Below, piece by piece: positions 1 through 64,000 of a DNA stretch of 64,000 nt. The notes beneath the pieces are model-generated. The model was not told where the DNA came from and made no database searches. It saw only the letters and a program-made list of their open reading frames with translations. The position numbers were made by a program, and so were the translations under genes. Within the stretch, counting starts at the first letter, position 1; each line of letters starts with the position of its first letter. This DNA comes from Sandarakinorhabdus limnophila DSM 17366 (GTDB lineage Bacteria > Pseudomonadota > Alphaproteobacteria > Sphingomonadales > Sphingomonadaceae), in contig NZ_ATVO01000003.1 of assembly GCF_000420765.1 (NCBI RefSeq), positions 496,001 to 560,000 of the forward strand, written 5' to 3'.

Positions 1-179
1 TCGACAATTTCACCCACCCCGCCCTCAAATCGCGCGGCCTTGACCGCCGACTGCACCGCCCCCTTCGCGGCGGCATCGGCCGCCTTGGCCCCGGCGCTGA
101 GCGCGCCATCCGGGCCGGCAAACACCACGAGCGCAGCGACCGGTTCGGCCACATTAGCCAGATAGGAAATGGCGAGCAT
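1..179 (-). CDS. pepA: Leucyl aminopeptidase, N-terminal part (runs off the window)
   Basis: Only the first 59 codons are present. The ATG lies at 179-177, with an AGGGA ribosome-binding site six bases upstream. The peptide starts MLAISYLANVAEPVAALVVF and continues with an Ala/Gly-rich stretch, resembling the non-catalytic N-terminal domain of M17 leucyl aminopeptidases in sphingomonads. Those enzymes are cytosolic hexamers that bind two metal ions and remove N-terminal residues from peptides. A divergent pepA beside lptD is a common sphingomonad arrangement, and this supports the call. No catalytic residue is visible because the C-terminal domain lies outside the window, so the assignment rests on weak N-terminal similarity plus synteny. 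Confidence 0.65.
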   Translation of the reverse strand, partial: MLAISYLANVAEPVAALVVFAGPDGALSAGAKAADAAAKGAVQSAVKAARFEGGVGEIV

Positions 180-242
180 GAAAATCCCTTTCGATTCGAA
201 CAGGCGTTCTGATTAGGCGCGCCTCACGCCTTCGCCAAGCAG

Positions 243-2600
243 ATGGTTGCAGGCCCGGCATGGCCCGGCTATCGACCGGATGTGCCCGCTTCCACCACCC
301 TGCCCGCCCCCTGCTGGCCTGCCGTGCGCGCCAGCCTGCTGCTGGCGACAGCTGGCCTTGCGCTGCTGCCGGCCCCGGCGTTGGCCCAGCGCATGTCTCC
401 GGCCTTGTTGGGCAACAAGGATCCAGTCAACCGCGATCCTGATGCACCGCCACGCCGCGCCAACCTGCCGGCACCCGGCGATGTGGTGGATTTCGAAGCC
501 GATCAGCTGAGTTATGATGAAGAACGCCAGCTGGTGGTTGCCAGCGGCCGGGTGAAGGTGTCGCGCGATGGCTATGCGCTGCTGGCCGATCGCGTGGAAT
601 ATGCCCGCGGGTCAGACAGCAAGGCCGGCGAGGTGGTGGCCATCGGCAATGTGCAGATCACCGATCCGTCCGGCAACCAGGCGCTGGGTGACCGCATTAC
701 GCTTTCCGACAGCCTGAAGGATGGCGCCATCGCCAACATGCTGCTGGTGCTGAACGACGGCGGCCGGCTGGGAGCAAAGGCCGCCACGCGCAGCGACCGC
801 CGTTACACGATGGATCGCGCCGTCTATTCCCCCTGCGCCGTGGTGGACAGCGAAGGCTGCCCGCAGGCGCCGGTGTGGAAGATCAAGGCGGTGCGCATCG
901 TCTATGACGAAAATCGCCACCGTATCTCCTATAAGAATGCCAGCCTGGAAATGTTCGGCGTGCCGGTGCCGGTGCTGTTCCTGCCTACACTGTCGCATCC
1001 TGATGGTGGTTCCCCGCGCGCCGGCGGAGTGCTGGTGCCGGCAGTCGAAATCCAGCGGCAGCTGGGCCTGGGCGTTTCGGCGCCGATCCACTTCGCCACC
1101 GGGCCGGATCAGGATTTCACCATCACCCCCTGGCTTTATACCGCCACCAATCCGGCGCTGGCCTTTCAGGCGCGGCGGCTGCTGAAGGACGGCCCAATCC
1201 AGGTCGATGGCATGTTCACTTTCTCGCGCCGCTTTGATCTGGCTGCCGATGGCGTGACGGAAGTGGACCAGGGCGAACGCTTCCGCGGCTATCTGGGCGT
1301 GAAGGGCCGGTTGCAGCACGACAGTAAATGGCGATCAGTGTTCTCGGTTCGCCTGACGACGGACGACACGTTCAACCGCCGTTATGGCCTGGGTTTCGAT
1401 GATACGCTGCGATCATCCTATGTGCTGGAACGCGTCACCGATGAAAGCTGGCTGTCGATTTCAGCCTGGTATTTCCAGGGCCTGCGCGCCACCGATCGCG
1501 GCGGCGAGATCCCGCTCGCGCTGCCGTTGATCGATTATGACTGGCGGCCCGATTGGAATGTGGCCGGCGGCAAGGTGCGGCTGGGCGCCAATTCGCTGCT
1601 GCTCACCCGCAACAGTGGGCAAGACATGTTCCGCGCCGTCAGCTGGGGCCGCTGGGATCGCAACTTCTACACGCAGATGGGTCAGCGCATCGGCTTCACC
1701 GGCCTGGTACGCGGTGATCTTTATGATGTGCGCAATTCAGAACTCGCCACCTTCCCCGAATATGCCGGCCGTGATGGCTGGCGCGGGCGCGCTGTGGCGC
1801 TGGCGGCGGTTGATGTCAGTTGGCCGTTTGCCGGCCCGGCCTTTGGCGGCGAGCAGGTGATCAGCCCGCGGGTGCAACTGGTGGCGGCGCCGCGCATCGC
1901 CAACAATGGCTTTGCCAACGAAGATGCCCGCGCCTTTGAACTGGAAGATGTGTCGCTGTTCGATCTGAACCGCACGCCGGGCCTTGATCGCGTTGAAAGC
2001 GGCAGCCGCCTCACCTATGGCGCCGAATATACACTTGATCGGCCCGGCTGGCAGCTGCGCGCCGAAATCGGCCAGTCGCTGCGCTTGAACGGTGATGGCA
2101 GCGAATTTGCCGATGGCACCGGCTTTCGCGGCCGCGTCTCCGACGTGGTGGGCCGCACCAGCCTGAAGATCGGCCGGCTGGTGGAACTGACCCACCGCTT
2201 TCGGCTCGACAAGGATAATTTCGCTGTTCGCCGCAATGAAATCGATCTCACGCTCGGCGGCCGGCGTTCCTATGTGTCGGCGGCGTATATCCGGCTCAAC
2301 CGCAACGTCACGCTGGAAGATCTGGAAGACCGGCAGGAATTGCGCATCGCCGGGCGCGTTGCCATCGCGCGTTATTGGGCGCTGTTCGGCAATGCCATCA
2401 TCGATCTCACCACCAAGGCGGAAAACCCGTTGGCCAATGGTGATGGCTTCCGCGGTATCCGCCACCTGGTTGGCATCCAGTATGAGGATGAATGTTTCCG
2501 CTTCGGCATCGGCTGGCGCCGCGATTATGTGGGTGACCGCGATTTCCGCCCCGGCAACAATTTCCAGATCAGCATCGCCTTCAAGACGCTGGGTCAATGA
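243..2600 (+). CDS. lptD: LPS-assembly protein LptD
   Basis: LptD is the outer-membrane beta-barrel that, with LptE, inserts lipopolysaccharide into the outer leaflet. The 785-residue product has a hydrophobic segment at about residues 29-48 ending APALAQ (signal peptide), an OstA/LptD N-terminal domain at about 80-180 (VDFEADQLSYDEERQLVVAS), and a long C-terminal barrel rich in alternating aromatic strands. Cysteines at about 198, 206 and 751 could form the N-domain to barrel disulfides known in the family. The signal peptide sits unusually deep for the ATG at 243; an in-frame GTG at 324 would give a standard signal peptide, so the start is uncertain. It is followed by surA, whose product helps barrel assembly. 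Confidence 0.93.
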   Translation: MVAGPAWPGYRPDVPASTTLPAPCWPAVRASLLLATAGLALLPAPALAQRMSPALLGNKDPVNRDPDAPPRRANLPAPGDVVDFEADQLSYDEERQLVVASGRVKVSRDGYALLADRVEYARGSDSKAGEVVAIGNVQITDPSGNQALGDRITLSDSLKDGAIANMLLVLNDGGRLGAKAATRSDRRYTMDRAVYSPCAVVDSEGCPQAPVWKIKAVRIVYDENRHRISYKNASLEMFGVPVPVLFLPTLSHPDGGSPRAGGVLVPAVEIQRQLGLGVSAPIHFATGPDQDFTITPWLYTATNPALAFQARRLLKDGPIQVDGMFTFSRRFDLAADGVTEVDQGERFRGYLGVKGRLQHDSKWRSVFSVRLTTDDTFNRRYGLGFDDTLRSSYVLERVTDESWLSISAWYFQGLRATDRGGEIPLALPLIDYDWRPDWNVAGGKVRLGANSLLLTRNSGQDMFRAVSWGRWDRNFYTQMGQRIGFTGLVRGDLYDVRNSELATFPEYAGRDGWRGRAVALAAVDVSWPFAGPAFGGEQVISPRVQLVAAPRIANNGFANEDARAFELEDVSLFDLNRTPGLDRVESGSRLTYGAEYTLDRPGWQLRAEIGQSLRLNGDGSEFADGTGFRGRVSDVVGRTSLKIGRLVELTHRFRLDKDNFAVRRNEIDLTLGGRRSYVSAAYIRLNRNVTLEDLEDRQELRIAGRVAIARYWALFGNAIIDLTTKAENPLANGDGFRGIRHLVGIQYEDECFRFGIGWRRDYVGDRDFRPGNNFQISIAFKTLGQ

Positions 2601-2732
2601 TGTTTTCAGCGGCCGTTCAGGCGGCGGTCGCCATTGCGGCCCGGTCTGGCCCAAACAAGCGCTTTCCCCGATCGCTGCCCTTGCGCTAAGGGCAAAGCTC
2701 GGGGTTGCGCTGCGGCGCTTCGGAGCATGTGA

Positions 2733-4079
2733 ATGAAGGTCAAATTTCTGAACGGACTGCTGGGGTTTGCCGTGGCTGGGGCCATGGTGGTGCCCGCGGG
2801 CAACGCCAGCCTGCTGGCCCAGGCCGCGCCCCGCACGTTTTCAGCCAATGATCTGCCCGAAATGGTGGTCTTGGGCGATGTCGACCCGACGCTGCGCAAG
2901 GCCCAGGCCATCGTCAATGGCGATGTGATCACCGACACGGATATCGATCAGCGCCTCGGTCTGGTGCTGGCAGCCAATGGCGGCCGCGTTGCTGATGAAG
3001 AAAAGCAGCGCCTGCGCCTGCAGATCATCCGCAACCTGATCGATGAAAAACTGCAACTTCAGGAAGCCGCCGAAAACGACATCCGCATCAATGAAGCGGA
3101 AGTCACCCGTTCGTTCGAGCGCATTGCCCAGAATTTCAAGCGCACGCCGGCACAGTTCGAAATCTACCTGAAAGGCAACAGCTCTTCGTCAAACAGCCTG
3201 AAGGCCCAGATCCGCGCCGAAATGGCGTGGAGCCGGGTGCTGCGCCGCAAGGTCGAACCGATGGTCAATGTCGGTGACGATGAAGTCCAGCAGGTGATCG
3301 ACAAGCTGAACGCCGCCAAGGGCAAAGACGAATTTCATGTTGGCGAAATCTTCCTGTCGGCCACGCCGGAAACGCTTGATGCGGTGATGCAGGATGCCTC
3401 GCGCATCGTTGGCCAGGTGCGCGGCGGGGCGAGCTTCGTCGCCTATGCCCGCCAATTTTCCGAAGCCTCCTCGGCCGGCCTTGGCGGCGATCTGGGCTGG
3501 GTGCGCGGCGAGCAGCTGAACAGCGCCGTTTCGACCGTCGTGGCAGCGCTGGAGCCGGGCCAGGTCACCGATGCCATCCCGGTAACGGGCGGTGTCGCCA
3601 TCATGGCGCTGATCGAAAAGCGCCAGGTGCTGGCTGCCGATCCGTTGATGGCGCAGCTCAGCCTGAAACAGCTCACCATCCCGTTGAAGGCCGATACCAC
3701 TGAAGCCCAGGCCCGCGCCAAGGTGGAGGAAATCGGCAGGCTCAGCCAGAACATGGGCGGTTGTGGCGGTGTCGAGGCGCTGGCGCAGAAGGTGGGCGGC
3801 GAAGTCGCTGTCAACGATGCGGTGCGCATGAAGGATCTGCCGGCGCAGTTGCAGGCCATTTTGGGCCGCATGTCGATCGGCGAAGCCACCCCGGCCTTCG
3901 GTTCGGCCGAAGAAGGCCTGCGCGTGTTGGTGCTGTGCGGGCGCGACGACAGCCAGGTGCAGGCCAAGGCACCCAATTTCGAGGAAATCTACGCCCAGAT
4001 GAACGATGAGCGCGTGAACATGCGCGCCCGCCGTTACCTGCGCGATCTGCGGCGCGACGCTATCGTCGACTATCGTTGA
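2733..4079 (+). CDS. surA: Periplasmic chaperone / peptidyl-prolyl isomerase SurA
   Basis: SurA escorts unfolded outer-membrane proteins, LptD among them, through the periplasm. The 448-residue product has a signal peptide (hydrophobic core GLLGFAVAGAMVV, probable cleavage near residue 30), a SurA N-terminal domain with VNGDVITDTDIDQRL at about residues 54-68, and one clear parvulin domain at about 200-295 (GEIFLSA, FSEASSAGLGGDLGWVRGEQ). The second parvulin-like region is poorly conserved. A GGAG sits seven bases before the ATG. The stop shares one base with the pdxA start (TGATG), so the two are probably translated in a coupled manner. Confidence 0.9.
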   Translation: MKVKFLNGLLGFAVAGAMVVPAGNASLLAQAAPRTFSANDLPEMVVLGDVDPTLRKAQAIVNGDVITDTDIDQRLGLVLAANGGRVADEEKQRLRLQIIRNLIDEKLQLQEAAENDIRINEAEVTRSFERIAQNFKRTPAQFEIYLKGNSSSSNSLKAQIRAEMAWSRVLRRKVEPMVNVGDDEVQQVIDKLNAAKGKDEFHVGEIFLSATPETLDAVMQDASRIVGQVRGGASFVAYARQFSEASSAGLGGDLGWVRGEQLNSAVSTVVAALEPGQVTDAIPVTGGVAIMALIEKRQVLAADPLMAQLSLKQLTIPLKADTTEAQARAKVEEIGRLSQNMGGCGGVEALAQKVGGEVAVNDAVRMKDLPAQLQAILGRMSIGEATPAFGSAEEGLRVLVLCGRDDSQVQAKAPNFEEIYAQMNDERVNMRARRYLRDLRRDAIVDYR

Positions 4080-5077
4080 TGGCACCAATCCCGGCGCCAT
4101 TGGCCGTTTCGATCGGCGATCCGGCCGGCATTGGCCCGGAAATTATCGCCGGCGCCTGGGAACAACGGGTCGCCGCCGGGCTGCCGCCATTCCTTGCCAT
4201 TGGTGACGCACGTTCGATCCGCGCCGTGTGGGATGGGCCGATTGCCGTGCTGTCTGATCCGGCCTCCGCGGCCGCTGCCTTCGATGGCGCGCTGCCACTG
4301 ATTCAGGTTGATGATCCCGGCGAGATTGTGCCCGGCGAACCCAATCTGGCCGGCGCCCGCTGCGCGCTCGACAGCCTGGAACTGGCCGCCGGCATCACCC
4401 GCCAGGGCATGGCATCGGCGCTGGTCACCGGGCCGGTCTCAAAGGCGCAATTGTTCGCCATCGGCTTCACCTACCCGGGACAGACCGAATTTATTGCCGA
4501 ACGCTGCGGCATCGCGCCGGCCAATGCGGTGATGATGCTGGCCGGGCCCAGCCTGCGGACCGTTCCGCTCACCGTGCACGTGCCGCTGGCCGAGGTGCCC
4601 CGACTGGTCACCGCCGATCTGATCATCACTCGCGCCCGCATCACCGCCCGGGCGCTGATCCGCTATTACGGCATCGAAAACCCGCGCCTGGCCATCGCCG
4701 GCCTCAACCCGCATGCCGGCGAACAGGGCACGCTGGGCCGCGAGGAGGTGGAGATCATCCGCCCGGCCATCGAGGCCCTGCGCGCCGAGGGTATCGACGT
4801 GATCGGGCCCCTGCCCGCCGATACGATGTTCCACCCGTCCGCCCGCGCCCGTTACGACGTGGCGCTGTGCATGTATCATGATCAGGCGCTGATCCCGTTG
4901 AAGGCGCTGCATTTCGATGATGGTGTCAACGTCACGCTTGGCCTGCCGATCGTGCGCACCTCGCCCGATCATGGCACCGCCTTCGATATCGCCGGCAAGG
5001 GGCTGGCCACCCCCAGCGCCATGATCGCCGCCATCCGCATGGCCGGTGAATGCGCCGCCCGCCGCGCCGCCGGCTGA
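4079..5077 (+). CDS. pdxA: 4-hydroxythreonine-4-phosphate dehydrogenase
   Basis: PdxA oxidises and decarboxylates 4-phosphohydroxy-L-threonine in DXP-dependent pyridoxal phosphate synthesis. The N-terminus APLAVSIGDPAGIGPEI is the family signature. Metal-binding histidines are seen in GLNPHAGEQGTLGREEVEII and in MYHDQALIPLK, and the C-terminal signature RTSPDHGTAFDIAGKG is intact. Length (332 aa) is normal. I chose the ATG at 4079, which overlaps the surA stop by one base; a TTG directly before it at 4076 is an alternative that adds one residue. The order surA-pdxA-rsmA is conserved across many proteobacteria. Confidence 0.96.
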   Translation: MAPIPAPLAVSIGDPAGIGPEIIAGAWEQRVAAGLPPFLAIGDARSIRAVWDGPIAVLSDPASAAAAFDGALPLIQVDDPGEIVPGEPNLAGARCALDSLELAAGITRQGMASALVTGPVSKAQLFAIGFTYPGQTEFIAERCGIAPANAVMMLAGPSLRTVPLTVHVPLAEVPRLVTADLIITRARITARALIRYYGIENPRLAIAGLNPHAGEQGTLGREEVEIIRPAIEALRAEGIDVIGPLPADTMFHPSARARYDVALCMYHDQALIPLKALHFDDGVNVTLGLPIVRTSPDHGTAFDIAGKGLATPSAMIAAIRMAGECAARRAAG

Positions 5078-5080
5078 GCC

Positions 5081-5905
5081 ATGGCTTTGCCCACCCTGCC
5101 GCCGCTGCGCGAGGTCATTGCCCGGCACGGGCTCAATGCCAAGAAATCGCTTGGCCAGAATTTCCTCACCGATACCAATCTGCTCGATCGCATCGCCCGC
5201 ATTCCCGGACTCGGGCCAGAGTCACGCGTCTACGAAGTCGGCCCCGGCCCCGGCGGCCTTACCCGCGCCCTGCTGCGCACCGGTGCGCAGGTGTTTGCGG
5301 TTGAGCGTGATGACCGGGCCCTGCCCGCGCTGGCCGAACTTGCCGCCGCCGCCGATGGCCGCCTTACCGTGATCGGCGGCGATGCCATGGCCGTCGATCC
5401 GCGCGCGCTGGCCGGGGACGGCGCCCATATTGTGGCCAACCTGCCCTACAATATCGGCACAGCCCTGTTCACCGGCTGGCTGGAAAGCCCACAATGGCCA
5501 CCATGGTGGGCCAGCCTCACGCTGATGTTCCAGAAGGAAGTCGCCCAGCGCATCATCGCGAGCCCAGGTGATGATGCCTATGGCCGGCTCGCTGTGCTGG
5601 CACAGTGGCGCTCCACGCCGAAGATCGCCCTCACCCTGCCGGCCCGCGCCTTCGTGCCCGCGCCCAAAGTGGAAAGCGCGGTAGTCCACCTCGTGCCCAC
5701 GACACCGCTGAGCACCGCCACCCCGGCCCGCCTTGCCGCACTGACGGCCGCAGCCTTCGGCCAGCGCCGCAAGATGCTGCGCGCCAGCCTGAAAGGCCTG
5801 CCCGGCGCACTGGAAGCGATGGAAGCCGAAGGCATCAAGCCCGAAGCCCGGGCCGAAACCGTGCCGGTAGAGGCGTTTGCCAACGCTGCGGCGCGGCTGG
5901 GCTGA
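5081..5905 (+). CDS. rsmA: 16S rRNA (adenine1518/1519-N6) dimethyltransferase RsmA (KsgA)
   Basis: RsmA dimethylates two adjacent adenines in the 3' terminal helix 45 of 16S rRNA during late 30S assembly. The 274-residue protein has the AdoMet-binding motif [14 protein letters not shown] (about residues 50-63), the acidic motif VERDDRAL, the catalytic [11 protein letters not shown], and the N-terminal signature [11 protein letters not shown]. The C-terminal helical domain includes [14 protein letters not shown]. It starts three bases after pdxA stops, so it is the fourth gene of the lptD-surA-pdxA-rsmA run. Confidence 0.97.
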
Positions 5906-5913
5906 AGGCGGCG

Positions 5914-6267
5914 GTGCGCTTTGGCCGGATGGCCGCCAGCATCGGCGTGACAGACATGGCGCGCGCCGTGGAATTCTATCAGGATCTGCTGGGTTTTGCC
6001 GTGGTCTGGCAGAATGGCGACCCGGTACAGTTCACCATCCTCGAACGCGATGCTGCCGAACTCCACCTGTTGCTCGCCCCGGGCTGGCGTGGCCCGGAAT
6101 TCAATGTGGCCCATCTAAACGTCACCGGCGTTGATGCATTGCATGCTCATTGCGTTGCGCACGCAGTTCCGATCATCAAGACCATCGCCGACAAGGATTA
6201 TGGCATGCGCGCCTTCGTGCTGGCCGATCCGGATGGTAACCGCATCGATATCGGCGAAGCAGACTAG
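5914..6267 (+). CDS. VOC (glyoxalase/bleomycin-resistance fold) protein
   Basis: A 117-residue protein with one vicinal-oxygen-chelate fold: first repeat ASIGVTDMARAVEFYQDLLG with FTILERDAAELHLLL, second repeat VAHLNVTGVDALHAHC with GMRAFVLADPDGNRIDIGE. The family includes glyoxalase I, dioxygenases and antibiotic-sequestering proteins; the substrate cannot be read from the sequence. I chose the GTG at 5914 because a GAAGG lies five bases upstream; the ATG at 5929 is in frame but has no spaced ribosome-binding site. It begins eight bases after the rsmA stop and probably belongs to the same transcript. It converges on the TPR gene. Confidence 0.8.
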   Translation: MRFGRMAASIGVTDMARAVEFYQDLLGFAVVWQNGDPVQFTILERDAAELHLLLAPGWRGPEFNVAHLNVTGVDALHAHCVAHAVPIIKTIADKDYGMRAFVLADPDGNRIDIGEAD

Positions 6268-6277
6268 ACCGGCCGGC

Positions 6278-6763
6278 TCACTCCTGCGTGGTCTTGCTCT
6301 TCACCGGCGCCACACTGGCCTGCGCGCTGGCCTTGGCGATCACGCCCTCCAGACGTGTCGCGGCACCGCAATCGGCCTTGCACAGCGCCTTGATGCGGGC
6401 GAGGTTGATCTGCGCCCGCGCCGTCGCGCCGCGCGCCACCAGCGCCCGGCCCTGGCCTTCCAGGGCGGCAATATCCGACGGGTTCAGCGCCAACGCGTCG
6501 CGATAATATTTTACCGCCTTGCCGGGCAGGCCCAGCTTTTCATAGGCGGCGGCAATGCCGGCAAACGCCCCGACATTGCGCGGATCACTGGCCAGCGCGG
6601 CTTCGAAACTGTCTATGGCGTCCTGCGGTTTGCCGGCAGCCAGCGCAGCATGGCCAGCGGCAGCCATCTGCAGCGAAACCGGCTTCAATTGATCATCGCG
6701 GCCTGGCGCGGCCACAGCGGCGGTGGTAAGCAGGGCCAGCGGCAGCAGGAACGTGAAACGCAT
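6278..6763 (-). CDS. Secreted TPR-repeat protein
   Basis: A 161-residue protein starting at the ATG at 6763, preceded by GGGAGA at good spacing. The N-terminus MRFTFLLPLALLTTAAVAAP is a typical signal peptide. Residues about 35-125 form two to three tetratricopeptide repeats (GHAALAAGKPQDAIDSFEAA, AFAGIAAAYEKLGLPGKAVK, DALALNPSDIAALEGQG), so it is expected to be a periplasmic protein-protein interaction scaffold. Two cysteines (CKADC) lie near the C-terminus. It lies downstream of the guaB-rsmB-like pair on the same strand. No specific partner can be named. Confidence 0.8.
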   Translation of the reverse strand: MRFTFLLPLALLTTAAVAAPGRDDQLKPVSLQMAAAGHAALAAGKPQDAIDSFEAALASDPRNVGAFAGIAAAYEKLGLPGKAVKYYRDALALNPSDIAALEGQGRALVARGATARAQINLARIKALCKADCGAATRLEGVIAKASAQASVAPVKSKTTQE

Positions 6764-6789
6764 CAAATGTCTCCCTGACGCTACTTCTA

Positions 6790-9518
<2,729 letters not shown>

Positions 9519-9542
9519 TCATTCAGATGCAGGCAGACCGGC

Positions 9543-10778
9543 TCAGGCGCCGGCCAGCACACCATAGAATTGCGCGATCAGGGCGCGCGGACCAGCCTTG
9601 ACGGCGGCAAAGGCGGCCTTGGCGCCGTCCTTGTTGCCCATCTTCAACATGGCCGCGCCCATTCGCAGATTGACCGTGTCCTGATCCACGGCCGCATTGC
9701 CAACCAGCTTCTGATAGAAACCAACAGCCTTTTCATGCTGGCCCAGATTGGCCAGCGTGTCGGCAACCACCAGCCCGATACGCGGGTTGGTTCCGGCTTC
9801 CTTTTCCAGGCCGGGCAGCGCCGCCTTGGTCTCGGTGTTCTTCGACGCTGCGAGGCGCACGATTTCACCGACATTCTGCTTGCCCGGATCGATCAGCTTC
9901 TTGGTGATGGCTTCCTTCAACACCATGTCGGCTTCGTTGGGCATGCCGCGTTCGATGGCGGCATCGGCATATTCCAGATAATTGTTGCCGGTGGTCATGG
10001 CGCCGGCAGCCCACATCAGGCGGCCCCAATCAAGCAGCATGTTGTTGTCCATGTTGCCGGCGCGCTGCTTTACCAGCTCGATCGACAGATTATAGCTCTT
10101 GGGCTCCGGGAAGGCCTTCACCCAGCCCAGCAGCGCCGGCATGATCTGCGCTTCCATCTTGCCGTCGATCACCGATTGGGCGCGGAATTCATACCAGCTG
10201 CGGTCACCCTTCTGGCCGGCGGCTTCGCGCAGATCGATGGCCTTGCTCAGCAGTTCCACCACGCGCGGCTTGCTGTTCAGTGCGGCGTTCACGCTGGCGG
10301 CCTGCACCAGCATGTCCACATCGTCGGGCTTCTGGGCCAAGTAGAATTCATACCATTTCCAGGCCAGCTGGTAATCCTTGCGGTTGGACGCCAGGCCGGC
10401 GATGAACTTGGAGAAGTTCAGCTTTTCCTCGGGCGTGATCGACGGCGCCTCGGCGGCTTCGAGCAGCGCTTCTTCCAGCTTGGCATTGTCCTTCAGATTC
10501 TGCGCCGAAAACAGCTTCAGCTTGGCCATGATCAGCGCGTCGTCCTTTTCGGCACGCGGCACTGTGGCGGCAGTGGCCAAAGCGGCCAGCGCGCCGGCAT
10601 GGTCACCGGCGGTCTGCAGTTTCTGGACGGCCATGACCACGGCCAGGATCGGCTTGGACAGCTTCGGCGGTACCGGCTTGTCGGCAGCCTTGTCCTTCTT
10701 CTGTGCCAGCACCGGGCTGGCCATCCCCAGGCTGCCGGTCATCAGTACCAGCGCCAAGGCCGTTGCGATCGTCTTCAT
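9543..10778 (-). CDS. Large secreted protein of unknown function, TPR-like
   Basis: A 411-residue product with a clear signal peptide (MKTIATALALVLMTGSLGMA, cleavage after VLAQ) and a GGGAGG ribosome-binding site. The mature part is almost entirely helical, with repeated segments such as LAWKWYEFYLAQKPDDVDML, ADTLANLGQHEKAVGFYQKL and AAMLKMGNKDGAKAAFAAVK that look like degenerate TPR/Sel1-type helical pairs. I do not recognise a named family. It probably acts as a periplasmic scaffold. It stands alone, with its own possible promoter, between guaB and a divergent lysoplasmalogenase-like gene. Confidence 0.75.
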   Translation of the reverse strand: MKTIATALALVLMTGSLGMASPVLAQKKDKAADKPVPPKLSKPILAVVMAVQKLQTAGDHAGALAALATAATVPRAEKDDALIMAKLKLFSAQNLKDNAKLEEALLEAAEAPSITPEEKLNFSKFIAGLASNRKDYQLAWKWYEFYLAQKPDDVDMLVQAASVNAALNSKPRVVELLSKAIDLREAAGQKGDRSWYEFRAQSVIDGKMEAQIMPALLGWVKAFPEPKSYNLSIELVKQRAGNMDNNMLLDWGRLMWAAGAMTTGNNYLEYADAAIERGMPNEADMVLKEAITKKLIDPGKQNVGEIVRLAASKNTETKAALPGLEKEAGTNPRIGLVVADTLANLGQHEKAVGFYQKLVGNAAVDQDTVNLRMGAAMLKMGNKDGAKAAFAAVKAGPRALIAQFYGVLAGA

Positions 10779-10806
10779 TCATGCCTCCCTCAAGCAATAT
10801 GGAGTT

Positions 10807-10835
10807 GAGCTAAGCCGCCCTCGGCCGCGCGTCAA
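10807..10835 (-). promoter_or_regulatory. Possible sigma-70-type promoter for the secreted TPR-like gene
   Basis: On the minus strand TTGACG (10835-10830) is followed after 17 bases by TAGCTC (10812-10807). The gene start is 29 bases further on. The -35 is good and the -10 is weak, so this is only a candidate. Confidence 0.35.
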
Positions 10836-10958
10836 CCGGCCACAGGCACAGGTGATGCTGCTCTTTTGCATCTGCAACATGAACATTAAGTGAGTTTGGG
10901 GGTGTGTGTGCGACCAGCCCTTGCCCTGACCGCCACAACGCGCGAGAATCAACGCGAA

Positions 10959-11644
10959 ATGACGGCTCTTGCCGCCTCCTTGCCGCTGGCCGGCCTGCCG
11001 GTGCGGTTCCGCGCCGGGCTCACGGCCGCTCTTGCCGCGGGGCTCGCCTATCTGCTGCTGTCGCCCATGCTCGATGGGGCCGCGAATGTCGTGCTGAAAG
11101 GCAGCGGCGTTACGCTGTTGGCGCTGTCGGCGCTGCAATTGCGTACCGATGGCGCGCGCTGGCTGGCAGCGATCATGGCCCTGGGGGCGCTGGGCGATGT
11201 GCTGCTCGCCCTGCCCGGCCTGTTCATTGCCGGCGCCGCCAGCTTTGCCGCCGGGCATCTGGTGGCGATCATCTTCTATGCCCGCCACCGCCGCACTGTT
11301 GGTGCCCAAGATTGGCTGGTGGCGGCGCTGCTGCTGCTGTTCGGCCTGGCGATGCCGCCGCTGCTCACCCCGGCAGGCCTGCCCTTCGGCCAGACGCTGC
11401 TCTATGCCGTGCTGCTGACCAGCATGGCGGCCAGCCTGTGGCTCAGCCGCTTTCCCCGGCTGGCGGCATTGGGCGCGATCGCCTTCGTGCTGTCAGACAC
11501 GATCCTGGTGCTGCGCCTGGGCGGTGGCCGGCTGATCGGGCCAACGGCGGATGGCGCGCTGGTGTGGGCGTTTTACTTCGGCGGCCAGTGGCTGATTGCG
11601 CTGGGCGTGGGGCGCGGGCTCCTCGCCCGCGCCGCCCACGCAGA

Positions 11645-11648
<4 letters not shown>
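10959..11648 (+). CDS. YhhN/TMEM86-family lysoplasmalogenase-like membrane protein
   Basis: A 229-residue integral membrane protein with about seven to eight predicted helices. Residues RWLAAIMALGALGDVLLALP and AASFAAGHLVAIIFYARHRR carry the family pattern (GxLGDxLL and FxxGHxxYxxxF type). YhhN/TMEM86 members hydrolyse the vinyl-ether bond of lysoplasmalogens; bacterial homologues are little studied, so the activity is inferred. I start at the ATG at 10959; the frame remains open upstream to a TTG at 10890, with no clear ribosome-binding site for either. Its stop overlaps the gyrA stop region by four bases in a tail-to-tail arrangement. Confidence 0.8.
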
Positions 11649-14347
<2,699 letters not shown>

Positions 14348-14437
14348 TGGGCTTTTCTTGGCTCTTTCAGGCGTACTTCAGATGCCCATCCGGATTAGGG
14401 GAAACGGTGCGAAAAGGCCAGTGGAAAGGGCAGGAAT

Positions 14438-15067
14438 TCAGGGCTTGGGCAACGACTGGGTTGCAACCGCCCGGAACAAGGCAAAGCCCAGCCCGGCCCG
14501 CAAAAACGGCCCGTTGATCGACAGGTTCGGCCAAGGCGCAATGCAGCCAGAAGCGATGGGTTCGATCGCGGCAAAAGCCTCCCGTTCTTCGGGCAATCCC
14601 GATATCGCCTCGGCAAATCGTCGCGCCGCGGCCGGGTTCGCCGTCACGATGCACGCAGAAACACTGGCCACAATGGCAAAATCGCTGGTGGGCGGCACCG
14701 GCAGCGGCGGCACCACCAAGACGTCAGGCAGACGCTCTGGATGGCGCACGAAGCCCATGCCGAACAGGCCGCGCGAAACACTGGCCTCCATCCGGATCAA
14801 GGAGCTGCGCTGGTTGACAGATAGACAGGCTTGCAGCGCCTTCATAACCGGCTTTGGCCATTCTGGCGGCCCGTCAATCGCCAATACCCACGTCGCCAAA
14901 TCCTGCGCCCTGCTGCGAACCGCGCAGTCAATCATCTTGTTCACTGATTCCGCATCGGCCCGGCGCCGCGCCACAGCATCCTCGGCAAAATTCTTCGATT
15001 GTGCGGCGCTTGGCACAGCAAGGCAGGCGACAGCCAAAGCTGCGGCCACGATGGTAACGCGATGCAT
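14438..15067 (-). CDS. Small secreted protein of unknown function
   Basis: A 209-residue protein starting at the ATG at 15067, with signal peptide MHRVTIVAAALAVACLAVPS (cleavage after SAAQ) and a GGAGG ribosome-binding site. Five cysteines lie in the mature part (for example MIDCAVRSRAQDLATWVLA and QACLSVNQRSS), which is unusual for a periplasmic protein and may mean disulfides. No domain is recognised. It lies downstream of nuoF on the same strand, at the place where nuoG would be expected, but nothing in it suggests a complex I role. Confidence 0.68.
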   Translation of the reverse strand: MHRVTIVAAALAVACLAVPSAAQSKNFAEDAVARRRADAESVNKMIDCAVRSRAQDLATWVLAIDGPPEWPKPVMKALQACLSVNQRSSLIRMEASVSRGLFGMGFVRHPERLPDVLVVPPLPVPPTSDFAIVASVSACIVTANPAAARRFAEAISGLPEEREAFAAIEPIASGCIAPWPNLSINGPFLRAGLGFALFRAVATQSLPKP

Positions 15068-15213
15068 CAAGCAAGCCTCCTGATCCACTCGGCGAAGTGT
15101 TCGGATGGCCGGCGGCAGGAGTCAACACCGCACAGACGGCTTGCCACTGGTCGCAAGTAACAATGGCTGGCAGCGTACGCCCTTGGCGACTGAGGCCGGG
15201 CGGATGATAGCTG

Positions 15214-16521
15214 CTACTCCGCCGCGATCCCCATGTTCGGCACCTGGATGAAGCCCTTGCGCTTCGCAATCCGCGCTTCGATCTCCGGGCGGAAATGCCG
15301 GATCAGGCCCTGGATCGGCCAGGCCGCAGCGTCACCCAGCGCGCAGATGGTGTGGCCTTCAACCTGCGTGGTCACTTCCAGCAGCATGTCGATCTCGTGC
15401 GGTTCGGCATCACCCGTCACCAGCCGTTCCATCACCCGCCACATCCAGCCGGTGCCTTCGCGGCACGGCGTGCACTGGCCGCAGCTTTCATGCTTGTAGA
15501 AGTAACTCAGCCGGGCAATCGCCCGCACGATGTCGGTGGACTTGTCCATCACGATCACGGCGGCGGTGCCCAGGCCGGATTTCAGATCGCGCAGGCCGTC
15601 GAAATCCATCGGCGCTTCCATGATCTGGTGCGCCGGCACCAGCGGCACCGAAGAACCACCAGGGATCACCGCCAGCAGATTGTCCCACCCGCCGCGAATG
15701 CCGCCGCAATGCGTGTCGATCAGTTCACGGAACGGCAGGCCCATGGCTTCTTCCACCACGCAGGGCCGGTTCACATGGCCGCTGATCTGGAACAGCTTGG
15801 TGCCTTCATTCTTGGGCCGGCCGATGGCGGCGAACCATTCCGGGCCACGGCGCAGGATGGTCGGCACCACGGCGATGGATTCGACATTGTTCACCGTTGT
15901 CGGGTTGCCATAAAGGCCGGCGCCGGCCGGGAATGGCGGCTTCAGGCGCGGCTGGCCTTTCTTGCCCTCCAGGCTTTCGATCATCGCGGTTTCTTCGCCG
16001 CAGATATACGCGCCGCCGCCGCGATGGACGACGACATCGAAATCATAACCGGTGCCGCAGGCGTTCTTGCCGATCAGGCCGGCGGCATAGGCCTCCTGCA
16101 CGGCGGCCATCAGCACCTTGGCTTCGGCGATATACTCACCGCGGATATAGATGAAGGCCGCACGCGCGCGCATGGCAAAGCCGGCGATCAGCGCGCCTTC
16201 GATCAGCTTATGCGGATCATGGCGGATGATCTCGCGATCCTTGCAGCTGCCGGGTTCGGATTCATCGGCGTTGATGACCAGATAGCTCGGCCGGTCCGGG
16301 TTCGGCGTCTTGGGCATGAAGCTCCACTTCATGCCGGTCGGGAACCCCGCGCCGCCGCGCCCGCGCAGCCCGCTGGCCTTCACAGCGTCGATCAACCCAT
16401 CGGGGCCAACGCTCATCAGATCCTTGGTGTCGGCCCAATCGCCGCGTGTGCGCGCAGCTTCAAGGTTCCACGGCTGGAAGCCATAGAGGTTGGTGAAGAT
16501 GCGATCCTTGTCGGCCAGCAT
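15214..16521 (-). CDS. nuoF: NADH-quinone oxidoreductase subunit F
   Basis: NuoF binds NADH, FMN and the N3 [4Fe-4S] cluster in the peripheral arm of complex I. The 435-residue protein has the glycine-rich nucleotide motif [16 protein letters not shown] (about residues 56-71), the FMN region [13 protein letters not shown], and the cluster ligands [15 protein letters not shown] plus the distal cysteine in [10 protein letters not shown] start at the ATG at 16521, which shares one base with the nuoE stop (TGATG). It is the last nuo gene here: 146 non-coding bases and then an unrelated gene follow. Confidence 0.97.
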
Positions 16522-17114
16522 CACACCATCTCCTGCAAAGTCGTTGGACCAGCTTCCGGGCACGAGGCGGTGCGGCCAATCTGGCTGCCCACCTTCGGTT
16601 CCTCCCCGCGCGCCAGCATGTCCAGGATGGCGGTCATGCTGTCGTAGGTCAGGTCTTCATAATTGTGATCGTTGATCTGCACCATCGGCGCATTGGCGCA
16701 GGCGCCCAGGCATTCGACTTCGGTGAGCGTGAACAGGCCATCCGCCGTGGTGGCGCCCTTGGCCATCCCCTTGTCCTTGCAGGCCTTCATGATGTCGTCC
16801 GAACCGCGCAACATGCAGGGCGTGGTGCCGCACACCTGCACGTGGAAGCGGCCGACGGGCTTCAGATTATACATGGTGTAGAAGCTGACGACTTCGTAGG
16901 CGCGGATATAGGGCATGCCGATCTGGTTTGCGACAAACTCGATCACCGGCACCGGCAGCCAGGCCACACCCGTCTCGTCGCGCACCTGATATTGCGCCAA
17001 CCACAACAGCGGCATGATGGCGCTGGCCTGACGGCCGGGCGGATAAAGGCCAATCAGGCGCTGCGCTTCGGCGGCGTTCTCGGCGGTCCAGTTGAAATCG
17101 GAAAAATCGCTCAC
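16521..17114 (-). CDS. nuoE: NADH-quinone oxidoreductase subunit E
   Basis: NuoE (24 kDa subunit) carries the N1a [2Fe-2S] cluster. Its four ligands are seen in VCGTTPCML and [11 protein letters not shown], spaced as in the thioredoxin-like ferredoxin fold. The 197-residue protein begins at a GTG at 17114 ([20 protein letters not shown]) that overlaps the stop of the NTF2-like gene by four bases (GTGA); upstream in-frame codons read into that gene. Start choice rests on this overlap, which recurs through the operon. Confidence 0.95.
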
Positions 17115-17443
17115 CGGATGAACTCCACGCGGCTGCACTTGTCGCCGTCGAAACTATAGACGCTCATCACCTCGAACGGCTCGCCCGCATTCGTGCGCCA
17201 CACCTTCTCGTGCAGCACAGCGAACGGGCCCAGTTCATAGCCGGTGATGATCTCTGCGCGGTTTTCCGGGAACTGGGCGAACATCGCCTTCATGCCAGAC
17301 CGCACGCCCTCTTTCCCATCCCGCAACACCGCCCCGCGATAGCCGGCTTCCACCGCATCATCGCTCATCAGCGCCACATAGGCATCGGCATCCTGCGCGT
17401 TGTAATGCGCGATCATGGCCTCGGCGATGGCAAGCTTATTCAT
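17111..17443 (-). CDS. NTF2-like/SnoaL-type protein inserted in the nuo operon
   Basis: A 110-residue protein starting [20 protein letters not shown], with the NTF2-like fold pattern: an N-terminal helix, MSDDAVEAGYRGAVLRDGKE, and strands [20 protein letters not shown]. SnoaL/nuclear-transport-factor-like proteins are small dimeric cones that may be enzymes or binding modules; the ligand is unknown. Its ATG overlaps the stop of the upstream two-helix gene, and its stop overlaps the nuoE GTG, each by four bases, so it must be co-translated with complex I subunits. It is not one of the 14 canonical Nuo subunits. A role in complex I assembly is only an inference from position. Confidence 0.85.
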   Translation of the reverse strand: MNKLAIAEAMIAHYNAQDADAYVALMSDDAVEAGYRGAVLRDGKEGVRSGMKAMFAQFPENRAEIITGYELGPFAVLHEKVWRTNAGEPFEVMSVYSFDGDKCSRVEFIR

Positions 17444-17619
17444 GAGTGGCGCCGCCTGGCCGACCAGCGCACGAACGCCGCCGTCCACAAGGTCGCGCCA
17501 AGCGCCACGATCGGCATGCCGGCGCCTTCGCCCCACAGCTGCGCCGCCGCAAAGCCGGTGGCTGCGATCACCGCAGCGCCCAGGGCCGCCACGGCCAGAA
17601 GCTTGCCCTTCTCGTTCAC
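17440..17619 (-). CDS. Small two-helix membrane protein inserted in the nuo operon
   Basis: A 59-residue protein from a GTG at 17619 overlapping the nuoD stop (GTGA). It reads [20 protein letters not shown] and continues through a short hydrophilic turn (WGEGAG) into a second hydrophobic segment ([18 protein letters not shown]) and a basic tail. Both segments are long enough to cross the membrane. Its stop overlaps the NTF2-like start by four bases. The uninterrupted frame with stop/start overlaps on both sides is the evidence for translation. Function unknown; complex I accessory or assembly protein is possible. Confidence 0.78.
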
Positions 17620-18860
17620 CGGTCAACCTCGCCAAACACGATATCCAGGCTGCCCAGCACCGCCGGCGCGTCGGCCAGCATGTGGCCCTTGCACAGGAAA
17701 TCAATCGCCTGAAGGTGGGCCATGCCGGTGGCGCGGATGTGGCAGCGCCACGGCTTGTTGGTGCCATCGGCGACCATGTAGATGCCGAATTCACCCTTGG
17801 GGCTTTCGGTCGCCACATAGGCATCGCCGGCCGGCACGTGCAGGCCTTCGGTGTAGAGCTTGAAATGGTGGATGAGCGCTTCCATCGAGCGCTTCATCTC
17901 TCCCCGTGACGGCGGCGCCACCTTGCGGTTGTCGGTGATGTGGCTGCCCGCCGGCATCTCCTTCGCGCACTGCTTGATGATCTTCAGGCTCTCGCGCATT
18001 TCCTGCATGCGCACCATGAAGCGGGCATAGCAGTCGCCATCGTTCGACACCGGCACGTCGAAATCCATCAGGTGATAGGCGTCGTACGGCTGGCTCTTGC
18101 GGATATCCCAGGCCACGCCGCTGGCGCGGATGCACGGGCCCGTGAAGCCCCAGGCAATCGCGTCTTCCTTGGAAATCACGCCAATATCGACAAGGCGCTG
18201 CTTGAAGATGCGATTGTCGGCCACCAGACCCTGCATCTCGTCGAGCACCTTGGGGAAATGGTCACACCAGGCCAGCACATCGTCCAGCAGGCCCGCCGGC
18301 AGATCCTGGTGCACGCCGCCGGGGCGGAACCAGGCGGCGTGAAAGCGCGCACCGGAAACGCGCTCGTAAAATTCCATCAGCTTTTCGCGCTCTTCGAACA
18401 GCCACAGGATCGGCGTCATCGCGCCCACGTCCATGGCGTGTGCGGTCGTGTTGAGGATGTGATTGAGAATGCGCGTGATTTCTGCAAACATCGTGCGGAT
18501 ATATTTCGCCCGCAGCGGCACCTCGATGCCGGCCAATTTCTCGATGGCCAGGACATAGCTGTGCTCCATGCACATCGGCGACACGTAATCGAGGCGGTCC
18601 ATATAGGGCAGCGCCTGCAAATAGGTCTTGTACTCGATCAGCTTTTCAGTGCCGCGATGCAGCAGGCCGATGTGCGGATCGCAGCGTTCGATGATCTCGC
18701 CGTCCAGCTCCATCACCAGCCGCAACACGCCATGGGCCGCGGGGTGCTGCGGCCCGAAATTGATCATGTAGTTCTGGATTTCGTTGCCATCCTTGGCGGG
18801 CAGCACATCGGTGGTGTCGTCAGCCGTCCACGCGGCACCGGCAGAACCCAGGCTGCTCAT
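17616..18860 (-). CDS. nuoD: NADH-quinone oxidoreductase subunit D
   Basis: NuoD (49 kDa subunit) forms, with NuoB, the quinone-binding chamber of complex I. The 414-residue protein starts with a short extra N-terminal segment and then [20 protein letters not shown], the family signature with the quinone-site HPAAHG loop. [39 protein letters not shown] and the C-terminal DIVFGEVDR are intact. The nuoC stop overlaps its ATG by four bases. It is normal in length and complete. Confidence 0.98.
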
Positions 18861-19504
18861 TTGCCAGTCGCCTTTTCATCGCCCGGCAGCACATAATCCG
18901 TGCCTTCCCAGGGGCTGAGGAAATCAAAGCTGCGGAAATCCTGCGCCAGTTTCACCGGCTCATACACCACCCGCTTATGCTCTTCCGACCAGCGCAATTC
19001 GACATGGCCGGTCAGCGGGAAATCCTTGCGGAACGGATGGCCTTCAAAGCCATAGTCCGTCAGGATGCGGCGCATGTCCGGATTGCCGGTGAACATCACG
19101 CCGTAACAATCCCAGGTCTCGCGCTCATACCAGCCGGCGTTGGGATAAAGCGCGGTCAACGACGGCACCGGCGCGCGGCCATCGGTGGAAAGCTTCACGC
19201 GCAGCCGCAGATTGTGCGTCATCGACAACAAGTGGATCACGATCTCGAAGCGTTCAGCCCGGTCCGGATAATCGGCGCCACATATGTCGGTGAGCTGGTT
19301 GAACTTGAGGTCAGCCGCATCGCGCAGCGCCGTGATCGCCGGCACCAGCGCCTCGCGCTGCACCACCGCCGTGGTCTCGCCGGCATGTTCAATCACGTCG
19401 ATCAGGGCACCGCCCAGCAACTCGCCCAGCCGCGCGCTGAGCGCATCATGGGTGGCCATCACCGGCCAGCTGTGCCGGCCCAATTCAGGAGCAACAATTG
19501 CCAT
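18857..19504 (-). CDS. nuoC: NADH-quinone oxidoreductase subunit C
   Basis: NuoC (30 kDa subunit) is a structural component of the peripheral arm. The 215-residue product contains the family signature [20 protein letters not shown] followed by [20 protein letters not shown] and the C-terminal [20 protein letters not shown]. It starts at the ATG at 19504, five bases after the nuoB stop; an internal ATG at 19459 ([11 protein letters not shown]) is possible and would remove 15 poorly conserved residues. Confidence 0.96.
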
Positions 19505-19509
19505 GTCGC

Positions 19510-20067
19510 TTACCGTTCAAACACGCCGACGCGGCGGATCTTCCGCTGCAGGGCCAGGATGCCATAAAGCAAAGCCTCGGCCGTGGGCGGGCAACCGGGC
19601 ACATAGATATCCACCGGCACGATGCGATCGCAGCCGCGCACCACCGAATAGCTGTAGTGGTAATAGCCGCCGCCATTGGCGCAGCTGCCCATCGAGATGA
19701 CATAGCGAGGCTCGGCCATCTGGTCGTACACACGGCGCAGCGCCGGGGCCATCTTGTTGCACAGCGTGCCGGCCACGATCATCACGTCCGACTGGCGGGG
19801 CGATGCGCGCGGTGCGATCCCGAACCGTTCCAGATCATAACGCGGCATGCTGGAATGCATCATCTCGACCGCGCAGCAGGCCAGGCCAAAGGTCATCCAC
19901 CACAGGCTGCCGGTGCGCGCCCAGTGGAACAAATCTTCGGTCGATGTGACAAGGAAGCCCTTGTCCGCCACTTCCTGGGATACGTCGCCCAGGAATTGAT
20001 CGCGGTTATTGGCCGGCAGCAGAATGCCGCCATTGGTGACCATCAGGTCATCGCCGGGCTGGTTCAC
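19510..20067 (-). CDS. nuoB: NADH-quinone oxidoreductase subunit B
   Basis: NuoB (PSST) ligates cluster N2, which hands electrons to quinone. The ligands are present in [29 protein letters not shown] and [15 protein letters not shown]. The 185-residue protein begins at a GTG at 20067 that overlaps the nuoA stop (GTGA). An in-frame ATG twelve bases before [10 protein letters not shown]-type sequence is less well placed. The extended N-terminus of about 30 residues is usual for alphaproteobacteria. Confidence 0.97.
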
Positions 20068-20441
20068 TCCCACTCCAACGCTCCCACTTTCCAGGCGTAA
20101 ACCAGGCCAATGCCGAGTTCGCCGAGGAATTCCATCATTGCCCACCAGGCACTTTCGCCGCCCCAATGCAGGCTCACCGCCCACGGAAACAGGAAGGCCG
20201 CTTCCAGATCGAACACGATGAACAGGATGGCGACGAGGTAGAATTGCACATCGAACTTGGTGCGCGCGTCGGAGAAGGCGGGGAACCCGCTTTCATATTC
20301 CGACAATTTCACCGCTTCAGGCTTGGACGTACCGATCAGGCCGGACACGGCAATGGGCGCACTGACGAAGATCAGCGCGAAGGCGATACCCACTGCGAAG
20401 AACAGCAGCACCGGCAGATATTCAGAGGCAATGGCCGACAT
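20064..20441 (-). CDS. nuoA: NADH-quinone oxidoreductase subunit A
   Basis: NuoA is a three-helix membrane subunit of complex I near the quinone channel. The 125-residue protein starts at the ATG at 20441 ([20 protein letters not shown]). The conserved matrix-loop motif [20 protein letters not shown] and the second helix [16 protein letters not shown] with its acidic residues are intact. It is the first gene of the nuo operon; a possible promoter and a perfect 12-base palindrome lie just upstream. Confidence 0.97.
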
Positions 20442-20454
20442 GGCCTGGGGTTTC

Positions 20455-20466
20455 CAACAGCTGTTG
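20455..20466. promoter_or_regulatory. Perfect 12-base palindrome in the nuoA leader
   Basis: The sequence CAACAGCTGTTG is a perfect inverted repeat placed 14 bases upstream of the nuoA ATG and just downstream of the possible -10. Its position fits an operator, but such a short palindrome can occur by chance. Confidence 0.3.
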
Positions 20467-20476
20467 CAATGCAGCG

Positions 20477-20505
20477 TGATTAGCCGTCCTGCCCCGGCAG
20501 GGCAA
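20477..20505 (-). promoter_or_regulatory. Possible promoter of the nuo operon
   Basis: On the minus strand TTGCCC (20505-20500) is followed after exactly 17 bases by TAATCA (20482-20477), about 36 bases before the nuoA ATG. Spacing and distance are right for a vegetative promoter; the boxes are only moderate matches. Confidence 0.42.
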
Positions 20506-20572
20506 CCTCTTCGAGCCGATAATTGCGACATTTTGTCAGGTGCGTGGCACTGGCAACCCTTGGCGCCCAGCC

Positions 20573-21370
20573 CTACCGCAGTGCGCCCGCGATCAGCTTG
20601 TGGAGGCGCGACTGGATGGATTGGTTGCCCACGATGATCTCGCGCCGGCCGACCATGCCATCACTGCCCCGAAAATCGCTGACAAAGCCGCCGGCTTCCT
20701 TGATGATCAACATGCCGGCCGCGATATCCCAATAGGAAAGCCCGGTTTCCCAGAAGCCATCAAACCGCCCGGCCGCCACCCAGGCCATATCAAGGCTGGC
20801 TGCACCGAAACGGCGCACGCCGGCCACTTCCGGCATCACGGCATTCAGGATCGAATTGAACTGGGCACGATCGCCATGGCCCAGATAGGGGATGCCGGTG
20901 GCGATCAGGCAATCATTCAGATCACGCCGGCCCGACACGCGCAGGCGCTGAGTCTGCAGCCAGGCGCCGCGGCCCTTCTCCGCCCAATAGCTTTCGCCGG
21001 TGAGCGGCTGGTGGATCAGGCCAGCGGTCACTTCACCATCGATTTCGGCGGCGATGGAAATGGCGAAATGCGGGATGCCGTGCAGGAAGTTGGACGTGCC
21101 ATCCAGCGGATCGACGATCCAGCGGCAGCGTTCATCCTCACCCTTGATTTCGCCGCCCTCTTCCAGCAGCAGACCCCAATCGGGGCGCGCATGGCGCAAC
21201 ACTTCCACCACCGCATCTTCGGCGGCCCGATCGGCATTGGAAACGAAATCAGCCGGTCCCTTGCGGGACACCTGCAGCGCATCCACTTCCCCGAAATCGC
21301 GGCGCAGCTTGGGCGCGGCCTTGCGCGCGGCCTTTTCCATGACGGTGATGAGCGAGCTATGGGCGACCAT
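20573..21370 (-). CDS. Inositol monophosphatase family protein (SuhB-like)
   Basis: A 265-residue member of the Mg2+/Li+-sensitive phosphatase family. The metal-binding signature WIVDPLDGTSNFLHGIPHFA (about residues 84-103), the upstream acidic pair in LLLEEGGE and the C-terminal SYWDIAAGMLIIKEAGG motif are all intact. Family members dephosphorylate inositol-1-phosphate or related sugar phosphates, and E. coli SuhB also acts in rRNA antitermination; which applies here is unknown. It stands alone between the nuo operon and thiE, on the same strand as both. Confidence 0.92.
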   Translation of the reverse strand: MVAHSSLITVMEKAARKAAPKLRRDFGEVDALQVSRKGPADFVSNADRAAEDAVVEVLRHARPDWGLLLEEGGEIKGEDERCRWIVDPLDGTSNFLHGIPHFAISIAAEIDGEVTAGLIHQPLTGESYWAEKGRGAWLQTQRLRVSGRRDLNDCLIATGIPYLGHGDRAQFNSILNAVMPEVAGVRRFGAASLDMAWVAAGRFDGFWETGLSYWDIAAGMLIIKEAGGFVSDFRGSDGMVGRREIIVGNQSIQSRLHKLIAGALR

Positions 21371-21475
21371 GGCGAAATCCTTGCAGCCGGCGTGAATGCG
21401 CGGGCGGCGATTGGGGAATGGGAATGCGAAAGAGCGATAGAGAACGGGGCGCGCCTTAGCGGATGCGGGGCGCGA

Positions 21476-22186
21476 TTACCAGCCCAGCACGTCCCCGAAA
21501 GCGGCAACCCCCGCACCCGGCCCGCCTTCATGATCCCACACCGCCCGCACCACGGCGATGAAATCGGCCCCGGCCTCGACCAGCGGCGCGGCGTTGTGCG
21601 GGAAGATGCCGCCGATGGCGACGCAGGGCAATTGGCTCAGCGTGATCCACCAGCTCAATATTTCCGGTTGCGGGCGATAATGGCTGGGCTTGGTAGTGGT
21701 GTCGTAAAACGCCCCGAACGCCACATAATCCGCGCCCTGCTCGCCAGCTTCCATCGCCAGGTGCCGGCTGTCGTGGCAGGTGCGGCCGATCTGGGCCTCA
21801 CGACCAAGCAGCGCGCGGGCATCCGCAATCGAACCATCGCCCTGCCCCAGATGGACGCCATCGGCACCCGCCTGTTTGGCCAGATCGGCGCGGTCATTCA
21901 GGATGAAGGCCACGTCAGCCGCATTGCACACCGGCAACAGCGCCTCGCAGGCGCGCAGCACGTCGGCATCGCTCACATCCTTCAGCCGAAGCTGGAACGC
22001 CGCCACCGGGCCGCCATCGAGCGCGGCCTTCAGGCTTTCGGTGAAGGCGGGGATCTCGATGCGCGGCGGCGAGACGACATAAAGCTGGCAGGCCGGCCGC
22101 TCATCCTGTTCGAAGCGGTCGGCAAAGTCTGCCGGCAGGGGAACCAGTTCGTCGTCCGTGCTGCTCAAGGTCAGGCCCCCGCTCAA
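21476..22186 (-). CDS. thiE: Thiamine-phosphate synthase
   Basis: ThiE joins HMP pyrophosphate and thiazole phosphate to make thiamine monophosphate. The product (up to 236 aa) has the TIM-barrel signatures AAFQLRLKD, FILNDRADLAKQAGADGVHL with GQGD, and the phosphate-binding end PCVAIGGI. The start is unusual: only TTG codons fit, either at 22186, overlapping the fba stop as TTGA, or at 22168. About 30 residues before CQLYVVSPP are not conserved. It closes the glycolytic operon, far from thiC at 36 kb, and has no riboswitch of its own. Confidence 0.9.
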   Translation of the reverse strand: MSGGLTLSSTDDELVPLPADFADRFEQDERPACQLYVVSPPRIEIPAFTESLKAALDGGPVAAFQLRLKDVSDADVLRACEALLPVCNAADVAFILNDRADLAKQAGADGVHLGQGDGSIADARALLGREAQIGRTCHDSRHLAMEAGEQGADYVAFGAFYDTTTKPSHYRPQPEILSWWITLSQLPCVAIGGIFPHNAAPLVEAGADFIAVVRAVWDHEGGPGAGVAAFGDVLGW

Positions 22187-23097
22187 ACCTTGCCGAGATA
22201 GATGTCGACGATCTTGTCCAGCATCGCCAGCGCTTCAGCGCGCGGGCGCTGGAAAGTGTTGCGGCCGATAATGCTGCCGTTGCCGCCGCCATCACGGATG
22301 GCAACCGCGTCGCTGAACACCGCATCGGTGCCCTTGGTCGCGCCGCCGGAGAAGACCACCAGGCGGCGGCCGTTCAGGCACGACTTCACCACATGGGCAA
22401 CGCGCTTGTCCTGGCCGGACCAGTCGGTGCCTTCATAGGCCTTCACCGCGTCCTTCTGCTCGATATGGGCGCTCGGCAGCTTCACCTTGATGATGTGCGC
22501 GCCCAGCAGCGCCGCCATGTGGGCCGCGTAGGCGCCAACATCGAGCGCCAGTTCGCCGTCCTTGCTGAGCAGGCCGCCGCGCGGATAGCTCCACAGCACG
22601 GTGGCGAGGCCGACCGACTTGGCTTCGGCGGCCAGTTCGCGGAATTCCTCCATCATGTCGAACACGTCGTCCGCGCCCGGATAGATGGTGAAGCCGATGG
22701 CCGCACAGCCCAGGCGCAAGGCATCGTCCACGCCGCCGGTGACGGCCTGGTTGATGCCGGTGGCCCAGCTGTTGCTGCTGTTCAGCTTCAGGATGGTCGG
22801 GATCTGGCCGGCGAACGTGTCGGCGCCGGCTTCCAGCATGCCCAGCGGCGCGGCATAGGCCGACAGGCCAGCATCGATGGCAAGCTGGTAGTGGTAGTGC
22901 GGATCATAGGCTTCGGGGTTGGGCGCAAAGCTGCGCGCCGGGCCGTGCTCGAAACCCTGATCGACCGGCAGGATCACCATCTTGCCGGTGCCGCCCAGGC
23001 GGCCCTGCATCAACAGCCGCGCGATGTTGCCCTTGGTGCCGGGATTGTCGCTCTCGTAATTGGCAAGGATCGCCTTGATGGTGGGGGTCATCGACAT
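22183..23097 (-). CDS. fba: Class I fructose-bisphosphate aldolase, DhnA/FbaB type
   Basis: The enzyme cleaves fructose-1,6-bisphosphate by a Schiff-base mechanism. The 304-residue protein has VILPVDQGFEHGPARSF near the N-terminus, the Schiff-base lysine region HIIKVKLPSAHIEQ, and the phosphate-binding FSGGATKGTDA and GGGNGSIIGRN. This is the archaeal-type (DhnA) class I enzyme, not the metal-dependent class II enzyme. It lies 12 bases after pgk and its stop overlaps the possible TTG of thiE. Confidence 0.94.
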   Translation of the reverse strand: MSMTPTIKAILANYESDNPGTKGNIARLLMQGRLGGTGKMVILPVDQGFEHGPARSFAPNPEAYDPHYHYQLAIDAGLSAYAAPLGMLEAGADTFAGQIPTILKLNSSNSWATGINQAVTGGVDDALRLGCAAIGFTIYPGADDVFDMMEEFRELAAEAKSVGLATVLWSYPRGGLLSKDGELALDVGAYAAHMAALLGAHIIKVKLPSAHIEQKDAVKAYEGTDWSGQDKRVAHVVKSCLNGRRLVVFSGGATKGTDAVFSDAVAIRDGGGNGSIIGRNTFQRPRAEALAMLDKIVDIYLGKV

Positions 23098-23109
23098 CGC
23101 GTGTCTCCT

Positions 23110-24306
23110 TTAAGCCTGTTGAAGCGCAACCACGCCGGGCAGTGGCTTGCCTTCCATCCATTCCAGGAAGGCGCCGCCGGCGGTGGAAATGAAACTGAAA
23201 TCCTGGGTAACGCCGGCATGCGCCAGCGCCGCCACGGTATCACCGCCGCCCGCAACGGTGAGCAGCGTGCCACCTTGCGTGAGCGCAGCGGCCGTGCGGG
23301 CCAGTGCCACGGTGGCGGCATCGAAGGGCGGAATTTCAAAAGCGCCAAGCGGCCCGTTCCACAAGGCCGTCGCGCAGGTTTTCAGCGCATCCGCCAGCGC
23401 CTCGACCGCGGCCGGGCCGATATCCAGCACCATTTCATCGGCCTGGATAGCGTGGATATTGGCAACGCGATTGGCGGCGTGGGCCTTGAACTCCTTGGCC
23501 ACCACCACGTCGTACGGCAGGTGGATGGTGCAGCCGGCTTTTTCGGCCCGCGCCATGATGTCGAGCGCGGTGTCCTTCAGGTCATGCTCGCACAGCGACT
23601 TGCCAACATCGATGCCGCGCGCTGCCAGGAAGGTGTTGGCCATGCCGCCGCCGATCATCAGGTGATCGACCTTTTCCACCAGATGGGTGAGCACGTCGAT
23701 CTTGCTCGAAACCTTGGCGCCGCCCACGATCGCCGCCACCGGCCGCTTCGGGCTGCCGAGCGCAGCTTCCAGCGCCTTCAATTCGGCTTCCATCGTCCGC
23801 CCGGCGAAGGCCGGCAGCAAATGCGCCAGGCCTTCGGTGCTGGCATGGGCGCGGTGGGCGGCCGAAAAGGCATCGTTCACGTAAAAATCGCCAGCCGCAG
23901 CCAGTTCGGCGACGAAGGCCGGATCATTGGCTTCCTCACCGACATGGAAGCGCGTGTTCTCCAGAACCGCGACGCCACCGGCCGGCAGCGCCCGTACAGC
24001 GTCCGTCACCGGCCGGCTAACGCAATCCGCCACAAAGGACACCGGCCGGCCCAGAACGGACGCCAATGCCAGCGCAATCGGCTTCAGGCTGTTCTTTTCA
24101 TCCCGCCCGTTGGGCCGGCCGAAGTGCGACAGCACCAGCACCTTGGCGCCGCCGTCAGCCAGCGCCGCAATGGTCGCCACGGCGGCGCGCAGGCGGGTGT
24201 CATCACTCACATGGCCATCGGCCATCGGCACGTTCAAGTCGGCGCGGACCAACACGGTCTTGCCGGCCAGCGCCGACATATCATCGATGGTGCGGAACGA
24301 AGCCAT
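23110..24306 (-). CDS. pgk: Phosphoglycerate kinase
   Basis: Pgk transfers phosphate between 1,3-bisphosphoglycerate and ADP. The 398-residue protein starts at the ATG at 24306 ([20 protein letters not shown]), right after the gap stop; the open frame continues upstream into gap but the family N-terminus is here. Signatures [42 protein letters not shown] and [10 protein letters not shown] are all intact. It sits between gap (5-base spacing) and fba. Confidence 0.97.
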
Positions 24307-24311
24307 TGTTC

Positions 24312-25319
24312 TTATAGGAACTTGCCCATGGCGACGGCGGTATCGGCCATGCGGTTGGAGAAGCCCCATTCATTGTCGTACCACGACAGCACGCGCACCA
24401 TGTTGCCGCCGATCACCGCGGTTTCCAGGCTGTCCACGGTGGACGAAGCCGGGCTGTGGTTGAAGTCGATGGACACCAGCGGCTCCACCGTGAAATCGAG
24501 CACACCCTTCAGTTCACCCGCAGCAGCCTCCGCAAGCACCTGATTCACTTCACTTTTCGTCGTCGGACGGGCCGATTCGAAGGTGAGATCGACCACCGAC
24601 ACATTCGGCGTCGGCACCCGGATCGCCGAACCATCCAGCTTGCCCTTCAACTGCGGCAGCACCTCGCCCACGGCGCGGGCAGCGCCGGTGGTGGTGGGGA
24701 TCATCGACAGGGCAGCAGCACGCGCACGGCGCGGATCATCATGAATTTGATCAAGAATTTTCTGATCGTTGGTATAGGCGTGCACCGTCGTCATCAGTCC
24801 CTTCACGATGCCGAACTCGCGGTCCAGCACCATGGCGACCGGCGCCAGGCAGTTGGTGGTGCACGACGCATTGGAAACGATGTTGTGGCTGGCTTCAAGC
24901 TTGTCATGGTTCACGCCGTAAACCACTGTCAAATCAACATTCTTGCCCGGCGCGGAGATCAACACCTTCTTGGCACCGGCCGTAATGTGGGCACCGGCCT
25001 TGGCGGCATCGGTGAAGAAACCGGTGCATTCCAAGGCAATATCCACGCCCATGGCGGCATGGGGCAGCTTGGCCGGGTCACGCTCGGCGGTGACCGCGAT
25101 GCGCTTGCCGTTCACAACGATGGCATCACCATCCACGCTCACCGTGCCGGGAAAGGCGCCATGCACGCTGTCGCGCGCCAGCAGGCGGGCGTTGGCCTCA
25201 GGGCTCGCCAGATCGTTGATCGCCACCACTTCGATATCGGTGCGGCCGGATTCGATGATGGCGCGCAGCACGTTGCGGCCGATACGCCCGAAACCGTTGA
25301 TTGCAACTTTCACAGCCAT
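24312..25319 (-). CDS. gap: Glyceraldehyde-3-phosphate dehydrogenase
   Basis: GAPDH oxidises glyceraldehyde-3-phosphate with NAD(P)+ and inorganic phosphate. The 335-residue protein starts [17 protein letters not shown] after three residues, and has the catalytic cysteine in [15 protein letters not shown], the downstream histidine in [11 protein letters not shown], and [12 protein letters not shown] near the C-terminus. It follows tkt by 21 bases and precedes pgk by five, in one operon. Confidence 0.97.
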
Positions 25320-25340
25320 GTCATTGATCCTTCTTGAATT

Positions 25341-27302
25341 TCAGCCCAACCGGGCCTTGACGCGCGCAGTAATCGCCGGCGCGGTCAAACCATATTCGGC
25401 ATAAAGCCGTTCCGCCGGCGCCGAAGCCCCGAAATGATCGAGGCCGATATTCAGACCGTCGCTTCCCGTCCAGCGTTCCCAGCCCATGGTCACGCCGGCT
25501 TCCACTGAGACCTTCAGCGCATCGCCCGGCAGCACATCGGTGCGGTAGCCTGCGTCCTGCGCCGCAAACACTTCCCAGCACGGCATCGATACCACGTCGC
25601 AGCCAATGCCATCGGCTTCAAGCAGCGCCGCAGCTTCGGCAGCAATATGCACTTCTGAACCGGTCGCGACCAGTACAACCTGGCGCGGCGCGGTGGCAGC
25701 CTTAAGGCGATAAGCACCTCGCGCCGAACGATTTTCGGTGACGTCATCCCGCAGTGGCGGCAAATTCTGCCGCGACAGCGCCAGGATGGAGGGGCGCTTC
25801 TCGTCCTTCAGGGCAAAGGACCAGGCTTCCGCTGTCTCGATGGCATCAGCCGGCCGCCACACCGCCAGATTGGGCATGGCGCGCAAGGATGCCAGATGCT
25901 CGATCGGCTGATGGGTCGGGCCATCCTCGCCCAGCCCGATGCTGTCGTGCGTGCCGACGTGGATCACGCGGATCTGCTGGATCGCGGCCAGGCGAATGGC
26001 GTTGCGCATATAATCGCTGAACACCAGGAAGGTGCCGCCATAGGGGATGATACCGCCGTGCAGCGCCATGCCGTTCATCGCGGCGGCCATGCCAAATTCG
26101 CGAATGCCGTAATGGACATAGCGGCCAGCGTAATCAGCCGCCGTGAATAGCGGCTGCCCCTTGGCCTTGGTGTTGTTCGAACCGGTCAGATCCGCCGAAC
26201 CGCCGAGCAGTTCGGGCAGCGCCGGCACCAGTGCATCCAGTGCCATCTCGCTGGACTTGCGCGTGGCAACCTTGGGAGGCGTGGCGACCAGGCTCGCCAG
26301 ATAGGCCGGCATCGGATCGGCGACGGGAAGCTCACCGGCCATGCGGCGGTTGAATTCGCCGGCGTTAGGATCAGCGGCGAGGCGCGCTTCCCAATCGGCA
26401 CGGGCGGCAGCACCACGGGCCCCCAGCCCTTCCCACCAGGCCTTGATGTCAGCCGGGATCTCGAACGGGCCATATTCCCAGCCCAGCGCGGCGCGGGCGC
26501 CTTCGATCTCCTTGGCGCCCAGTGGCGAGCCATGGCTGCCGCTGGTGCCGGCCTTGGTCGGAGCCCCCTTGCCGATCGTCGTGCGGGCCGCAATCAGGCT
26601 GGGCCGCGGATCGGCCTTGGCCGCCGCCAGCGCCGCATCAATGCTGGCGAAATCATGGCCATCGCAAGCCACGACATGCCAGCCGGCGGCGGCGAAGCGC
26701 CCGGCCATGTCTTCACTGGACGACAGGCTCACCGGGCCATCGATGGAAATCTTGTTGTCGTCCCAGATCACGTTGAGGCGGCCCAACTTCAAATGGCCGG
26801 CCAGCGAAATCGCTTCCTGGCTGATGCCTTCCATCAGGCAGCCATCGCCGGCAACCACCCAGGTGTGGTGATCCACCAGCGCATCGCCGAACACGCCATT
26901 CAGGTGCCGCTCCGCCATCGCCATGCCCACCGACATCGCCAGGCCCTGCCCCAACGGCCCGGTGGTGCATTCCACGCCCGGCAGCTCGGTATTTTCCGGA
27001 TGACCGGCGCATGGGGAATGCCACTGGCGGAAGCGCTTGATGTCATCCAGCGACGGCTTCTCATAGCCGGTCAGGTGCAACAGCGCATAGATCAGCATCG
27101 AACCATGGCCGGCCGACAGCACAAAACGATCCCGATCCGGCCAGCGCGGCGCCTTGGGATCGAACTTCAGATGGTTGGCGAACAGCACGGTCGCGACATC
27201 GGCCATGCCCATCGGCATTCCAGGGTGGCCGCTGTTGGCAGCTTCCACCGCATCCATGGCCAGCGCCCGGATGGCATTGGCGCAGCGTGCGAGATCGGTC
27301 AT
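25341..27302 (-). CDS. tkt: Transketolase
   Basis: Transketolase moves two-carbon units between sugar phosphates using thiamine diphosphate. The 653-residue protein starts at the ATG at 27302 ([20 protein letters not shown]), with AGGAAC seven bases upstream; another in-frame ATG at 27323 is possible. Domains run in the normal order: a TPP/PP domain with [20 protein letters not shown], a Pyr domain with [19 protein letters not shown] and [19 protein letters not shown], and a C-terminal domain. As first gene of tkt-gap-pgk-fba-thiE it links the pentose-phosphate branch to lower glycolysis, and its cofactor to thiE at the operon end. Confidence 0.97.
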
Positions 27303-27460
27303 GAGGCCGTTCCTGTAAACCATCCGCACTGGCGCTGTGGCCGGTACGGGCGGGAGCGATTCCCGGTGGTGACTGTTTGTTGCGGGCGGCTTTGGCCTAC
27401 CCTTCGCGCACGCGTCAACCTTCCAGTTGCGGTTCACCGTGATTGCCGCACGCAGCCGGC

Positions 27461-27490
27461 TTGACCCGGGCTGATATCCCGTCTTATAAA
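27461..27490 (+). promoter_or_regulatory. Promoter for the small coiled-coil gene and zapA
   Basis: TTGACC (27461-27466), 18 bases, then TATAAA (27485-27490), with the first gene start 50 bases on. Both boxes are strong for a GC-rich genome. It lies in the 238-base divergent region between tkt and zapA, where no other gene is seen. Confidence 0.6.
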
Positions 27491-27540
27491 CACGCCGCAA
27501 GTCCTTGAGCTGGCTGGGGAGCAGGTCGATTTCGGAATTG

Positions 27541-27702
27541 ATGAGCCTGTTGGTGCGACTCGAAACGGCGTTGGCCGCGATCGAGGCTCGCCGAAGCGCT
27601 GAAGCGGCCACCGCTGCTGATGACCGTGCACGCCTGCAGCGGATCGAAGCCGCCGCCGCCGAAGCTGTGCGCGCCCTCGACACTCTCATCGGGCAGGAGT
27701 GA
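27541..27702 (+). CDS. Small coiled-coil protein upstream of zapA
   Basis: A 53-residue protein from the ATG at 27541: [20 protein letters not shown] followed by a highly helical Ala/Arg/Glu segment with heptad-like spacing ([20 protein letters not shown]). Only five bases separate its stop from the zapA ATG, and a GTG start for zapA would overlap it. Small helical proteins in this position are common next to zapA in sphingomonads. It may interact with ZapA, but that is inference from synteny. The upstream TTG at 27505 is an alternative start. Confidence 0.7.
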
Positions 27703-27707
27703 CGAAA

Positions 27708-28004
27708 ATGGGCCAAGCATTGCTCACCATCACCGGCCGCACCTATCGCATCAGCTGCCGCGACGGCGATGAGGACCGCATTTCCCGCCTGGGGGACGAA
27801 ATCGCCGCCCGCGCTGAACGCATCACCGGATCGCTGGGCAGCGTGCCCGAAGGCCAATTGCTGGTGATGACCGCGTTGATGCTGGCCGATGAGCTGGCCG
27901 ATGCCCGCGCCGGGATTGCGCCGCCTGTCGCTGCGGCGCCCATGGTGGACATCACCCGCCTTGCCCGCATCGTCGAACGGATGGAACAGCTCGCCCGCGC
28001 CTGA
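27708..28004 (+). CDS. zapA: Cell division protein ZapA
   Basis: ZapA binds and bundles FtsZ protofilaments at the division ring. The 98-residue protein shows the N-terminal FtsZ-binding beta-hairpin head ([20 protein letters not shown]) and a C-terminal coiled coil ([28 protein letters not shown]). The ATG at 27708 has AGGAG eight bases upstream; the GTG at 27699 overlaps the previous stop but lies on that ribosome-binding site. The order zapA-6S RNA-fau matches many proteobacteria, which strengthens both the protein and the RNA calls. Confidence 0.92.
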
Positions 28005-28048
28005 GGCGCGGTAACGCGCCGAGCAATACACCCATGGCGAGGCTTTGC

Positions 28049-28076
28049 TTGAGCTTCCGGGCCTTCTATCTTATAT
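28049..28076 (+). promoter_or_regulatory. Promoter of 6S RNA
   Basis: TTGAGC (28049-28054), 16 bases, then TTATAT (28071-28076). The expected transcription start near 28083 coincides with the first base of the 6S terminal stem. Confidence 0.6.
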
Positions 28077-28080
28077 AAAC

Positions 28081-28247
28081 AGGTGGCGGGCACTGCCCGG
28101 TACGAGCGAGCAAGCATCCCTGAGGCGATAATCATCCTATCGGGGGCTGGCACTGGGTGAACCCTGGTTCACCACAACTGGTTCCCACCTGACGTTCTGG
28201 CGTCAGAGGATCTTCAAGGCCAACGGCCCATGGTGGTCCCGCCACAC
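28081..28247 (+). ncRNA. ssrS: 6S RNA
   Basis: 6S RNA mimics an open promoter and binds sigma-70 RNA polymerase in stationary phase. The region folds as a long rod: the ends GTGGCGGG (28083-28090) and CCCGCCAC (28238-28245) are exactly complementary. Internal features recall E. coli 6S: CCTGAGGCGATAATCATCC on the 5' side and CACTGGGTGAACCCTGGTTC on the 3' side, flanking the central bubble. It sits between zapA and fau, the classical ssrS location, with a promoter placed at the predicted 5' end. Ends are accurate to a few bases only. No protein frame uses this region. Confidence 0.9.
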
Positions 28248-28267
28248 TATCCCGAGAGCGTCACTGC

Positions 28268-28825
28268 GTGAACAAGACCGACCTGCGCCGCCAGTATCGC
28301 GCTGCCCGCAAGGCCTTTGTCGCGGCTCTGCCCAAAGGGGAACGCGAGGCATTGGAGCGCAACCTGGCCGAAGTTGTCGCGCCTGCACTCACCCTTGTGC
28401 ACATGGCCGGCAGCTATGCCGCGGTGGGTGACGAGATCGATCCCACGTGGATCGAAAAACGCATCGGCCCGCACGCTTTTCCACGCATCGCCGGGCCAGA
28501 TATCGTCTTTCACCAAGCCGAATGGAGCGAACTGAAGCCCGGCTTCCAGAACATCCCCGAGCCGCCAGCCACGGCGCCGATGGTGCATCCCGATGTGCTG
28601 CTGGTGCCGCTGCTGGCCGTCACCCTCTCCGGCGTGCGGCTGGGCCAGGGCCGTGGCTATTATGATCGCGCGCTTGCCGCCTTGCGCCGCCGGCAACCCG
28701 TGCTGGCCATCGGGCTGGCCTGGGAATGCCAGATTGCGCCGACGCTCGTGGCCGAGCCATGGGACATGCCGCTGGACATGATTGCGACGCCGCAGCGTCT
28801 GGTCGATTGCCGCAAATCGCGTTAG
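28268..28825 (+). CDS. fau: 5-formyltetrahydrofolate cyclo-ligase
   Basis: The enzyme converts 5-formyl-THF to 5,10-methenyl-THF with ATP. The 185-residue protein begins at a GTG (MNKTDLRRQYRAARKAFVAA), the normal N-terminal helix, and has the family signature RLGQGRGYYDRALAALRRRQ at about residues 125-144. Known as YgfA in E. coli, it is encoded just downstream of 6S RNA there too, and can be read from the 6S transcript. The same read-through is likely here because only 20 bases separate them. Confidence 0.93.
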   Translation: MNKTDLRRQYRAARKAFVAALPKGEREALERNLAEVVAPALTLVHMAGSYAAVGDEIDPTWIEKRIGPHAFPRIAGPDIVFHQAEWSELKPGFQNIPEPPATAPMVHPDVLLVPLLAVTLSGVRLGQGRGYYDRALAALRRRQPVLAIGLAWECQIAPTLVAEPWDMPLDMIATPQRLVDCRKSR

Positions 28826-28834
28826 GGGCCGCTC

Positions 28835-29074
28835 ATGGACCTCGCTCCCCATCGCATCCCGCCCGAACCAAGCTGGCGCAAGCCTGTCGGCATGTTGGGA
28901 TTGATCGCCTATATCGCGATCTACGCCCTCATCGTCTCGGTGCTGGCCGATCAACTCATTGGCCTGCCGCGCTGGATGGAAACCCTGGCCTATGGGGTGG
29001 CAGGCATCGCTTGGGTGGCGCCGCTGAAGCCCTTGTTCCTGTGGATGAACACCGGCCGCTGGAGGCAGAAATGA
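28835..29074 (+). CDS. DUF2842 two-helix membrane protein
   Basis: A 79-residue protein with the DUF2842 pattern: PSWRKPVGMLGLIAYIAIYA, a second hydrophobic segment, and the end WVAPLKPLFLWMNTGRW. Two membrane spans are predicted. DUF2842 is confined mainly to alphaproteobacteria and has no known function. Nine bases after fau; its stop overlaps the chorismate mutase ATG by four bases. Confidence 0.88.
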   Translation: MDLAPHRIPPEPSWRKPVGMLGLIAYIAIYALIVSVLADQLIGLPRWMETLAYGVAGIAWVAPLKPLFLWMNTGRWRQK

Positions 29075-29385
29075 CCGTGTTGCCGCCAGAAGCCTGCCAG
29101 ACAATGGTGGAGGTGCGCGCGGGGGTTGATGCGCTTGATCAGGAACTGGTGGCACTGCTCGCGCGCCGTTTCGGCTACATGAACGCCGCCGCCCGTATCA
29201 AGCCCAGCCGCAGCGACGTACGGGACGAAGCCCGCAAGGCCCAGGTGATCGCCAACGCCAGCGCCGCAGCCGCCGCTGCCGGCCTGCCGTCGGGGCTGGC
29301 CGAAAATCTGTGGGAGGCGCTGGTGGAAGCCTCCATCGCCCACGAACTCGACCGCTGGGATAAGCTGCGCACCCAAGTCGCCTGA
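29071..29385 (+). CDS. AroQ-type chorismate mutase
   Basis: A 104-residue all-helical protein of the AroQ family, which converts chorismate to prephenate for phenylalanine and tyrosine synthesis. The first helix carries VEVRAGVDALDQELVALLAR with the active-site arginine, and the following RFGYMNAAARIKPSRSDVRD and LAENLWEALVEASIAHELDR complete the fold. It is the short monofunctional form, resembling PchB-like mutases. Its ATG overlaps the DUF2842 stop (ATGA) and its stop shares a base with the next ATG (TGATG), giving a tightly coupled run. Confidence 0.9.
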   Translation: MTVLPPEACQTMVEVRAGVDALDQELVALLARRFGYMNAAARIKPSRSDVRDEARKAQVIANASAAAAAAGLPSGLAENLWEALVEASIAHELDRWDKLRTQVA

Positions 29386-30182
29386 TGCTGGCGAACGAAC
29401 CCATCATCCGCCTCGCCGCCTTTGCCGGCGTGCTGGCGGTCATGCTGCTATGGGAACAACTGGCGCCGAGACGGGCGCCAACAGCCGGCAACACGACACG
29501 CCGCCTCAACAATCTGGCGCTGGTCGGGCTCGATACACTGCTGGTTCGACTGCTGTTCCCGATACTGGCTGTCGGCTTCGCCAGCGAGATGGAACAGCGC
29601 GGCATAGGTCTGTTCAACATCATCGCCCTGCCCCACTGGCTGGCAGTGCTGCTGGCGATCATCCTGCTCGACCTGGCCATCTATTGGCAGCATCGCCTGT
29701 TTCATACCGTGCCGTGGCTGTGGCGGCTACACCGGGTGCACCATGCCGATCCGGCCTTCGACACGACGACCGCGCTGCGCTTCCACCCGCTGGAAATCAT
29801 GGTCTCGATGCTGATCAAGCTGGCCGTGGTGGCCGCATTGGGCGCGCCGCCGCTGGCGGTGCTGCTGTTCGAAGTGATCCTGAATGCCACCGCCATGTTC
29901 AATCATGGCAATGTCAGCCTGCCGCCCGCGTTGGAGCAACGGCTGCGTTGGCTGCTGGTGACGCCCGATCTGCATCGGGTGCATCACAGCATCCACGGCG
30001 ATGAGATGAACCGCAATTTCGGCTTCAACCTGTCGTTGTGGGACCGCTTGTTCGCCTCACAGGCGGCCCAGCCCCGCGACGGGCACAGCAACATGGCCAT
30101 GGGCTTGCCCAATTTCCGCGCACCACGTGCGCAATGGCTCGATCGGCTGCTGCTGCAACCGTTCAAATCATCGGGCAATTGA
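29385..30182 (+). CDS. Sterol desaturase/fatty acid hydroxylase family protein
   Basis: A 265-residue membrane protein with four hydrophobic segments and the histidine boxes of the di-iron fatty acid hydroxylase superfamily: YWQHRLFH, LHRVHHADPAFDTTT, RFHPLEI, and a final HRVHHSIHGDEMNRNFG. Members hydroxylate or desaturate lipids such as carotenoids, sphingoid bases or alkylglycerols; the substrate here is unknown. It begins with one-base overlap with the chorismate mutase stop. A second, divergent member lies at 35.2 kb. Confidence 0.9.
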   Translation: MLANEPIIRLAAFAGVLAVMLLWEQLAPRRAPTAGNTTRRLNNLALVGLDTLLVRLLFPILAVGFASEMEQRGIGLFNIIALPHWLAVLLAIILLDLAIYWQHRLFHTVPWLWRLHRVHHADPAFDTTTALRFHPLEIMVSMLIKLAVVAALGAPPLAVLLFEVILNATAMFNHGNVSLPPALEQRLRWLLVTPDLHRVHHSIHGDEMNRNFGFNLSLWDRLFASQAAQPRDGHSNMAMGLPNFRAPRAQWLDRLLLQPFKSSGN

Positions 30183-30234
30183 TCGGATTTCCACGGCACC
30201 AGCGGCTTAGATGGCCACGTCCTGATGGGGACAG

Positions 30235-30311
30235 TGGCGCGAGTGACGGGGCTCGAACCCGCGACCTTCGGCGTGACAGGCCGACGCTCTAACCAACTGA
30301 GCTACACCCGC
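30235..30311 (-). tRNA. tRNA-Asp (GTC)
   Basis: The minus strand reads GCGGGTGTAGCTCAGTTGG at the 5' end. Acceptor ends GCGGGTG and CACTCGC pair with one G-U. The anticodon loop is CTGTCAC, anticodon GTC for aspartate. The T-arm GCGGGTTCGAGCCCCGT is normal and the CCA end is encoded (30237-30235). Confidence 0.97.
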
Positions 30312-30329
30312 AAGCGCTGTGGAGCCGCG

Positions 30330-30358
30330 CTGATATGGACGGTGCGCCGCCCTGTCAA
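30330..30358 (-). promoter_or_regulatory. Promoter of tRNA-Asp
   Basis: On the minus strand a consensus TTGACA (30358-30353), 17 bases, then TATCAG (30335-30330), about 19 bases before the tRNA 5' end. Confidence 0.6.
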
Positions 30359-30411
30359 GCAGAGTTATGCTTGGATGTTGTGGACAAGCGGAAATCGGCT
30401 AGGGAGAGTGC

Positions 30412-31320
30412 ATGGACATCGAAGCCCCCACTCCTGATCCACAACGCGCGGTTACCCGTCTGCTCGGCCTGCTCAATCTGGAGGAGGTCGAAACCGATCT
30501 GTTCCGCAGCCAATCCACCGATGAGGGATGGATCAGAGTTTATGGCGGACAGGTGGTTGCGCAGGCGCTGATGGCCGCCAGCCGCACTGTGGAACAAGGC
30601 CGTCTGTGCCACAGCCTGCACAGCTATTTCATCCGGCCCGGCGATCCGAAACTGCCCATCGTCTACAAGGTGGAGCGCGATCGCGATGGTGCCAGCTTCA
30701 CCACAAGGCGGATCGTCGCCATCCAGAAAGGCCGGCCGATCTTCAACATGGCCGCCAGTTTCCAGGTGCCGGAAGACGGCCTGGAACACGCCATCACCCC
30801 GCCATCCGACGTGCTGCACCCCGACGGACTGGAAAGCGATTCGGAATGGGCCCGCCGCAACGCACCACACGCGCCCGAACCCTGGCGCACCATCTGGCTG
30901 ACCCGCGACCGCCCGCTGGACGTACGGGCGGTGGAAAGCGACGATGATTTCTTCAATCCGCAGAAACGCCCGCCGCAACAGCGGCACTGGGTGCGGCTGG
31001 CCGCGCCGTTGACGCCCGAACAGGCCGCCGATCCGGTGCTGCAACGTTGCCTGTTCGCATATGCAAGCGACATGACCCTGCTCGATACCTGCCTGGCCCC
31101 GCACGGCATCAGCTGGGCCAATCCGGCGCTGCAATCGGCCAGCCTCGATCACGCCATCTGGTTCAATCAGACGCCCGACATGAACGATTGGCACCTGTTC
31201 GATCAGGATTCACCCATGGCTGGGGGCGGTCGCGGCATCAACCGGGCCATCGTGCACGATATTAATGGCCGTCCTGTCGCCACCCTCATGCAGGAAGGGC
31301 TGATCCGCCATCGGCCATGA
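30412..31320 (+). CDS. tesB: Acyl-CoA thioesterase II (TesB family)
   Basis: TesB hydrolyses a broad range of acyl-CoAs to free acid and CoA. The 302-residue protein is a double hotdog: first half with FRSQSTDEGWIRVYGGQVVA and LHSYFIRPGDPKLPIVYKVE, second half with DMTLLDTCLAPHG and SLDHAIWFNQTPDMNDWHLF. The catalytic Asp/Thr/Gln set of the family is placed in the second half (around DMTLLDT). AGGGAGAG precedes the ATG at good spacing. Downstream lie two gene remnants. Confidence 0.94.
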   Translation: MDIEAPTPDPQRAVTRLLGLLNLEEVETDLFRSQSTDEGWIRVYGGQVVAQALMAASRTVEQGRLCHSLHSYFIRPGDPKLPIVYKVERDRDGASFTTRRIVAIQKGRPIFNMAASFQVPEDGLEHAITPPSDVLHPDGLESDSEWARRNAPHAPEPWRTIWLTRDRPLDVRAVESDDDFFNPQKRPPQQRHWVRLAAPLTPEQAADPVLQRCLFAYASDMTLLDTCLAPHGISWANPALQSASLDHAIWFNQTPDMNDWHLFDQDSPMAGGGRGINRAIVHDINGRPVATLMQEGLIRHRP

Positions 31321-31336
31321 CCCAGCGGCGCCCCCC

Positions 31337-31450
31337 CTCACCCACCGGCTGAAGAAGCCGGCCTATCATTCGGCATTGGGGCCGGGTCTGGTGACAGGCG
31401 CCGCCGATGATGATCCTTCCGGCATCGCCACTTATTCCCAGGCCGGCACC
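31337..31450 (+). pseudogene. N-terminal remnant of an NRAMP-type metal transporter
   Basis: One frame reads LKKPAYHSALGPGLVTGAAD followed by DDPSGIATYSQAGT, the typical N-terminus and first-helix DPSG motif of NRAMP/MntH-like Mn2+/Fe2+ transporters. The likely original ATG at 31317 overlaps the tesB stop but is out of frame with this stretch, across a run of seven C (31331-31337). Homology stops after AGT and the rest (about 400 residues in the family) is absent. The N-terminal DPSG motif and loss of everything after it mean it is not functional. Confidence 0.75.
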
Positions 31451-31457
31451 GCCCCAC

Positions 31458-31574
31458 GGCTACACGGTCGTTAAGTTCCGCACCGATTATGCCAGGAAGG
31501 CCGGGGCCATCGAGACGCTGTCCATGGCGCGCGAGGGCGACGGCTGGCGGGTGGCCGGGATCATGATCGACTGA
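31458..31574 (+). pseudogene. C-terminal remnant of a DUF4019-type protein
   Basis: The last 38 codons of a DUF4019-like domain: YTVVKFRTDYARKAGAIETL, then SMAREGDGWRVAGIMID and stop. DUF4019 domains end with this ETLSMxREDGxWRVxGYxI pattern and are usually about 100 residues long with a signal peptide; here the first two thirds are gone and the break joins an NRAMP remnant. It is in a different frame from that remnant. Confidence 0.65.
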
Positions 31575-31580
31575 CGCGGG

Positions 31581-32255
31581 TCAGAACCCCACGAAACGCG
31601 CCGCCTCGTCCACGCTCTTGCGTTCCGACACCACGGCGTTGGCGGGGAAGCTGTCATCGGGCCAACCGATGGCGATAGCCTTCATGATTACCTGATCATC
31701 GGCAATGCCGGCATGTTCGCGCACGACCGGCGATTGCATGATGCCCTGGCTGTTGATCACCGCGCCCAGGCCCCGCGACCAGGCGGCGTTGACCAGCGCG
31801 GTCGAAACCGCGCCGCAATCGAACGGCGTGTCGTCGCTGCCCGACAGTGTCTTGTCATAGGTGATGATCACGCACACCGGCGCATCGAACTGGCGGAAGC
31901 CGCGCAGCACCCAGTCCATGCGGGCCGGCGCGTCGTCGCGGGCGATGCCCATGGCGCTGAACAATTGCTTGGCAACGCCGATCTGGCGTTCGCGGTGGAC
32001 GCCTTCAAACGCTGTGCCGGTGCGGAATTCGCGGCTGTGCGGAATGCCGGCCATGTTGCGTTCGGTGTTGCCGGCGCGGATGAGATTGAGCGGTTCACCG
32101 GTGACCACGGTAAAGTTCCACGGCTGCGTGTTCATCGACGATGGCGAGCGCATCGCCATGGTGAGAATTTCCTTGATCAGCTCCAGCGGCACCGGATCGG
32201 GCTTGAAACCGCGAATGGAACGGCGGCCCATCACCACTTCGTCATAGCTCATCAT
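31581..32255 (-). CDS. Nitroreductase family flavoprotein
   Basis: A 224-residue FMN-dependent oxidoreductase of the NfsB/BluB superfamily. It begins YDEVVMGRRSIRGFKPDPVP, with the phosphate-binding RRSIR, then MRSPSSMNTQPWNFTVV, and the C-terminal IAIGWPDDSFPANAVVSERK. Members reduce nitroaromatics, quinones or enoates with NAD(P)H; the substrate is unknown. The ATG at 32255 overlaps the stop of the BaiN-type gene by four bases; a second ATG follows directly. Confidence 0.9.
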   Translation of the reverse strand: MMSYDEVVMGRRSIRGFKPDPVPLELIKEILTMAMRSPSSMNTQPWNFTVVTGEPLNLIRAGNTERNMAGIPHSREFRTGTAFEGVHRERQIGVAKQLFSAMGIARDDAPARMDWVLRGFRQFDAPVCVIITYDKTLSGSDDTPFDCGAVSTALVNAAWSRGLGAVINSQGIMQSPVVREHAGIADDQVIMKAIAIGWPDDSFPANAVVSERKSVDEAARFVGF

Positions 32256-33451
32256 GAATGCACTCTCTCCGCGATTGCCGTCCCGGCGGCGTGTCCGCTG
32301 GCCCAGGCCCACTGGAAGTTATAGCCCCCCAGCCAGCCGGTAACGTCTACGGCCTCGCCGATGGCGAACAGCCCTTCAATGTGATTGGCCGCCATGCTGC
32401 GGGAAGAAAGCCCGGCGGTGTCGATGCCGCCCGCGGTCACTTCGGCCTTGGCAAAGCCTTCGGTGCCATCAGGGCGGAAGGCCCAACCCTTGAGGCGCTG
32501 CATGGCGGCGGTGAGCGCCGCATCCTTCTGGCTGGCCATGTCGCCAGAAATCCCAAGCCCTTGGGCCAGCGTGTCCGCCAGTGCGGTCGCAAGGCGTTCG
32601 GGCAAGGCACTGCCCAACACCGATTTCAACCCAGCCTTGGGCCGCAGGCGCTTGGCGCTGATCAGCCAGTCCGCCGGCGCATCGGGCAGGAAATCGACCG
32701 CGATCGCCTCGCCGTGCCGCCAGTAGCTGGACACCTGCAGCATTGCCGGGCCGGAAAGCCCCTTGTGGGTGAACAGCGCGGCTTCGCGGAAGGCAGACTT
32801 GCCCGCTTTCGCCACCACTTCGGCCGCCACGCCGGCCAGTTCACGGAACAGATTCTCTGTCTGCGGCAGGGTGAACGGCACCAGCGCCGGGCGCGGCGGA
32901 ATGATCTTCAGCCCGAACTGCTTGCCCAATTGGTAGGCAAAACCCGTTGCGCCAAGCTTGGGAATCGCCGGCCCGCCGGTGGCGATCACCAGGTTCGGCG
33001 CGCTGTAAATGCCGGCACTGGTGGTGACGGTGAAGCGGCCATCAGCATGGCTCACATCGCTGATCGCGGCCCCAAAGGCGAAATCCACACGGCCAGCGGC
33101 GCATTCGTCCATCAGCATGGCAACAATCTGTTTCGCCGAACCATCGCAGAACAATTGCCCCAGCGTCTTTTCGTGGAAGGCGATATTGTAGCGGCGCACC
33201 AGATCAACGAAATCGGCTGGCGTGTAGCGCGACAGAGCGGAACGGGCGAAGTGCTTGTTCTCGCTCAGATACCGATCCGGCACTGCGCCAATATTGGTGA
33301 AATTGCAGCGACCGCCGCCGGAAATCAGGATCTTCTTGCCCGGTTCCTGGTTGTGATCGATCACCAGCACCCGCGCGCCCATCTGCCCGGCGGTTAGCGC
33401 ACAGAACAGGCCGGCACCGCCGGCGCCCAGGATGATTGCGTCATGCTGCAT
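32252..33451 (-). CDS. BaiN/HI0933-family NAD(P)/FAD-dependent oxidoreductase
   Basis: A 399-residue flavoprotein with the N-terminal Rossmann motif IILGAGGAGLFCALTAGQMG and the family signature GKKILISGGGRCNFTN, followed by NLVIATGGPAIPKLGATGFA and the C-terminal FAD loop GLFAIGEAVDVTGWLGGYNF. HI0933-like proteins are widespread flavoproteins of largely unknown function; BaiN of gut clostridia reduces bile acid intermediates, but sequence similarity does not prove that activity here. Start at the ATG at 33451; a GTG just before it also fits. It is translationally coupled to the nitroreductase, so the two flavoenzymes may work together. Confidence 0.9.
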   Translation of the reverse strand: MQHDAIILGAGGAGLFCALTAGQMGARVLVIDHNQEPGKKILISGGGRCNFTNIGAVPDRYLSENKHFARSALSRYTPADFVDLVRRYNIAFHEKTLGQLFCDGSAKQIVAMLMDECAAGRVDFAFGAAISDVSHADGRFTVTTSAGIYSAPNLVIATGGPAIPKLGATGFAYQLGKQFGLKIIPPRPALVPFTLPQTENLFRELAGVAAEVVAKAGKSAFREAALFTHKGLSGPAMLQVSSYWRHGEAIAVDFLPDAPADWLISAKRLRPKAGLKSVLGSALPERLATALADTLAQGLGISGDMASQKDAALTAAMQRLKGWAFRPDGTEGFAKAEVTAGGIDTAGLSSRSMAANHIEGLFAIGEAVDVTGWLGGYNFQWAWASGHAAGTAIAERVHS

Positions 33452-33503
33452 CACCTGCGCCTAGCGTGTGGCGCTGCCCAAGGGAAGGCGCTAGCCTTGC
33501 TGC

Positions 33504-34694
33504 ATGATCGACTGGACACACCCCGCAAAAGCTGCCCTGCCCGGCATGACCGCGCTGCGCCGCGCCATTCATGCCGAACCGGAATTGGGCCTGCACAACC
33601 CGCGCACGGCCGAAAAGATCATGGCCGCGCTCGCCGGCCTGCCGCTGGAATTCCGCACTGGCCCATCCACCACCGGCATCATCGCCACGCTAAAGGGCCC
33701 CGCCAACGGCCGCACCGTGCTGCTGCGCGGTGATACCGATGCGCTGCCGATGCCAGAGGAAACGGGCCTGGATTTCGCCAGCACCATTCCTGGCGCCATG
33801 CACGCCTGTGGGCACGATTCCCATGTCGCCATGCTGGCCGGTGCTGCGCGCCTGCTGTGCGAACGGCGCGAGAGCCTTGCCGGCAGCGTGATGTTCATGT
33901 TCCAGCCCGGCGAGGAAGGCCATCACGGCGCCCGCTACATGCTGGATGATGGCCTGATCGATCCGCTCCCTGATGCGGCGTTCGCGCTGCACATCATGCC
34001 CAATGCGCCGTGGGGCGTTGTGGGTGGCCGCACTGGCGCGCTTCTGGCCAGCAACGACAAGCTCCGCATCGTCATCACCGGCCGCGGCGGCCATGCCTCC
34101 ATGCCGCACGACGCGCTCGATCCCGTCCCCATCGCCTGCGAGATCGCGCTGGCGCTGCAGACGTTCGTGACCCGCCAGATCAGCGTGTTCGATCCCGCCG
34201 TCATCACCATCGGCCAGATCAGCGCCGGCACCACCGACAATGTGATCCCCGACACCGCGCTGCTGTTCGGTACCATGCGCACGCTCTCGGCGGCCACGCG
34301 CCTGAAACTCCACGATGGCCTGCCGCGCCTCGCACAGGGCATCGCCGCGGCCCACGGCGCCAGTGCCACGGTGGAAATCATCCCCGGCTTTCCGGTCACC
34401 AACTGCGACGGCCGCGCGGTGGCGCTGGGCGAAGCGGTGACGAAACGCCTCTATGGCGACGACGCCTGGGCTACGCTGGCCAATCCCATCATGGGCGCCG
34501 AAGATTTCGCCTATGTGCTGGAAAAAGTGCCGGGCGCGATGTTCTTCCTTGGCGTTGCCGAACAGGGTGCGGATTGGCGCGCCTGCTGCGGGCTGCACTC
34601 CACCCACATGCACCTTGATGAAAGCGCCATGGCCCGCGGCGCTGCCCTGCATGCGGCGATTGCCGAGCAGTATCTGGCGCACGGGTTCGACTGA
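33504..34694 (+). CDS. M20-family amidohydrolase (hippurate hydrolase-like)
   Basis: A 396-residue metallopeptidase-fold amidohydrolase. Metal ligands appear in RGDTDALPMPEETGLDFAST, HACGHDSHVAMLAGAARLL and MFQPGEEGHHGARYML, and the dimerisation domain begins at GRGGHASMPHDALDPVPIA. The DxHAxGHD-type cluster places it with hippuricase, N-acyl-amino acid amidohydrolase and IAA-amino acid hydrolase. It probably removes an acyl group from an amino acid; the substrate is not determined. Divergent from the BaiN gene. Confidence 0.93.
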   Translation: MIDWTHPAKAALPGMTALRRAIHAEPELGLHNPRTAEKIMAALAGLPLEFRTGPSTTGIIATLKGPANGRTVLLRGDTDALPMPEETGLDFASTIPGAMHACGHDSHVAMLAGAARLLCERRESLAGSVMFMFQPGEEGHHGARYMLDDGLIDPLPDAAFALHIMPNAPWGVVGGRTGALLASNDKLRIVITGRGGHASMPHDALDPVPIACEIALALQTFVTRQISVFDPAVITIGQISAGTTDNVIPDTALLFGTMRTLSAATRLKLHDGLPRLAQGIAAAHGASATVEIIPGFPVTNCDGRAVALGEAVTKRLYGDDAWATLANPIMGAEDFAYVLEKVPGAMFFLGVAEQGADWRACCGLHSTHMHLDESAMARGAALHAAIAEQYLAHGFD

Positions 34695-34702
34695 TTTCTC
34701 CG

Positions 34703-34730
34703 TTGCAAAGCGCCGCCGCCGCGCTATATC
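34703..34730 (+). promoter_or_regulatory. Promoter of tRNA-Ala
   Basis: TTGCAA (34703-34708), 16 bases, then TATATC (34725-34730), 36 bases before the tRNA 5' end. Confidence 0.5.
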
Positions 34731-34766
34731 GGCGGCCCTCCCGAACGCGGGATCAGGATTTGGTGC

Positions 34767-34842
34767 GGGGCAGTAGCTCAGATGGGAGAGCGCAGCAATC
34801 GCACTGCTGAGGTCAGGGGTTCGATCCCCCTCTGCTCCACCA
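34767..34842 (+). tRNA. tRNA-Ala (CGC)
   Basis: Acceptor halves GGGGCAG and CTGCTCC pair with one G-U. The anticodon stem CAGCA/TGCTG encloses the loop ATCGCAC, anticodon CGC for alanine. The T-arm AGGGGTTCGATCCCCCT is normal, and the CCA is encoded at 34840-34842. Confidence 0.97.
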
Positions 34843-34998
34843 TTTCCTTCCCGCGCTGATCGATCCCGCAGCCCGGTTCAGCCCCCCGCGTAGATACCCC
34901 CATGCCGATGGCCGGGCTGTGCACCCGTAAAAGCCACAACGCGCAGTTCCGGCACAAAGCCCTATCCTGTCTCTCATCCACTATTCGCGAGGCAACAC

Positions 34999-35163
34999 AT
35001 GCTTGTTCAGACCATCATCGTTCTCATCGTCGTTGGCGTCCTGCTCTGGCTGGTCAACAACAAGATCCCGATGGACGGCACCATCAAGTCGATCATCAAC
35101 ATCGTCGTGATCATCGCCGTCATCGTCTGGCTGCTGCGCATCTTCGGCATCGTGAGCTTCTGA
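34999..35163 (+). CDS. Thivi_2564-family small membrane protein
   Basis: A 54-residue protein, MLVQTIIVLIVVGVLLWLVN, then NKIPMDGTIKSIIN and a second span ending LLRIFGIVSF. The motif WLVNxxIPMDGxIKxIxN between two hydrophobic helices is that of the small Thivi_2564 membrane family, of unknown function. A GAGG lies seven bases before the ATG. It is just downstream of tRNA-Ala with 156 bases between, in which nothing else is seen. Confidence 0.85.
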   Translation: MLVQTIIVLIVVGVLLWLVNNKIPMDGTIKSIINIVVIIAVIVWLLRIFGIVSF

Positions 35164-35229
35164 TCCGCCCCAACGCCCGCGACGTGCTGCCGCTTGGCGG
35201 GTTGATGCCCGCGCGCTAAACCCGCCGGT

Positions 35230-35976
35230 GTGAACACCGCTGCAACCCTCGTTCTTGCCGTCCTCTCGATGGCCGCCATCATCGCCGTCCGTTACCTTGC
35301 GGTTTCGGGCGGCTTTGCGTGGCTCACACAGCGACGTGGCGTGCAGGCCGGGCCAGCCGATCCGGCCAAGCGCCAGCGCCAGATCAGCGCCGAAATCCGC
35401 TGGTCGCTGATCTCCGCCGTCATCTATGCCATCCCCGCCGGCCTCGCCATCGAAGCCTGGCGCGGCTGGGGCCTCACGCAGATCATGGTGAGCGTGGATG
35501 GCCCCTTGCAGGCCGCCTGGGTACCCGTCTCAATCCTCGTCTATCTTTTCCTGCACGACGGCTGGTTCTACTGGACGCACCGCTGGATGCACCTGCCCCG
35601 CCTGTTCAAGGCCGCCCACGCCGTTCACCACGCCAGCCGGCCGCCCACCGCCTGGGCCGCGATGAGCTTCCACCCGTGGGAAGCCATCTCCGGCGCCATC
35701 CTCATCCCGGCGCTGATGTTCATCATCCCCATCCACATCGGCGCGCTGGGCATGGTGATGCTGATCGCCACCATCATGGGCGTCACCAACCACATGGGCT
35801 GGGAAATGTTCCCCCAATCCTGGATCAACGGCTGGTTCGGCCGCCATTTCATAAGCGCCTCCCACCACGAAGCCCACCACCGCCACTACAACTGCAATTA
35901 CGGCCTCTATTTCCGCTTCTGGGACAAGCTGTGCGGCACCGATCGCGGCCTTGCCAACTGGAGCCAGCAGGCCTAA
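35230..35976 (+). CDS. Second sterol desaturase/fatty acid hydroxylase family protein
   Basis: A 248-residue membrane protein from a GTG at 35230, with histidine boxes FYWTHRWMH, AHAVHHASRPPTAWAAMSFH and the last box SASHHEAHHRHYNCNYGLYF. Four to five hydrophobic helices surround them. The di-iron ligands are complete, so it should be an active lipid hydroxylase/desaturase of unknown substrate. It is only distantly similar to the member at 29.4 kb (different box spacing), so the two are not a recent duplication. It ends just before the thiC riboswitch. Confidence 0.9.
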   Translation: MNTAATLVLAVLSMAAIIAVRYLAVSGGFAWLTQRRGVQAGPADPAKRQRQISAEIRWSLISAVIYAIPAGLAIEAWRGWGLTQIMVSVDGPLQAAWVPVSILVYLFLHDGWFYWTHRWMHLPRLFKAAHAVHHASRPPTAWAAMSFHPWEAISGAILIPALMFIIPIHIGALGMVMLIATIMGVTNHMGWEMFPQSWINGWFGRHFISASHHEAHHRHYNCNYGLYFRFWDKLCGTDRGLANWSQQA

Positions 35977-35985
35977 TCCAGACCC

Positions 35986-36078
35986 ATTCCCCGGGGGGCC
36001 AGCGCGACTGGCTGAGAGGTGGGCTGATGGCCCCGACCCGCTGAACCTGATCCGGTTGACCCCGGCGGAGGGAGGGAG
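35986..36078 (+). promoter_or_regulatory. TPP riboswitch upstream of thiC
   Basis: The conserved thi-box blocks are seen in order: GGGGGGCC (35993-36000), the CTGAGA pyrimidine-sensor loop (36012-36017), ACCCGCTGAACCTGATCCGG (36036-36055) and the 3' GCGGAGGGAGGG segment (36065-36076). This element binds thiamine diphosphate and lowers expression of thiC, here probably by masking the ribosome-binding site or by early termination; 66 bases separate it from the start codon. The usual AATACC of the pyrophosphate helix reads GACCCC here, a mild departure. Confidence 0.93.
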
Positions 36079-36083
36079 CGTGA

Positions 36084-37988
<1,905 letters not shown>

Positions 37989-38021
37989 AAGGAGACCTCC
38001 GGCCAGCAGGAGTGCCCCCTG

Positions 38022-38065
38022 CCCTGCAGTGAATGCTGGCCTGCGCCAGCATGACAGGGTTTTTT
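38022..38065 (+). terminator. Rho-independent terminator of thiC
   Basis: A hairpin with ATGCTGGC/GCCAGCAT arms (38033-38040 and 38045-38052) and outer CCCTG/CAGGG pairing is followed by six T (38060-38065). Confidence 0.85.
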
Positions 38066-38079
38066 AGAGGCCAAGGGCT

Positions 38080-38119
38080 GCCCGAAAACAAACGGGTGCA
38101 GTGGTCACCCCTGCCTGCC
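38080..38119 (+). repeat. Dispersed palindromic repeat, copy A
   Basis: Contains the core AAAACAAACGGGTGCAG shared with copies at 38815, 50452 and, inverted, 50181. The hairpin part here is imperfect (GCAGTGGTCACCCCTGC). It lies in the 160-base gap between the thiC terminator and a small gene. Confidence 0.7.
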
Positions 38120-38225
38120 GCGAAGAACGAAGTTGACGCCCGCGCTGGCGGCGGTGATGCAGCGATAGCGGCCGTGCGTTCGGCATTTTCAGCGCAGTGG
38201 TGATTTGGGCAGGGGAGTGTGCGCG

Positions 38226-38405
38226 GTGGGCGAGAAGTTCGAGCGGCACAAGCAGGCGTGGACGAGCGATGAAGTGCAGAAACTGCACACGCTGGCGAAG
38301 AAGGGCATGCCGCTGCGGGCCATCGCCAAGGCGCTGACCCGCAGTGAGGAATCGGTGAAGGCGCGGGCGAAGGAAGACAAATTGGGCATTGTCAGCCTGC
38401 GGTAA
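38226..38405 (+). CDS. Small helix-turn-helix (Myb/SANT-like) protein
   Basis: A 59-residue basic protein starting at the GTG at 38226 (MGEKFERHKQAWTSDEVQKL), with AGGGGAG eight bases upstream. The body KLHTLAKKGMPLRAIAKALT followed by RSEESVKARAKEDKLG has the three-helix pattern of Myb/SANT-like or resolvase-type HTH, where AIAKALxRSEESVKARA would be the recognition part. It is probably a nucleic-acid binding protein. Upstream TTG (38205) and GTG (38217) are less well placed. Function unknown. Confidence 0.75.
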   Translation: MGEKFERHKQAWTSDEVQKLHTLAKKGMPLRAIAKALTRSEESVKARAKEDKLGIVSLR

Positions 38406-38508
38406 CCGCACGGCAGCAAGGCGGCGCGCTTTCAGTCTGGTGCGCCGCCGATCAGTTTCATCACCGCGCCGAAACCACCGACAGACCAATCAGCAGTGAA
38501 GGGGAAAT

Positions 38509-38604
38509 TCACTTGGTCGAAGGGTTGGCCTGGATCACCTTCTTGGGGGCTTCCTTCTTGGGCTTGCGGACTTCCTTGTTGGATTTTGCCTGACCCTTGG
38601 CCAT
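38509..38604 (-). CDS. Short lysine-rich conserved protein
   Basis: A 31-residue protein from the ATG at 38604 with AGGAGA seven bases upstream: MAKGQAKSNKEVRKPKKEAP then KKVIQANPSTK. The MAKGQxxSNKExRKPKK pattern matches a family of tiny basic alphaproteobacterial proteins of unknown role. It is strongly charged and unlikely to fold alone; nucleic-acid or ribosome binding would fit but is a guess. Confidence 0.7.
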   Translation of the reverse strand: MAKGQAKSNKEVRKPKKEAPKKVIQANPSTK

Positions 38605-38814
38605 CGTCTGTCTCCTGAACGGACCCATGCCGTCGGCTGACTATGCGACCTTCCCGGCCCGGCGTCACCGGTCAATTGTTGATATGGGCGTGGTGAAACC
38701 GGCGAAATGCGTCAAAACTGTCAAATAAAATGCACAAAGTGAAATGGCCCGCACGTGTGGCGAGGTCTTGTTGGCTCTTTCAAAACAGGATGGCAGGCGC
38801 ACACTGCAGGGGCA

Positions 38815-38846
38815 GCCCAAAAACAAACGGGTGCAGGGGCGAGTCC
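38815..38846 (+). repeat. Dispersed palindromic repeat, copy B (half-site at a gene break)
   Basis: Contains GCCCAAAAACAAACGGGTGC followed by AGGGGCGAGTCC and then stops: the expected second arm (CTGCCCGCC) is missing. The next base starts the Anbu protease remnant, so the repeat marks the break exactly. Confidence 0.75.
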
Positions 38847-39179
38847 GACACGCCATTCCTGCAGATTGGCGAGACCAAATATGGCAAGCCGGTGCTCGAT
38901 CGCATGCTCACCTATGAAACACCGATGGCGGAAGCCCTGAAGATCGCGCTGATCAGCTTCTCTGCCACCATGCGATCAAACCTGGCCGTGGGCCTGCCCG
39001 TCGATATCGCCACCATCCGCAGCGGCGTTTCCGATCTGGAGCTGATCCACCCGATCGAGGTGGATGATGAATATTACAGCGAACTCAAAAACCGCTGGAG
39101 CAACGCCCTGCGCGCTGCTGCCGCCGCCATTCCGCTGCCGCAATATGCCAGCCAGCCGGAACAGGAATTGCGCAGTTAG
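38847..39179 (+). pseudogene. C-terminal remnant of an Anbu/COG3484 proteasome-type protease
   Basis: 110 codons remain: DTPFLQIGETKYGKPVLDRM and LTYETPMAEALKIALISFSA and TMRSNLAVGLPVDIATIRSG lead to a normal stop. This is the C-terminal half of the bacterial proteasome-like (Anbu) Ntn-hydrolase, about 245 residues in the family. The N-terminal threonine nucleophile and first half are gone; the frame continues upstream into repeat B and beyond without a sensible start. The gene is therefore inactive. Its stop overlaps the stop of the MFS gene by two bases, tail to tail. Confidence 0.82.
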
Positions 39180-40396
39180 GCAGGCGCCAGTTGTGCGTTC
39201 GGCTTCGCCCGCGTCACCCACAACATCAGCGCCAGCACCAGCCCCAAGACACTCACCCCGGTCATCGCCAGATAGCCCAGCGCGGCATCGCCATCGGCCA
39301 CCAGCGCATCATAAAGATAACCGGAAACGAAGGTGGTAAAGGCCTGCGCTGGGGCCGAGGCCAGCGCCATGTAGATCATCTGCGCCGTGGCTGTCTGTTC
39401 ATCGCCCATCATCTGGTTGACCAGCCGCATCGCGCCCAGGAACACCGCCGCAAAGGTGCCGGCGTGCAGCACCTGCAGCGGCCACAGCGCCCATTCCGGC
39501 GGCAGGAAGGCCATCGCCGTCCAGCGGATGATGCAGGCGACAGCGCCCACCAGGATCAGGGTTTCCGAAGCAAATTTGCTCGACCAGCCGCCAAGGAACA
39601 TCAGGAACAGCACTTCCACCGCCACCCCTACCGACCAGAGATTGCCCGCCACCGTCTGCGAAATCGCCTGATCCTTGGTCCAGATCAGCACGCCGAAACC
39701 ATAGAAATAGCCGTGGGTGGCCTGCAAGATGCCAGCCGCAAAGATCAGCAGCGCAAAGCGGCGGTTCTTCAGCAGGCCAACGCCCTCCTTCAGGCGGCCA
39801 ATGAAATCGCCTTCCTCATTGCCCCGCACGGGCTCCTTCGGCATCACGAATGCCGCACCGATCAGCGCAATCGACACGCCCAACAGCCAGGCCCAGATCG
39901 CCCATGGCCCGAAATCCGTCACCAGCGCGCCCACGCTGGACGAACCGACAATGAACGCTGCCGACGCCAGGCCACGCGCGAAGCCGTAGGGCGGCAGGCC
40001 CGATTTCGTCAGCCGGATCAAGGCCGCCTCCACGGCCGGCAGCAGGCCCCAGAAGCCGACATCCATCAGCAGGATGATGGCAAACACCGGCCAGAAGCCT
40101 TCAACGAACCAGAGCGCACCAAAACCAGCGCTAAGCAGGAAGGCGAACAGAAACAGCGGCGCGCGCTTGTCGCTTTGGCCTGCGGCCCAGGCGGCAGTGA
40201 GCGGCCCGACCACAATGCGCGACAAGCCACCAACCGTGAGCACCAGGCTGATCTGCACGCCGGTGAAGCCCTGCGCCGCATCCAGCCATGTCGGCAGATG
40301 CGGGATCAACGCGCCAAAGCCGGCAAAAAACAGGCACGACAGGATGGTGGCGCGTACGCCGTTGGAACTCAGCTGTGCGGGGGGTGATTCGGTCAT
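39176..40396 (-). CDS. MFS transporter, phenylpropionate-permease (PPP/HcaT-like) type
   Basis: A 406-residue membrane protein with about twelve hydrophobic helices. The N-terminal half contains FFAGFGALIPHLPTWLDAAQ and GGLSRIVVGPLTAAWAAGQS, and the loop after helix 2 carries the MFS-type basic pattern (QSDKRAPLF). Similarity is best with the MFS_1_like family that includes E. coli HcaT, a possible 3-phenylpropionate/H+ symporter; many sphingomonad members have unknown substrates. It starts ATG at 40396, divergent from the SDR gene. Confidence 0.88.
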   Translation of the reverse strand: MTESPPAQLSSNGVRATILSCLFFAGFGALIPHLPTWLDAAQGFTGVQISLVLTVGGLSRIVVGPLTAAWAAGQSDKRAPLFLFAFLLSAGFGALWFVEGFWPVFAIILLMDVGFWGLLPAVEAALIRLTKSGLPPYGFARGLASAAFIVGSSSVGALVTDFGPWAIWAWLLGVSIALIGAAFVMPKEPVRGNEEGDFIGRLKEGVGLLKNRRFALLIFAAGILQATHGYFYGFGVLIWTKDQAISQTVAGNLWSVGVAVEVLFLMFLGGWSSKFASETLILVGAVACIIRWTAMAFLPPEWALWPLQVLHAGTFAAVFLGAMRLVNQMMGDEQTATAQMIYMALASAPAQAFTTFVSGYLYDALVADGDAALGYLAMTGVSVLGLVLALMLWVTRAKPNAQLAPA

Positions 40397-40500
40397 GGCG
40401 TTTGATGGCAGGCTGTCATCACCCTGTCACTCTTGGCGCGTGGACAGATGGTGCAGCAGCGGCCTAGATTGCGTCAAACAACCACTGGGGAGACTTCGCC

Positions 40501-41277
40501 ATGGCCCTTCCGGCGCTTTTTGATCTGACCGGGCAGACCGCCCTCATCACCGGTTCCAGCCGCGGGATCGGCAAGGCCATTGCCCACCGCATGGCCGAAC
40601 ATGGCGCCAACGTGGTGATCTCCAGCCGCAAGGCCGATGCCTGCGAAGCCGCACGGGACGAGATCAACGCCGCCGTGGGCCGCGAAGCCGCCATCAGCGT
40701 GCCGGCCAACATTGCATCCAAGGAAAGTCTGCAAGCGCTGGTTGATGCCACCGTCGCCAAATGGGGCCAGATCGATCACCTGGTCTGCAACGCCGCCAGC
40801 AACCCCTATTATGGCCCGCAGGGCGGCATTTCTGATGAAGCCTTCACCAAGATCCTGCAAAACAACATCGTTTCGAACCACTGGCTGATCAGCATGGTCG
40901 CCCCGGCGATGCGTGCCCGCAAGGATGGCACCATCACCATCGTCAGCAGCATCGGCGGACTGCGCGGCAGCACCATCATCGGTGCCTATTGCATCTCGAA
41001 GGCGGCCGACATGCAATTGGCCCGCAACCTCGCCTGTGAATATGGGCCCGACAATGTGCGCGTGAATTGCATCGCGCCCGGCCTAATCAAGACCGATTTT
41101 GCCAAGGCGTTGTGGGATGATGCCGAAACCCTGAAGCGCTCCACCGCCACCGCGCCGTTGAAGCGCATCGGTGTGCCCGATGAGATCGCCGGCATGGCCG
41201 TGTTCCTCGCCGGCAAGGCCGGGGCCTTCACGACGGGGCAGAATTTCGTGATTGATGGCGGGGTGACGGCGGCCTGA
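40501..41277 (+). CDS. Short-chain dehydrogenase/reductase
   Basis: A 258-residue classical SDR. The cofactor motif is TGSSRGIGKA (TGxxxGIG), followed by the structural NAAS motif, catalytic Ser in IVSSIGG, the YCISK active-site Tyr/Lys pair (YxxxK), and the C-terminal NFVIDGGVTAA. Arg after the first glycine motif (ISSRKADA) suggests NADP(H). Similar proteins are called DHRS4-like. The ATG has GGGGAGA upstream. The substrate is unknown. Confidence 0.93.
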   Translation: MALPALFDLTGQTALITGSSRGIGKAIAHRMAEHGANVVISSRKADACEAARDEINAAVGREAAISVPANIASKESLQALVDATVAKWGQIDHLVCNAASNPYYGPQGGISDEAFTKILQNNIVSNHWLISMVAPAMRARKDGTITIVSSIGGLRGSTIIGAYCISKAADMQLARNLACEYGPDNVRVNCIAPGLIKTDFAKALWDDAETLKRSTATAPLKRIGVPDEIAGMAVFLAGKAGAFTTGQNFVIDGGVTAA

Positions 41278-41286
41278 ACGCGGCGC

Positions 41287-42255
41287 CTAGCGCCTGTCGT
41301 AATAGATCTGCCCCATCAGCCCGAACAGCCAAATGGCATCGGGCGGAGTCGGGTCGTTGTTATATTCGCGATACAAGGTGTCGACGTTGACCGCGATGCG
41401 CTCAGCGTCCTTCCACGTCGCATAACGCCCCAGCCCGATGTCGCGCGCGGCGTCCTCCGCCGACAGGCCGGCGGCGTGGCGGGCGCGGGCTTCGTGATCG
41501 ATATAAGCCAGATAATCGGCCACCTCGCGCACCCCGGCCTTGTCGGTGAGGGGGCCGTGGCCCGGCACGATCACGTCCACATCCATGGCGATGATGCGCT
41601 CGCAGGCGGCGATCCAGTTCGATACCGGCCCGGCCCACATGATTGGCGTGCCTTCGATGAACAAGATGTCGCCGGTGAACACCGCCTTGGCTTGCGGCAC
41701 ATGCACCAGCACATCGCCGGCAGTGTGCGCCGGGCCAACCTCGATCAGGTCAACCGCGCGGCCGCCCACGTCCAATTGGGTCTGGCTACAGAAGGTGCGT
41801 GTCGGCGCGCGCTCCTGCACGCCGGCAAAATCGAACGGCGCAAACACCTCGGCGAAATAGCGACCGGCCACTCCCATCTGCCCGGCCGCGCCTGCCGCCT
41901 TCAACTGCGCCAGCAATGCCGGTGAAAACGCCTCCATCTCCCGTGCCGACGCTTCCGACGCGATGATGTCCGCTTTCTCCAGCAGATGATTGCCGTGGGT
42001 GTGATCGCCATTGGCATGGGTGTTGACCACCTGGCCGATGCTCGCTGCGCCAAAGCCCGTCGCGCGCTCCATGCCGGCCAGCATCTCGGCGGTCAGCTGC
42101 GTGTCGAACAATGTGTCCACGAGCGCCGCTGCGCCGTCACCGGGCCGCCCTTCCACGATCAGCCCGGCGTTGGACCAGCCCCAGCCGCCATCGGGCTGCA
42201 GCCAGGCGAACAGGCCGTCGCCGATTTCGTGCAGGCCCCGGGTGAAGGCCGTCAT
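41287..42255 (-). CDS. Metallo-beta-lactamase-fold hydrolase
   Basis: A 322-residue protein with the MBL motif NTHANGDHTHGNHLLEKADI: the first His is kept, the third position is Asn (HxNxDH), and the next metal ligands are in GPAHTAGDVLVHVPQAKAVF and VIVPGHGPLTDKAG. The HANGDH variation is common in a subgroup of alphaproteobacterial MBL proteins linked to quinone-dependent or thioesterase-like reactions; the substrate is unknown. It ends ten bases from the SDR stop and overlaps the SIMPL gene by four bases. Confidence 0.9.
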   Translation of the reverse strand: MTAFTRGLHEIGDGLFAWLQPDGGWGWSNAGLIVEGRPGDGAAALVDTLFDTQLTAEMLAGMERATGFGAASIGQVVNTHANGDHTHGNHLLEKADIIASEASAREMEAFSPALLAQLKAAGAAGQMGVAGRYFAEVFAPFDFAGVQERAPTRTFCSQTQLDVGGRAVDLIEVGPAHTAGDVLVHVPQAKAVFTGDILFIEGTPIMWAGPVSNWIAACERIIAMDVDVIVPGHGPLTDKAGVREVADYLAYIDHEARARHAAGLSAEDAARDIGLGRYATWKDAERIAVNVDTLYREYNNDPTPPDAIWLFGLMGQIYYDRR

Positions 42256-43031
42256 GGCTGGCCTTCCAGCTCAAAGCTGATCGTCACCTGCGCAGACAAT
42301 GACAATTCGCCCGGCTGCACCGGAGGCGCCGCGCCGGCTTCGGCCATCGCCATGCGCATCATCGGCCGCGGGCCGGGTTCCGGAGCGCCGGCGCCTTCGC
42401 TGATGCTGGCAATGCGCTTCACCTTCAGGCCGGCAGCATTGGCATAAAGCTCCGCCCTTGCCCGGGCCTTGGCAACCGCGGCGGTGCGCGCTCCGTCCAG
42501 CGCGGCGTCCGAATTGGCCAGGGTGAACTCCGGCCCCTGCACCTCGTTGGCGCCGGCCTTGATCGCCACGTCGATCAGCTTGCCGGCATCGCCCAACTTC
42601 ATGGTGCGCAGGCTGATGCTGTTTCGGGCCTGATAGCCGGTGAGGATCGGCGACTGGTTCGGTTCGTACCGATATTGCGGATTGAGGCTGAGCCCGGTGG
42701 TCTGCACGTCGCGATCGGCGACGCCAGCGGCTTTCAGGGCTGCAAGCACAGCGTTCATGCGGGTCGCGTTGGCCGCCATCGCCTCGGCCGCCGTGGCCGC
42801 CGCGGTGAGCACGCCGGCCGTCATCCGCAATTGGTCGGGCGCCCGCGCCACATCGGCACTGGCGGTAATGGTGAGCATGGCCGGCATCGCGGCCGAACGG
42901 TGCAACATGAAGCGCATGGGTCCATCAGCGGGCAATGACGGCAGACCCGGTGGCGGCACTTGCATCCGATCCTGGGCAGCGACGGGGGAAGCGGCAGCCA
43001 ACAAAAGCAGCAGAATGGCAGAAAAGCGCAT
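42252..43031 (-). CDS. SIMPL-domain (DUF541) secreted protein
   Basis: A 259-residue protein with signal peptide MRFSAILLLLLAAASPVAAQ. The mature part is one SIMPL domain: TITASADVARAPDQLRMTAG, VQTTGLSLNPQYRYEP, VDVAIKAGANEVQGPEFTLA-type segment, and the C-terminal SLSAQVTISFELEGQP. SIMPL proteins are periplasmic, often oligomeric and of uncertain role; Brucella BP26 is a known example. Its stop overlaps the MBL gene start (ATGA). Confidence 0.92.
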   Translation of the reverse strand: MRFSAILLLLLAAASPVAAQDRMQVPPPGLPSLPADGPMRFMLHRSAAMPAMLTITASADVARAPDQLRMTAGVLTAAATAAEAMAANATRMNAVLAALKAAGVADRDVQTTGLSLNPQYRYEPNQSPILTGYQARNSISLRTMKLGDAGKLIDVAIKAGANEVQGPEFTLANSDAALDGARTAAVAKARARAELYANAAGLKVKRIASISEGAGAPEPGPRPMMRMAMAEAGAAPPVQPGELSLSAQVTISFELEGQP

Positions 43032-43100
43032 GGATCAGCTCCTGGTTCGCGATGCCGGCATGATGGCGCGACTGGCGGCCGCCGTCACTCCTGCAAATCG

Positions 43101-43120
43101 TCGCCGCATCCGTGCGGCGA
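43101..43120. promoter_or_regulatory. Inverted repeat in the SIMPL/efflux divergent region
   Basis: TCGCCGCA and TGCGGCGA are separated by four bases (TCCG). The 8-bp stem lies midway between the divergent SIMPL and RND genes and could be an operator or leader hairpin; no T-run follows. Confidence 0.35.
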
Positions 43121-43184
43121 AATACCGTCGAGTAGCGCTCAAATTTGCCTTTTTGCTGCCATCGACTTCGTTTAAGGAGTGCTC

Positions 43185-43213
43185 TTGCGTGCGGTGATGT
43201 ATTTCGATAATAC
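43185..43213 (+). promoter_or_regulatory. Promoter of the RND efflux operon
   Basis: TTGCGT (43185-43190), 17 bases, then TAATAC (43208-43213). The start would be about 17-20 bases before the adaptor ATG, leaving room for GAGGAA. Confidence 0.55.
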
Positions 43214-43236
43214 ACCCTCGCAGAGGAACTATGTCA

Positions 43237-44430
43237 ATGAACGCCCAACAGCCTGTCCCTTCACCAGCCGCGGCGGAGGTGTATAACTTCCCACCTGCCG
43301 AAGGCGACGCGCCGTCAAAGCGCAACCGCTGGCTGAAGCCGGGCCTGATCGCGCTGGCGATCGCGCTGGCCGGGGCGGCTGCGTGGCAGGCGTTCGGCCC
43401 CGCCGCAGCCCCGCCCGCCGCGCCTGCCAGCAACCTGCCGGAAGTCACCGTGCTGGTGCCCGGCACCACCATGCTGGCTGATGCGATCACCGCGCCTGGC
43501 AGCATTGCCGCCAAGCGCGATGCCGCCGTGGGTGTGCAGGGCGAAGGTGGTCGCGTGGTGCGCGTGATGGTGGAACCCGGCCAGCGCGTTGGCGCCGGTC
43601 AGGTGTTGGCCCAGATCGATCGCCAGGTGCAAACCCAGGAAATCGCCCAGCTTTCTGCCAGCGTTCGCCAGGCCGAAGCCGAAGCCCGGCTGGCGCAGGC
43701 CAATCTGGCCCGCGCCGAAAGCCTGGTGGCCAAGGGCTTCATCAGCCGTGCCGACATCGATCAACGCCTTGCCACCCGCGATGGCGCACAGGCCCGCGTT
43801 GGCGTGGCCCGCGCCCAGTTGGGTGCGGCCCGCGAACGGGCTGACCGGCTCGACGTGCGGGCGCCCGCTGCTGGTCTGATCCTGTCGCGCAATGTCGAAA
43901 CCGGCCAGGTGGTCGGCCCCGGCACCGGCGCGCTGTTCCGGCTGGCGGAAGGCAATGCGCTGGAAATGCGTGCGCAGGTCGCCGAACAGGATCTCGCCCG
44001 GCTGAAGGTGGGCATGTCTGCTGTCGTCACCCCGGTGGGCGCGACCGAAGGCTTCAAGGGCAAAGTGTGGCTGATCGACCCGGTGATCGATCCGGCCAAT
44101 CGCCAGGGCATCGTGCGCATCCAACTTGAATATACGCCCGGCCTGCGGGTTGGCGCCTTTGCCCGCGCCCGCATCGAAGGCGGCGAAACCACGCGTCCGC
44201 TGCTGCCGCAATCCGCGGTGCTGGCCGATGCGAACGGCAATTTCGTCTATGTACTGGGCAAAGACAACAAGGTGGAGCGCCGCAGCATCGAAGTGGGCGC
44301 GATCAGCGATGCCGGCGTCGGTGTTGCTTCGGGCCTCACCGGCGCGGAACGGGTGGTGGCCAGTGCGGGCGCCTTCCTGAAGCCGGGCGATACGATCAAG
44401 CCGGTGCTGGCCGCCCCCGCCACGCGCTGA
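43237..44430 (+). CDS. RND efflux periplasmic adaptor (HlyD/AcrA family)
   Basis: The protein bridges an inner-membrane RND pump to an outer-membrane TolC-type channel. The 397-residue product has one N-terminal membrane segment (LIALAIALAGAAAWQAFGP), a barrel-sandwich/lipoyl domain starting GSIAAKRDAAVGVQGEGGRV, a helical hairpin (SASVRQAEAEARLAQANLAR), the lipoyl return AAGLILSRNVETGQVVGPGT and a membrane-proximal domain with DGQ/IDPVIDPANRQGIVRI. AGAGGAA lies nine bases before the ATG at 43237; a second ATG at 43231 is too close to it. Twenty-one bases separate it from the pump gene. No TolC-type gene is near. Confidence 0.94.
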   Translation: MNAQQPVPSPAAAEVYNFPPAEGDAPSKRNRWLKPGLIALAIALAGAAAWQAFGPAAAPPAAPASNLPEVTVLVPGTTMLADAITAPGSIAAKRDAAVGVQGEGGRVVRVMVEPGQRVGAGQVLAQIDRQVQTQEIAQLSASVRQAEAEARLAQANLARAESLVAKGFISRADIDQRLATRDGAQARVGVARAQLGAARERADRLDVRAPAAGLILSRNVETGQVVGPGTGALFRLAEGNALEMRAQVAEQDLARLKVGMSAVVTPVGATEGFKGKVWLIDPVIDPANRQGIVRIQLEYTPGLRVGAFARARIEGGETTRPLLPQSAVLADANGNFVYVLGKDNKVERRSIEVGAISDAGVGVASGLTGAERVVASAGAFLKPGDTIKPVLAAPATR

Positions 44431-44451
44431 TTTCGACAGGACACGCCCAAA

Positions 44452-47400
44452 ATGCGCAATATTTCCGCCTGGTCGATCAAGAATCCGGTACCGCCGCTGG
44501 TGCTGTTCGCACTGCTGATGCTGGCCGGCATCCTTTCGTTCCGGGCGATGGACATCAACAACCAGCCCGATATCGAATTCCCGGGCGCGATGATCATGGT
44601 GGCGCAGCCGGGCGCTGCCCCGGAAGAGCTGGAAAACCAGGTCACGCAGCGGGTTGAAGCAGCGGTGCGCAACATCACCGGTGTCGATGAAGTGAACAGC
44701 ACGGTTTCCGAAGGCAGCAGCCGCACCATGGTGCAGTTTGCCATCGGCACGCCGATTGATCGCGCCGTCAACGATGTGCGCGACGCCATTGCCAATATCC
44801 GTTCCGATCTGCCGCAGGGCATCCTGCAGCCGCAGGTGAGCCGGCTCGACATTGCCGGCGGGCCGATTGCCTATTTCGCGGTTGAATCCACGGCGATGAC
44901 CCTGGAAGAACTCAGCTGGTTCGTCGACAACACCGTGGCCAAGCGCCTGCTGGGCATCCCCGGCATGGCTCAGGTGCGCCGTTCGGGTGGGGTCAGCCGC
45001 GAAATCCGGGTGATCCTCGATCCCGATCGCATGCAGGCCTATGGCGTCACGGCAAGCCAGGTGAACGCCCAACTGCGTCAGGTGAACCTGAATGCCGCCG
45101 GTGGCCGCGCCGAAATCGCCGGCGCCGAACAATCGGTTCGCGTGATGGGCAATGCCCGCAACGCCGTGGGCCTCGGCGAAACCCAGATCAATCTTGGCCA
45201 GGGGCGCAGCATCCGCCTTGCCGATATCGCCGATGTTCGCGACGGCTATGCAGAGCAGCGCAGCATTTCCAAGCTTAATGGCCGCCAGGTGCTCAGCTTC
45301 TCGATGGCCAAGGCCAAAGGCTCCTCCGACGTCACGGTGTATGATGCGGCGGTCAAAGAAATCGATGCCCTGCGCACGCAGTATCCCAAGGTTTCGTTCA
45401 AGCTGATTTTCACCTCGGTGGAATATACCAAGAACCAGTATCACGGCGCCATCGACGCGATGATCGAAGGCGCGATCCTCGCCGTGCTGGTGGTGTGGCT
45501 GTTCCTGCGCGATTGGCGCGCCACGGTGATTTCGGCGCTGGCCATCCCGCTGTCGGCCATTCCCACCTTCTGGTTCCTCGATGTCTGGCTGGGCTTCAGC
45601 CTCAACCAGCTTTCGCTTCTCGCGCTCAGCCTGGTGGCGGGCGTGCTGGTCGATGATGCCATCGTGGAAATCGAAAACATCGTGCGCCACATGCGCATGG
45701 GCAAATCCGCCTGGCAGGCCAGCATGGACGCAGCCGACGAGATCGGCCTGGCCGTGGTTGCCACCACCATGTCGATTGTCGCGGTGTTCCTGCCGGTGGC
45801 GCTGATGCCCGGCATTTCTGGCCAGTTCTTCAAGAATTTCGGCGCAACCGTTGCGGTCTCCGTCCTGATCAGCCTTGCCGTCGCCCGCCTCATCACGCCG
45901 ATGCTCGCCGCCTTCTTCCTGAAGAGCGAGGGCCAGGCCGAACATGGCACCGGCAAGTGGGTCGATGTCTATATGGGTATCCTGAACTGGGCGCTGGCCA
46001 ACCGCATGAAGACCGTGTTCGGCATTGGCGGCGTCGCGCTGGGGCTGACCATCGTGCTGTTTGCCACCCTGCCGATGACCTTCCAGCCCGACGTCGACAA
46101 TGATGACTCCCAGGTGACCATCGCCCTCCCGCCTGGCGTCACGCTGCCACAAACCGAAGCCATCGTTGAAAAGGCTGTGGCCGTGCTGGAAAGCTCGCCC
46201 GATCTGGCGCTGGCCTTTGCCGATGTCGATGTCGGCGGCGGCAACATCTATCTCACGCTGAAGAAAAGCCGGACGATGCACCGCATCGATTGGGAACGTG
46301 CAATGGCGCCCAAGCTGGCTGCCATTCCCGATGCCCGCATCGGCTTTTCAGCCCAGGGCGATGGCCCGCCCGGCGGCCGCCCGATCAGTGTCACACTCAC
46401 CGGCAATGATCCCATCCTGCTCGACAGCACCGCCCGCAAGGTGGTGGAAGAAATGCGCGCGATGCCAGAACTGCGCCAAGCCCGGATCGATGGCGGCCTG
46501 CAACGGCCGGAAATCACCATCAAGCCGCGGCTTGATCTTGCCGCCGAACTGGGTGTGACCACGGCTGCGCTGTCGGAAACCATCCGCATCGCCACGCTAG
46601 GTGATATCGATCAGAATGTTGCCAAGTTCAGCGTGGCTGATCGCCAGATCCCGATCCGCGTGGCGCTGGCCGAATCCTCGCGGCGCAATCTTTCCACGAT
46701 CGAAAACCTGCCGGTGCCCACCGCGCGCGGCGGCACCGTGCCACTGAAGGTGGTCGCCGAAATCAGCTTTGGCACCGGCCCCACTGAAATCCGCCGCTTC
46801 AACCAGCAGCGCCGCATCCTGATGGGTGCCGATCTTGCCCCAGGCCTGCTGTCTGGCGATGTGCAGACCAAGGTGAACCTGCTGCCGAGCCTGAAGAACC
46901 TGCCGCCTGGCGTCGAAAAGGTGCAGCTGGGCATGCAGAAGTGGTTGGGCGAACTCGTGTCAAACTTCATTCTGGCGGTGATCGCAGGTGTGGTGATGGT
47001 GTTTGCCGTGCTGGTGCTGCTGTACAAGCGGGTGTTGCCGCCGTTCGTCAACATGATGTCGCTGTTGCTGGCGCCGCTGGGTGGCCTGATCGCCCTTGGG
47101 CTCACCGGCAATGCCATCTCCATGCCGGTGTTTATCGGCCTGCTGATGCTGCTCGGCATTGTCGCCAAGAACTCCATTCTTCTGGTCGACATGGCCATCG
47201 AAGAAATGGAAAAGGGCGTTCCCAAGCTGGAAGCGATCCTTGAGGCCGGCCACAAGCGCGTGCAGCCGATCGTGATGACCACGGTCGCCATGGTAGCGGG
47301 CATGATGCCGGTGGCACTGGCGCTGGGTGGTGACGGTTCCTGGCGCGCACCGATGGGCATCGTGGTGATCGGCGGCCTGATTGTTTCGACCGCTCTCACC

Positions 47401-47529
47401 CTGATCATCGTGCCGGCCGGCTTCTCCATCGCCGTTTCGGTGGAAGAATGGCTGGCGCCGCGCATGAAGCGGTGGTTCACCAACAACGAAGGGGCTGCTA
47501 AGCTTCCCGGCGCAACGCCTGCGGAGTGA
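44452..47529 (+). CDS. RND-family efflux pump permease
   Basis: A 1025-residue proton-driven efflux transporter of the AcrB/HAE-1 type with twelve hydrophobic helices and two large periplasmic loops. The N-terminus is NISAWSIKNPVPPLVLFALL. Helix 4 carries the proton relay VAGVLVDDAIVEIENIVRHM (two Asp) and the C-terminal half has LLMLLGIVAKNSILLVDMAI with the conserved Lys. Substrate cannot be inferred; it is more distant from AcrB than MexF-type pumps are. The final residues GAAKLPGATPAE are unconserved. It forms a two-gene operon with the adaptor and lacks an adjacent repressor. Confidence 0.95.
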   Translation: MRNISAWSIKNPVPPLVLFALLMLAGILSFRAMDINNQPDIEFPGAMIMVAQPGAAPEELENQVTQRVEAAVRNITGVDEVNSTVSEGSSRTMVQFAIGTPIDRAVNDVRDAIANIRSDLPQGILQPQVSRLDIAGGPIAYFAVESTAMTLEELSWFVDNTVAKRLLGIPGMAQVRRSGGVSREIRVILDPDRMQAYGVTASQVNAQLRQVNLNAAGGRAEIAGAEQSVRVMGNARNAVGLGETQINLGQGRSIRLADIADVRDGYAEQRSISKLNGRQVLSFSMAKAKGSSDVTVYDAAVKEIDALRTQYPKVSFKLIFTSVEYTKNQYHGAIDAMIEGAILAVLVVWLFLRDWRATVISALAIPLSAIPTFWFLDVWLGFSLNQLSLLALSLVAGVLVDDAIVEIENIVRHMRMGKSAWQASMDAADEIGLAVVATTMSIVAVFLPVALMPGISGQFFKNFGATVAVSVLISLAVARLITPMLAAFFLKSEGQAEHGTGKWVDVYMGILNWALANRMKTVFGIGGVALGLTIVLFATLPMTFQPDVDNDDSQVTIALPPGVTLPQTEAIVEKAVAVLESSPDLALAFADVDVGGGNIYLTLKKSRTMHRIDWERAMAPKLAAIPDARIGFSAQGDGPPGGRPISVTLTGNDPILLDSTARKVVEEMRAMPELRQARIDGGLQRPEITIKPRLDLAAELGVTTAALSETIRIATLGDIDQNVAKFSVADRQIPIRVALAESSRRNLSTIENLPVPTARGGTVPLKVVAEISFGTGPTEIRRFNQQRRILMGADLAPGLLSGDVQTKVNLLPSLKNLPPGVEKVQLGMQKWLGELVSNFILAVIAGVVMVFAVLVLLYKRVLPPFVNMMSLLLAPLGGLIALGLTGNAISMPVFIGLLMLLGIVAKNSILLVDMAIEEMEKGVPKLEAILEAGHKRVQPIVMTTVAMVAGMMPVALALGGDGSWRAPMGIVVIGGLIVSTALTLIIVPAGFSIAVSVEEWLAPRMKRWFTNNEGAAKLPGATPAE

Positions 47530-47572
47530 TCACGCCCTGAACAGCCTGCTGCCGGAATCGCCCTTTCACCGG

Positions 47573-48781
47573 ATGCGCCTGATGGCGACGCTGCTGCTGG
47601 CAGCGATGGCCGTGATTTTCATCGTCTGCCTGATGTTTCCCAAGGCGCATCCGGCTGTGCCGTGGGTGATGGCGTTCAGTGAAGCGGCGATGGTGGGCGG
47701 CCTTGCCGACTGGTTCGCCGTCACCGCGCTGTTCCGTCATCCGCTGGGTCTGCCGATTCCGCACACCGCCATCATCCCGCAACAGAAGGACCGGCTGGGC
47801 GAAACCCTGGCCCAGTTCCTGAAAGACAATTTCCTGAAACCCCAGGTCGTCGCCCGCCGTCTGGACGATGCCGATCTGGCCGGCGTGTTGGCGCGCTGGC
47901 TGGCCGCGCCGCCGGCGGAAGGCCCGAACCGCAAGAAGGGCATTGCCCCGCTGGTTGGCCAGCTGATCGACGGGCTGGATGATCCCGCCATTGCCAAGGC
48001 GGTGGAAGATCTGGCCCGCGGCCGGCTGCAATCCATGCAATTGTCCCCCATCGTTGCCGATGCGGTGGACACGCTGGTGGCGGGAGGCCGACACGAACTG
48101 CTGATCGATGCCGCTGTCGAATGGGGGCTGGCGACGATCGTCGATGAAGCCCCCAACATCCGCGGCAAGGTGACAGAGCGCACCAACTGGCTGCTGCGCC
48201 TCGCCGGCGCCGATGAAAGCCTGTCGGATACGATGATCAGTTCGGTGCAGCGCCTGTTGGTAGAGATCAAGCATGATCCCTGGCACCCGGTGCGGCAGCG
48301 CCTGGTCGATGCCTTCAAGCAGTGGACATTCGATTTGCGCCACTTCCCCGAAAGCCAGGCGCGGGTGGAAGGCTTCAAGGATGATCTGCTCGCCAATCCG
48401 GCGATGGGCAGCTGGGTGCAGGGCCTGTGGGATGCGGCGCGCGGCGCGCTGGCCACCAGCCTGAAACAACCCGGCGAGAACAGGCTGGGCGGCGCGCTGG
48501 TGGCGCTTGGCAACCGCATCGAAGGTGACGACGCGTTGAAAGCGGGGCTGAACACCGCCCTGCGCCGCGCCGTTGCTGGCCTCGCCAAGACCCATGGCGA
48601 CGAGATCGTGAAGCTGGTTTCCGAAACCGTGCGCAGCTGGGATGCTGATACCGTCACCGACAAGGTGGAACAGGCGGTTGGCCGCGATCTGCAGTTCATC
48701 CGCATCAACGGCACGCTGATCGGGGGTTGCATCGGCGTGGTCATCTATGCCAGCGCGCGCTTTGTCCTCCTGCCACACTGA
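47573..48781 (+). CDS. DUF445 family membrane-associated protein
   Basis: A 402-residue protein with one hydrophobic segment at each end and a long helical body between. The DUF445 signature GGLADWFAVTALFRHPLGLP and IPHTAIIPQQKDRLGETLAQ, then FLKDNFLKPQVVARRL, is at about residues 43-98. The final segment LIGGCIGVVIYASARFVLL anchors the C-terminus. DUF445 (YjiN-like) proteins have no established role. The ATG at 47573 is the first usable start in frame, 43 bases after the pump gene, so it may be cotranscribed. Confidence 0.93.
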   Translation: MRLMATLLLAAMAVIFIVCLMFPKAHPAVPWVMAFSEAAMVGGLADWFAVTALFRHPLGLPIPHTAIIPQQKDRLGETLAQFLKDNFLKPQVVARRLDDADLAGVLARWLAAPPAEGPNRKKGIAPLVGQLIDGLDDPAIAKAVEDLARGRLQSMQLSPIVADAVDTLVAGGRHELLIDAAVEWGLATIVDEAPNIRGKVTERTNWLLRLAGADESLSDTMISSVQRLLVEIKHDPWHPVRQRLVDAFKQWTFDLRHFPESQARVEGFKDDLLANPAMGSWVQGLWDAARGALATSLKQPGENRLGGALVALGNRIEGDDALKAGLNTALRRAVAGLAKTHGDEIVKLVSETVRSWDADTVTDKVEQAVGRDLQFIRINGTLIGGCIGVVIYASARFVLLPH

Positions 48782-48788
48782 AGCTCCC

Positions 48789-49352
48789 ATGCTGAACCGC
48801 CAGCCCACCCTCACCCATCCCGCCGTCACGTTGCGCCCCGCCACCGCAGACGACTGGCCGGCGCTGTTTGCCGCCGCCCATGATCCCGGCATCTGGGAAG
48901 GCCACCCGGCGCATGATCGCTGGCAGGAACCGGTGTTCAGCGCCTTCTTCGACGATGGCCTGGCCAGCGGCGGCATGCTGGTCGCCGCAGAACCGGCAAC
49001 CGGCGTCCTCATCGGTTCCTCGCGCTTTGACTTGGGCCGAGCCGAAGCCGGTGAAGTGGAAGTGGGCTGGACCTTCCTGGTGCGCCGCCACTGGGGCAGC
49101 CGCACCAATCACATCATGAAGGCACTCATGGTCGGCCACGCGCTGCAGAGCGTGGAACGGGTGATCTTCCTGATCGGCGAAACCAACATTCGCAGTCGCA
49201 CCGCCATTGAACGGATCGGTGCGACGCTGACCGACCGGCAGACGACCGCCCAACTGTCCACCGGGCCGGTCATCCACCTCTTCTACAGCATCGACCGCGC
49301 GGGCTTCGGCACCGGGCCGCTCTTCCCACTATGGGAACAACGGATCAGCTGA
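48789..49352 (+). CDS. GNAT-family N-acetyltransferase
   Basis: A 187-residue RimJ/RimL-like acetyltransferase. It begins MLNRQPTLTHPAVTLRPATA, with VTLRPATADDWPALFAAAHD as the GNAT motif C/N-terminal strand, then EVEVGWTFLVRRHWGSRTNH and VGHALQSVERVIFLIGETNI, and SRTAIERIGATL for motif B. The acetyl-CoA loop (RRHWGSRTNH) replaces the canonical RxxGxG/A by an asparagine-rich variant. Substrate unknown. ATG at 48789, eight bases after DUF445. Its stop overlaps the M1 remnant tail to tail by eight bases. Confidence 0.9.
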   Translation: MLNRQPTLTHPAVTLRPATADDWPALFAAAHDPGIWEGHPAHDRWQEPVFSAFFDDGLASGGMLVAAEPATGVLIGSSRFDLGRAEAGEVEVGWTFLVRRHWGSRTNHIMKALMVGHALQSVERVIFLIGETNIRSRTAIERIGATLTDRQTTAQLSTGPVIHLFYSIDRAGFGTGPLFPLWEQRIS

Positions 49353-50178
49353 CATCCACCAGATTGTCGTCCGAATTGCGGTCGACATATTTGTTGTAGG
49401 GATCGATCCCGGCAAAGGCCGGCTTGGCCTTGCTGATCAGCACCAGCACCTGTTTGCCCGATTGCACCGGCAGCAGCGTCATCGCCAGCACATCGGTCCG
49501 GCTGAACGCCCCCTGCCCCGGCTTGGCGGTGAAAAGGCCAACGTCGATCGTGTCGGCCAGCGGCGCCGCCTTTTCCACACCCTTGCCATCGGCATAGAGC
49601 TTGGCGGCGTCCACCGTCAGCCGCGTTTCCCAGCGGCCATCGGCCAGTTTCCGGGTCGTCGCCGCCGTCGCCTTCAGATCATAAAGGGTGATGCGCTCGA
49701 ACAGGTCGCTCACCAGCTGCCGTTCGGCCTCATTGCGGGCCAGCGACTTGTAGCCATCCACCAGTGTCGTGGAGGTGAGATAAGGCTGGCTCTTGAACTT
49801 GTGGGTGGCGAGCAGGCCGGACAGCATGGCGTTGACCCGATCCTCGCCCAGCCGGTCGGCCAGAAGATACATCACCAGGCTACCCTTGCGGTAATGGATA
49901 TAGCCCTGGTTCTCGACCCGGTTCAGCGGCAGTTCCTCGATGATCTCACCGCCGCGGTTGCGCAGGTAGTTATCCAGTTCGTACTTCAGGAAGCGGCGGA
50001 TCTTGTCCTCGCCATAGAGCTGCTTCATCACCATCAGCGCCGAATATTGCGCCATGGTCTCCACGAACAACGTGCCGCCCTGCATCTCCGCGCTGACGAT
50101 CTGGTGGCCCCAATATTGGTGGGCGACCTCGTGCGCGGTTACATAGGTGACGTAATCGATCTTTTCGGGATCGTCATT
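49345..50178 (-). pseudogene. C-terminal remnant of an M1-family aminopeptidase
   Basis: 277 codons of homology remain, starting NDDPEKIDYVTYVTAHEVAH, where HEVAH is the HExxH zinc motif, followed by QYWGHQIVSAEMQGGTLFVE with the second-shell Glu downstream and KGSLVMYLLADRLGEDRV. Related intact proteins are large (about 1100-1200 residues, with an ABC-permease-like membrane half and then the M1 domain), so three quarters of the gene is gone. The break coincides with repeat C. An open frame runs on to 50235 only by translating the repeat (AGAGTESLPA). The substrate-binding N-terminal domain is absent, so activity is not expected. Confidence 0.85.
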
Positions 50179-50180
50179 GG

Positions 50181-50212
50181 CCGGCAGGGACTCAGTCCCT
50201 GCACCCGCGTTG
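50181..50212 (-). repeat. Dispersed palindromic repeat, copy C (inverted)
   Basis: GCAGGGAC (50184-50191), TCA, GTCCCTGC (50195-50202), then ACCCGCGTT. On the minus strand it reads GGGTGCAGGGACTGAGTCCC, matching copy D on the plus strand. It abuts the M1 aminopeptidase remnant. Confidence 0.8.
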
Positions 50213-50220
50213 CGGCCAGC

Positions 50221-50412
50221 CTTCTTGAGCGGCAAATCATCGACCGCGCCTACTTCGAGGAGCTAGAGCGAATAAGGCTCAACGACCAGTTCATATCAGT
50301 CGCAAGCATGCAGCGTTACATCGACCCGCCGGACTTCGCGCCGATGGAAAATGAGCTACGGACTTATTGGGTGAGGTTGGGACGCTTTCTTGTGCCGACC
50401 CTTAACCGCTGA
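50221..50412 (+). pseudogene. C-terminal fragment of an unrecognised, foreign-looking gene
   Basis: A 63-codon open frame without a start: LLERQIIDRAYFEELERIRL, NDQFISVASMQRYIDPPDFA, PMENELRTYWVRLGRFLVPT and LNR, then TGA. Codon use differs sharply from neighbours: CTA, CGA, ATA, AGG and TCA occur close together, codons otherwise rare here. I do not recognise the family. It is bounded by repeats C and D in inverted orientation. It is either the tail of a horizontally acquired gene or part of a mobile cassette. Confidence 0.5.
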
Positions 50413-50451
50413 TTCCACCGACTGGGGGCACGGTCCCGCCGTCCAGCGAAC

Positions 50452-50492
50452 GCGAAAACATACGGGTGCAGGGACTGCGTCCCTGCCCGCCG
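50452..50492 (+). repeat. Dispersed palindromic repeat, copy D (complete)
   Basis: The most complete copy: CGAAAACATACGGGTGCAG followed by the perfect hairpin GCAGGGAC (50468-50475), TGC, GTCCCTGC (50479-50486) and CCGCCGG. It lies just after the end of trmL (its 3' side), so it may also act as a transcript end or stabiliser. Confidence 0.82.
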
Positions 50493-50506
50493 GAGGCCCC
50501 TTTCTC

Positions 50507-50959
50507 CTACCCCGGCAGCCCGCCCGTCTGCCGCAGGGCCTCCCCCACCGCCAGCCCGGCCGACATGGCGAGGTTCAGCGAGCGCACGTCGCGTTTCATC
50601 GGCAGGCGGATGCGGCCCTCGCAGGCGGCGTGGACATGCGGTGGCGCACCGGCGCTTTCCTTGCCGAACAGCAGCACGTCGTCGGGGCGGAAGACGAAAT
50701 CATAGGCCGAAACGCTGCCCTTGGTAGTGAGCAGCACCAACCGCGCGGCACCAATGCTGGCGTGGAAGGCGGGCCAGTCGGCGTGGCGGGTGATCGCGAC
50801 GTGATCGATATAGTCCATCGCCGTGCGGCGGACGCGGGCATCGTCCCACAGGAAACCGAGCGGTTCGATCAGATCGACGGGCACGTCCAGGCAGGCGCCG
50901 AGGCGCAGGACGGCGCCGACATTGCCGGCAATTTCCGGCTCAAACAGCGCAATGCGCAT
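50507..50959 (-). CDS. trmL: tRNA (cytidine/uridine34-2'-O)-methyltransferase TrmL
   Basis: TrmL methylates the ribose of the wobble nucleotide in tRNA-Leu. The 150-residue SPOUT protein begins MRIALFEPEIAGNVGAVLRL (motif 1), and has the knot motifs DVLLFGKESAGAPPHVHAAC (motif 2) and PMKRDVRSLNLAMSAGLAVG (motif 3). In typical TrmL motif 3 reads RSLNLSxAxAI; here SLNLAMSAG is a mild change. It lies two bases after the aminotransferase stop on the same strand, so the two are probably cotranscribed. Confidence 0.93.
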   Translation of the reverse strand: MRIALFEPEIAGNVGAVLRLGACLDVPVDLIEPLGFLWDDARVRRTAMDYIDHVAITRHADWPAFHASIGAARLVLLTTKGSVSAYDFVFRPDDVLLFGKESAGAPPHVHAACEGRIRLPMKRDVRSLNLAMSAGLAVGEALRQTGGLPG

Positions 50960-50961
50960 TC

Positions 50962-53144
<2,183 letters not shown>

Positions 53145-53309
53145 GTACGCCCCCGGCCTGCTGCACTGCACAGGCCTTTTGTTGTTCTGCTGCCAGACTG
53201 GGAAAAAACGCCCTCCTTTGCAATACCTAATCGGGCTTGCCTGTATTTCCGCAGCGCAACACGGCGCGCCAAAAGGGCCAAAGCTGCAATAACCATTAGG
53301 GGAAATACC

Positions 53310-53456
53310 ATGCCGGCGACCCTGGCAAAATCAGGCGGCCTGTTTCTGGCCATGATCATCGCGCCGTTTGGCATGGCCCAAGCGCAAGACACCGCCTTTG
53401 CGGTGCACATGGCCTCGCCGTGCCTGCCGCCCATATTGTCGCCACCGGCGCGCTGA
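53310..53456 (+). pseudogene. Orphan signal-peptide-encoding fragment
   Basis: A 48-codon frame with GGGGAA six bases upstream encodes MPATLAKSGGLFLAMIIAPF then GMAQAQDTAFAVH, a standard signal peptide with cleavage site. Shortly after, at about 53411, the sequence switches to a P-type ATPase in another frame, so the rest of the secreted protein is lost. The preceding 165 bases (53145-53309) hold no gene I can see. Confidence 0.5.
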
Positions 53457-54187
53457 TGAAGGCCGGCGTGCTGGTAAAGGACGGCAGCGCGCTCGAACGG
53501 CTCGCCGAAGCGGACGCCGCCGTATTCGACAAGACCGGCACCCTCACGCTTGGGTCGCCCGAACCCGTTGACCTGTCGATGCTGGACGCAACACAAGCCG
53601 GCATCGCGCTGGCTCTCGCCCAGTGCAGCCGCCACTCACTCTCTGAAGCCCTGCGCACCGCCCTCACTGGCGCCGGCACCGTTCCGCAACGGGTGATACT
53701 GGTCACGGAAACGCCCGGTGAAGGCCTAAGCGGCCAATGGCATGGGCAAGTCGTGCTGCTTGGCCGCCCCGCCAGCGATGACGGTGACATGATGGCTGCC
53801 GCTCTCTCGATCGGCGCGGCGCCGGAAATCAAGCTGCGCTTTGCCGATCCGCTGCGCCCGGCCGCCGCTGGCACCGTCGCCGAACTGGCCCATCTGGGCC
53901 TGCCCGCCCGTATCCTCTCCGGCGATCGCCCCGAACCGGTCGCGGCGGTCGCGCGGGCGCTGGGTGTCCCCGGCGAAGGTGGCCTCAACCCCGCTGATAA
54001 GCTAGCGGCGATCAAGTCGCTCGCCGCCAACGGCCGCCGCGTACTGATGGTTGGCGACGGCCTCAACGACGGCCCGGCGCTGGCGGCCGGCCATGTCTCG
54101 ATGGCGCCAGGTTCGGCGGCCGATGCCAGCCAGAATGCCGCCGATGCCCTTTTTACGCCGCTGCCCGGTCCAAAGCTTTACGCATGA
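53411..54187 (+). pseudogene. Internal fragment of a P1B-type heavy-metal ATPase
   Basis: The 258-codon open frame begins GLAVPAAHIVATGALMKAGV, i.e. just after the position of the CPC metal-transport motif, contains the phosphorylation site FDKTGTLTLGSPEPV, and the hinge MVGDGLNDGPALAAGHVSMA, and reaches QNAADALF before ending TPLPGPKLYA. Intact enzymes are about 700-800 residues with metal-binding, actuator and eight helices; here the metal-binding, actuator, CPC helix and last two helices are missing. There is no in-frame stop inside, so the deletion may be recent. No good start codon lies at the 5' end. Confidence 0.82.
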
Positions 54188-54250
54188 TTCCGGAGTGAGC
54201 CGGTTCCGAGGGGCTTTTCGCCAACCAATGAACGGCGTAACAGGCGGCGC

Positions 54251-55288
54251 ATGACAGTATCGCTCACCCTGCGCCGCCCCGATGATTGGCATGTTCACCT
54301 GCGTGATGGCCAGATGCTGGCCGCCGTGGCCGATGCCACCGCGCGCCAGTTCGCCCGTGCCATCGTGATGCCAAATCTGAAACCGCCGGTGACGACCGCT
54401 GCCGCTGCCGCTGCCTATCGGGACCGCATTCGCGCCGCCGTTTCGCCGGGCCTGAAATTCGAGCCGCTGATGACCTGCTATCTGGTCGATGGCATCGATT
54501 CGGACGAACTGGTGCGCGGCCATGCGCAAGGCATCTTCACCGCCGCCAAGCTTTATCCGGCCCACGCCACCACCAACAGCGCCCATGGCGTCACCGATGT
54601 GCGCCACATCTATCCGGCCCTGGAAGCGATGCAGCGCATCGGCATGCCGCTGCTCATCCACGGCGAGGTGACCGATCACACAGTCGACATCTTCGACCGC
54701 GAGGCGGTGTTCATCGAACGCATCCTGAAAAGCGTTGTCGCCGATTTCCCGGCGCTGAAGATCGTGTTCGAACATATCACCACCAAGGATGCGGTGGATT
54801 TCGTGCGCGATTCCGGCCCCAACATCGCCGCCACCATCACGCCGCACCACCTGGCCATCAACCGCAACGCCATGTTTGAAGGCGGCATGCGCCCGCATTT
54901 CTATTGCCTGCCGGTGGCCAAGCGCGAACTGCACCGCCAGGCGCTGCGCCAGGCGGCCACCGGCGGCGATCCGAAATTCTTCCTCGGCACCGATAGCGCA
55001 CCGCACGCCGTGGAGACCAAGGAGAGCGATTGCGGCTGTGCCGGCATCTATTGCGCGCCCTTGGCCATCGAATCCTATGCGCGCGTGTTCGAGGAAGAAG
55101 GCGCGCTGGACCGGCTGGAAGGCTTTGCCAGCGAGCATGGCCCGCGCTTCTATGGCCTGCCGCTGAACCCCGATTTCATCACGCTGGAACGGGTCGCAAC
55201 GCCCGTGCCACCCCGCATCCCGGCCGCTGGCACCGAAATCGTGCCCTTCCACGCCGGCGAGGTGCTGGACTGGCGCTTCGTTGCCTGA
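54251..55288 (+). CDS. pyrC: Dihydroorotase (class II)
   Basis: PyrC cyclises N-carbamoyl-aspartate to dihydroorotate in pyrimidine synthesis. The 345-residue protein has the zinc HxH in RPDDWHVHLRDGQML, MPNLKPPVTT, the carboxylated lysine in FTAAKLYPAHATTNSAHG, the histidines in LIHGEVTD and FEHITTKDAVDF, and the active-site Asp in FFLGTDSAPH. The length fits class II (E. coli-type) enzymes. Its stop overlaps the TTG of the DUF6671 gene by eight bases. Confidence 0.97.
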   Translation: MTVSLTLRRPDDWHVHLRDGQMLAAVADATARQFARAIVMPNLKPPVTTAAAAAAYRDRIRAAVSPGLKFEPLMTCYLVDGIDSDELVRGHAQGIFTAAKLYPAHATTNSAHGVTDVRHIYPALEAMQRIGMPLLIHGEVTDHTVDIFDREAVFIERILKSVVADFPALKIVFEHITTKDAVDFVRDSGPNIAATITPHHLAINRNAMFEGGMRPHFYCLPVAKRELHRQALRQAATGGDPKFFLGTDSAPHAVETKESDCGCAGIYCAPLAIESYARVFEEEGALDRLEGFASEHGPRFYGLPLNPDFITLERVATPVPPRIPAAGTEIVPFHAGEVLDWRFVA

Positions 55289-56102
55289 GCATCCTTACGA
55301 AGGCCGTCGCGTCGTGCTGGCCACACAGCACGGAAAGCTGCGCGCGCTGGCGCCACCATTGGCGCGCCGGCTGGGACTGATTGTTGAACCTGCCGCCATC
55401 GATACCGATGCGTTCGGCACCTTCACCGGCACCACCGCGCGCACCGGCACCGCAGCCGAAGCGGTATTGGCGAAGGCGCGGGCCGGGATGGCCGCCGCCG
55501 GGCTTGATCTGGGCATGGCCAGCGAAGGCAGTTTCGGCCCGCACCCATGGCTGCCGTTCGGCGCCGGCGGCGTGGAGACCCTGGCCTTCATCGACGCACC
55601 GCGCGGCCTCGAACTCACCCTTTCCGCTGTCTCGCGCCGCACCAATTTCGCCCAGCATGAGGTGAGCGCCGGCACCGATATCGCCGCCTTCCTCACCCGC
55701 GTCGGCTTTCCCTCCCACGCGCTGGTGGTGAAGGGGCCCGATGGCGACGTACTGGCCACCGGCGTGCAGGACATGGCCACGCTTTCGCCCTTGGCCTGGC
55801 CCGGCAACCGGTTGGAAACCGACATGCGCGCCCACATGAACCCCGCCCGCATGGCCGCGATCCGCAGCCTTGCCGGCCGGCTAGCGGCGCGACTGGCCGC
55901 CCTGTGCCCGGATTGCGGCGCCCCCGGCTGGGGCCAAGTCGATCTGCTGCGCGGTCTGCCCTGTTCCTCGTGCAATCAACCCACGCAGGGCGTGATGGCG
56001 ATCATCGATGGCTGCACCGTTTGCCACCACCGCGAAACCCGACCGCGCCCCGATGGCGTAACCGCGGCAAGCCCCGCCAGCTGCGATTGGTGTAACCCTT
56101 AA
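55281..56102 (+). CDS. DUF6671 family protein with C-terminal cysteine cluster
   Basis: A 273-residue protein from a TTG at 55281 that overlaps pyrC by eight bases (MPEHPYEGRRVVLATQHGKL). The body has ASEGSFGPHPWLPFGAGGVE, RRTNFAQHEVSAGTDIAAFL and TDMRAHMNPARMAAIRSLAG, the DUF6671 pattern. The C-terminus holds paired cysteines, CPDCGAPGWG, CSSCNQPTQG, CTVCHH and CDWC, like a double zinc ribbon. No function is established; the zinc-ribbon tail suggests nucleic acid or protein binding. The TTG start and overlap make co-translation with pyrC likely. Confidence 0.82.
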   Translation: MPEHPYEGRRVVLATQHGKLRALAPPLARRLGLIVEPAAIDTDAFGTFTGTTARTGTAAEAVLAKARAGMAAAGLDLGMASEGSFGPHPWLPFGAGGVETLAFIDAPRGLELTLSAVSRRTNFAQHEVSAGTDIAAFLTRVGFPSHALVVKGPDGDVLATGVQDMATLSPLAWPGNRLETDMRAHMNPARMAAIRSLAGRLAARLAALCPDCGAPGWGQVDLLRGLPCSSCNQPTQGVMAIIDGCTVCHHRETRPRPDGVTAASPASCDWCNP

Positions 56103-57271
56103 CCCAGCCCCATCTGCCGCCCGGCCAGATCGAGCATGATCTCTTCCGAACCGCCGCCGATCGCGTTCACCCTCACCTCGCGATAGATGCGCTCGATCTT
56201 GGATCCCGTGATGTAACTGGCGCCGCCCAGTACTTGCGCGGCCTCGCGCACGACATGTTCCAGCATGCGCGTCGCCTGCACCTTCAGCATGGCGTAATCG
56301 GCCGGCACACCGGTCCCCGAACGATGCTGATGCGCACACAGATCGACCCAGGCCTGCGTTGCCTGAATCTGCCGGGCACAATCGGCCAGCTTGATGCGGA
56401 TCGATTGATGCGCGCCCAGTTTCTTGCCGAACGTCTCGCGCTGCTGGGCCCAATCCATCGCCTCTTTCAGCGCCACCCGCGCCATCGAACAGCAGCCATG
56501 CGCCATGCCCAACCGTTCACTGTTGAAATTGCGCATGATGCCGATGAAGCCGCCGTTTTCCGGCCCGATCATGTTTTCCGGCGGCACTTCGACATTGTCG
56601 AAATAAACGGCGGCGGTGTCCGAACAGCGCCAGCCCATCTTGTCGAGCCTTGTGCGGCTCACGCCCGGCCGATCGGTTTCGATCAGCATCAGCGAAATGC
56701 CCTTCATCCCCGGCCCGCCGGTGCGCACCGCCACCGTCATATAATCGGCGCGCATGCCGGTGGTGATGAACATCTTCTGCCCATTCACCACATATTTGTT
56801 GCCCACTTTCTCGGCGCGGGTCTTCAGTTGCGCCACGTCTGAACCCCCGGAGGGCTCTGTGATGGCCAGGCTGATCAATTTCTCGCCAGCCAGCACGGCC
56901 GGCGCGATGCGGCGCTTCATCTCGTCCGAACCCAGCGCCAGGATCGGCGGCAGGCCGATCCCGTGCGTCATCAGGCTGGCTCCCAGCCCGCCAGCGCCGG
57001 CCGCAGACATTTCTTCCGTCTGGGTGAGCCCGTGAAAAACATCGAAGCCTTCGCTATGGCCGCCATATTCTTCCGGATAGTTCAAGCCCAAGATGCCGGC
57101 CTGCGCCGCCTTCTTGTGCAGTTCGCGCGGCAGTTCGCCATCGGCTTCCCACTTGTCGATGTTGGGCAGCACTTCGGCGGCCATGAACTTGCGCACCGAT
57201 TGCGCCACGGCCTCGTGGGTTTCATCATAGAACGGCGAGCGTGCGCGCCATTCATCAAAGCTGATAGTCAT
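56099..57271 (-). CDS. Acyl-CoA dehydrogenase
   Basis: A 390-residue FAD enzyme for the first step of acyl-CoA beta-oxidation. Motifs: LISLAITEPSGGSDVAQLKT and GNKYVVNGQKMFITTGMRAD for FAD and substrate binding, and the C-terminal helices QVLGGASYITGSKIERIYRE and VNAIGGGSEEIMLDLAGRQM with the catalytic-glutamate region. The chain length of its substrate is unknown. The stop overlaps the DUF6671 stop tail to tail. Divergent from the acylase gene by 77 bases. Confidence 0.95.
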   Translation of the reverse strand: MTISFDEWRARSPFYDETHEAVAQSVRKFMAAEVLPNIDKWEADGELPRELHKKAAQAGILGLNYPEEYGGHSEGFDVFHGLTQTEEMSAAGAGGLGASLMTHGIGLPPILALGSDEMKRRIAPAVLAGEKLISLAITEPSGGSDVAQLKTRAEKVGNKYVVNGQKMFITTGMRADYMTVAVRTGGPGMKGISLMLIETDRPGVSRTRLDKMGWRCSDTAAVYFDNVEVPPENMIGPENGGFIGIMRNFNSERLGMAHGCCSMARVALKEAMDWAQQRETFGKKLGAHQSIRIKLADCARQIQATQAWVDLCAHQHRSGTGVPADYAMLKVQATRMLEHVVREAAQVLGGASYITGSKIERIYREVRVNAIGGGSEEIMLDLAGRQMGLG

Positions 57272-57348
57272 GTCTGCTTCCTCACTGTTCAGGCCAGTGT
57301 GCCCTTGCTAGCGTCCGCAATCTGCCTTGGGAAAACGACAGGACACAC

Positions 57349-59457
57349 ATGAAAATCGCTCTGCTTGCTGCCTGCCTGCTGGCCTCGACTGCCGCCATTG
57401 CCGCGCCTTCTTTGGCCGATGAAGTGTTGTGGGACAGTTACGGCGTTCCCCACATCTATGCCGATAGCGAAGCCGGCGCCTTCAAGGGCTTCGGCTGGGC
57501 GCAGGCGGCCAGCCACGGCAATATCCTGCTCAGGATGTACGGCGAAAGCCGGGCGCGGGCGGCGGAATATTGGGGAGCGGAACACGCCCCGCTCGATCGC
57601 TACCTGATCGCCCATGATGCGCCGGAGCGCAGCAAGGCCTGGTACAAGGCGCAAACGCCCCAGATGCGCGCCAATCTCGATGGGTTCGCTGCCGGCATTA
57701 ACGCCTATCTCGCCGCCCACCCGGATCATGTGCCGGCCGAACTCAAACGCGTGCTGCCCATCACCGGTGTCGATGTGATGGCCCACGCCCACCGGTTGAT
57801 GCAGTTCCTCTATGTCGCCCCGATGGGCCGCATGCTCACACCGCCGGCGGACTTCAAGCCAACCGGTATCGGCGATAACGGGGACGGCGATGCCGGCGGT
57901 TCCAACGGCTGGGCCGTCGCCCCGCAGCGCACGAGCGATGGCGCGGCGATGCTGCTGGCCAATCCACACCTGCCGTGGGCGCCGTCGCTGCTCACCTACT
58001 ACGAGGCGCAGATCACCGCGCCGGGCTACAGCGTCTATGGCGCAACGCAGGTCGGTCTGCCGGTGCTGCGCTTTGCCTTCAACAACAATCTGGGTTTTAC
58101 CAACACGGTCAACAACATGCTGGGTGCGACGCGCTTTGCGCTGGAGGAAGCGCCCGGCGGCTATCTGCTTGACGGCAAGGTGATGGCCTATCGCCGCGTC
58201 ACCAAATCGCTGCTGATCCGCCAGAGCGACGGCAGCCTGAAGCGCGAGAGCTTCATACAGCGCCACAGCGTGCACGGCCCGGTGTTCGATGTGGACGGAA
58301 AGCCGATCGCCGTGCGCATCGCCGGCCTCGATCGCCCCGGCGTGCTGCAGGCCTATCTCGACATGGGCAAGGCGCAGGATTTCGCCGGCTTTGAATCGGC
58401 CCTGAAACGGGTGCAGATCCCCAGCTTCAACATCGTCTATGCTGATCGCGCCGGCCATGTGTTCCACATTTCGAACGGCATCCTGCCCCGCCACAAGACG
58501 GGCGGGACGCACGCCTTCTGGGCCGGCATTGTCCCCGGCAACCGCAGCGACCTGATCTCCGCCGAGATTGAACCCTATGAAAGCCTGCCCAAGGCGCTCG
58601 ATCCGCCGGGAGGCTTCGTCCAGAATGCCAACGATACGCCATGGGTCAACAGCCTGCCGCGCGTGATCGATCCCAAGGATTATCCCGCGTATGTCGCCCC
58701 GCCCCAGCCGACCAGCCTGCGTGCGCAAATGTCAGCCCGGCTGCTGGCTGGCACAGACAAATTGTCCTTCGCCGAGTTCCAGCGCCGCAAGCTCACCACC
58801 ACCAGCCTGATGGCCGAACGCATGAAACCCGCCCTGCTTGCCGCAGTCGCCAGCAGCCCGGACCCGGACATTGCCGCGGCGCGCGACCTGTTGACGGGAT
58901 GGGATAATCGGTTTGAACCAGACAGCCGCGCCGCCATCCTGTTCGAGGAATGGGCCACGCGCTTCGCCGGGCCGAACTTGAACGATCAGGCCAACTATGC
59001 CCGCCGCTGGACCCTGGACGATCCGGTGAACACGCCATCCGGCATCAAGGACAATGCGGTCGCCACCGCCATGCTGAAAGCGGCCGCACAGGCCGTGACA
59101 GCCCGCCACGGCCGCGTTGATCCCCGCTATGGCGACGTTTCGCGTTTCAGCGCAGGAGAAAGCCTCACCTTCCCCGGCCATGGCGGCGAAGGCGGCCTTG
59201 GCCTGTTCCGCACCATCAGCTGGAAACCGTGGCAAACCGGCAACCGTGTGCCGGAAGCGGGCGAAACCTGGGTCAACCTCATTCAGTTTACCACGCCGAT
59301 GAAGGCCATCGCCACCATGAGCTATGGCAACAGCAGCCAGCCCGGCACGGCGCATCGCAGCGATCAATTGAACCTGCTCAGCGAAAAGCGGTTCCGGTCG
59401 CTGTGGCTGACGCGAACGGAGGTAGAGCGGAATCTGGAGAAGCGGGAAGGATATTGA
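57349..59457 (+). CDS. Penicillin acylase-family Ntn hydrolase (AHL acylase/PvdQ type)
   Basis: A 702-residue secreted hydrolase with signal peptide MKIALLAACLLASTAAIAA. It has the alpha-subunit start EVLWDSYGVPHIYADSEAGA, and the autocleavage site GDAGGSNGWAVAPQRTSDG, where the Ser after GG becomes the N-terminal nucleophile of the beta-subunit. HVFHISNGILPRHKT and NANDTPWVNSLPRV follow, and SYGNSSQPGTAHRSDQ is a conserved end. Members open N-acyl-homoserine lactones, penicillin or other acyl amides; the acyl preference cannot be read. In this position it may recycle or degrade signals, or scavenge acylated amines. AGGA precedes the ATG. Confidence 0.93.
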   Translation: MKIALLAACLLASTAAIAAPSLADEVLWDSYGVPHIYADSEAGAFKGFGWAQAASHGNILLRMYGESRARAAEYWGAEHAPLDRYLIAHDAPERSKAWYKAQTPQMRANLDGFAAGINAYLAAHPDHVPAELKRVLPITGVDVMAHAHRLMQFLYVAPMGRMLTPPADFKPTGIGDNGDGDAGGSNGWAVAPQRTSDGAAMLLANPHLPWAPSLLTYYEAQITAPGYSVYGATQVGLPVLRFAFNNNLGFTNTVNNMLGATRFALEEAPGGYLLDGKVMAYRRVTKSLLIRQSDGSLKRESFIQRHSVHGPVFDVDGKPIAVRIAGLDRPGVLQAYLDMGKAQDFAGFESALKRVQIPSFNIVYADRAGHVFHISNGILPRHKTGGTHAFWAGIVPGNRSDLISAEIEPYESLPKALDPPGGFVQNANDTPWVNSLPRVIDPKDYPAYVAPPQPTSLRAQMSARLLAGTDKLSFAEFQRRKLTTTSLMAERMKPALLAAVASSPDPDIAAARDLLTGWDNRFEPDSRAAILFEEWATRFAGPNLNDQANYARRWTLDDPVNTPSGIKDNAVATAMLKAAAQAVTARHGRVDPRYGDVSRFSAGESLTFPGHGGEGGLGLFRTISWKPWQTGNRVPEAGETWVNLIQFTTPMKAIATMSYGNSSQPGTAHRSDQLNLLSEKRFRSLWLTRTEVERNLEKREGY

Positions 59458-59467
59458 GGCACGCGGC

Positions 59468-59538
59468 CGGCGGCAAAGCCGCCGAGTCCGCTGGGGATGC
59501 TGAAGGAAAGTAAGAGAAAGAGCGCGGCAAAGCCGCGC
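59468..59538. repeat. Two short GC-rich hairpins after the acylase gene
   Basis: CGGCGGC-AAA-GCCGCCG (59468-59484) and GCGCGGC-AAA-GCCGCGC (59522-59538) share the same GGCAAAGCC core. They lie between the acylase stop and the strong terminator and may be weak terminators or a short repeat family. Confidence 0.55.
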
Positions 59539-59552
59539 CGTCAGACGAACAG

Positions 59553-59582
59553 AAAAAGGGCGGCCCGTCGGGGCCGCCCTTT
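59553..59582. terminator. Bidirectional terminator between the acylase and TonB receptor
   Basis: AAAGGGCGGCCC (59555-59566), loop GTCG, GGGCCGCCCTTT (59571-59582). On the minus strand the stem is followed by TTTTTCT, so it best serves the TonB receptor gene; the plus-strand tail (TTTCTCTTTC) may also stop the acylase transcript. Confidence 0.85.
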
Positions 59583-59611
59583 CTCTTTCGCTGGCCGATC
59601 TTGCCTGAGCC

Positions 59612-59634
59612 GGTGGATAGCTGCGCTATCCACC
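59612..59634. repeat. Perfect 10-bp hairpin next to the TonB receptor stop
   Basis: GGTGGATAGC, loop TGC, GCTATCCACC. It lies 14 bases beyond the receptor stop codon and has no T-run; it could be a part of the transcript end structure. Confidence 0.55.
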
Positions 59635-59647
59635 CGCCCGGCTGCGA

Positions 59648-62600
59648 TCAGAACTTGACGCGGGCACCCAGACGCAGCGCCCACAGCGAACCGTTGAGGT
59701 TCACACCCTGAACCGGCGCCGTCACGGTGGTCCCGCTCCGGTTGGCAAACTGATACGCCGTGCAAGCCGGGGTGGAGCAGGTCACGCTGACCAGCGTGCC
59801 GTAGCCCGGGAAGGCCACCTGGCGGATGGTACCCCAATCCTTGTTCAGCAGGTTCAGGAAGTTCTCGATGTCGGCGCTCAGCTCGATCTTGCCGCCAAAC
59901 ACGAACGGCACTTCCTGGCGGACGGCGAGGTCGAGGCGGTTGTAGCGCGGCGTCTTGCCAATGTTCTTCGGCGCGATCCCACCCTGATAGCGGTTGAGTT
60001 CCGAGTTCTGCACGACATTCTGGAAGCCGGCAAAATCGAAGCCAGTCGCATACACAACACGCGGATCAGCCGTGGCCGAGCTGACGTTCGGCACATACAT
60101 CAGATAGCGGTTGTTGGTGCCGGTGACACCGAACACGGCGGAGCGGTTGCTGCCCGACGCCTGATCCGCCATCGTGTAGCTGAAGCGCTGACCAGCCTGG
60201 CTGTTGAAGAACAGCTCGATCCGGGTGTTGTTGTCCCCGAACATGTTGAAGTCATAGCTGGCCATCAGGCGATAGGCATCATCACGCTGATAGCTGGAGA
60301 TGCCATAAGCGGCATTGTTGGGATCGATGCCGGCAGCGGCGTTGACGTAGTTGGAGAAGGCCACCGACGAAGTGCCGTTGCTGGCATCACGCGCACGCTG
60401 GAAGGTGTAGCTGCCGCCCAGGCGGAAGCCGTTCGACCAGCGCTTGTCAAACCGGGTCACCACGTTCCAGCTGAAGCCGTCATCGACATTGGTCAGCAGG
60501 ATATCGGTGTTGGTGGTCGTACCCTGGCCCGGCAGCACCTGATAACGGATGCGGCCATCCGGCAACGTGCCCAGCGGCACCGAGCGCAGATCGGTCCAAG
60601 TCGCAGCATCGCGCTGGCGGCTCCACACCACGTCGAGGCCCAAGCGCCATTCGTCACCCAGGAAGCCCAGATCGGCCAGATAATCCACCGAGCCCGACAG
60701 GCGCCACGTCGACGGGATGCGGTAATTCGGGTCGAGCGAGTTGGTGGGCGAAGCGGCGGTGCCACCGGCGCGGATCGCGTTGACCAGATCAACCGGGATG
60801 TTCGAACCGTTGGTGACGTTGTTCAGCGCGCCGGCACCGATGCTGGCCACCTGAGCCGGAGTCAGGCCGGAAATGCCGGCAACCGTGAAGGTTCCATCGG
60901 CGTTGCGGCGCACCTGGGCGCGGCCCAGCGTCGGGCCCGGGTTCGAATAGTTGTTCGAAATCCAGACGTTGGGGTTGCCACCGCCGAACAGGCCAGCCGA
61001 ACCGCGCAGTTGCAGACGATCGGTCGGCTTCCAGTTGAAGCCAAGGCGAGGCTGGAACAAGCTGCGGCCGTTCAGGGTCTTGTTGTTCGGGAAGCCATAG
61101 CGGCCCAGGAACGCATCGTTGAAGAACGGCTCGTCCTGCGTGTCGAACATGTCATAACGGAAGCCGGCAATCAGGCTGAAATTCTCGCCCAGATCCATTG
61201 TGTCCTGCATGCCGAACGACCAGCTGTTGTTGGCAAACAGCGCGCGCACGGTATCGATGCCACCGCGCAACGGCACGGCGATGTCAAGTTCGTTGGCGGT
61301 GCGGCCATTCAGATCGGCGATCGAATCGAAATAATAGGCGCCCGAAACGCGCTGGGCGAACAGGTTGTTGATGTCCTGCGTACGGCGCTCGACGATGGCC
61401 TTCACCGTGTGATTGTTCATCTTCAACGTCGCGGTGAATTCGAAGTTCAACGACTGCGAGGACAATTCATTGGCCTGGCGGCTGATATCCGGACCGAACT
61501 GCAGACGGCGGGTGCCAGCCGGGCAGGTCAGCGGCGGAGCCGAGCTGGTCGGAGCAAGGCAAGTCTGGAACTGACCAAAGCCACGATCGCTGAACGGCAC
61601 CTGCAGGCGCACATAATCAGCATAGGACACACGGGCCTGGGTGGAGAAATTGTCGCTCCACTGATCGTTGAGTTCGAAGATGCCAAAGTGGTTGATGGCA
61701 CCCTGATTGTAGTTGTTGGACAGCAGGGCGAAGGTCGGGTTGGTGGCATTCAGTTCACCAACGCCGGTCTGGCCGGCGAGCACGGTGCCTTCGTTGTACA
61801 TGTAGGTGAAGGCGGCACGGTGACCATCGGCGATGTTGAGGTCGAACTTGGCGACGACCTTGTCGTCCTTTTCGCCAATGGAGGTGGCCACGCCACCGGT
61901 ATCGAAACCAAAGCGGTTCTTCGCGATGGTGCCGATCTCGCTGATCTGGGCATCAGTGATGCCCAGGGTGCCCGGGCTGATCGCGGCCGGGACGACATCG
62001 CGGGTGCGTTCATAGGTGACGGCGAAGAACAGGCGATCCTTGATGATCGGGCCGGTGAACTGCGCGGTGTAGATCTGCGATTCAAACGCACCGGTGCGGA
62101 TCACGCCGCGGGCATTGTCGCCGCGCAGCTTGTCGGAGTTATAATAGGCGCCCGCCAGGAAGGTAAAGCGGTTGGAACCCGACTTTAGCTGGGTGTTGAT
62201 GGCGCCGCCCTGGAAGAAGCCCTGACGGATATCGACCGGGGCCACTTCAACCGAGAATTCACCGATGGCATCCAGCGGCACCGGGCCGCGAGTGGAAACC
62301 AGGCCGCCGGCTTCGAGGCCAAAGGGATCGCCGAAGGCTACGCCGTCCACGGTGAAGCGGTTGAAGCGGTTGTTGGAGCCGGCGATCGAGATGGCGCCGC
62401 CGTTGGTAGGATCGATGTTCACCATCGGATCGCGCGCCGCCAAGTTGCGGATGTCGCGGCCGACGTTGGCCACGCCGGCGATGTCACGCGCGGTCAGGAT
62501 GGTGGCGGCGCCCGACGCGATGGTGATGGCGCTGCGGGTGCGCGCGGCGGTGACCGTGATGGTGCGGCCGGCCGAGGCGAGCATGACTTCCACGCGCTGC

Positions 62601-62917
62601 GGGGCGCCGGCGGTCAGGCCGTCCAGCGTGTCGGTGGCAGCGTCAAAGCCCGGGGCCTGCACAGTGATGCTGTAGGGGCCGCCCAAGCGCAGGCCGGTGG
62701 CATTGAATTCGCCGTTGGCGCCCGAGGTCTGCACCATGCGGGTGCCCGACGGGGTGTGGATGATCGTCACAGTGGCGCCGGCGATCGGCTTGGACTGTTC
62801 ATTGACCACGGCGCCGCGAATGGCCGACGTGGTTTCCTGGGCCTGCACGGCGGCGGGCAGAACGAAGGCCGGAACGGCAAGCGCGGCAAGCGCAACACCA
62901 AGACGAAGATGACGCAT
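59648..62917 (-). CDS. Oar-like TonB-dependent outer-membrane receptor
   Basis: A 1089-residue receptor from the ATG at 62917, signal peptide MRHLRLGVALAALAVPAFVL ending PAAVQAQ. Order of domains: a carboxypeptidase-regulatory-like domain (IRGAVVNEQSKPIAGATVTI, about residues 30-115), a plug with GRDIRNLAARDPMVNIDPTN, and a 22-strand barrel ending LRLGARVKF with the terminal Phe. There is no clear TonB box before the plug. Oar-like receptors import unknown large or anionic substrates; none is inferable. It has a strong terminator and possible phosphate control (see the Pho-box-like site). Confidence 0.94.
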   Translation of the reverse strand: MRHLRLGVALAALAVPAFVLPAAVQAQETTSAIRGAVVNEQSKPIAGATVTIIHTPSGTRMVQTSGANGEFNATGLRLGGPYSITVQAPGFDAATDTLDGLTAGAPQRVEVMLASAGRTITVTAARTRSAITIASGAATILTARDIAGVANVGRDIRNLAARDPMVNIDPTNGGAISIAGSNNRFNRFTVDGVAFGDPFGLEAGGLVSTRGPVPLDAIGEFSVEVAPVDIRQGFFQGGAINTQLKSGSNRFTFLAGAYYNSDKLRGDNARGVIRTGAFESQIYTAQFTGPIIKDRLFFAVTYERTRDVVPAAISPGTLGITDAQISEIGTIAKNRFGFDTGGVATSIGEKDDKVVAKFDLNIADGHRAAFTYMYNEGTVLAGQTGVGELNATNPTFALLSNNYNQGAINHFGIFELNDQWSDNFSTQARVSYADYVRLQVPFSDRGFGQFQTCLAPTSSAPPLTCPAGTRRLQFGPDISRQANELSSQSLNFEFTATLKMNNHTVKAIVERRTQDINNLFAQRVSGAYYFDSIADLNGRTANELDIAVPLRGGIDTVRALFANNSWSFGMQDTMDLGENFSLIAGFRYDMFDTQDEPFFNDAFLGRYGFPNNKTLNGRSLFQPRLGFNWKPTDRLQLRGSAGLFGGGNPNVWISNNYSNPGPTLGRAQVRRNADGTFTVAGISGLTPAQVASIGAGALNNVTNGSNIPVDLVNAIRAGGTAASPTNSLDPNYRIPSTWRLSGSVDYLADLGFLGDEWRLGLDVVWSRQRDAATWTDLRSVPLGTLPDGRIRYQVLPGQGTTTNTDILLTNVDDGFSWNVVTRFDKRWSNGFRLGGSYTFQRARDASNGTSSVAFSNYVNAAAGIDPNNAAYGISSYQRDDAYRLMASYDFNMFGDNNTRIELFFNSQAGQRFSYTMADQASGSNRSAVFGVTGTNNRYLMYVPNVSSATADPRVVYATGFDFAGFQNVVQNSELNRYQGGIAPKNIGKTPRYNRLDLAVRQEVPFVFGGKIELSADIENFLNLLNKDWGTIRQVAFPGYGTLVSVTCSTPACTAYQFANRSGTTVTAPVQGVNLNGSLWALRLGARVKF

Positions 62918-63007
62918 GAGAAGACCCCCTGGGGCTGGTTGAGACGGCATAGGCAAACAACGGGAATCGAACCCCGCCGTCAATAATTAAGGCGGGCTCT
63001 GCAGGGG

Positions 63008-63029
63008 ATTTGTGACGCTTCTGTTACAG
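63008..63029 (-). promoter_or_regulatory. Possible Pho box upstream of the TonB receptor
   Basis: On the minus strand CTGTAAC-AGAA-GCGTCAC-AAAT: two 7-base half-sites with 4-base A-rich spacers, 11 bases apart, like PhoB sites (CTGTCAT repeats). It lies 91 bases before the receptor start. A possible -10, TAATTA (62989-62984), is 22 bases away, one helical turn more than usual, which weakens the call. Confidence 0.4.
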
Positions 63030-63032
63030 CTT

Positions 63033-63120
63033 CATGGTCAGTTCGTGACCATGGCGGGCAAGGGCCCAGTTGGCCGCGAAGTGTTGCAGTGCAGCAACAC
63101 TGCAGATCCCGCCTGGGATC
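63033..63120. repeat. Three consecutive hairpins between tRNA-Val and the TonB receptor
   Basis: CATGGTCA/TGACCATG (63033-63053, 5-base loop), AGTGTTGC/GCAACACT (63080-63101, 6-base loop) and GATCCC/GGGATC (63105-63120, 4-base loop). They follow the tRNA on its strand and may be its 3' processing or termination structures. No protein frame is seen in 62918-63141. Confidence 0.6.
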
Positions 63121-63141
63121 AGGAAGGCAATGGCGGCGGCG

Positions 63142-63216
63142 TGGTGGGCGCTGAGGGTTTCGAACCCCCGACCCTCTCGGTGTAAACGAGATGCTCTACC
63201 GCTGAGCTAAGCGCCC
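63142..63216 (-). tRNA. tRNA-Val (TAC)
   Basis: On the minus strand the acceptor halves GGGCGCT and AGCGCCC pair perfectly. The anticodon stem TCTCG/CGAGA encloses TTTACAC, anticodon TAC for valine. The T-arm GGGGGTTCGAAACCCTC is normal and CCA is encoded (63144-63142). Confidence 0.97.
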
Positions 63217-63285
63217 AAGCCGCCGGTGAAGCCATTAGTCGCCCGCCCCTAGCCGCGCCGGGCCGTTCGTGCAACCTTGGCCGCA

Positions 63286-64000
63286 ATGGCCACACTCGAC
63301 ACCACGCAAACCGCCGTTTTCATCGCGCTGACCATAGCCATGGCGCTGGCCACCATCTGGCAGGTGCGGCGCATGGGCCGCAAGCAGGGCGCCCGCAGTG
63401 CCGCTGCCGACAATCGCGAATATTTCCTCGCCGGCGGCGGGCTGACCTGGCCCTTCATCGCCGGCTCCATCACCCTCACCAACCTGTCCACCGATCAACT
63501 GGTTGGCATGAACGGGCAGCAGATGCTGCTGCTGGCGTGGTGGGAACTCTCCGCCGTGGCCGGCCTCGCCATCCTGGCTCTGGTGTTCCTGCCGGTTTAT
63601 TATCGCGAGGGCTGCACCACCACGACCGAACTGCTGCAGAAACGCTATAACTCGCCGGCCTTGCGCGCCCTCGTCTCGGCGCTGTTCCTGGCCGGCAATC
63701 TGCTCATCTATCTGCCGATCACGCTCTACACCGGCGCGCTGTTCCTTCGGACGGTATCCGGTTCCGATCTGCCGCTGCTGCCACTGGCGGCCGTGCTGGG
63801 CGTGGCGGGCTCGCTCTATGCCATCCTTGGCGGACTGCGCGCCGTTGCCGTTTACGACACGATCGCCGGGGTGGGCGTGCTCGGATCGGCGCTGGCCATC
63901 GTCTGGCTGGCGCTGCAGGCCATCGGCTGGGATTTTTCCGGCATCCCGGCTGAACGCCTCACACTGGTTGGCGGCCCCGAAAGCCCGATCCCGTGGCCCA
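63286..64000 (+). CDS. Sodium:solute symporter family protein, N-terminal part (runs off the window)
   Basis: The first 238 codons of an SSS/SLC5-type transporter. It starts at the ATG at 63286 with a first helix (TAVFIALTIAMALATIW), then EYFLAGGGLTWPFIAGSITL and TNLSTDQLVGMNGQQMLLLA, which are the typical helix 1 region with sodium-site residues, and LYAILGGLRAVAVYDTIAGV, the family signature helix. The protein resembles vSGLT-type sugar symporters, but the substrate is not decidable. No terminator is seen; the frame is open to the end. Confidence 0.9.
   Translation, partial: MATLDTTQTAVFIALTIAMALATIWQVRRMGRKQGARSAAADNREYFLAGGGLTWPFIAGSITLTNLSTDQLVGMNGQQMLLLAWWELSAVAGLAILALVFLPVYYREGCTTTTELLQKRYNSPALRALVSALFLAGNLLIYLPITLYTGALFLRTVSGSDLPLLPLAAVLGVAGSLYAILGGLRAVAVYDTIAGVGVLGSALAIVWLALQAIGWDFSGIPAERLTLVGGPESPIPWP

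Follow-up and report, generated by a model that had tools for sequence, protein, structure and literature searches.

GTAG and CGTC REPs and BIMEs are short, high-copy palindromes found beside gene 3' ends where genes converge or lie in tandem (Di Nocera et al. 2013, PMC3733652). The same paper reports that REPs form dimers, several families consisting mostly of two unlike units, and that CGTC families, which come mostly from alphaproteobacteria, apparently have no dedicated transposase. Intrinsic terminators can also be built from repeated words, and Neisseria uptake sequences are an example given in PMC2267715.

Here, we analyzed a hairpin repeat at the broken ends of two genes, Anbu and an ABC-permease/M1 aminopeptidase fusion gene, in a 64,000-nucleotide stretch of the Sandarakinorhabdus limnophila genome (the window). 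Its family resembles REPs and BIMEs, as characterized in PMC3733652, in its many extragenic palindromes, its position at gene 3' ends and its facing dimers. It differs from the GTAG and CGTC REPs described there in that neither tag occurs in the consensus of 27 copies, and in its conserved GCCTCCGGCGGG foot, T-rich tail, GCAGGGAC stem with a 2-3 base loop, and tail-to-tail pairs. In sequence it resembles the intrinsic (Rho-independent) terminators covered in PMC2267715, with a GC hairpin after the stop codon, a TTTGTTTT-like tail and compensatory stem changes, but it differs in being conserved beyond the hairpin.

All four copies that the sequence-only reading had placed in the window were recovered (Table 1), including copy C, which is inverted relative to A, B and D. 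The proposed GCAGGGAC-nnn-GTCCCTGC stem is perfect in C and D, but copy A is degenerate, and copy B was cut within the hairpin by the deletion junction and so lost its second arm; the model match of copy B extends into Anbu sequence. Copy A has a partner at G011:C1:455784, and the complete partner of copy B is located at G011:C1:456482 (73.3 bits) and is also whole in G002. The copy D hairpin lies 7 nt from the trmL-like stop codon, and G014 has a hairpin at the corresponding position. Copy C has been cut back on either side and adjoins an orphan fragment, an arrangement that one simple deletion does not account for. The orphan fragment had no DNA match in seven congeners and none in plasmids, PHROGs or Pfam. 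The second palindrome, at 38033-38055, gave five pattern matches (four sites) in 1.18 Mb of the own genome and none in the reversed control.

Table 1. Positions of the repeat copies and neighboring features in the window.
Feature	Position	Strand	Basis
thiC, intact, left of copies A and B	36144..37988	+	Pfam ThiC_Rad_SAM, 613.7 bits
Second palindrome GTCATGCTGGCGCAGGCCAGCAT, resembling a CGTC-tagged REP	38033..38055	-	pattern search
Copy A, degenerate hairpin, T-rich tail	38076..38128	-	covariance model, 34.8 bits
Copy B, cut at junction 38838/38839	38811..38854	-	covariance model, 19.2 bits
Anbu (proteasome-type peptidase), 3' fragment	38839..39179	+	protein comparison
Block collinear with G011, between both deletions	38839..50187	.	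95.3% identity
ABC-permease/M1 aminopeptidase fusion gene, 3' fragment	49345..50187	-	PF01433
Copy C, bare hairpin at M1 junction, lacking either normal flank	50183..50205	+	covariance model, 28.7 bits
Orphan 3' ORF fragment between C and D	50206..50412	+	ORF
Copy D, intact hairpin behind trmL-like gene	50446..50499	-	covariance model, 73.9 bits
trmL-like SpoU methylase, intact, copy D at its 3' end	50507..50959	-	PF00588

Comparison with a close relative, G011, shows that both gene breaks are deletions in the own lineage, each with one end inside or flush with a hairpin. At B, ~6.5 kb is missing, covering the Anbu operon together with the 5' portion of Anbu itself; at C, ~7 kb is missing, covering ABC and M20 genes along with the larger part of the ABC-permease/M1 gene, the missing half of which matched ABC2_membrane_3 at 27.6 bits, under its cut-off of 31.6. 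The DNA missing at B is present at least partly in G002, G009, G010, G014 and G015, and a search for the missing DNA in 1.18 Mb of the own genome returned nothing beyond one 84-base match of 76% identity. Gene order on both sides of the junctions agrees with G011. The Anbu fragment, the sole Anbu match in the own genome, is 96-97% identical at the amino acid level to the C-terminal part in G011, G002 and G010, and the M1 fragment is 97% identical within a 1249-codon open frame of G011 and G002. Anbu occupies a long open frame in 17 of 18 congeners (17/17 with a match) and M1 in 11 of 18 (11/11 with a match); because an M1 match is absent in the other 7 of 18, loss of M1 is not unusual.

Both repeat copies adjoin the gene fragments as had been proposed. 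By BLAST, homology to the G011 hairpin site stops at 38838 and Anbu homology begins at 38839, and the boundary between copy C and the M1 fragment is at ~50183-50187. The hairpin and Anbu sides of junction B have 5 bp (AGTCC) in common, and junction C has about 3 bp (~GGC) in common with M1; the Anbu and M1 sides carry no repeat. With junction homology this short, the repeat therefore lies at one side only of each deletion, and thus recombination between two repeat copies did not break Anbu or M1. The earlier suggestion that the repeats destroyed both genes survives in that each deletion ends, on one side, within a repeat or directly against it, but neither recombination between two repeat copies nor REP-associated transposition was supported as the route.

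The genome-wide count that the sequence-only reading had called for revealed a dispersed family, with 69 covariance-model matches in the own 2.61 Mb genome. In a covariance-model survey of 19 + 12 genomes, with at most 150 candidates scored per genome, the family was present in 19 of 19 genomes of the genus, presumably Sandarakinorhabdus, and in 0 of 12 from other genera. Congeners had from 1 (G003) to 120 (G010) matches; these survey figures are matches and not exact copy numbers, and a symmetric site may score twice. The order of the element is stop codon, GCCTCCGGCGGG, covarying hairpin and ACCCGTTTGTTTT. The longer ACGGGTGCAGGGAC had 31 genome matches at ≤1 mismatch, versus 0 in the reversed control. 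The 10-base core alone gave eight matches in the window at ≤1 mismatch, versus 6.5 expected, which is not above chance, and an exact core at 58407 had no covariance-model match.

An alignment of 27 copies (30 loci without L016, L017 and L023; 1 of the 31 ACGGGTGCAGGGAC matches had no locus) had a mean column identity of 83% over 55 columns, with conservation extending past the hairpin. The covarying stem pair was A-U in 16 copies, U-A in 8, and C-G, G-C and G-U in one each (n = 27). The stem covariation score was reached by 0 of 500 shuffles; two stem pairs were changed on both sides, a number reached by 31 of 500. An Rfam search of window positions 37900-50700 gave a single unrelated match, far under the gathering score, and the family is undescribed in the titles and abstract starts of the open-licence PMC literature searched. 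We therefore describe it as a REP-like family of hairpins specific to the genus, new within a known kind of element.

We then considered the positions of 37 copies in 1.18 Mb of the own genome, using crude gene calls. The nearest upstream gene was on the same strand for 30 of 37 copies, and 24 of 37 lay ≤60 nt from a same-strand stop codon, both being counts that stand without a random control. Nine copies were in tandem, 2 in divergent and 25 in convergent intergenic DNA, convergent DNA making up 1.2% of the span compared with G011; one (copy C) was in a called ORF, and the other 36 sites were extragenic, that is, outside called genes. The copies often formed facing pairs between convergent genes, with spacers of 12-123 bases. 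Of the ten tail-to-tail pairs (≤250 bp) that could be typed, nine combined type 1 with type 2, the untypeable C/D pair being excluded. In two match lists, partial or opposite-strand matches to a single site were counted once, which reduced 14 rows to 10 sites and 41 rows to 27. Pairs of 182 bases with a 72-base spacer were ~76% alike.

Flanks were examined at 30 loci, and 27 had a normal or near-normal gene end; the exceptions were B, C and L023, the last of which was taken for a chance match. Copies thus do not generally mark gene breaks. Among 35 compared copies, 30 had a counterpart in the equivalent position in G011. Within the compared span, five copies here and eight in G011 were unshared in place, and the unshared sites examined at sequence level were not clean insertions. 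A TTTGTTTT-like T-rich tail follows the stem. A simple terminator scan flagged only A among the copies, with nine sites versus 9.7 in shuffles. The repeat is most likely a transcript 3'-end hairpin, acting as a putative terminator or mRNA stabilizer.

We regard as probable an account in which a hairpin family that is retained close behind genes, likely for a role at transcript 3' ends, supplied one end point of each deletion. The comparison shows that each deletion had its other end at a short microhomology within a coding gene and took out the upstream genes, leaving 3' stubs of Anbu and the ABC/M1 gene. We tentatively infer that hairpin formation during replication may have favored these end points.

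That the repeat invites deletions is only partly shown. Among 38 deletion-like junctions versus G011 (those with a G000 gap ≥1000 bases or a G011 gap <300 were excluded), six had a family hairpin within 20 bases, compared with 0.25 expected under a uniform null, 1.14 when matched for intergenic position (P = 0.0013) and 1.81 when matched by type of space (P = 0.0035). The 38 junctions are unpolarized, and among the hairpin junctions only B and C/D are firm losses here; C3:335289 is probably a loss in the own genome. C3:451585 was rejected as a deletion here, as G002 and G010 share the own-genome state, which places the change in G011; it was kept among the six because the set was unpolarized before counting.

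The strongest rival, to which we give somewhat less than an even chance, is coincidence: gene ends of convergent operons gain and lose accessory DNA, and the hairpins are merely present there, with no role. The type-matched excess argues against this, as does the precision of the junctions, which fall inside the hairpin at B and flush with it at C while the other deletion ends lie inside genes. However, when all junctions are forced into convergent DNA, 6.5 of 38 are expected and the excess disappears (P = 0.65), and most copies have partners in another species. Coincidence is also favored by the behavior of hairpins generally: with a 10-base margin, strong hairpins occurred at 7 of 38 junctions versus 6.3 expected, or 3 of 38 versus 5.1 without this family. 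Palindromes in general were accordingly rejected as deletion hot spots.

At sites other than B and C, where the opposite deletion end lacks a repeat, facing hairpins may have recombined or slipped into one symmetric hairpin with loss of the intervening DNA, a process we consider doubtful. Two head-on copies can fuse because the palindromic core is an inverted and a direct repeat at once. The site C3:335289 looks like two facing hairpins fused, its parent state being incompletely seen: in the own genome it reads GCCTCCGGCGGGCAGGGGC-TCA-GCCCCTGCCCGCCGGAGGC between two genes. In G011 the distance between these genes is 1 kb greater, and the left gene is followed by a one-sided hairpin; the right half of the own-genome site matches a one-sided hairpin that follows the right gene in G002, G014 and G001. 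In G001, a + hairpin ~2.1 kb left of the right-gene - hairpin provides the facing arrangement required. However, a search of the 2.1-2.6 kb to the left of that right-hand hairpin in G002, G014 and G001 did not find the left gene, and thus no genome is shown to carry the two hairpins within one and the same gene pair. The rarity of symmetric forms, with 8 sites among 6 of the 19 genomes of the genus, speaks for fusion, but the one at C3:451585 is common to three species. The arms of symmetric copies carry mirrored private changes, for instance at C3:451585 and C5:16063, as in the template switching that makes and maintains hairpins (PMC8794818), although selection for pairing explains them equally. 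The broader idea that facing gene-end hairpins are a built-in deletion device, fusing to a symmetric two-way hairpin and dropping the genes between, seems to us rather improbable; if true, the family would both end transcripts and steer accessory gene and operon loss during genome shrinkage.

It is very improbable that a RAYT or a comparable enzyme inserted the copies through REP transposition and so broke the genes. High copy number, paired inverted hairpins and genus restriction are REPIN-like, but, unlike REPINs with RAYTs (PMC3116915, PMC8049555), most copies are stable and shared in place, and no RAYT was found in the own genome. The suggested search for one with the Y1/RAYT profile PF01797, whose control matched in 5 of 14 known genomes, gave no match in the own genome and one among 18 congeners; moreover, what the junctions record is the loss of 6.5-7 kb, not an insertion. 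The - then + copies were rejected as ends of a recently mobile element because they are gene-end hairpins, mostly shared in place; given the ~76% likeness among the 182-base pairs, however, they may once have been mobile units. Equally improbable is an assembly error joining wrong pieces at a repeated hairpin, since, although the junctions coincide with repeats and the assembly was judged without reads, flanking gene order agrees with the relative, and one side only is repetitive at B and C, which would leave little misleading overlap.

As a REP-like gene-end family with no RAYT detected in the own genome, the repeat bears on how REPs spread and persist in alphaproteobacteria. Furthermore, close relatives supply base-exact junctions, making this family a test bed for hairpin-guided deletion in genome reduction, and a lineage that has lost its Anbu operon offers a natural experiment on a small scale.

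Comparison of both broken loci with the related genome G011 showed that two stretches of DNA, of 6.5 and 7.0 kb, are missing from the present genome (G000). Judged from these alignments, the breaks in Anbu, a proteasome-type peptidase gene, and M1, an ABC-permease/M1 aminopeptidase fusion gene, are deletions with end points at gene-end hairpins. The sequence-only reading had placed four repeat copies (A-D) in the window, all of which were present, and had proposed that recombination or REP-associated transposition at these copies destroyed both genes. One end of each deletion does lie at a hairpin, B for Anbu and C for M1. Transposition was rejected, because the breaks are deletions of DNA that G011 has; repeat-to-repeat recombination was rejected for junctions B and C only.

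Of 18 congeners, 17 carry Anbu in a long open frame and the remaining one, 75% complete, gave no match; in G000 Anbu is shortened to 112 residues. The first extra piece carries CP_ATPgrasp, Alpha-E and transglutaminase-like genes plus the 5' part of Anbu, and since most of it was found in several outgroups, the loss in G000 is derived. Copy B meets the Anbu fragment, as had been read, where the G011 match blocks change (38838/38839). At this site the G002 hairpin is complete, with loop GAG and arm GTCCC. Junction B runs through AGTCC into Anbu, whose own G011 sequence there is CAGTCCGACACG, an overlap of 5 bases.

Eleven of 18 congeners carry M1 within a long open frame, the shortest of 725 codons on a 4.2 kb contig and the longest of 1407, and one of these matches stops at a contig end; the other 7 gave no match. 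In G000 M1 is shortened to 277 residues. Besides the remainder of this gene, the second extra piece encodes an ABC ATPase and an M20 peptidase. Its M1 operon part was found in several outgroups, so this loss in G000 is also derived. The contact of copy C with M1 was likewise borne out: the M1 sequence ATTGGC directly abuts the hairpin, and its opposite side directly abuts an orphan 3' ORF fragment. Neither seven congeners nor plasmids, PHROGs or Pfam yielded a match to this fragment, of which 68 codons were searched. Copy D is the gene-end hairpin of a trmL-like gene, and G014 also has a hairpin at that place. Right of the M1 operon, G010 has a + and a - hairpin with 1.2 kb between them; copy C may be the remains of a + hairpin like that one.

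Positions of the hairpins and related features in G000 (window positions unless a contig is named)
Feature	Position	Remark
Copy A	38076-38128	
Copy B	38811-38854	beside Anbu stub
Copy C	50183-50205	beside M1 stub
Copy D	50446-50499	
Orphan ORF fragment	50206-50412	between C and D
Second palindrome family	38033-38055; C4:301493	first site beside A
G011 match, left of first extra piece	31581-38838	
G011 match, between extra pieces	38839-50187	
G011 match, right of second extra piece	50511-53412	
Symmetric palindrome	C3:335289	41 bases
Symmetric hairpin	C3:451585-451624	mirrored GGTAGG/CCTACC
Symmetric hairpin	C5:16063-16107	mirrored GTCTCC/GGAGAC
Single perfect palindrome	C5:175081-175105	unrelated to family

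In its own direction the repeat runs from a stop codon through a few bases, GCCTCCGGCGGG, CAGGGAC-nnn-GTCCCTG and CACCCGTTTGTTTT (consensus of 27 copies). One stem pair showed compensatory change (A-U 16, U-A 8, C-G 1, G-C 1, G-U 1; n = 27). The stem covariation score was higher than in any of the 500 shuffles or any slid version, while 31 of 500 shuffles reached the observed number of pairs with both partners changed. The tail has an alternative form, ACCC(A/G)CTTTCGTTTT, and the two forms were combined in 9 of 10 typed facing pairs (≤250 bases apart). Within 1.18 Mb of G000, with genes called by our own codon-usage script, 30 of 37 sites were downstream of a same-strand gene and 24 were ≤60 nt from its stop, the latter a raw, uncontrolled count. 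Convergent intergenic DNA, 1.2% of the span compared with G011, held 25 of the 37.

A genome-wide count confirmed a dispersed family, with 69 covariance-model matches in G000 (2.61 Mb, 11 contigs; window at C3:496001-560000), 79 in G011 and 120 in G010. All 19 genus genomes had matches (1 to 120 apiece), and the 12 genomes searched from other genera had none. An exact repeat pattern occurred in 62 stretches of named genomes, 59 under Sandarakinorhabdus or Sphingomonadales bacterium records. The other three (L187, L189 and L231) were on contigs from pond metagenomes whose MAG bins carry the names Oxalobacteraceae or Asticcacaulis; these may be mis-binned Sandarakinorhabdus contigs.

The RAYT gene suggested by the sequence-only reading did not appear: the PF01797 profile had no match in G000 or in 17 of 18 congeners. 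Thirty of 35 compared G000 copies had a partner at the same place in G011 and five did not; conversely, eight G011 copies within the compared span lacked a G000 partner. By the tests made, the repeat appears not to be a RAYT-borne REP. The closest known pattern, described in PMC3733652, is that of CGTC REPs, apparently without a dedicated transposase, and of REPs adjoining the 3' ends of convergent genes. Unlike GTAG and CGTC REPs, the present repeat has neither tag in its 27-copy consensus. The hairpin repeat is a new family, of a REP-like kind already known. Separately, the palindrome GTCATGCTGGCGCAGGCCAGCAT resembles CGTC-tagged REPs. Over the parts of each genome that were read, it gave 5 pattern matches in G000 and 10 in G011, some sites being counted on both strands.

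The two genes flanking the symmetric palindrome at C3:335289 lie 1 kb further from each other in G011, where a one-sided hairpin follows the left gene and no hairpin follows the right. In G002, G014 and G001 the right gene is the one followed by a one-sided hairpin, with differing DNA left of each; the left gene was not found in the 2.1-2.6 kb read there, and the 751 bases read in G010 held no family hairpin. In G001, a + hairpin faces the - hairpin behind the right gene from ~2.1 kb away. Deletion between two facing copies via the palindromic core would yield such a symmetric hairpin. C3:335289 is a probable fusion of two facing hairpins; in the relatives read, no such parental layout was seen within this gene pair. 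The DNA beside the right-hand gene differs in each of G001, G002, G010, G011 and G014, with a gene-end hairpin adjoining in three, and this gene's end is perhaps a variable gene slot.

The private changes at C3:451585 and C5:16063 are mirrored in both arms; at the former site, the G010 arms are also mirrored but differ in sequence from those of G000, and G002 has one mismatch. Either selection for pairing or copying of one arm by strand switching would account for the mirroring. At C5:175081, where G000 has GGCCACCGCCCCGGA-tctcg-TCCGGGGCGGTGGCC, G011 has instead a + hairpin and a - hairpin separated by ~1 kb.

In the 935 kb alignment with G011, 38 junctions had ≥300 bases more in G011 and <1000 bases extra in G000. 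A family hairpin lay ≤20 bases from 6 of these unpolarised junctions; the expected number was 0.25 for random placement, 1.14 when matched for intergenic DNA (P 0.0013) and 1.81 when matched by intergenic space type (P 0.0035). With all 38 forced into convergent space, 6.5 were expected and there was no excess (P 0.65); strong hairpins in general showed none either (7 of 38 vs 6.3). Among the six, B and C/D are losses in G000, C3:451585 is a change in G011, C3:335289 is probably a loss in G000, and two have no assigned direction. The link of these hairpins to deletions, beyond shared place, is suggestive.
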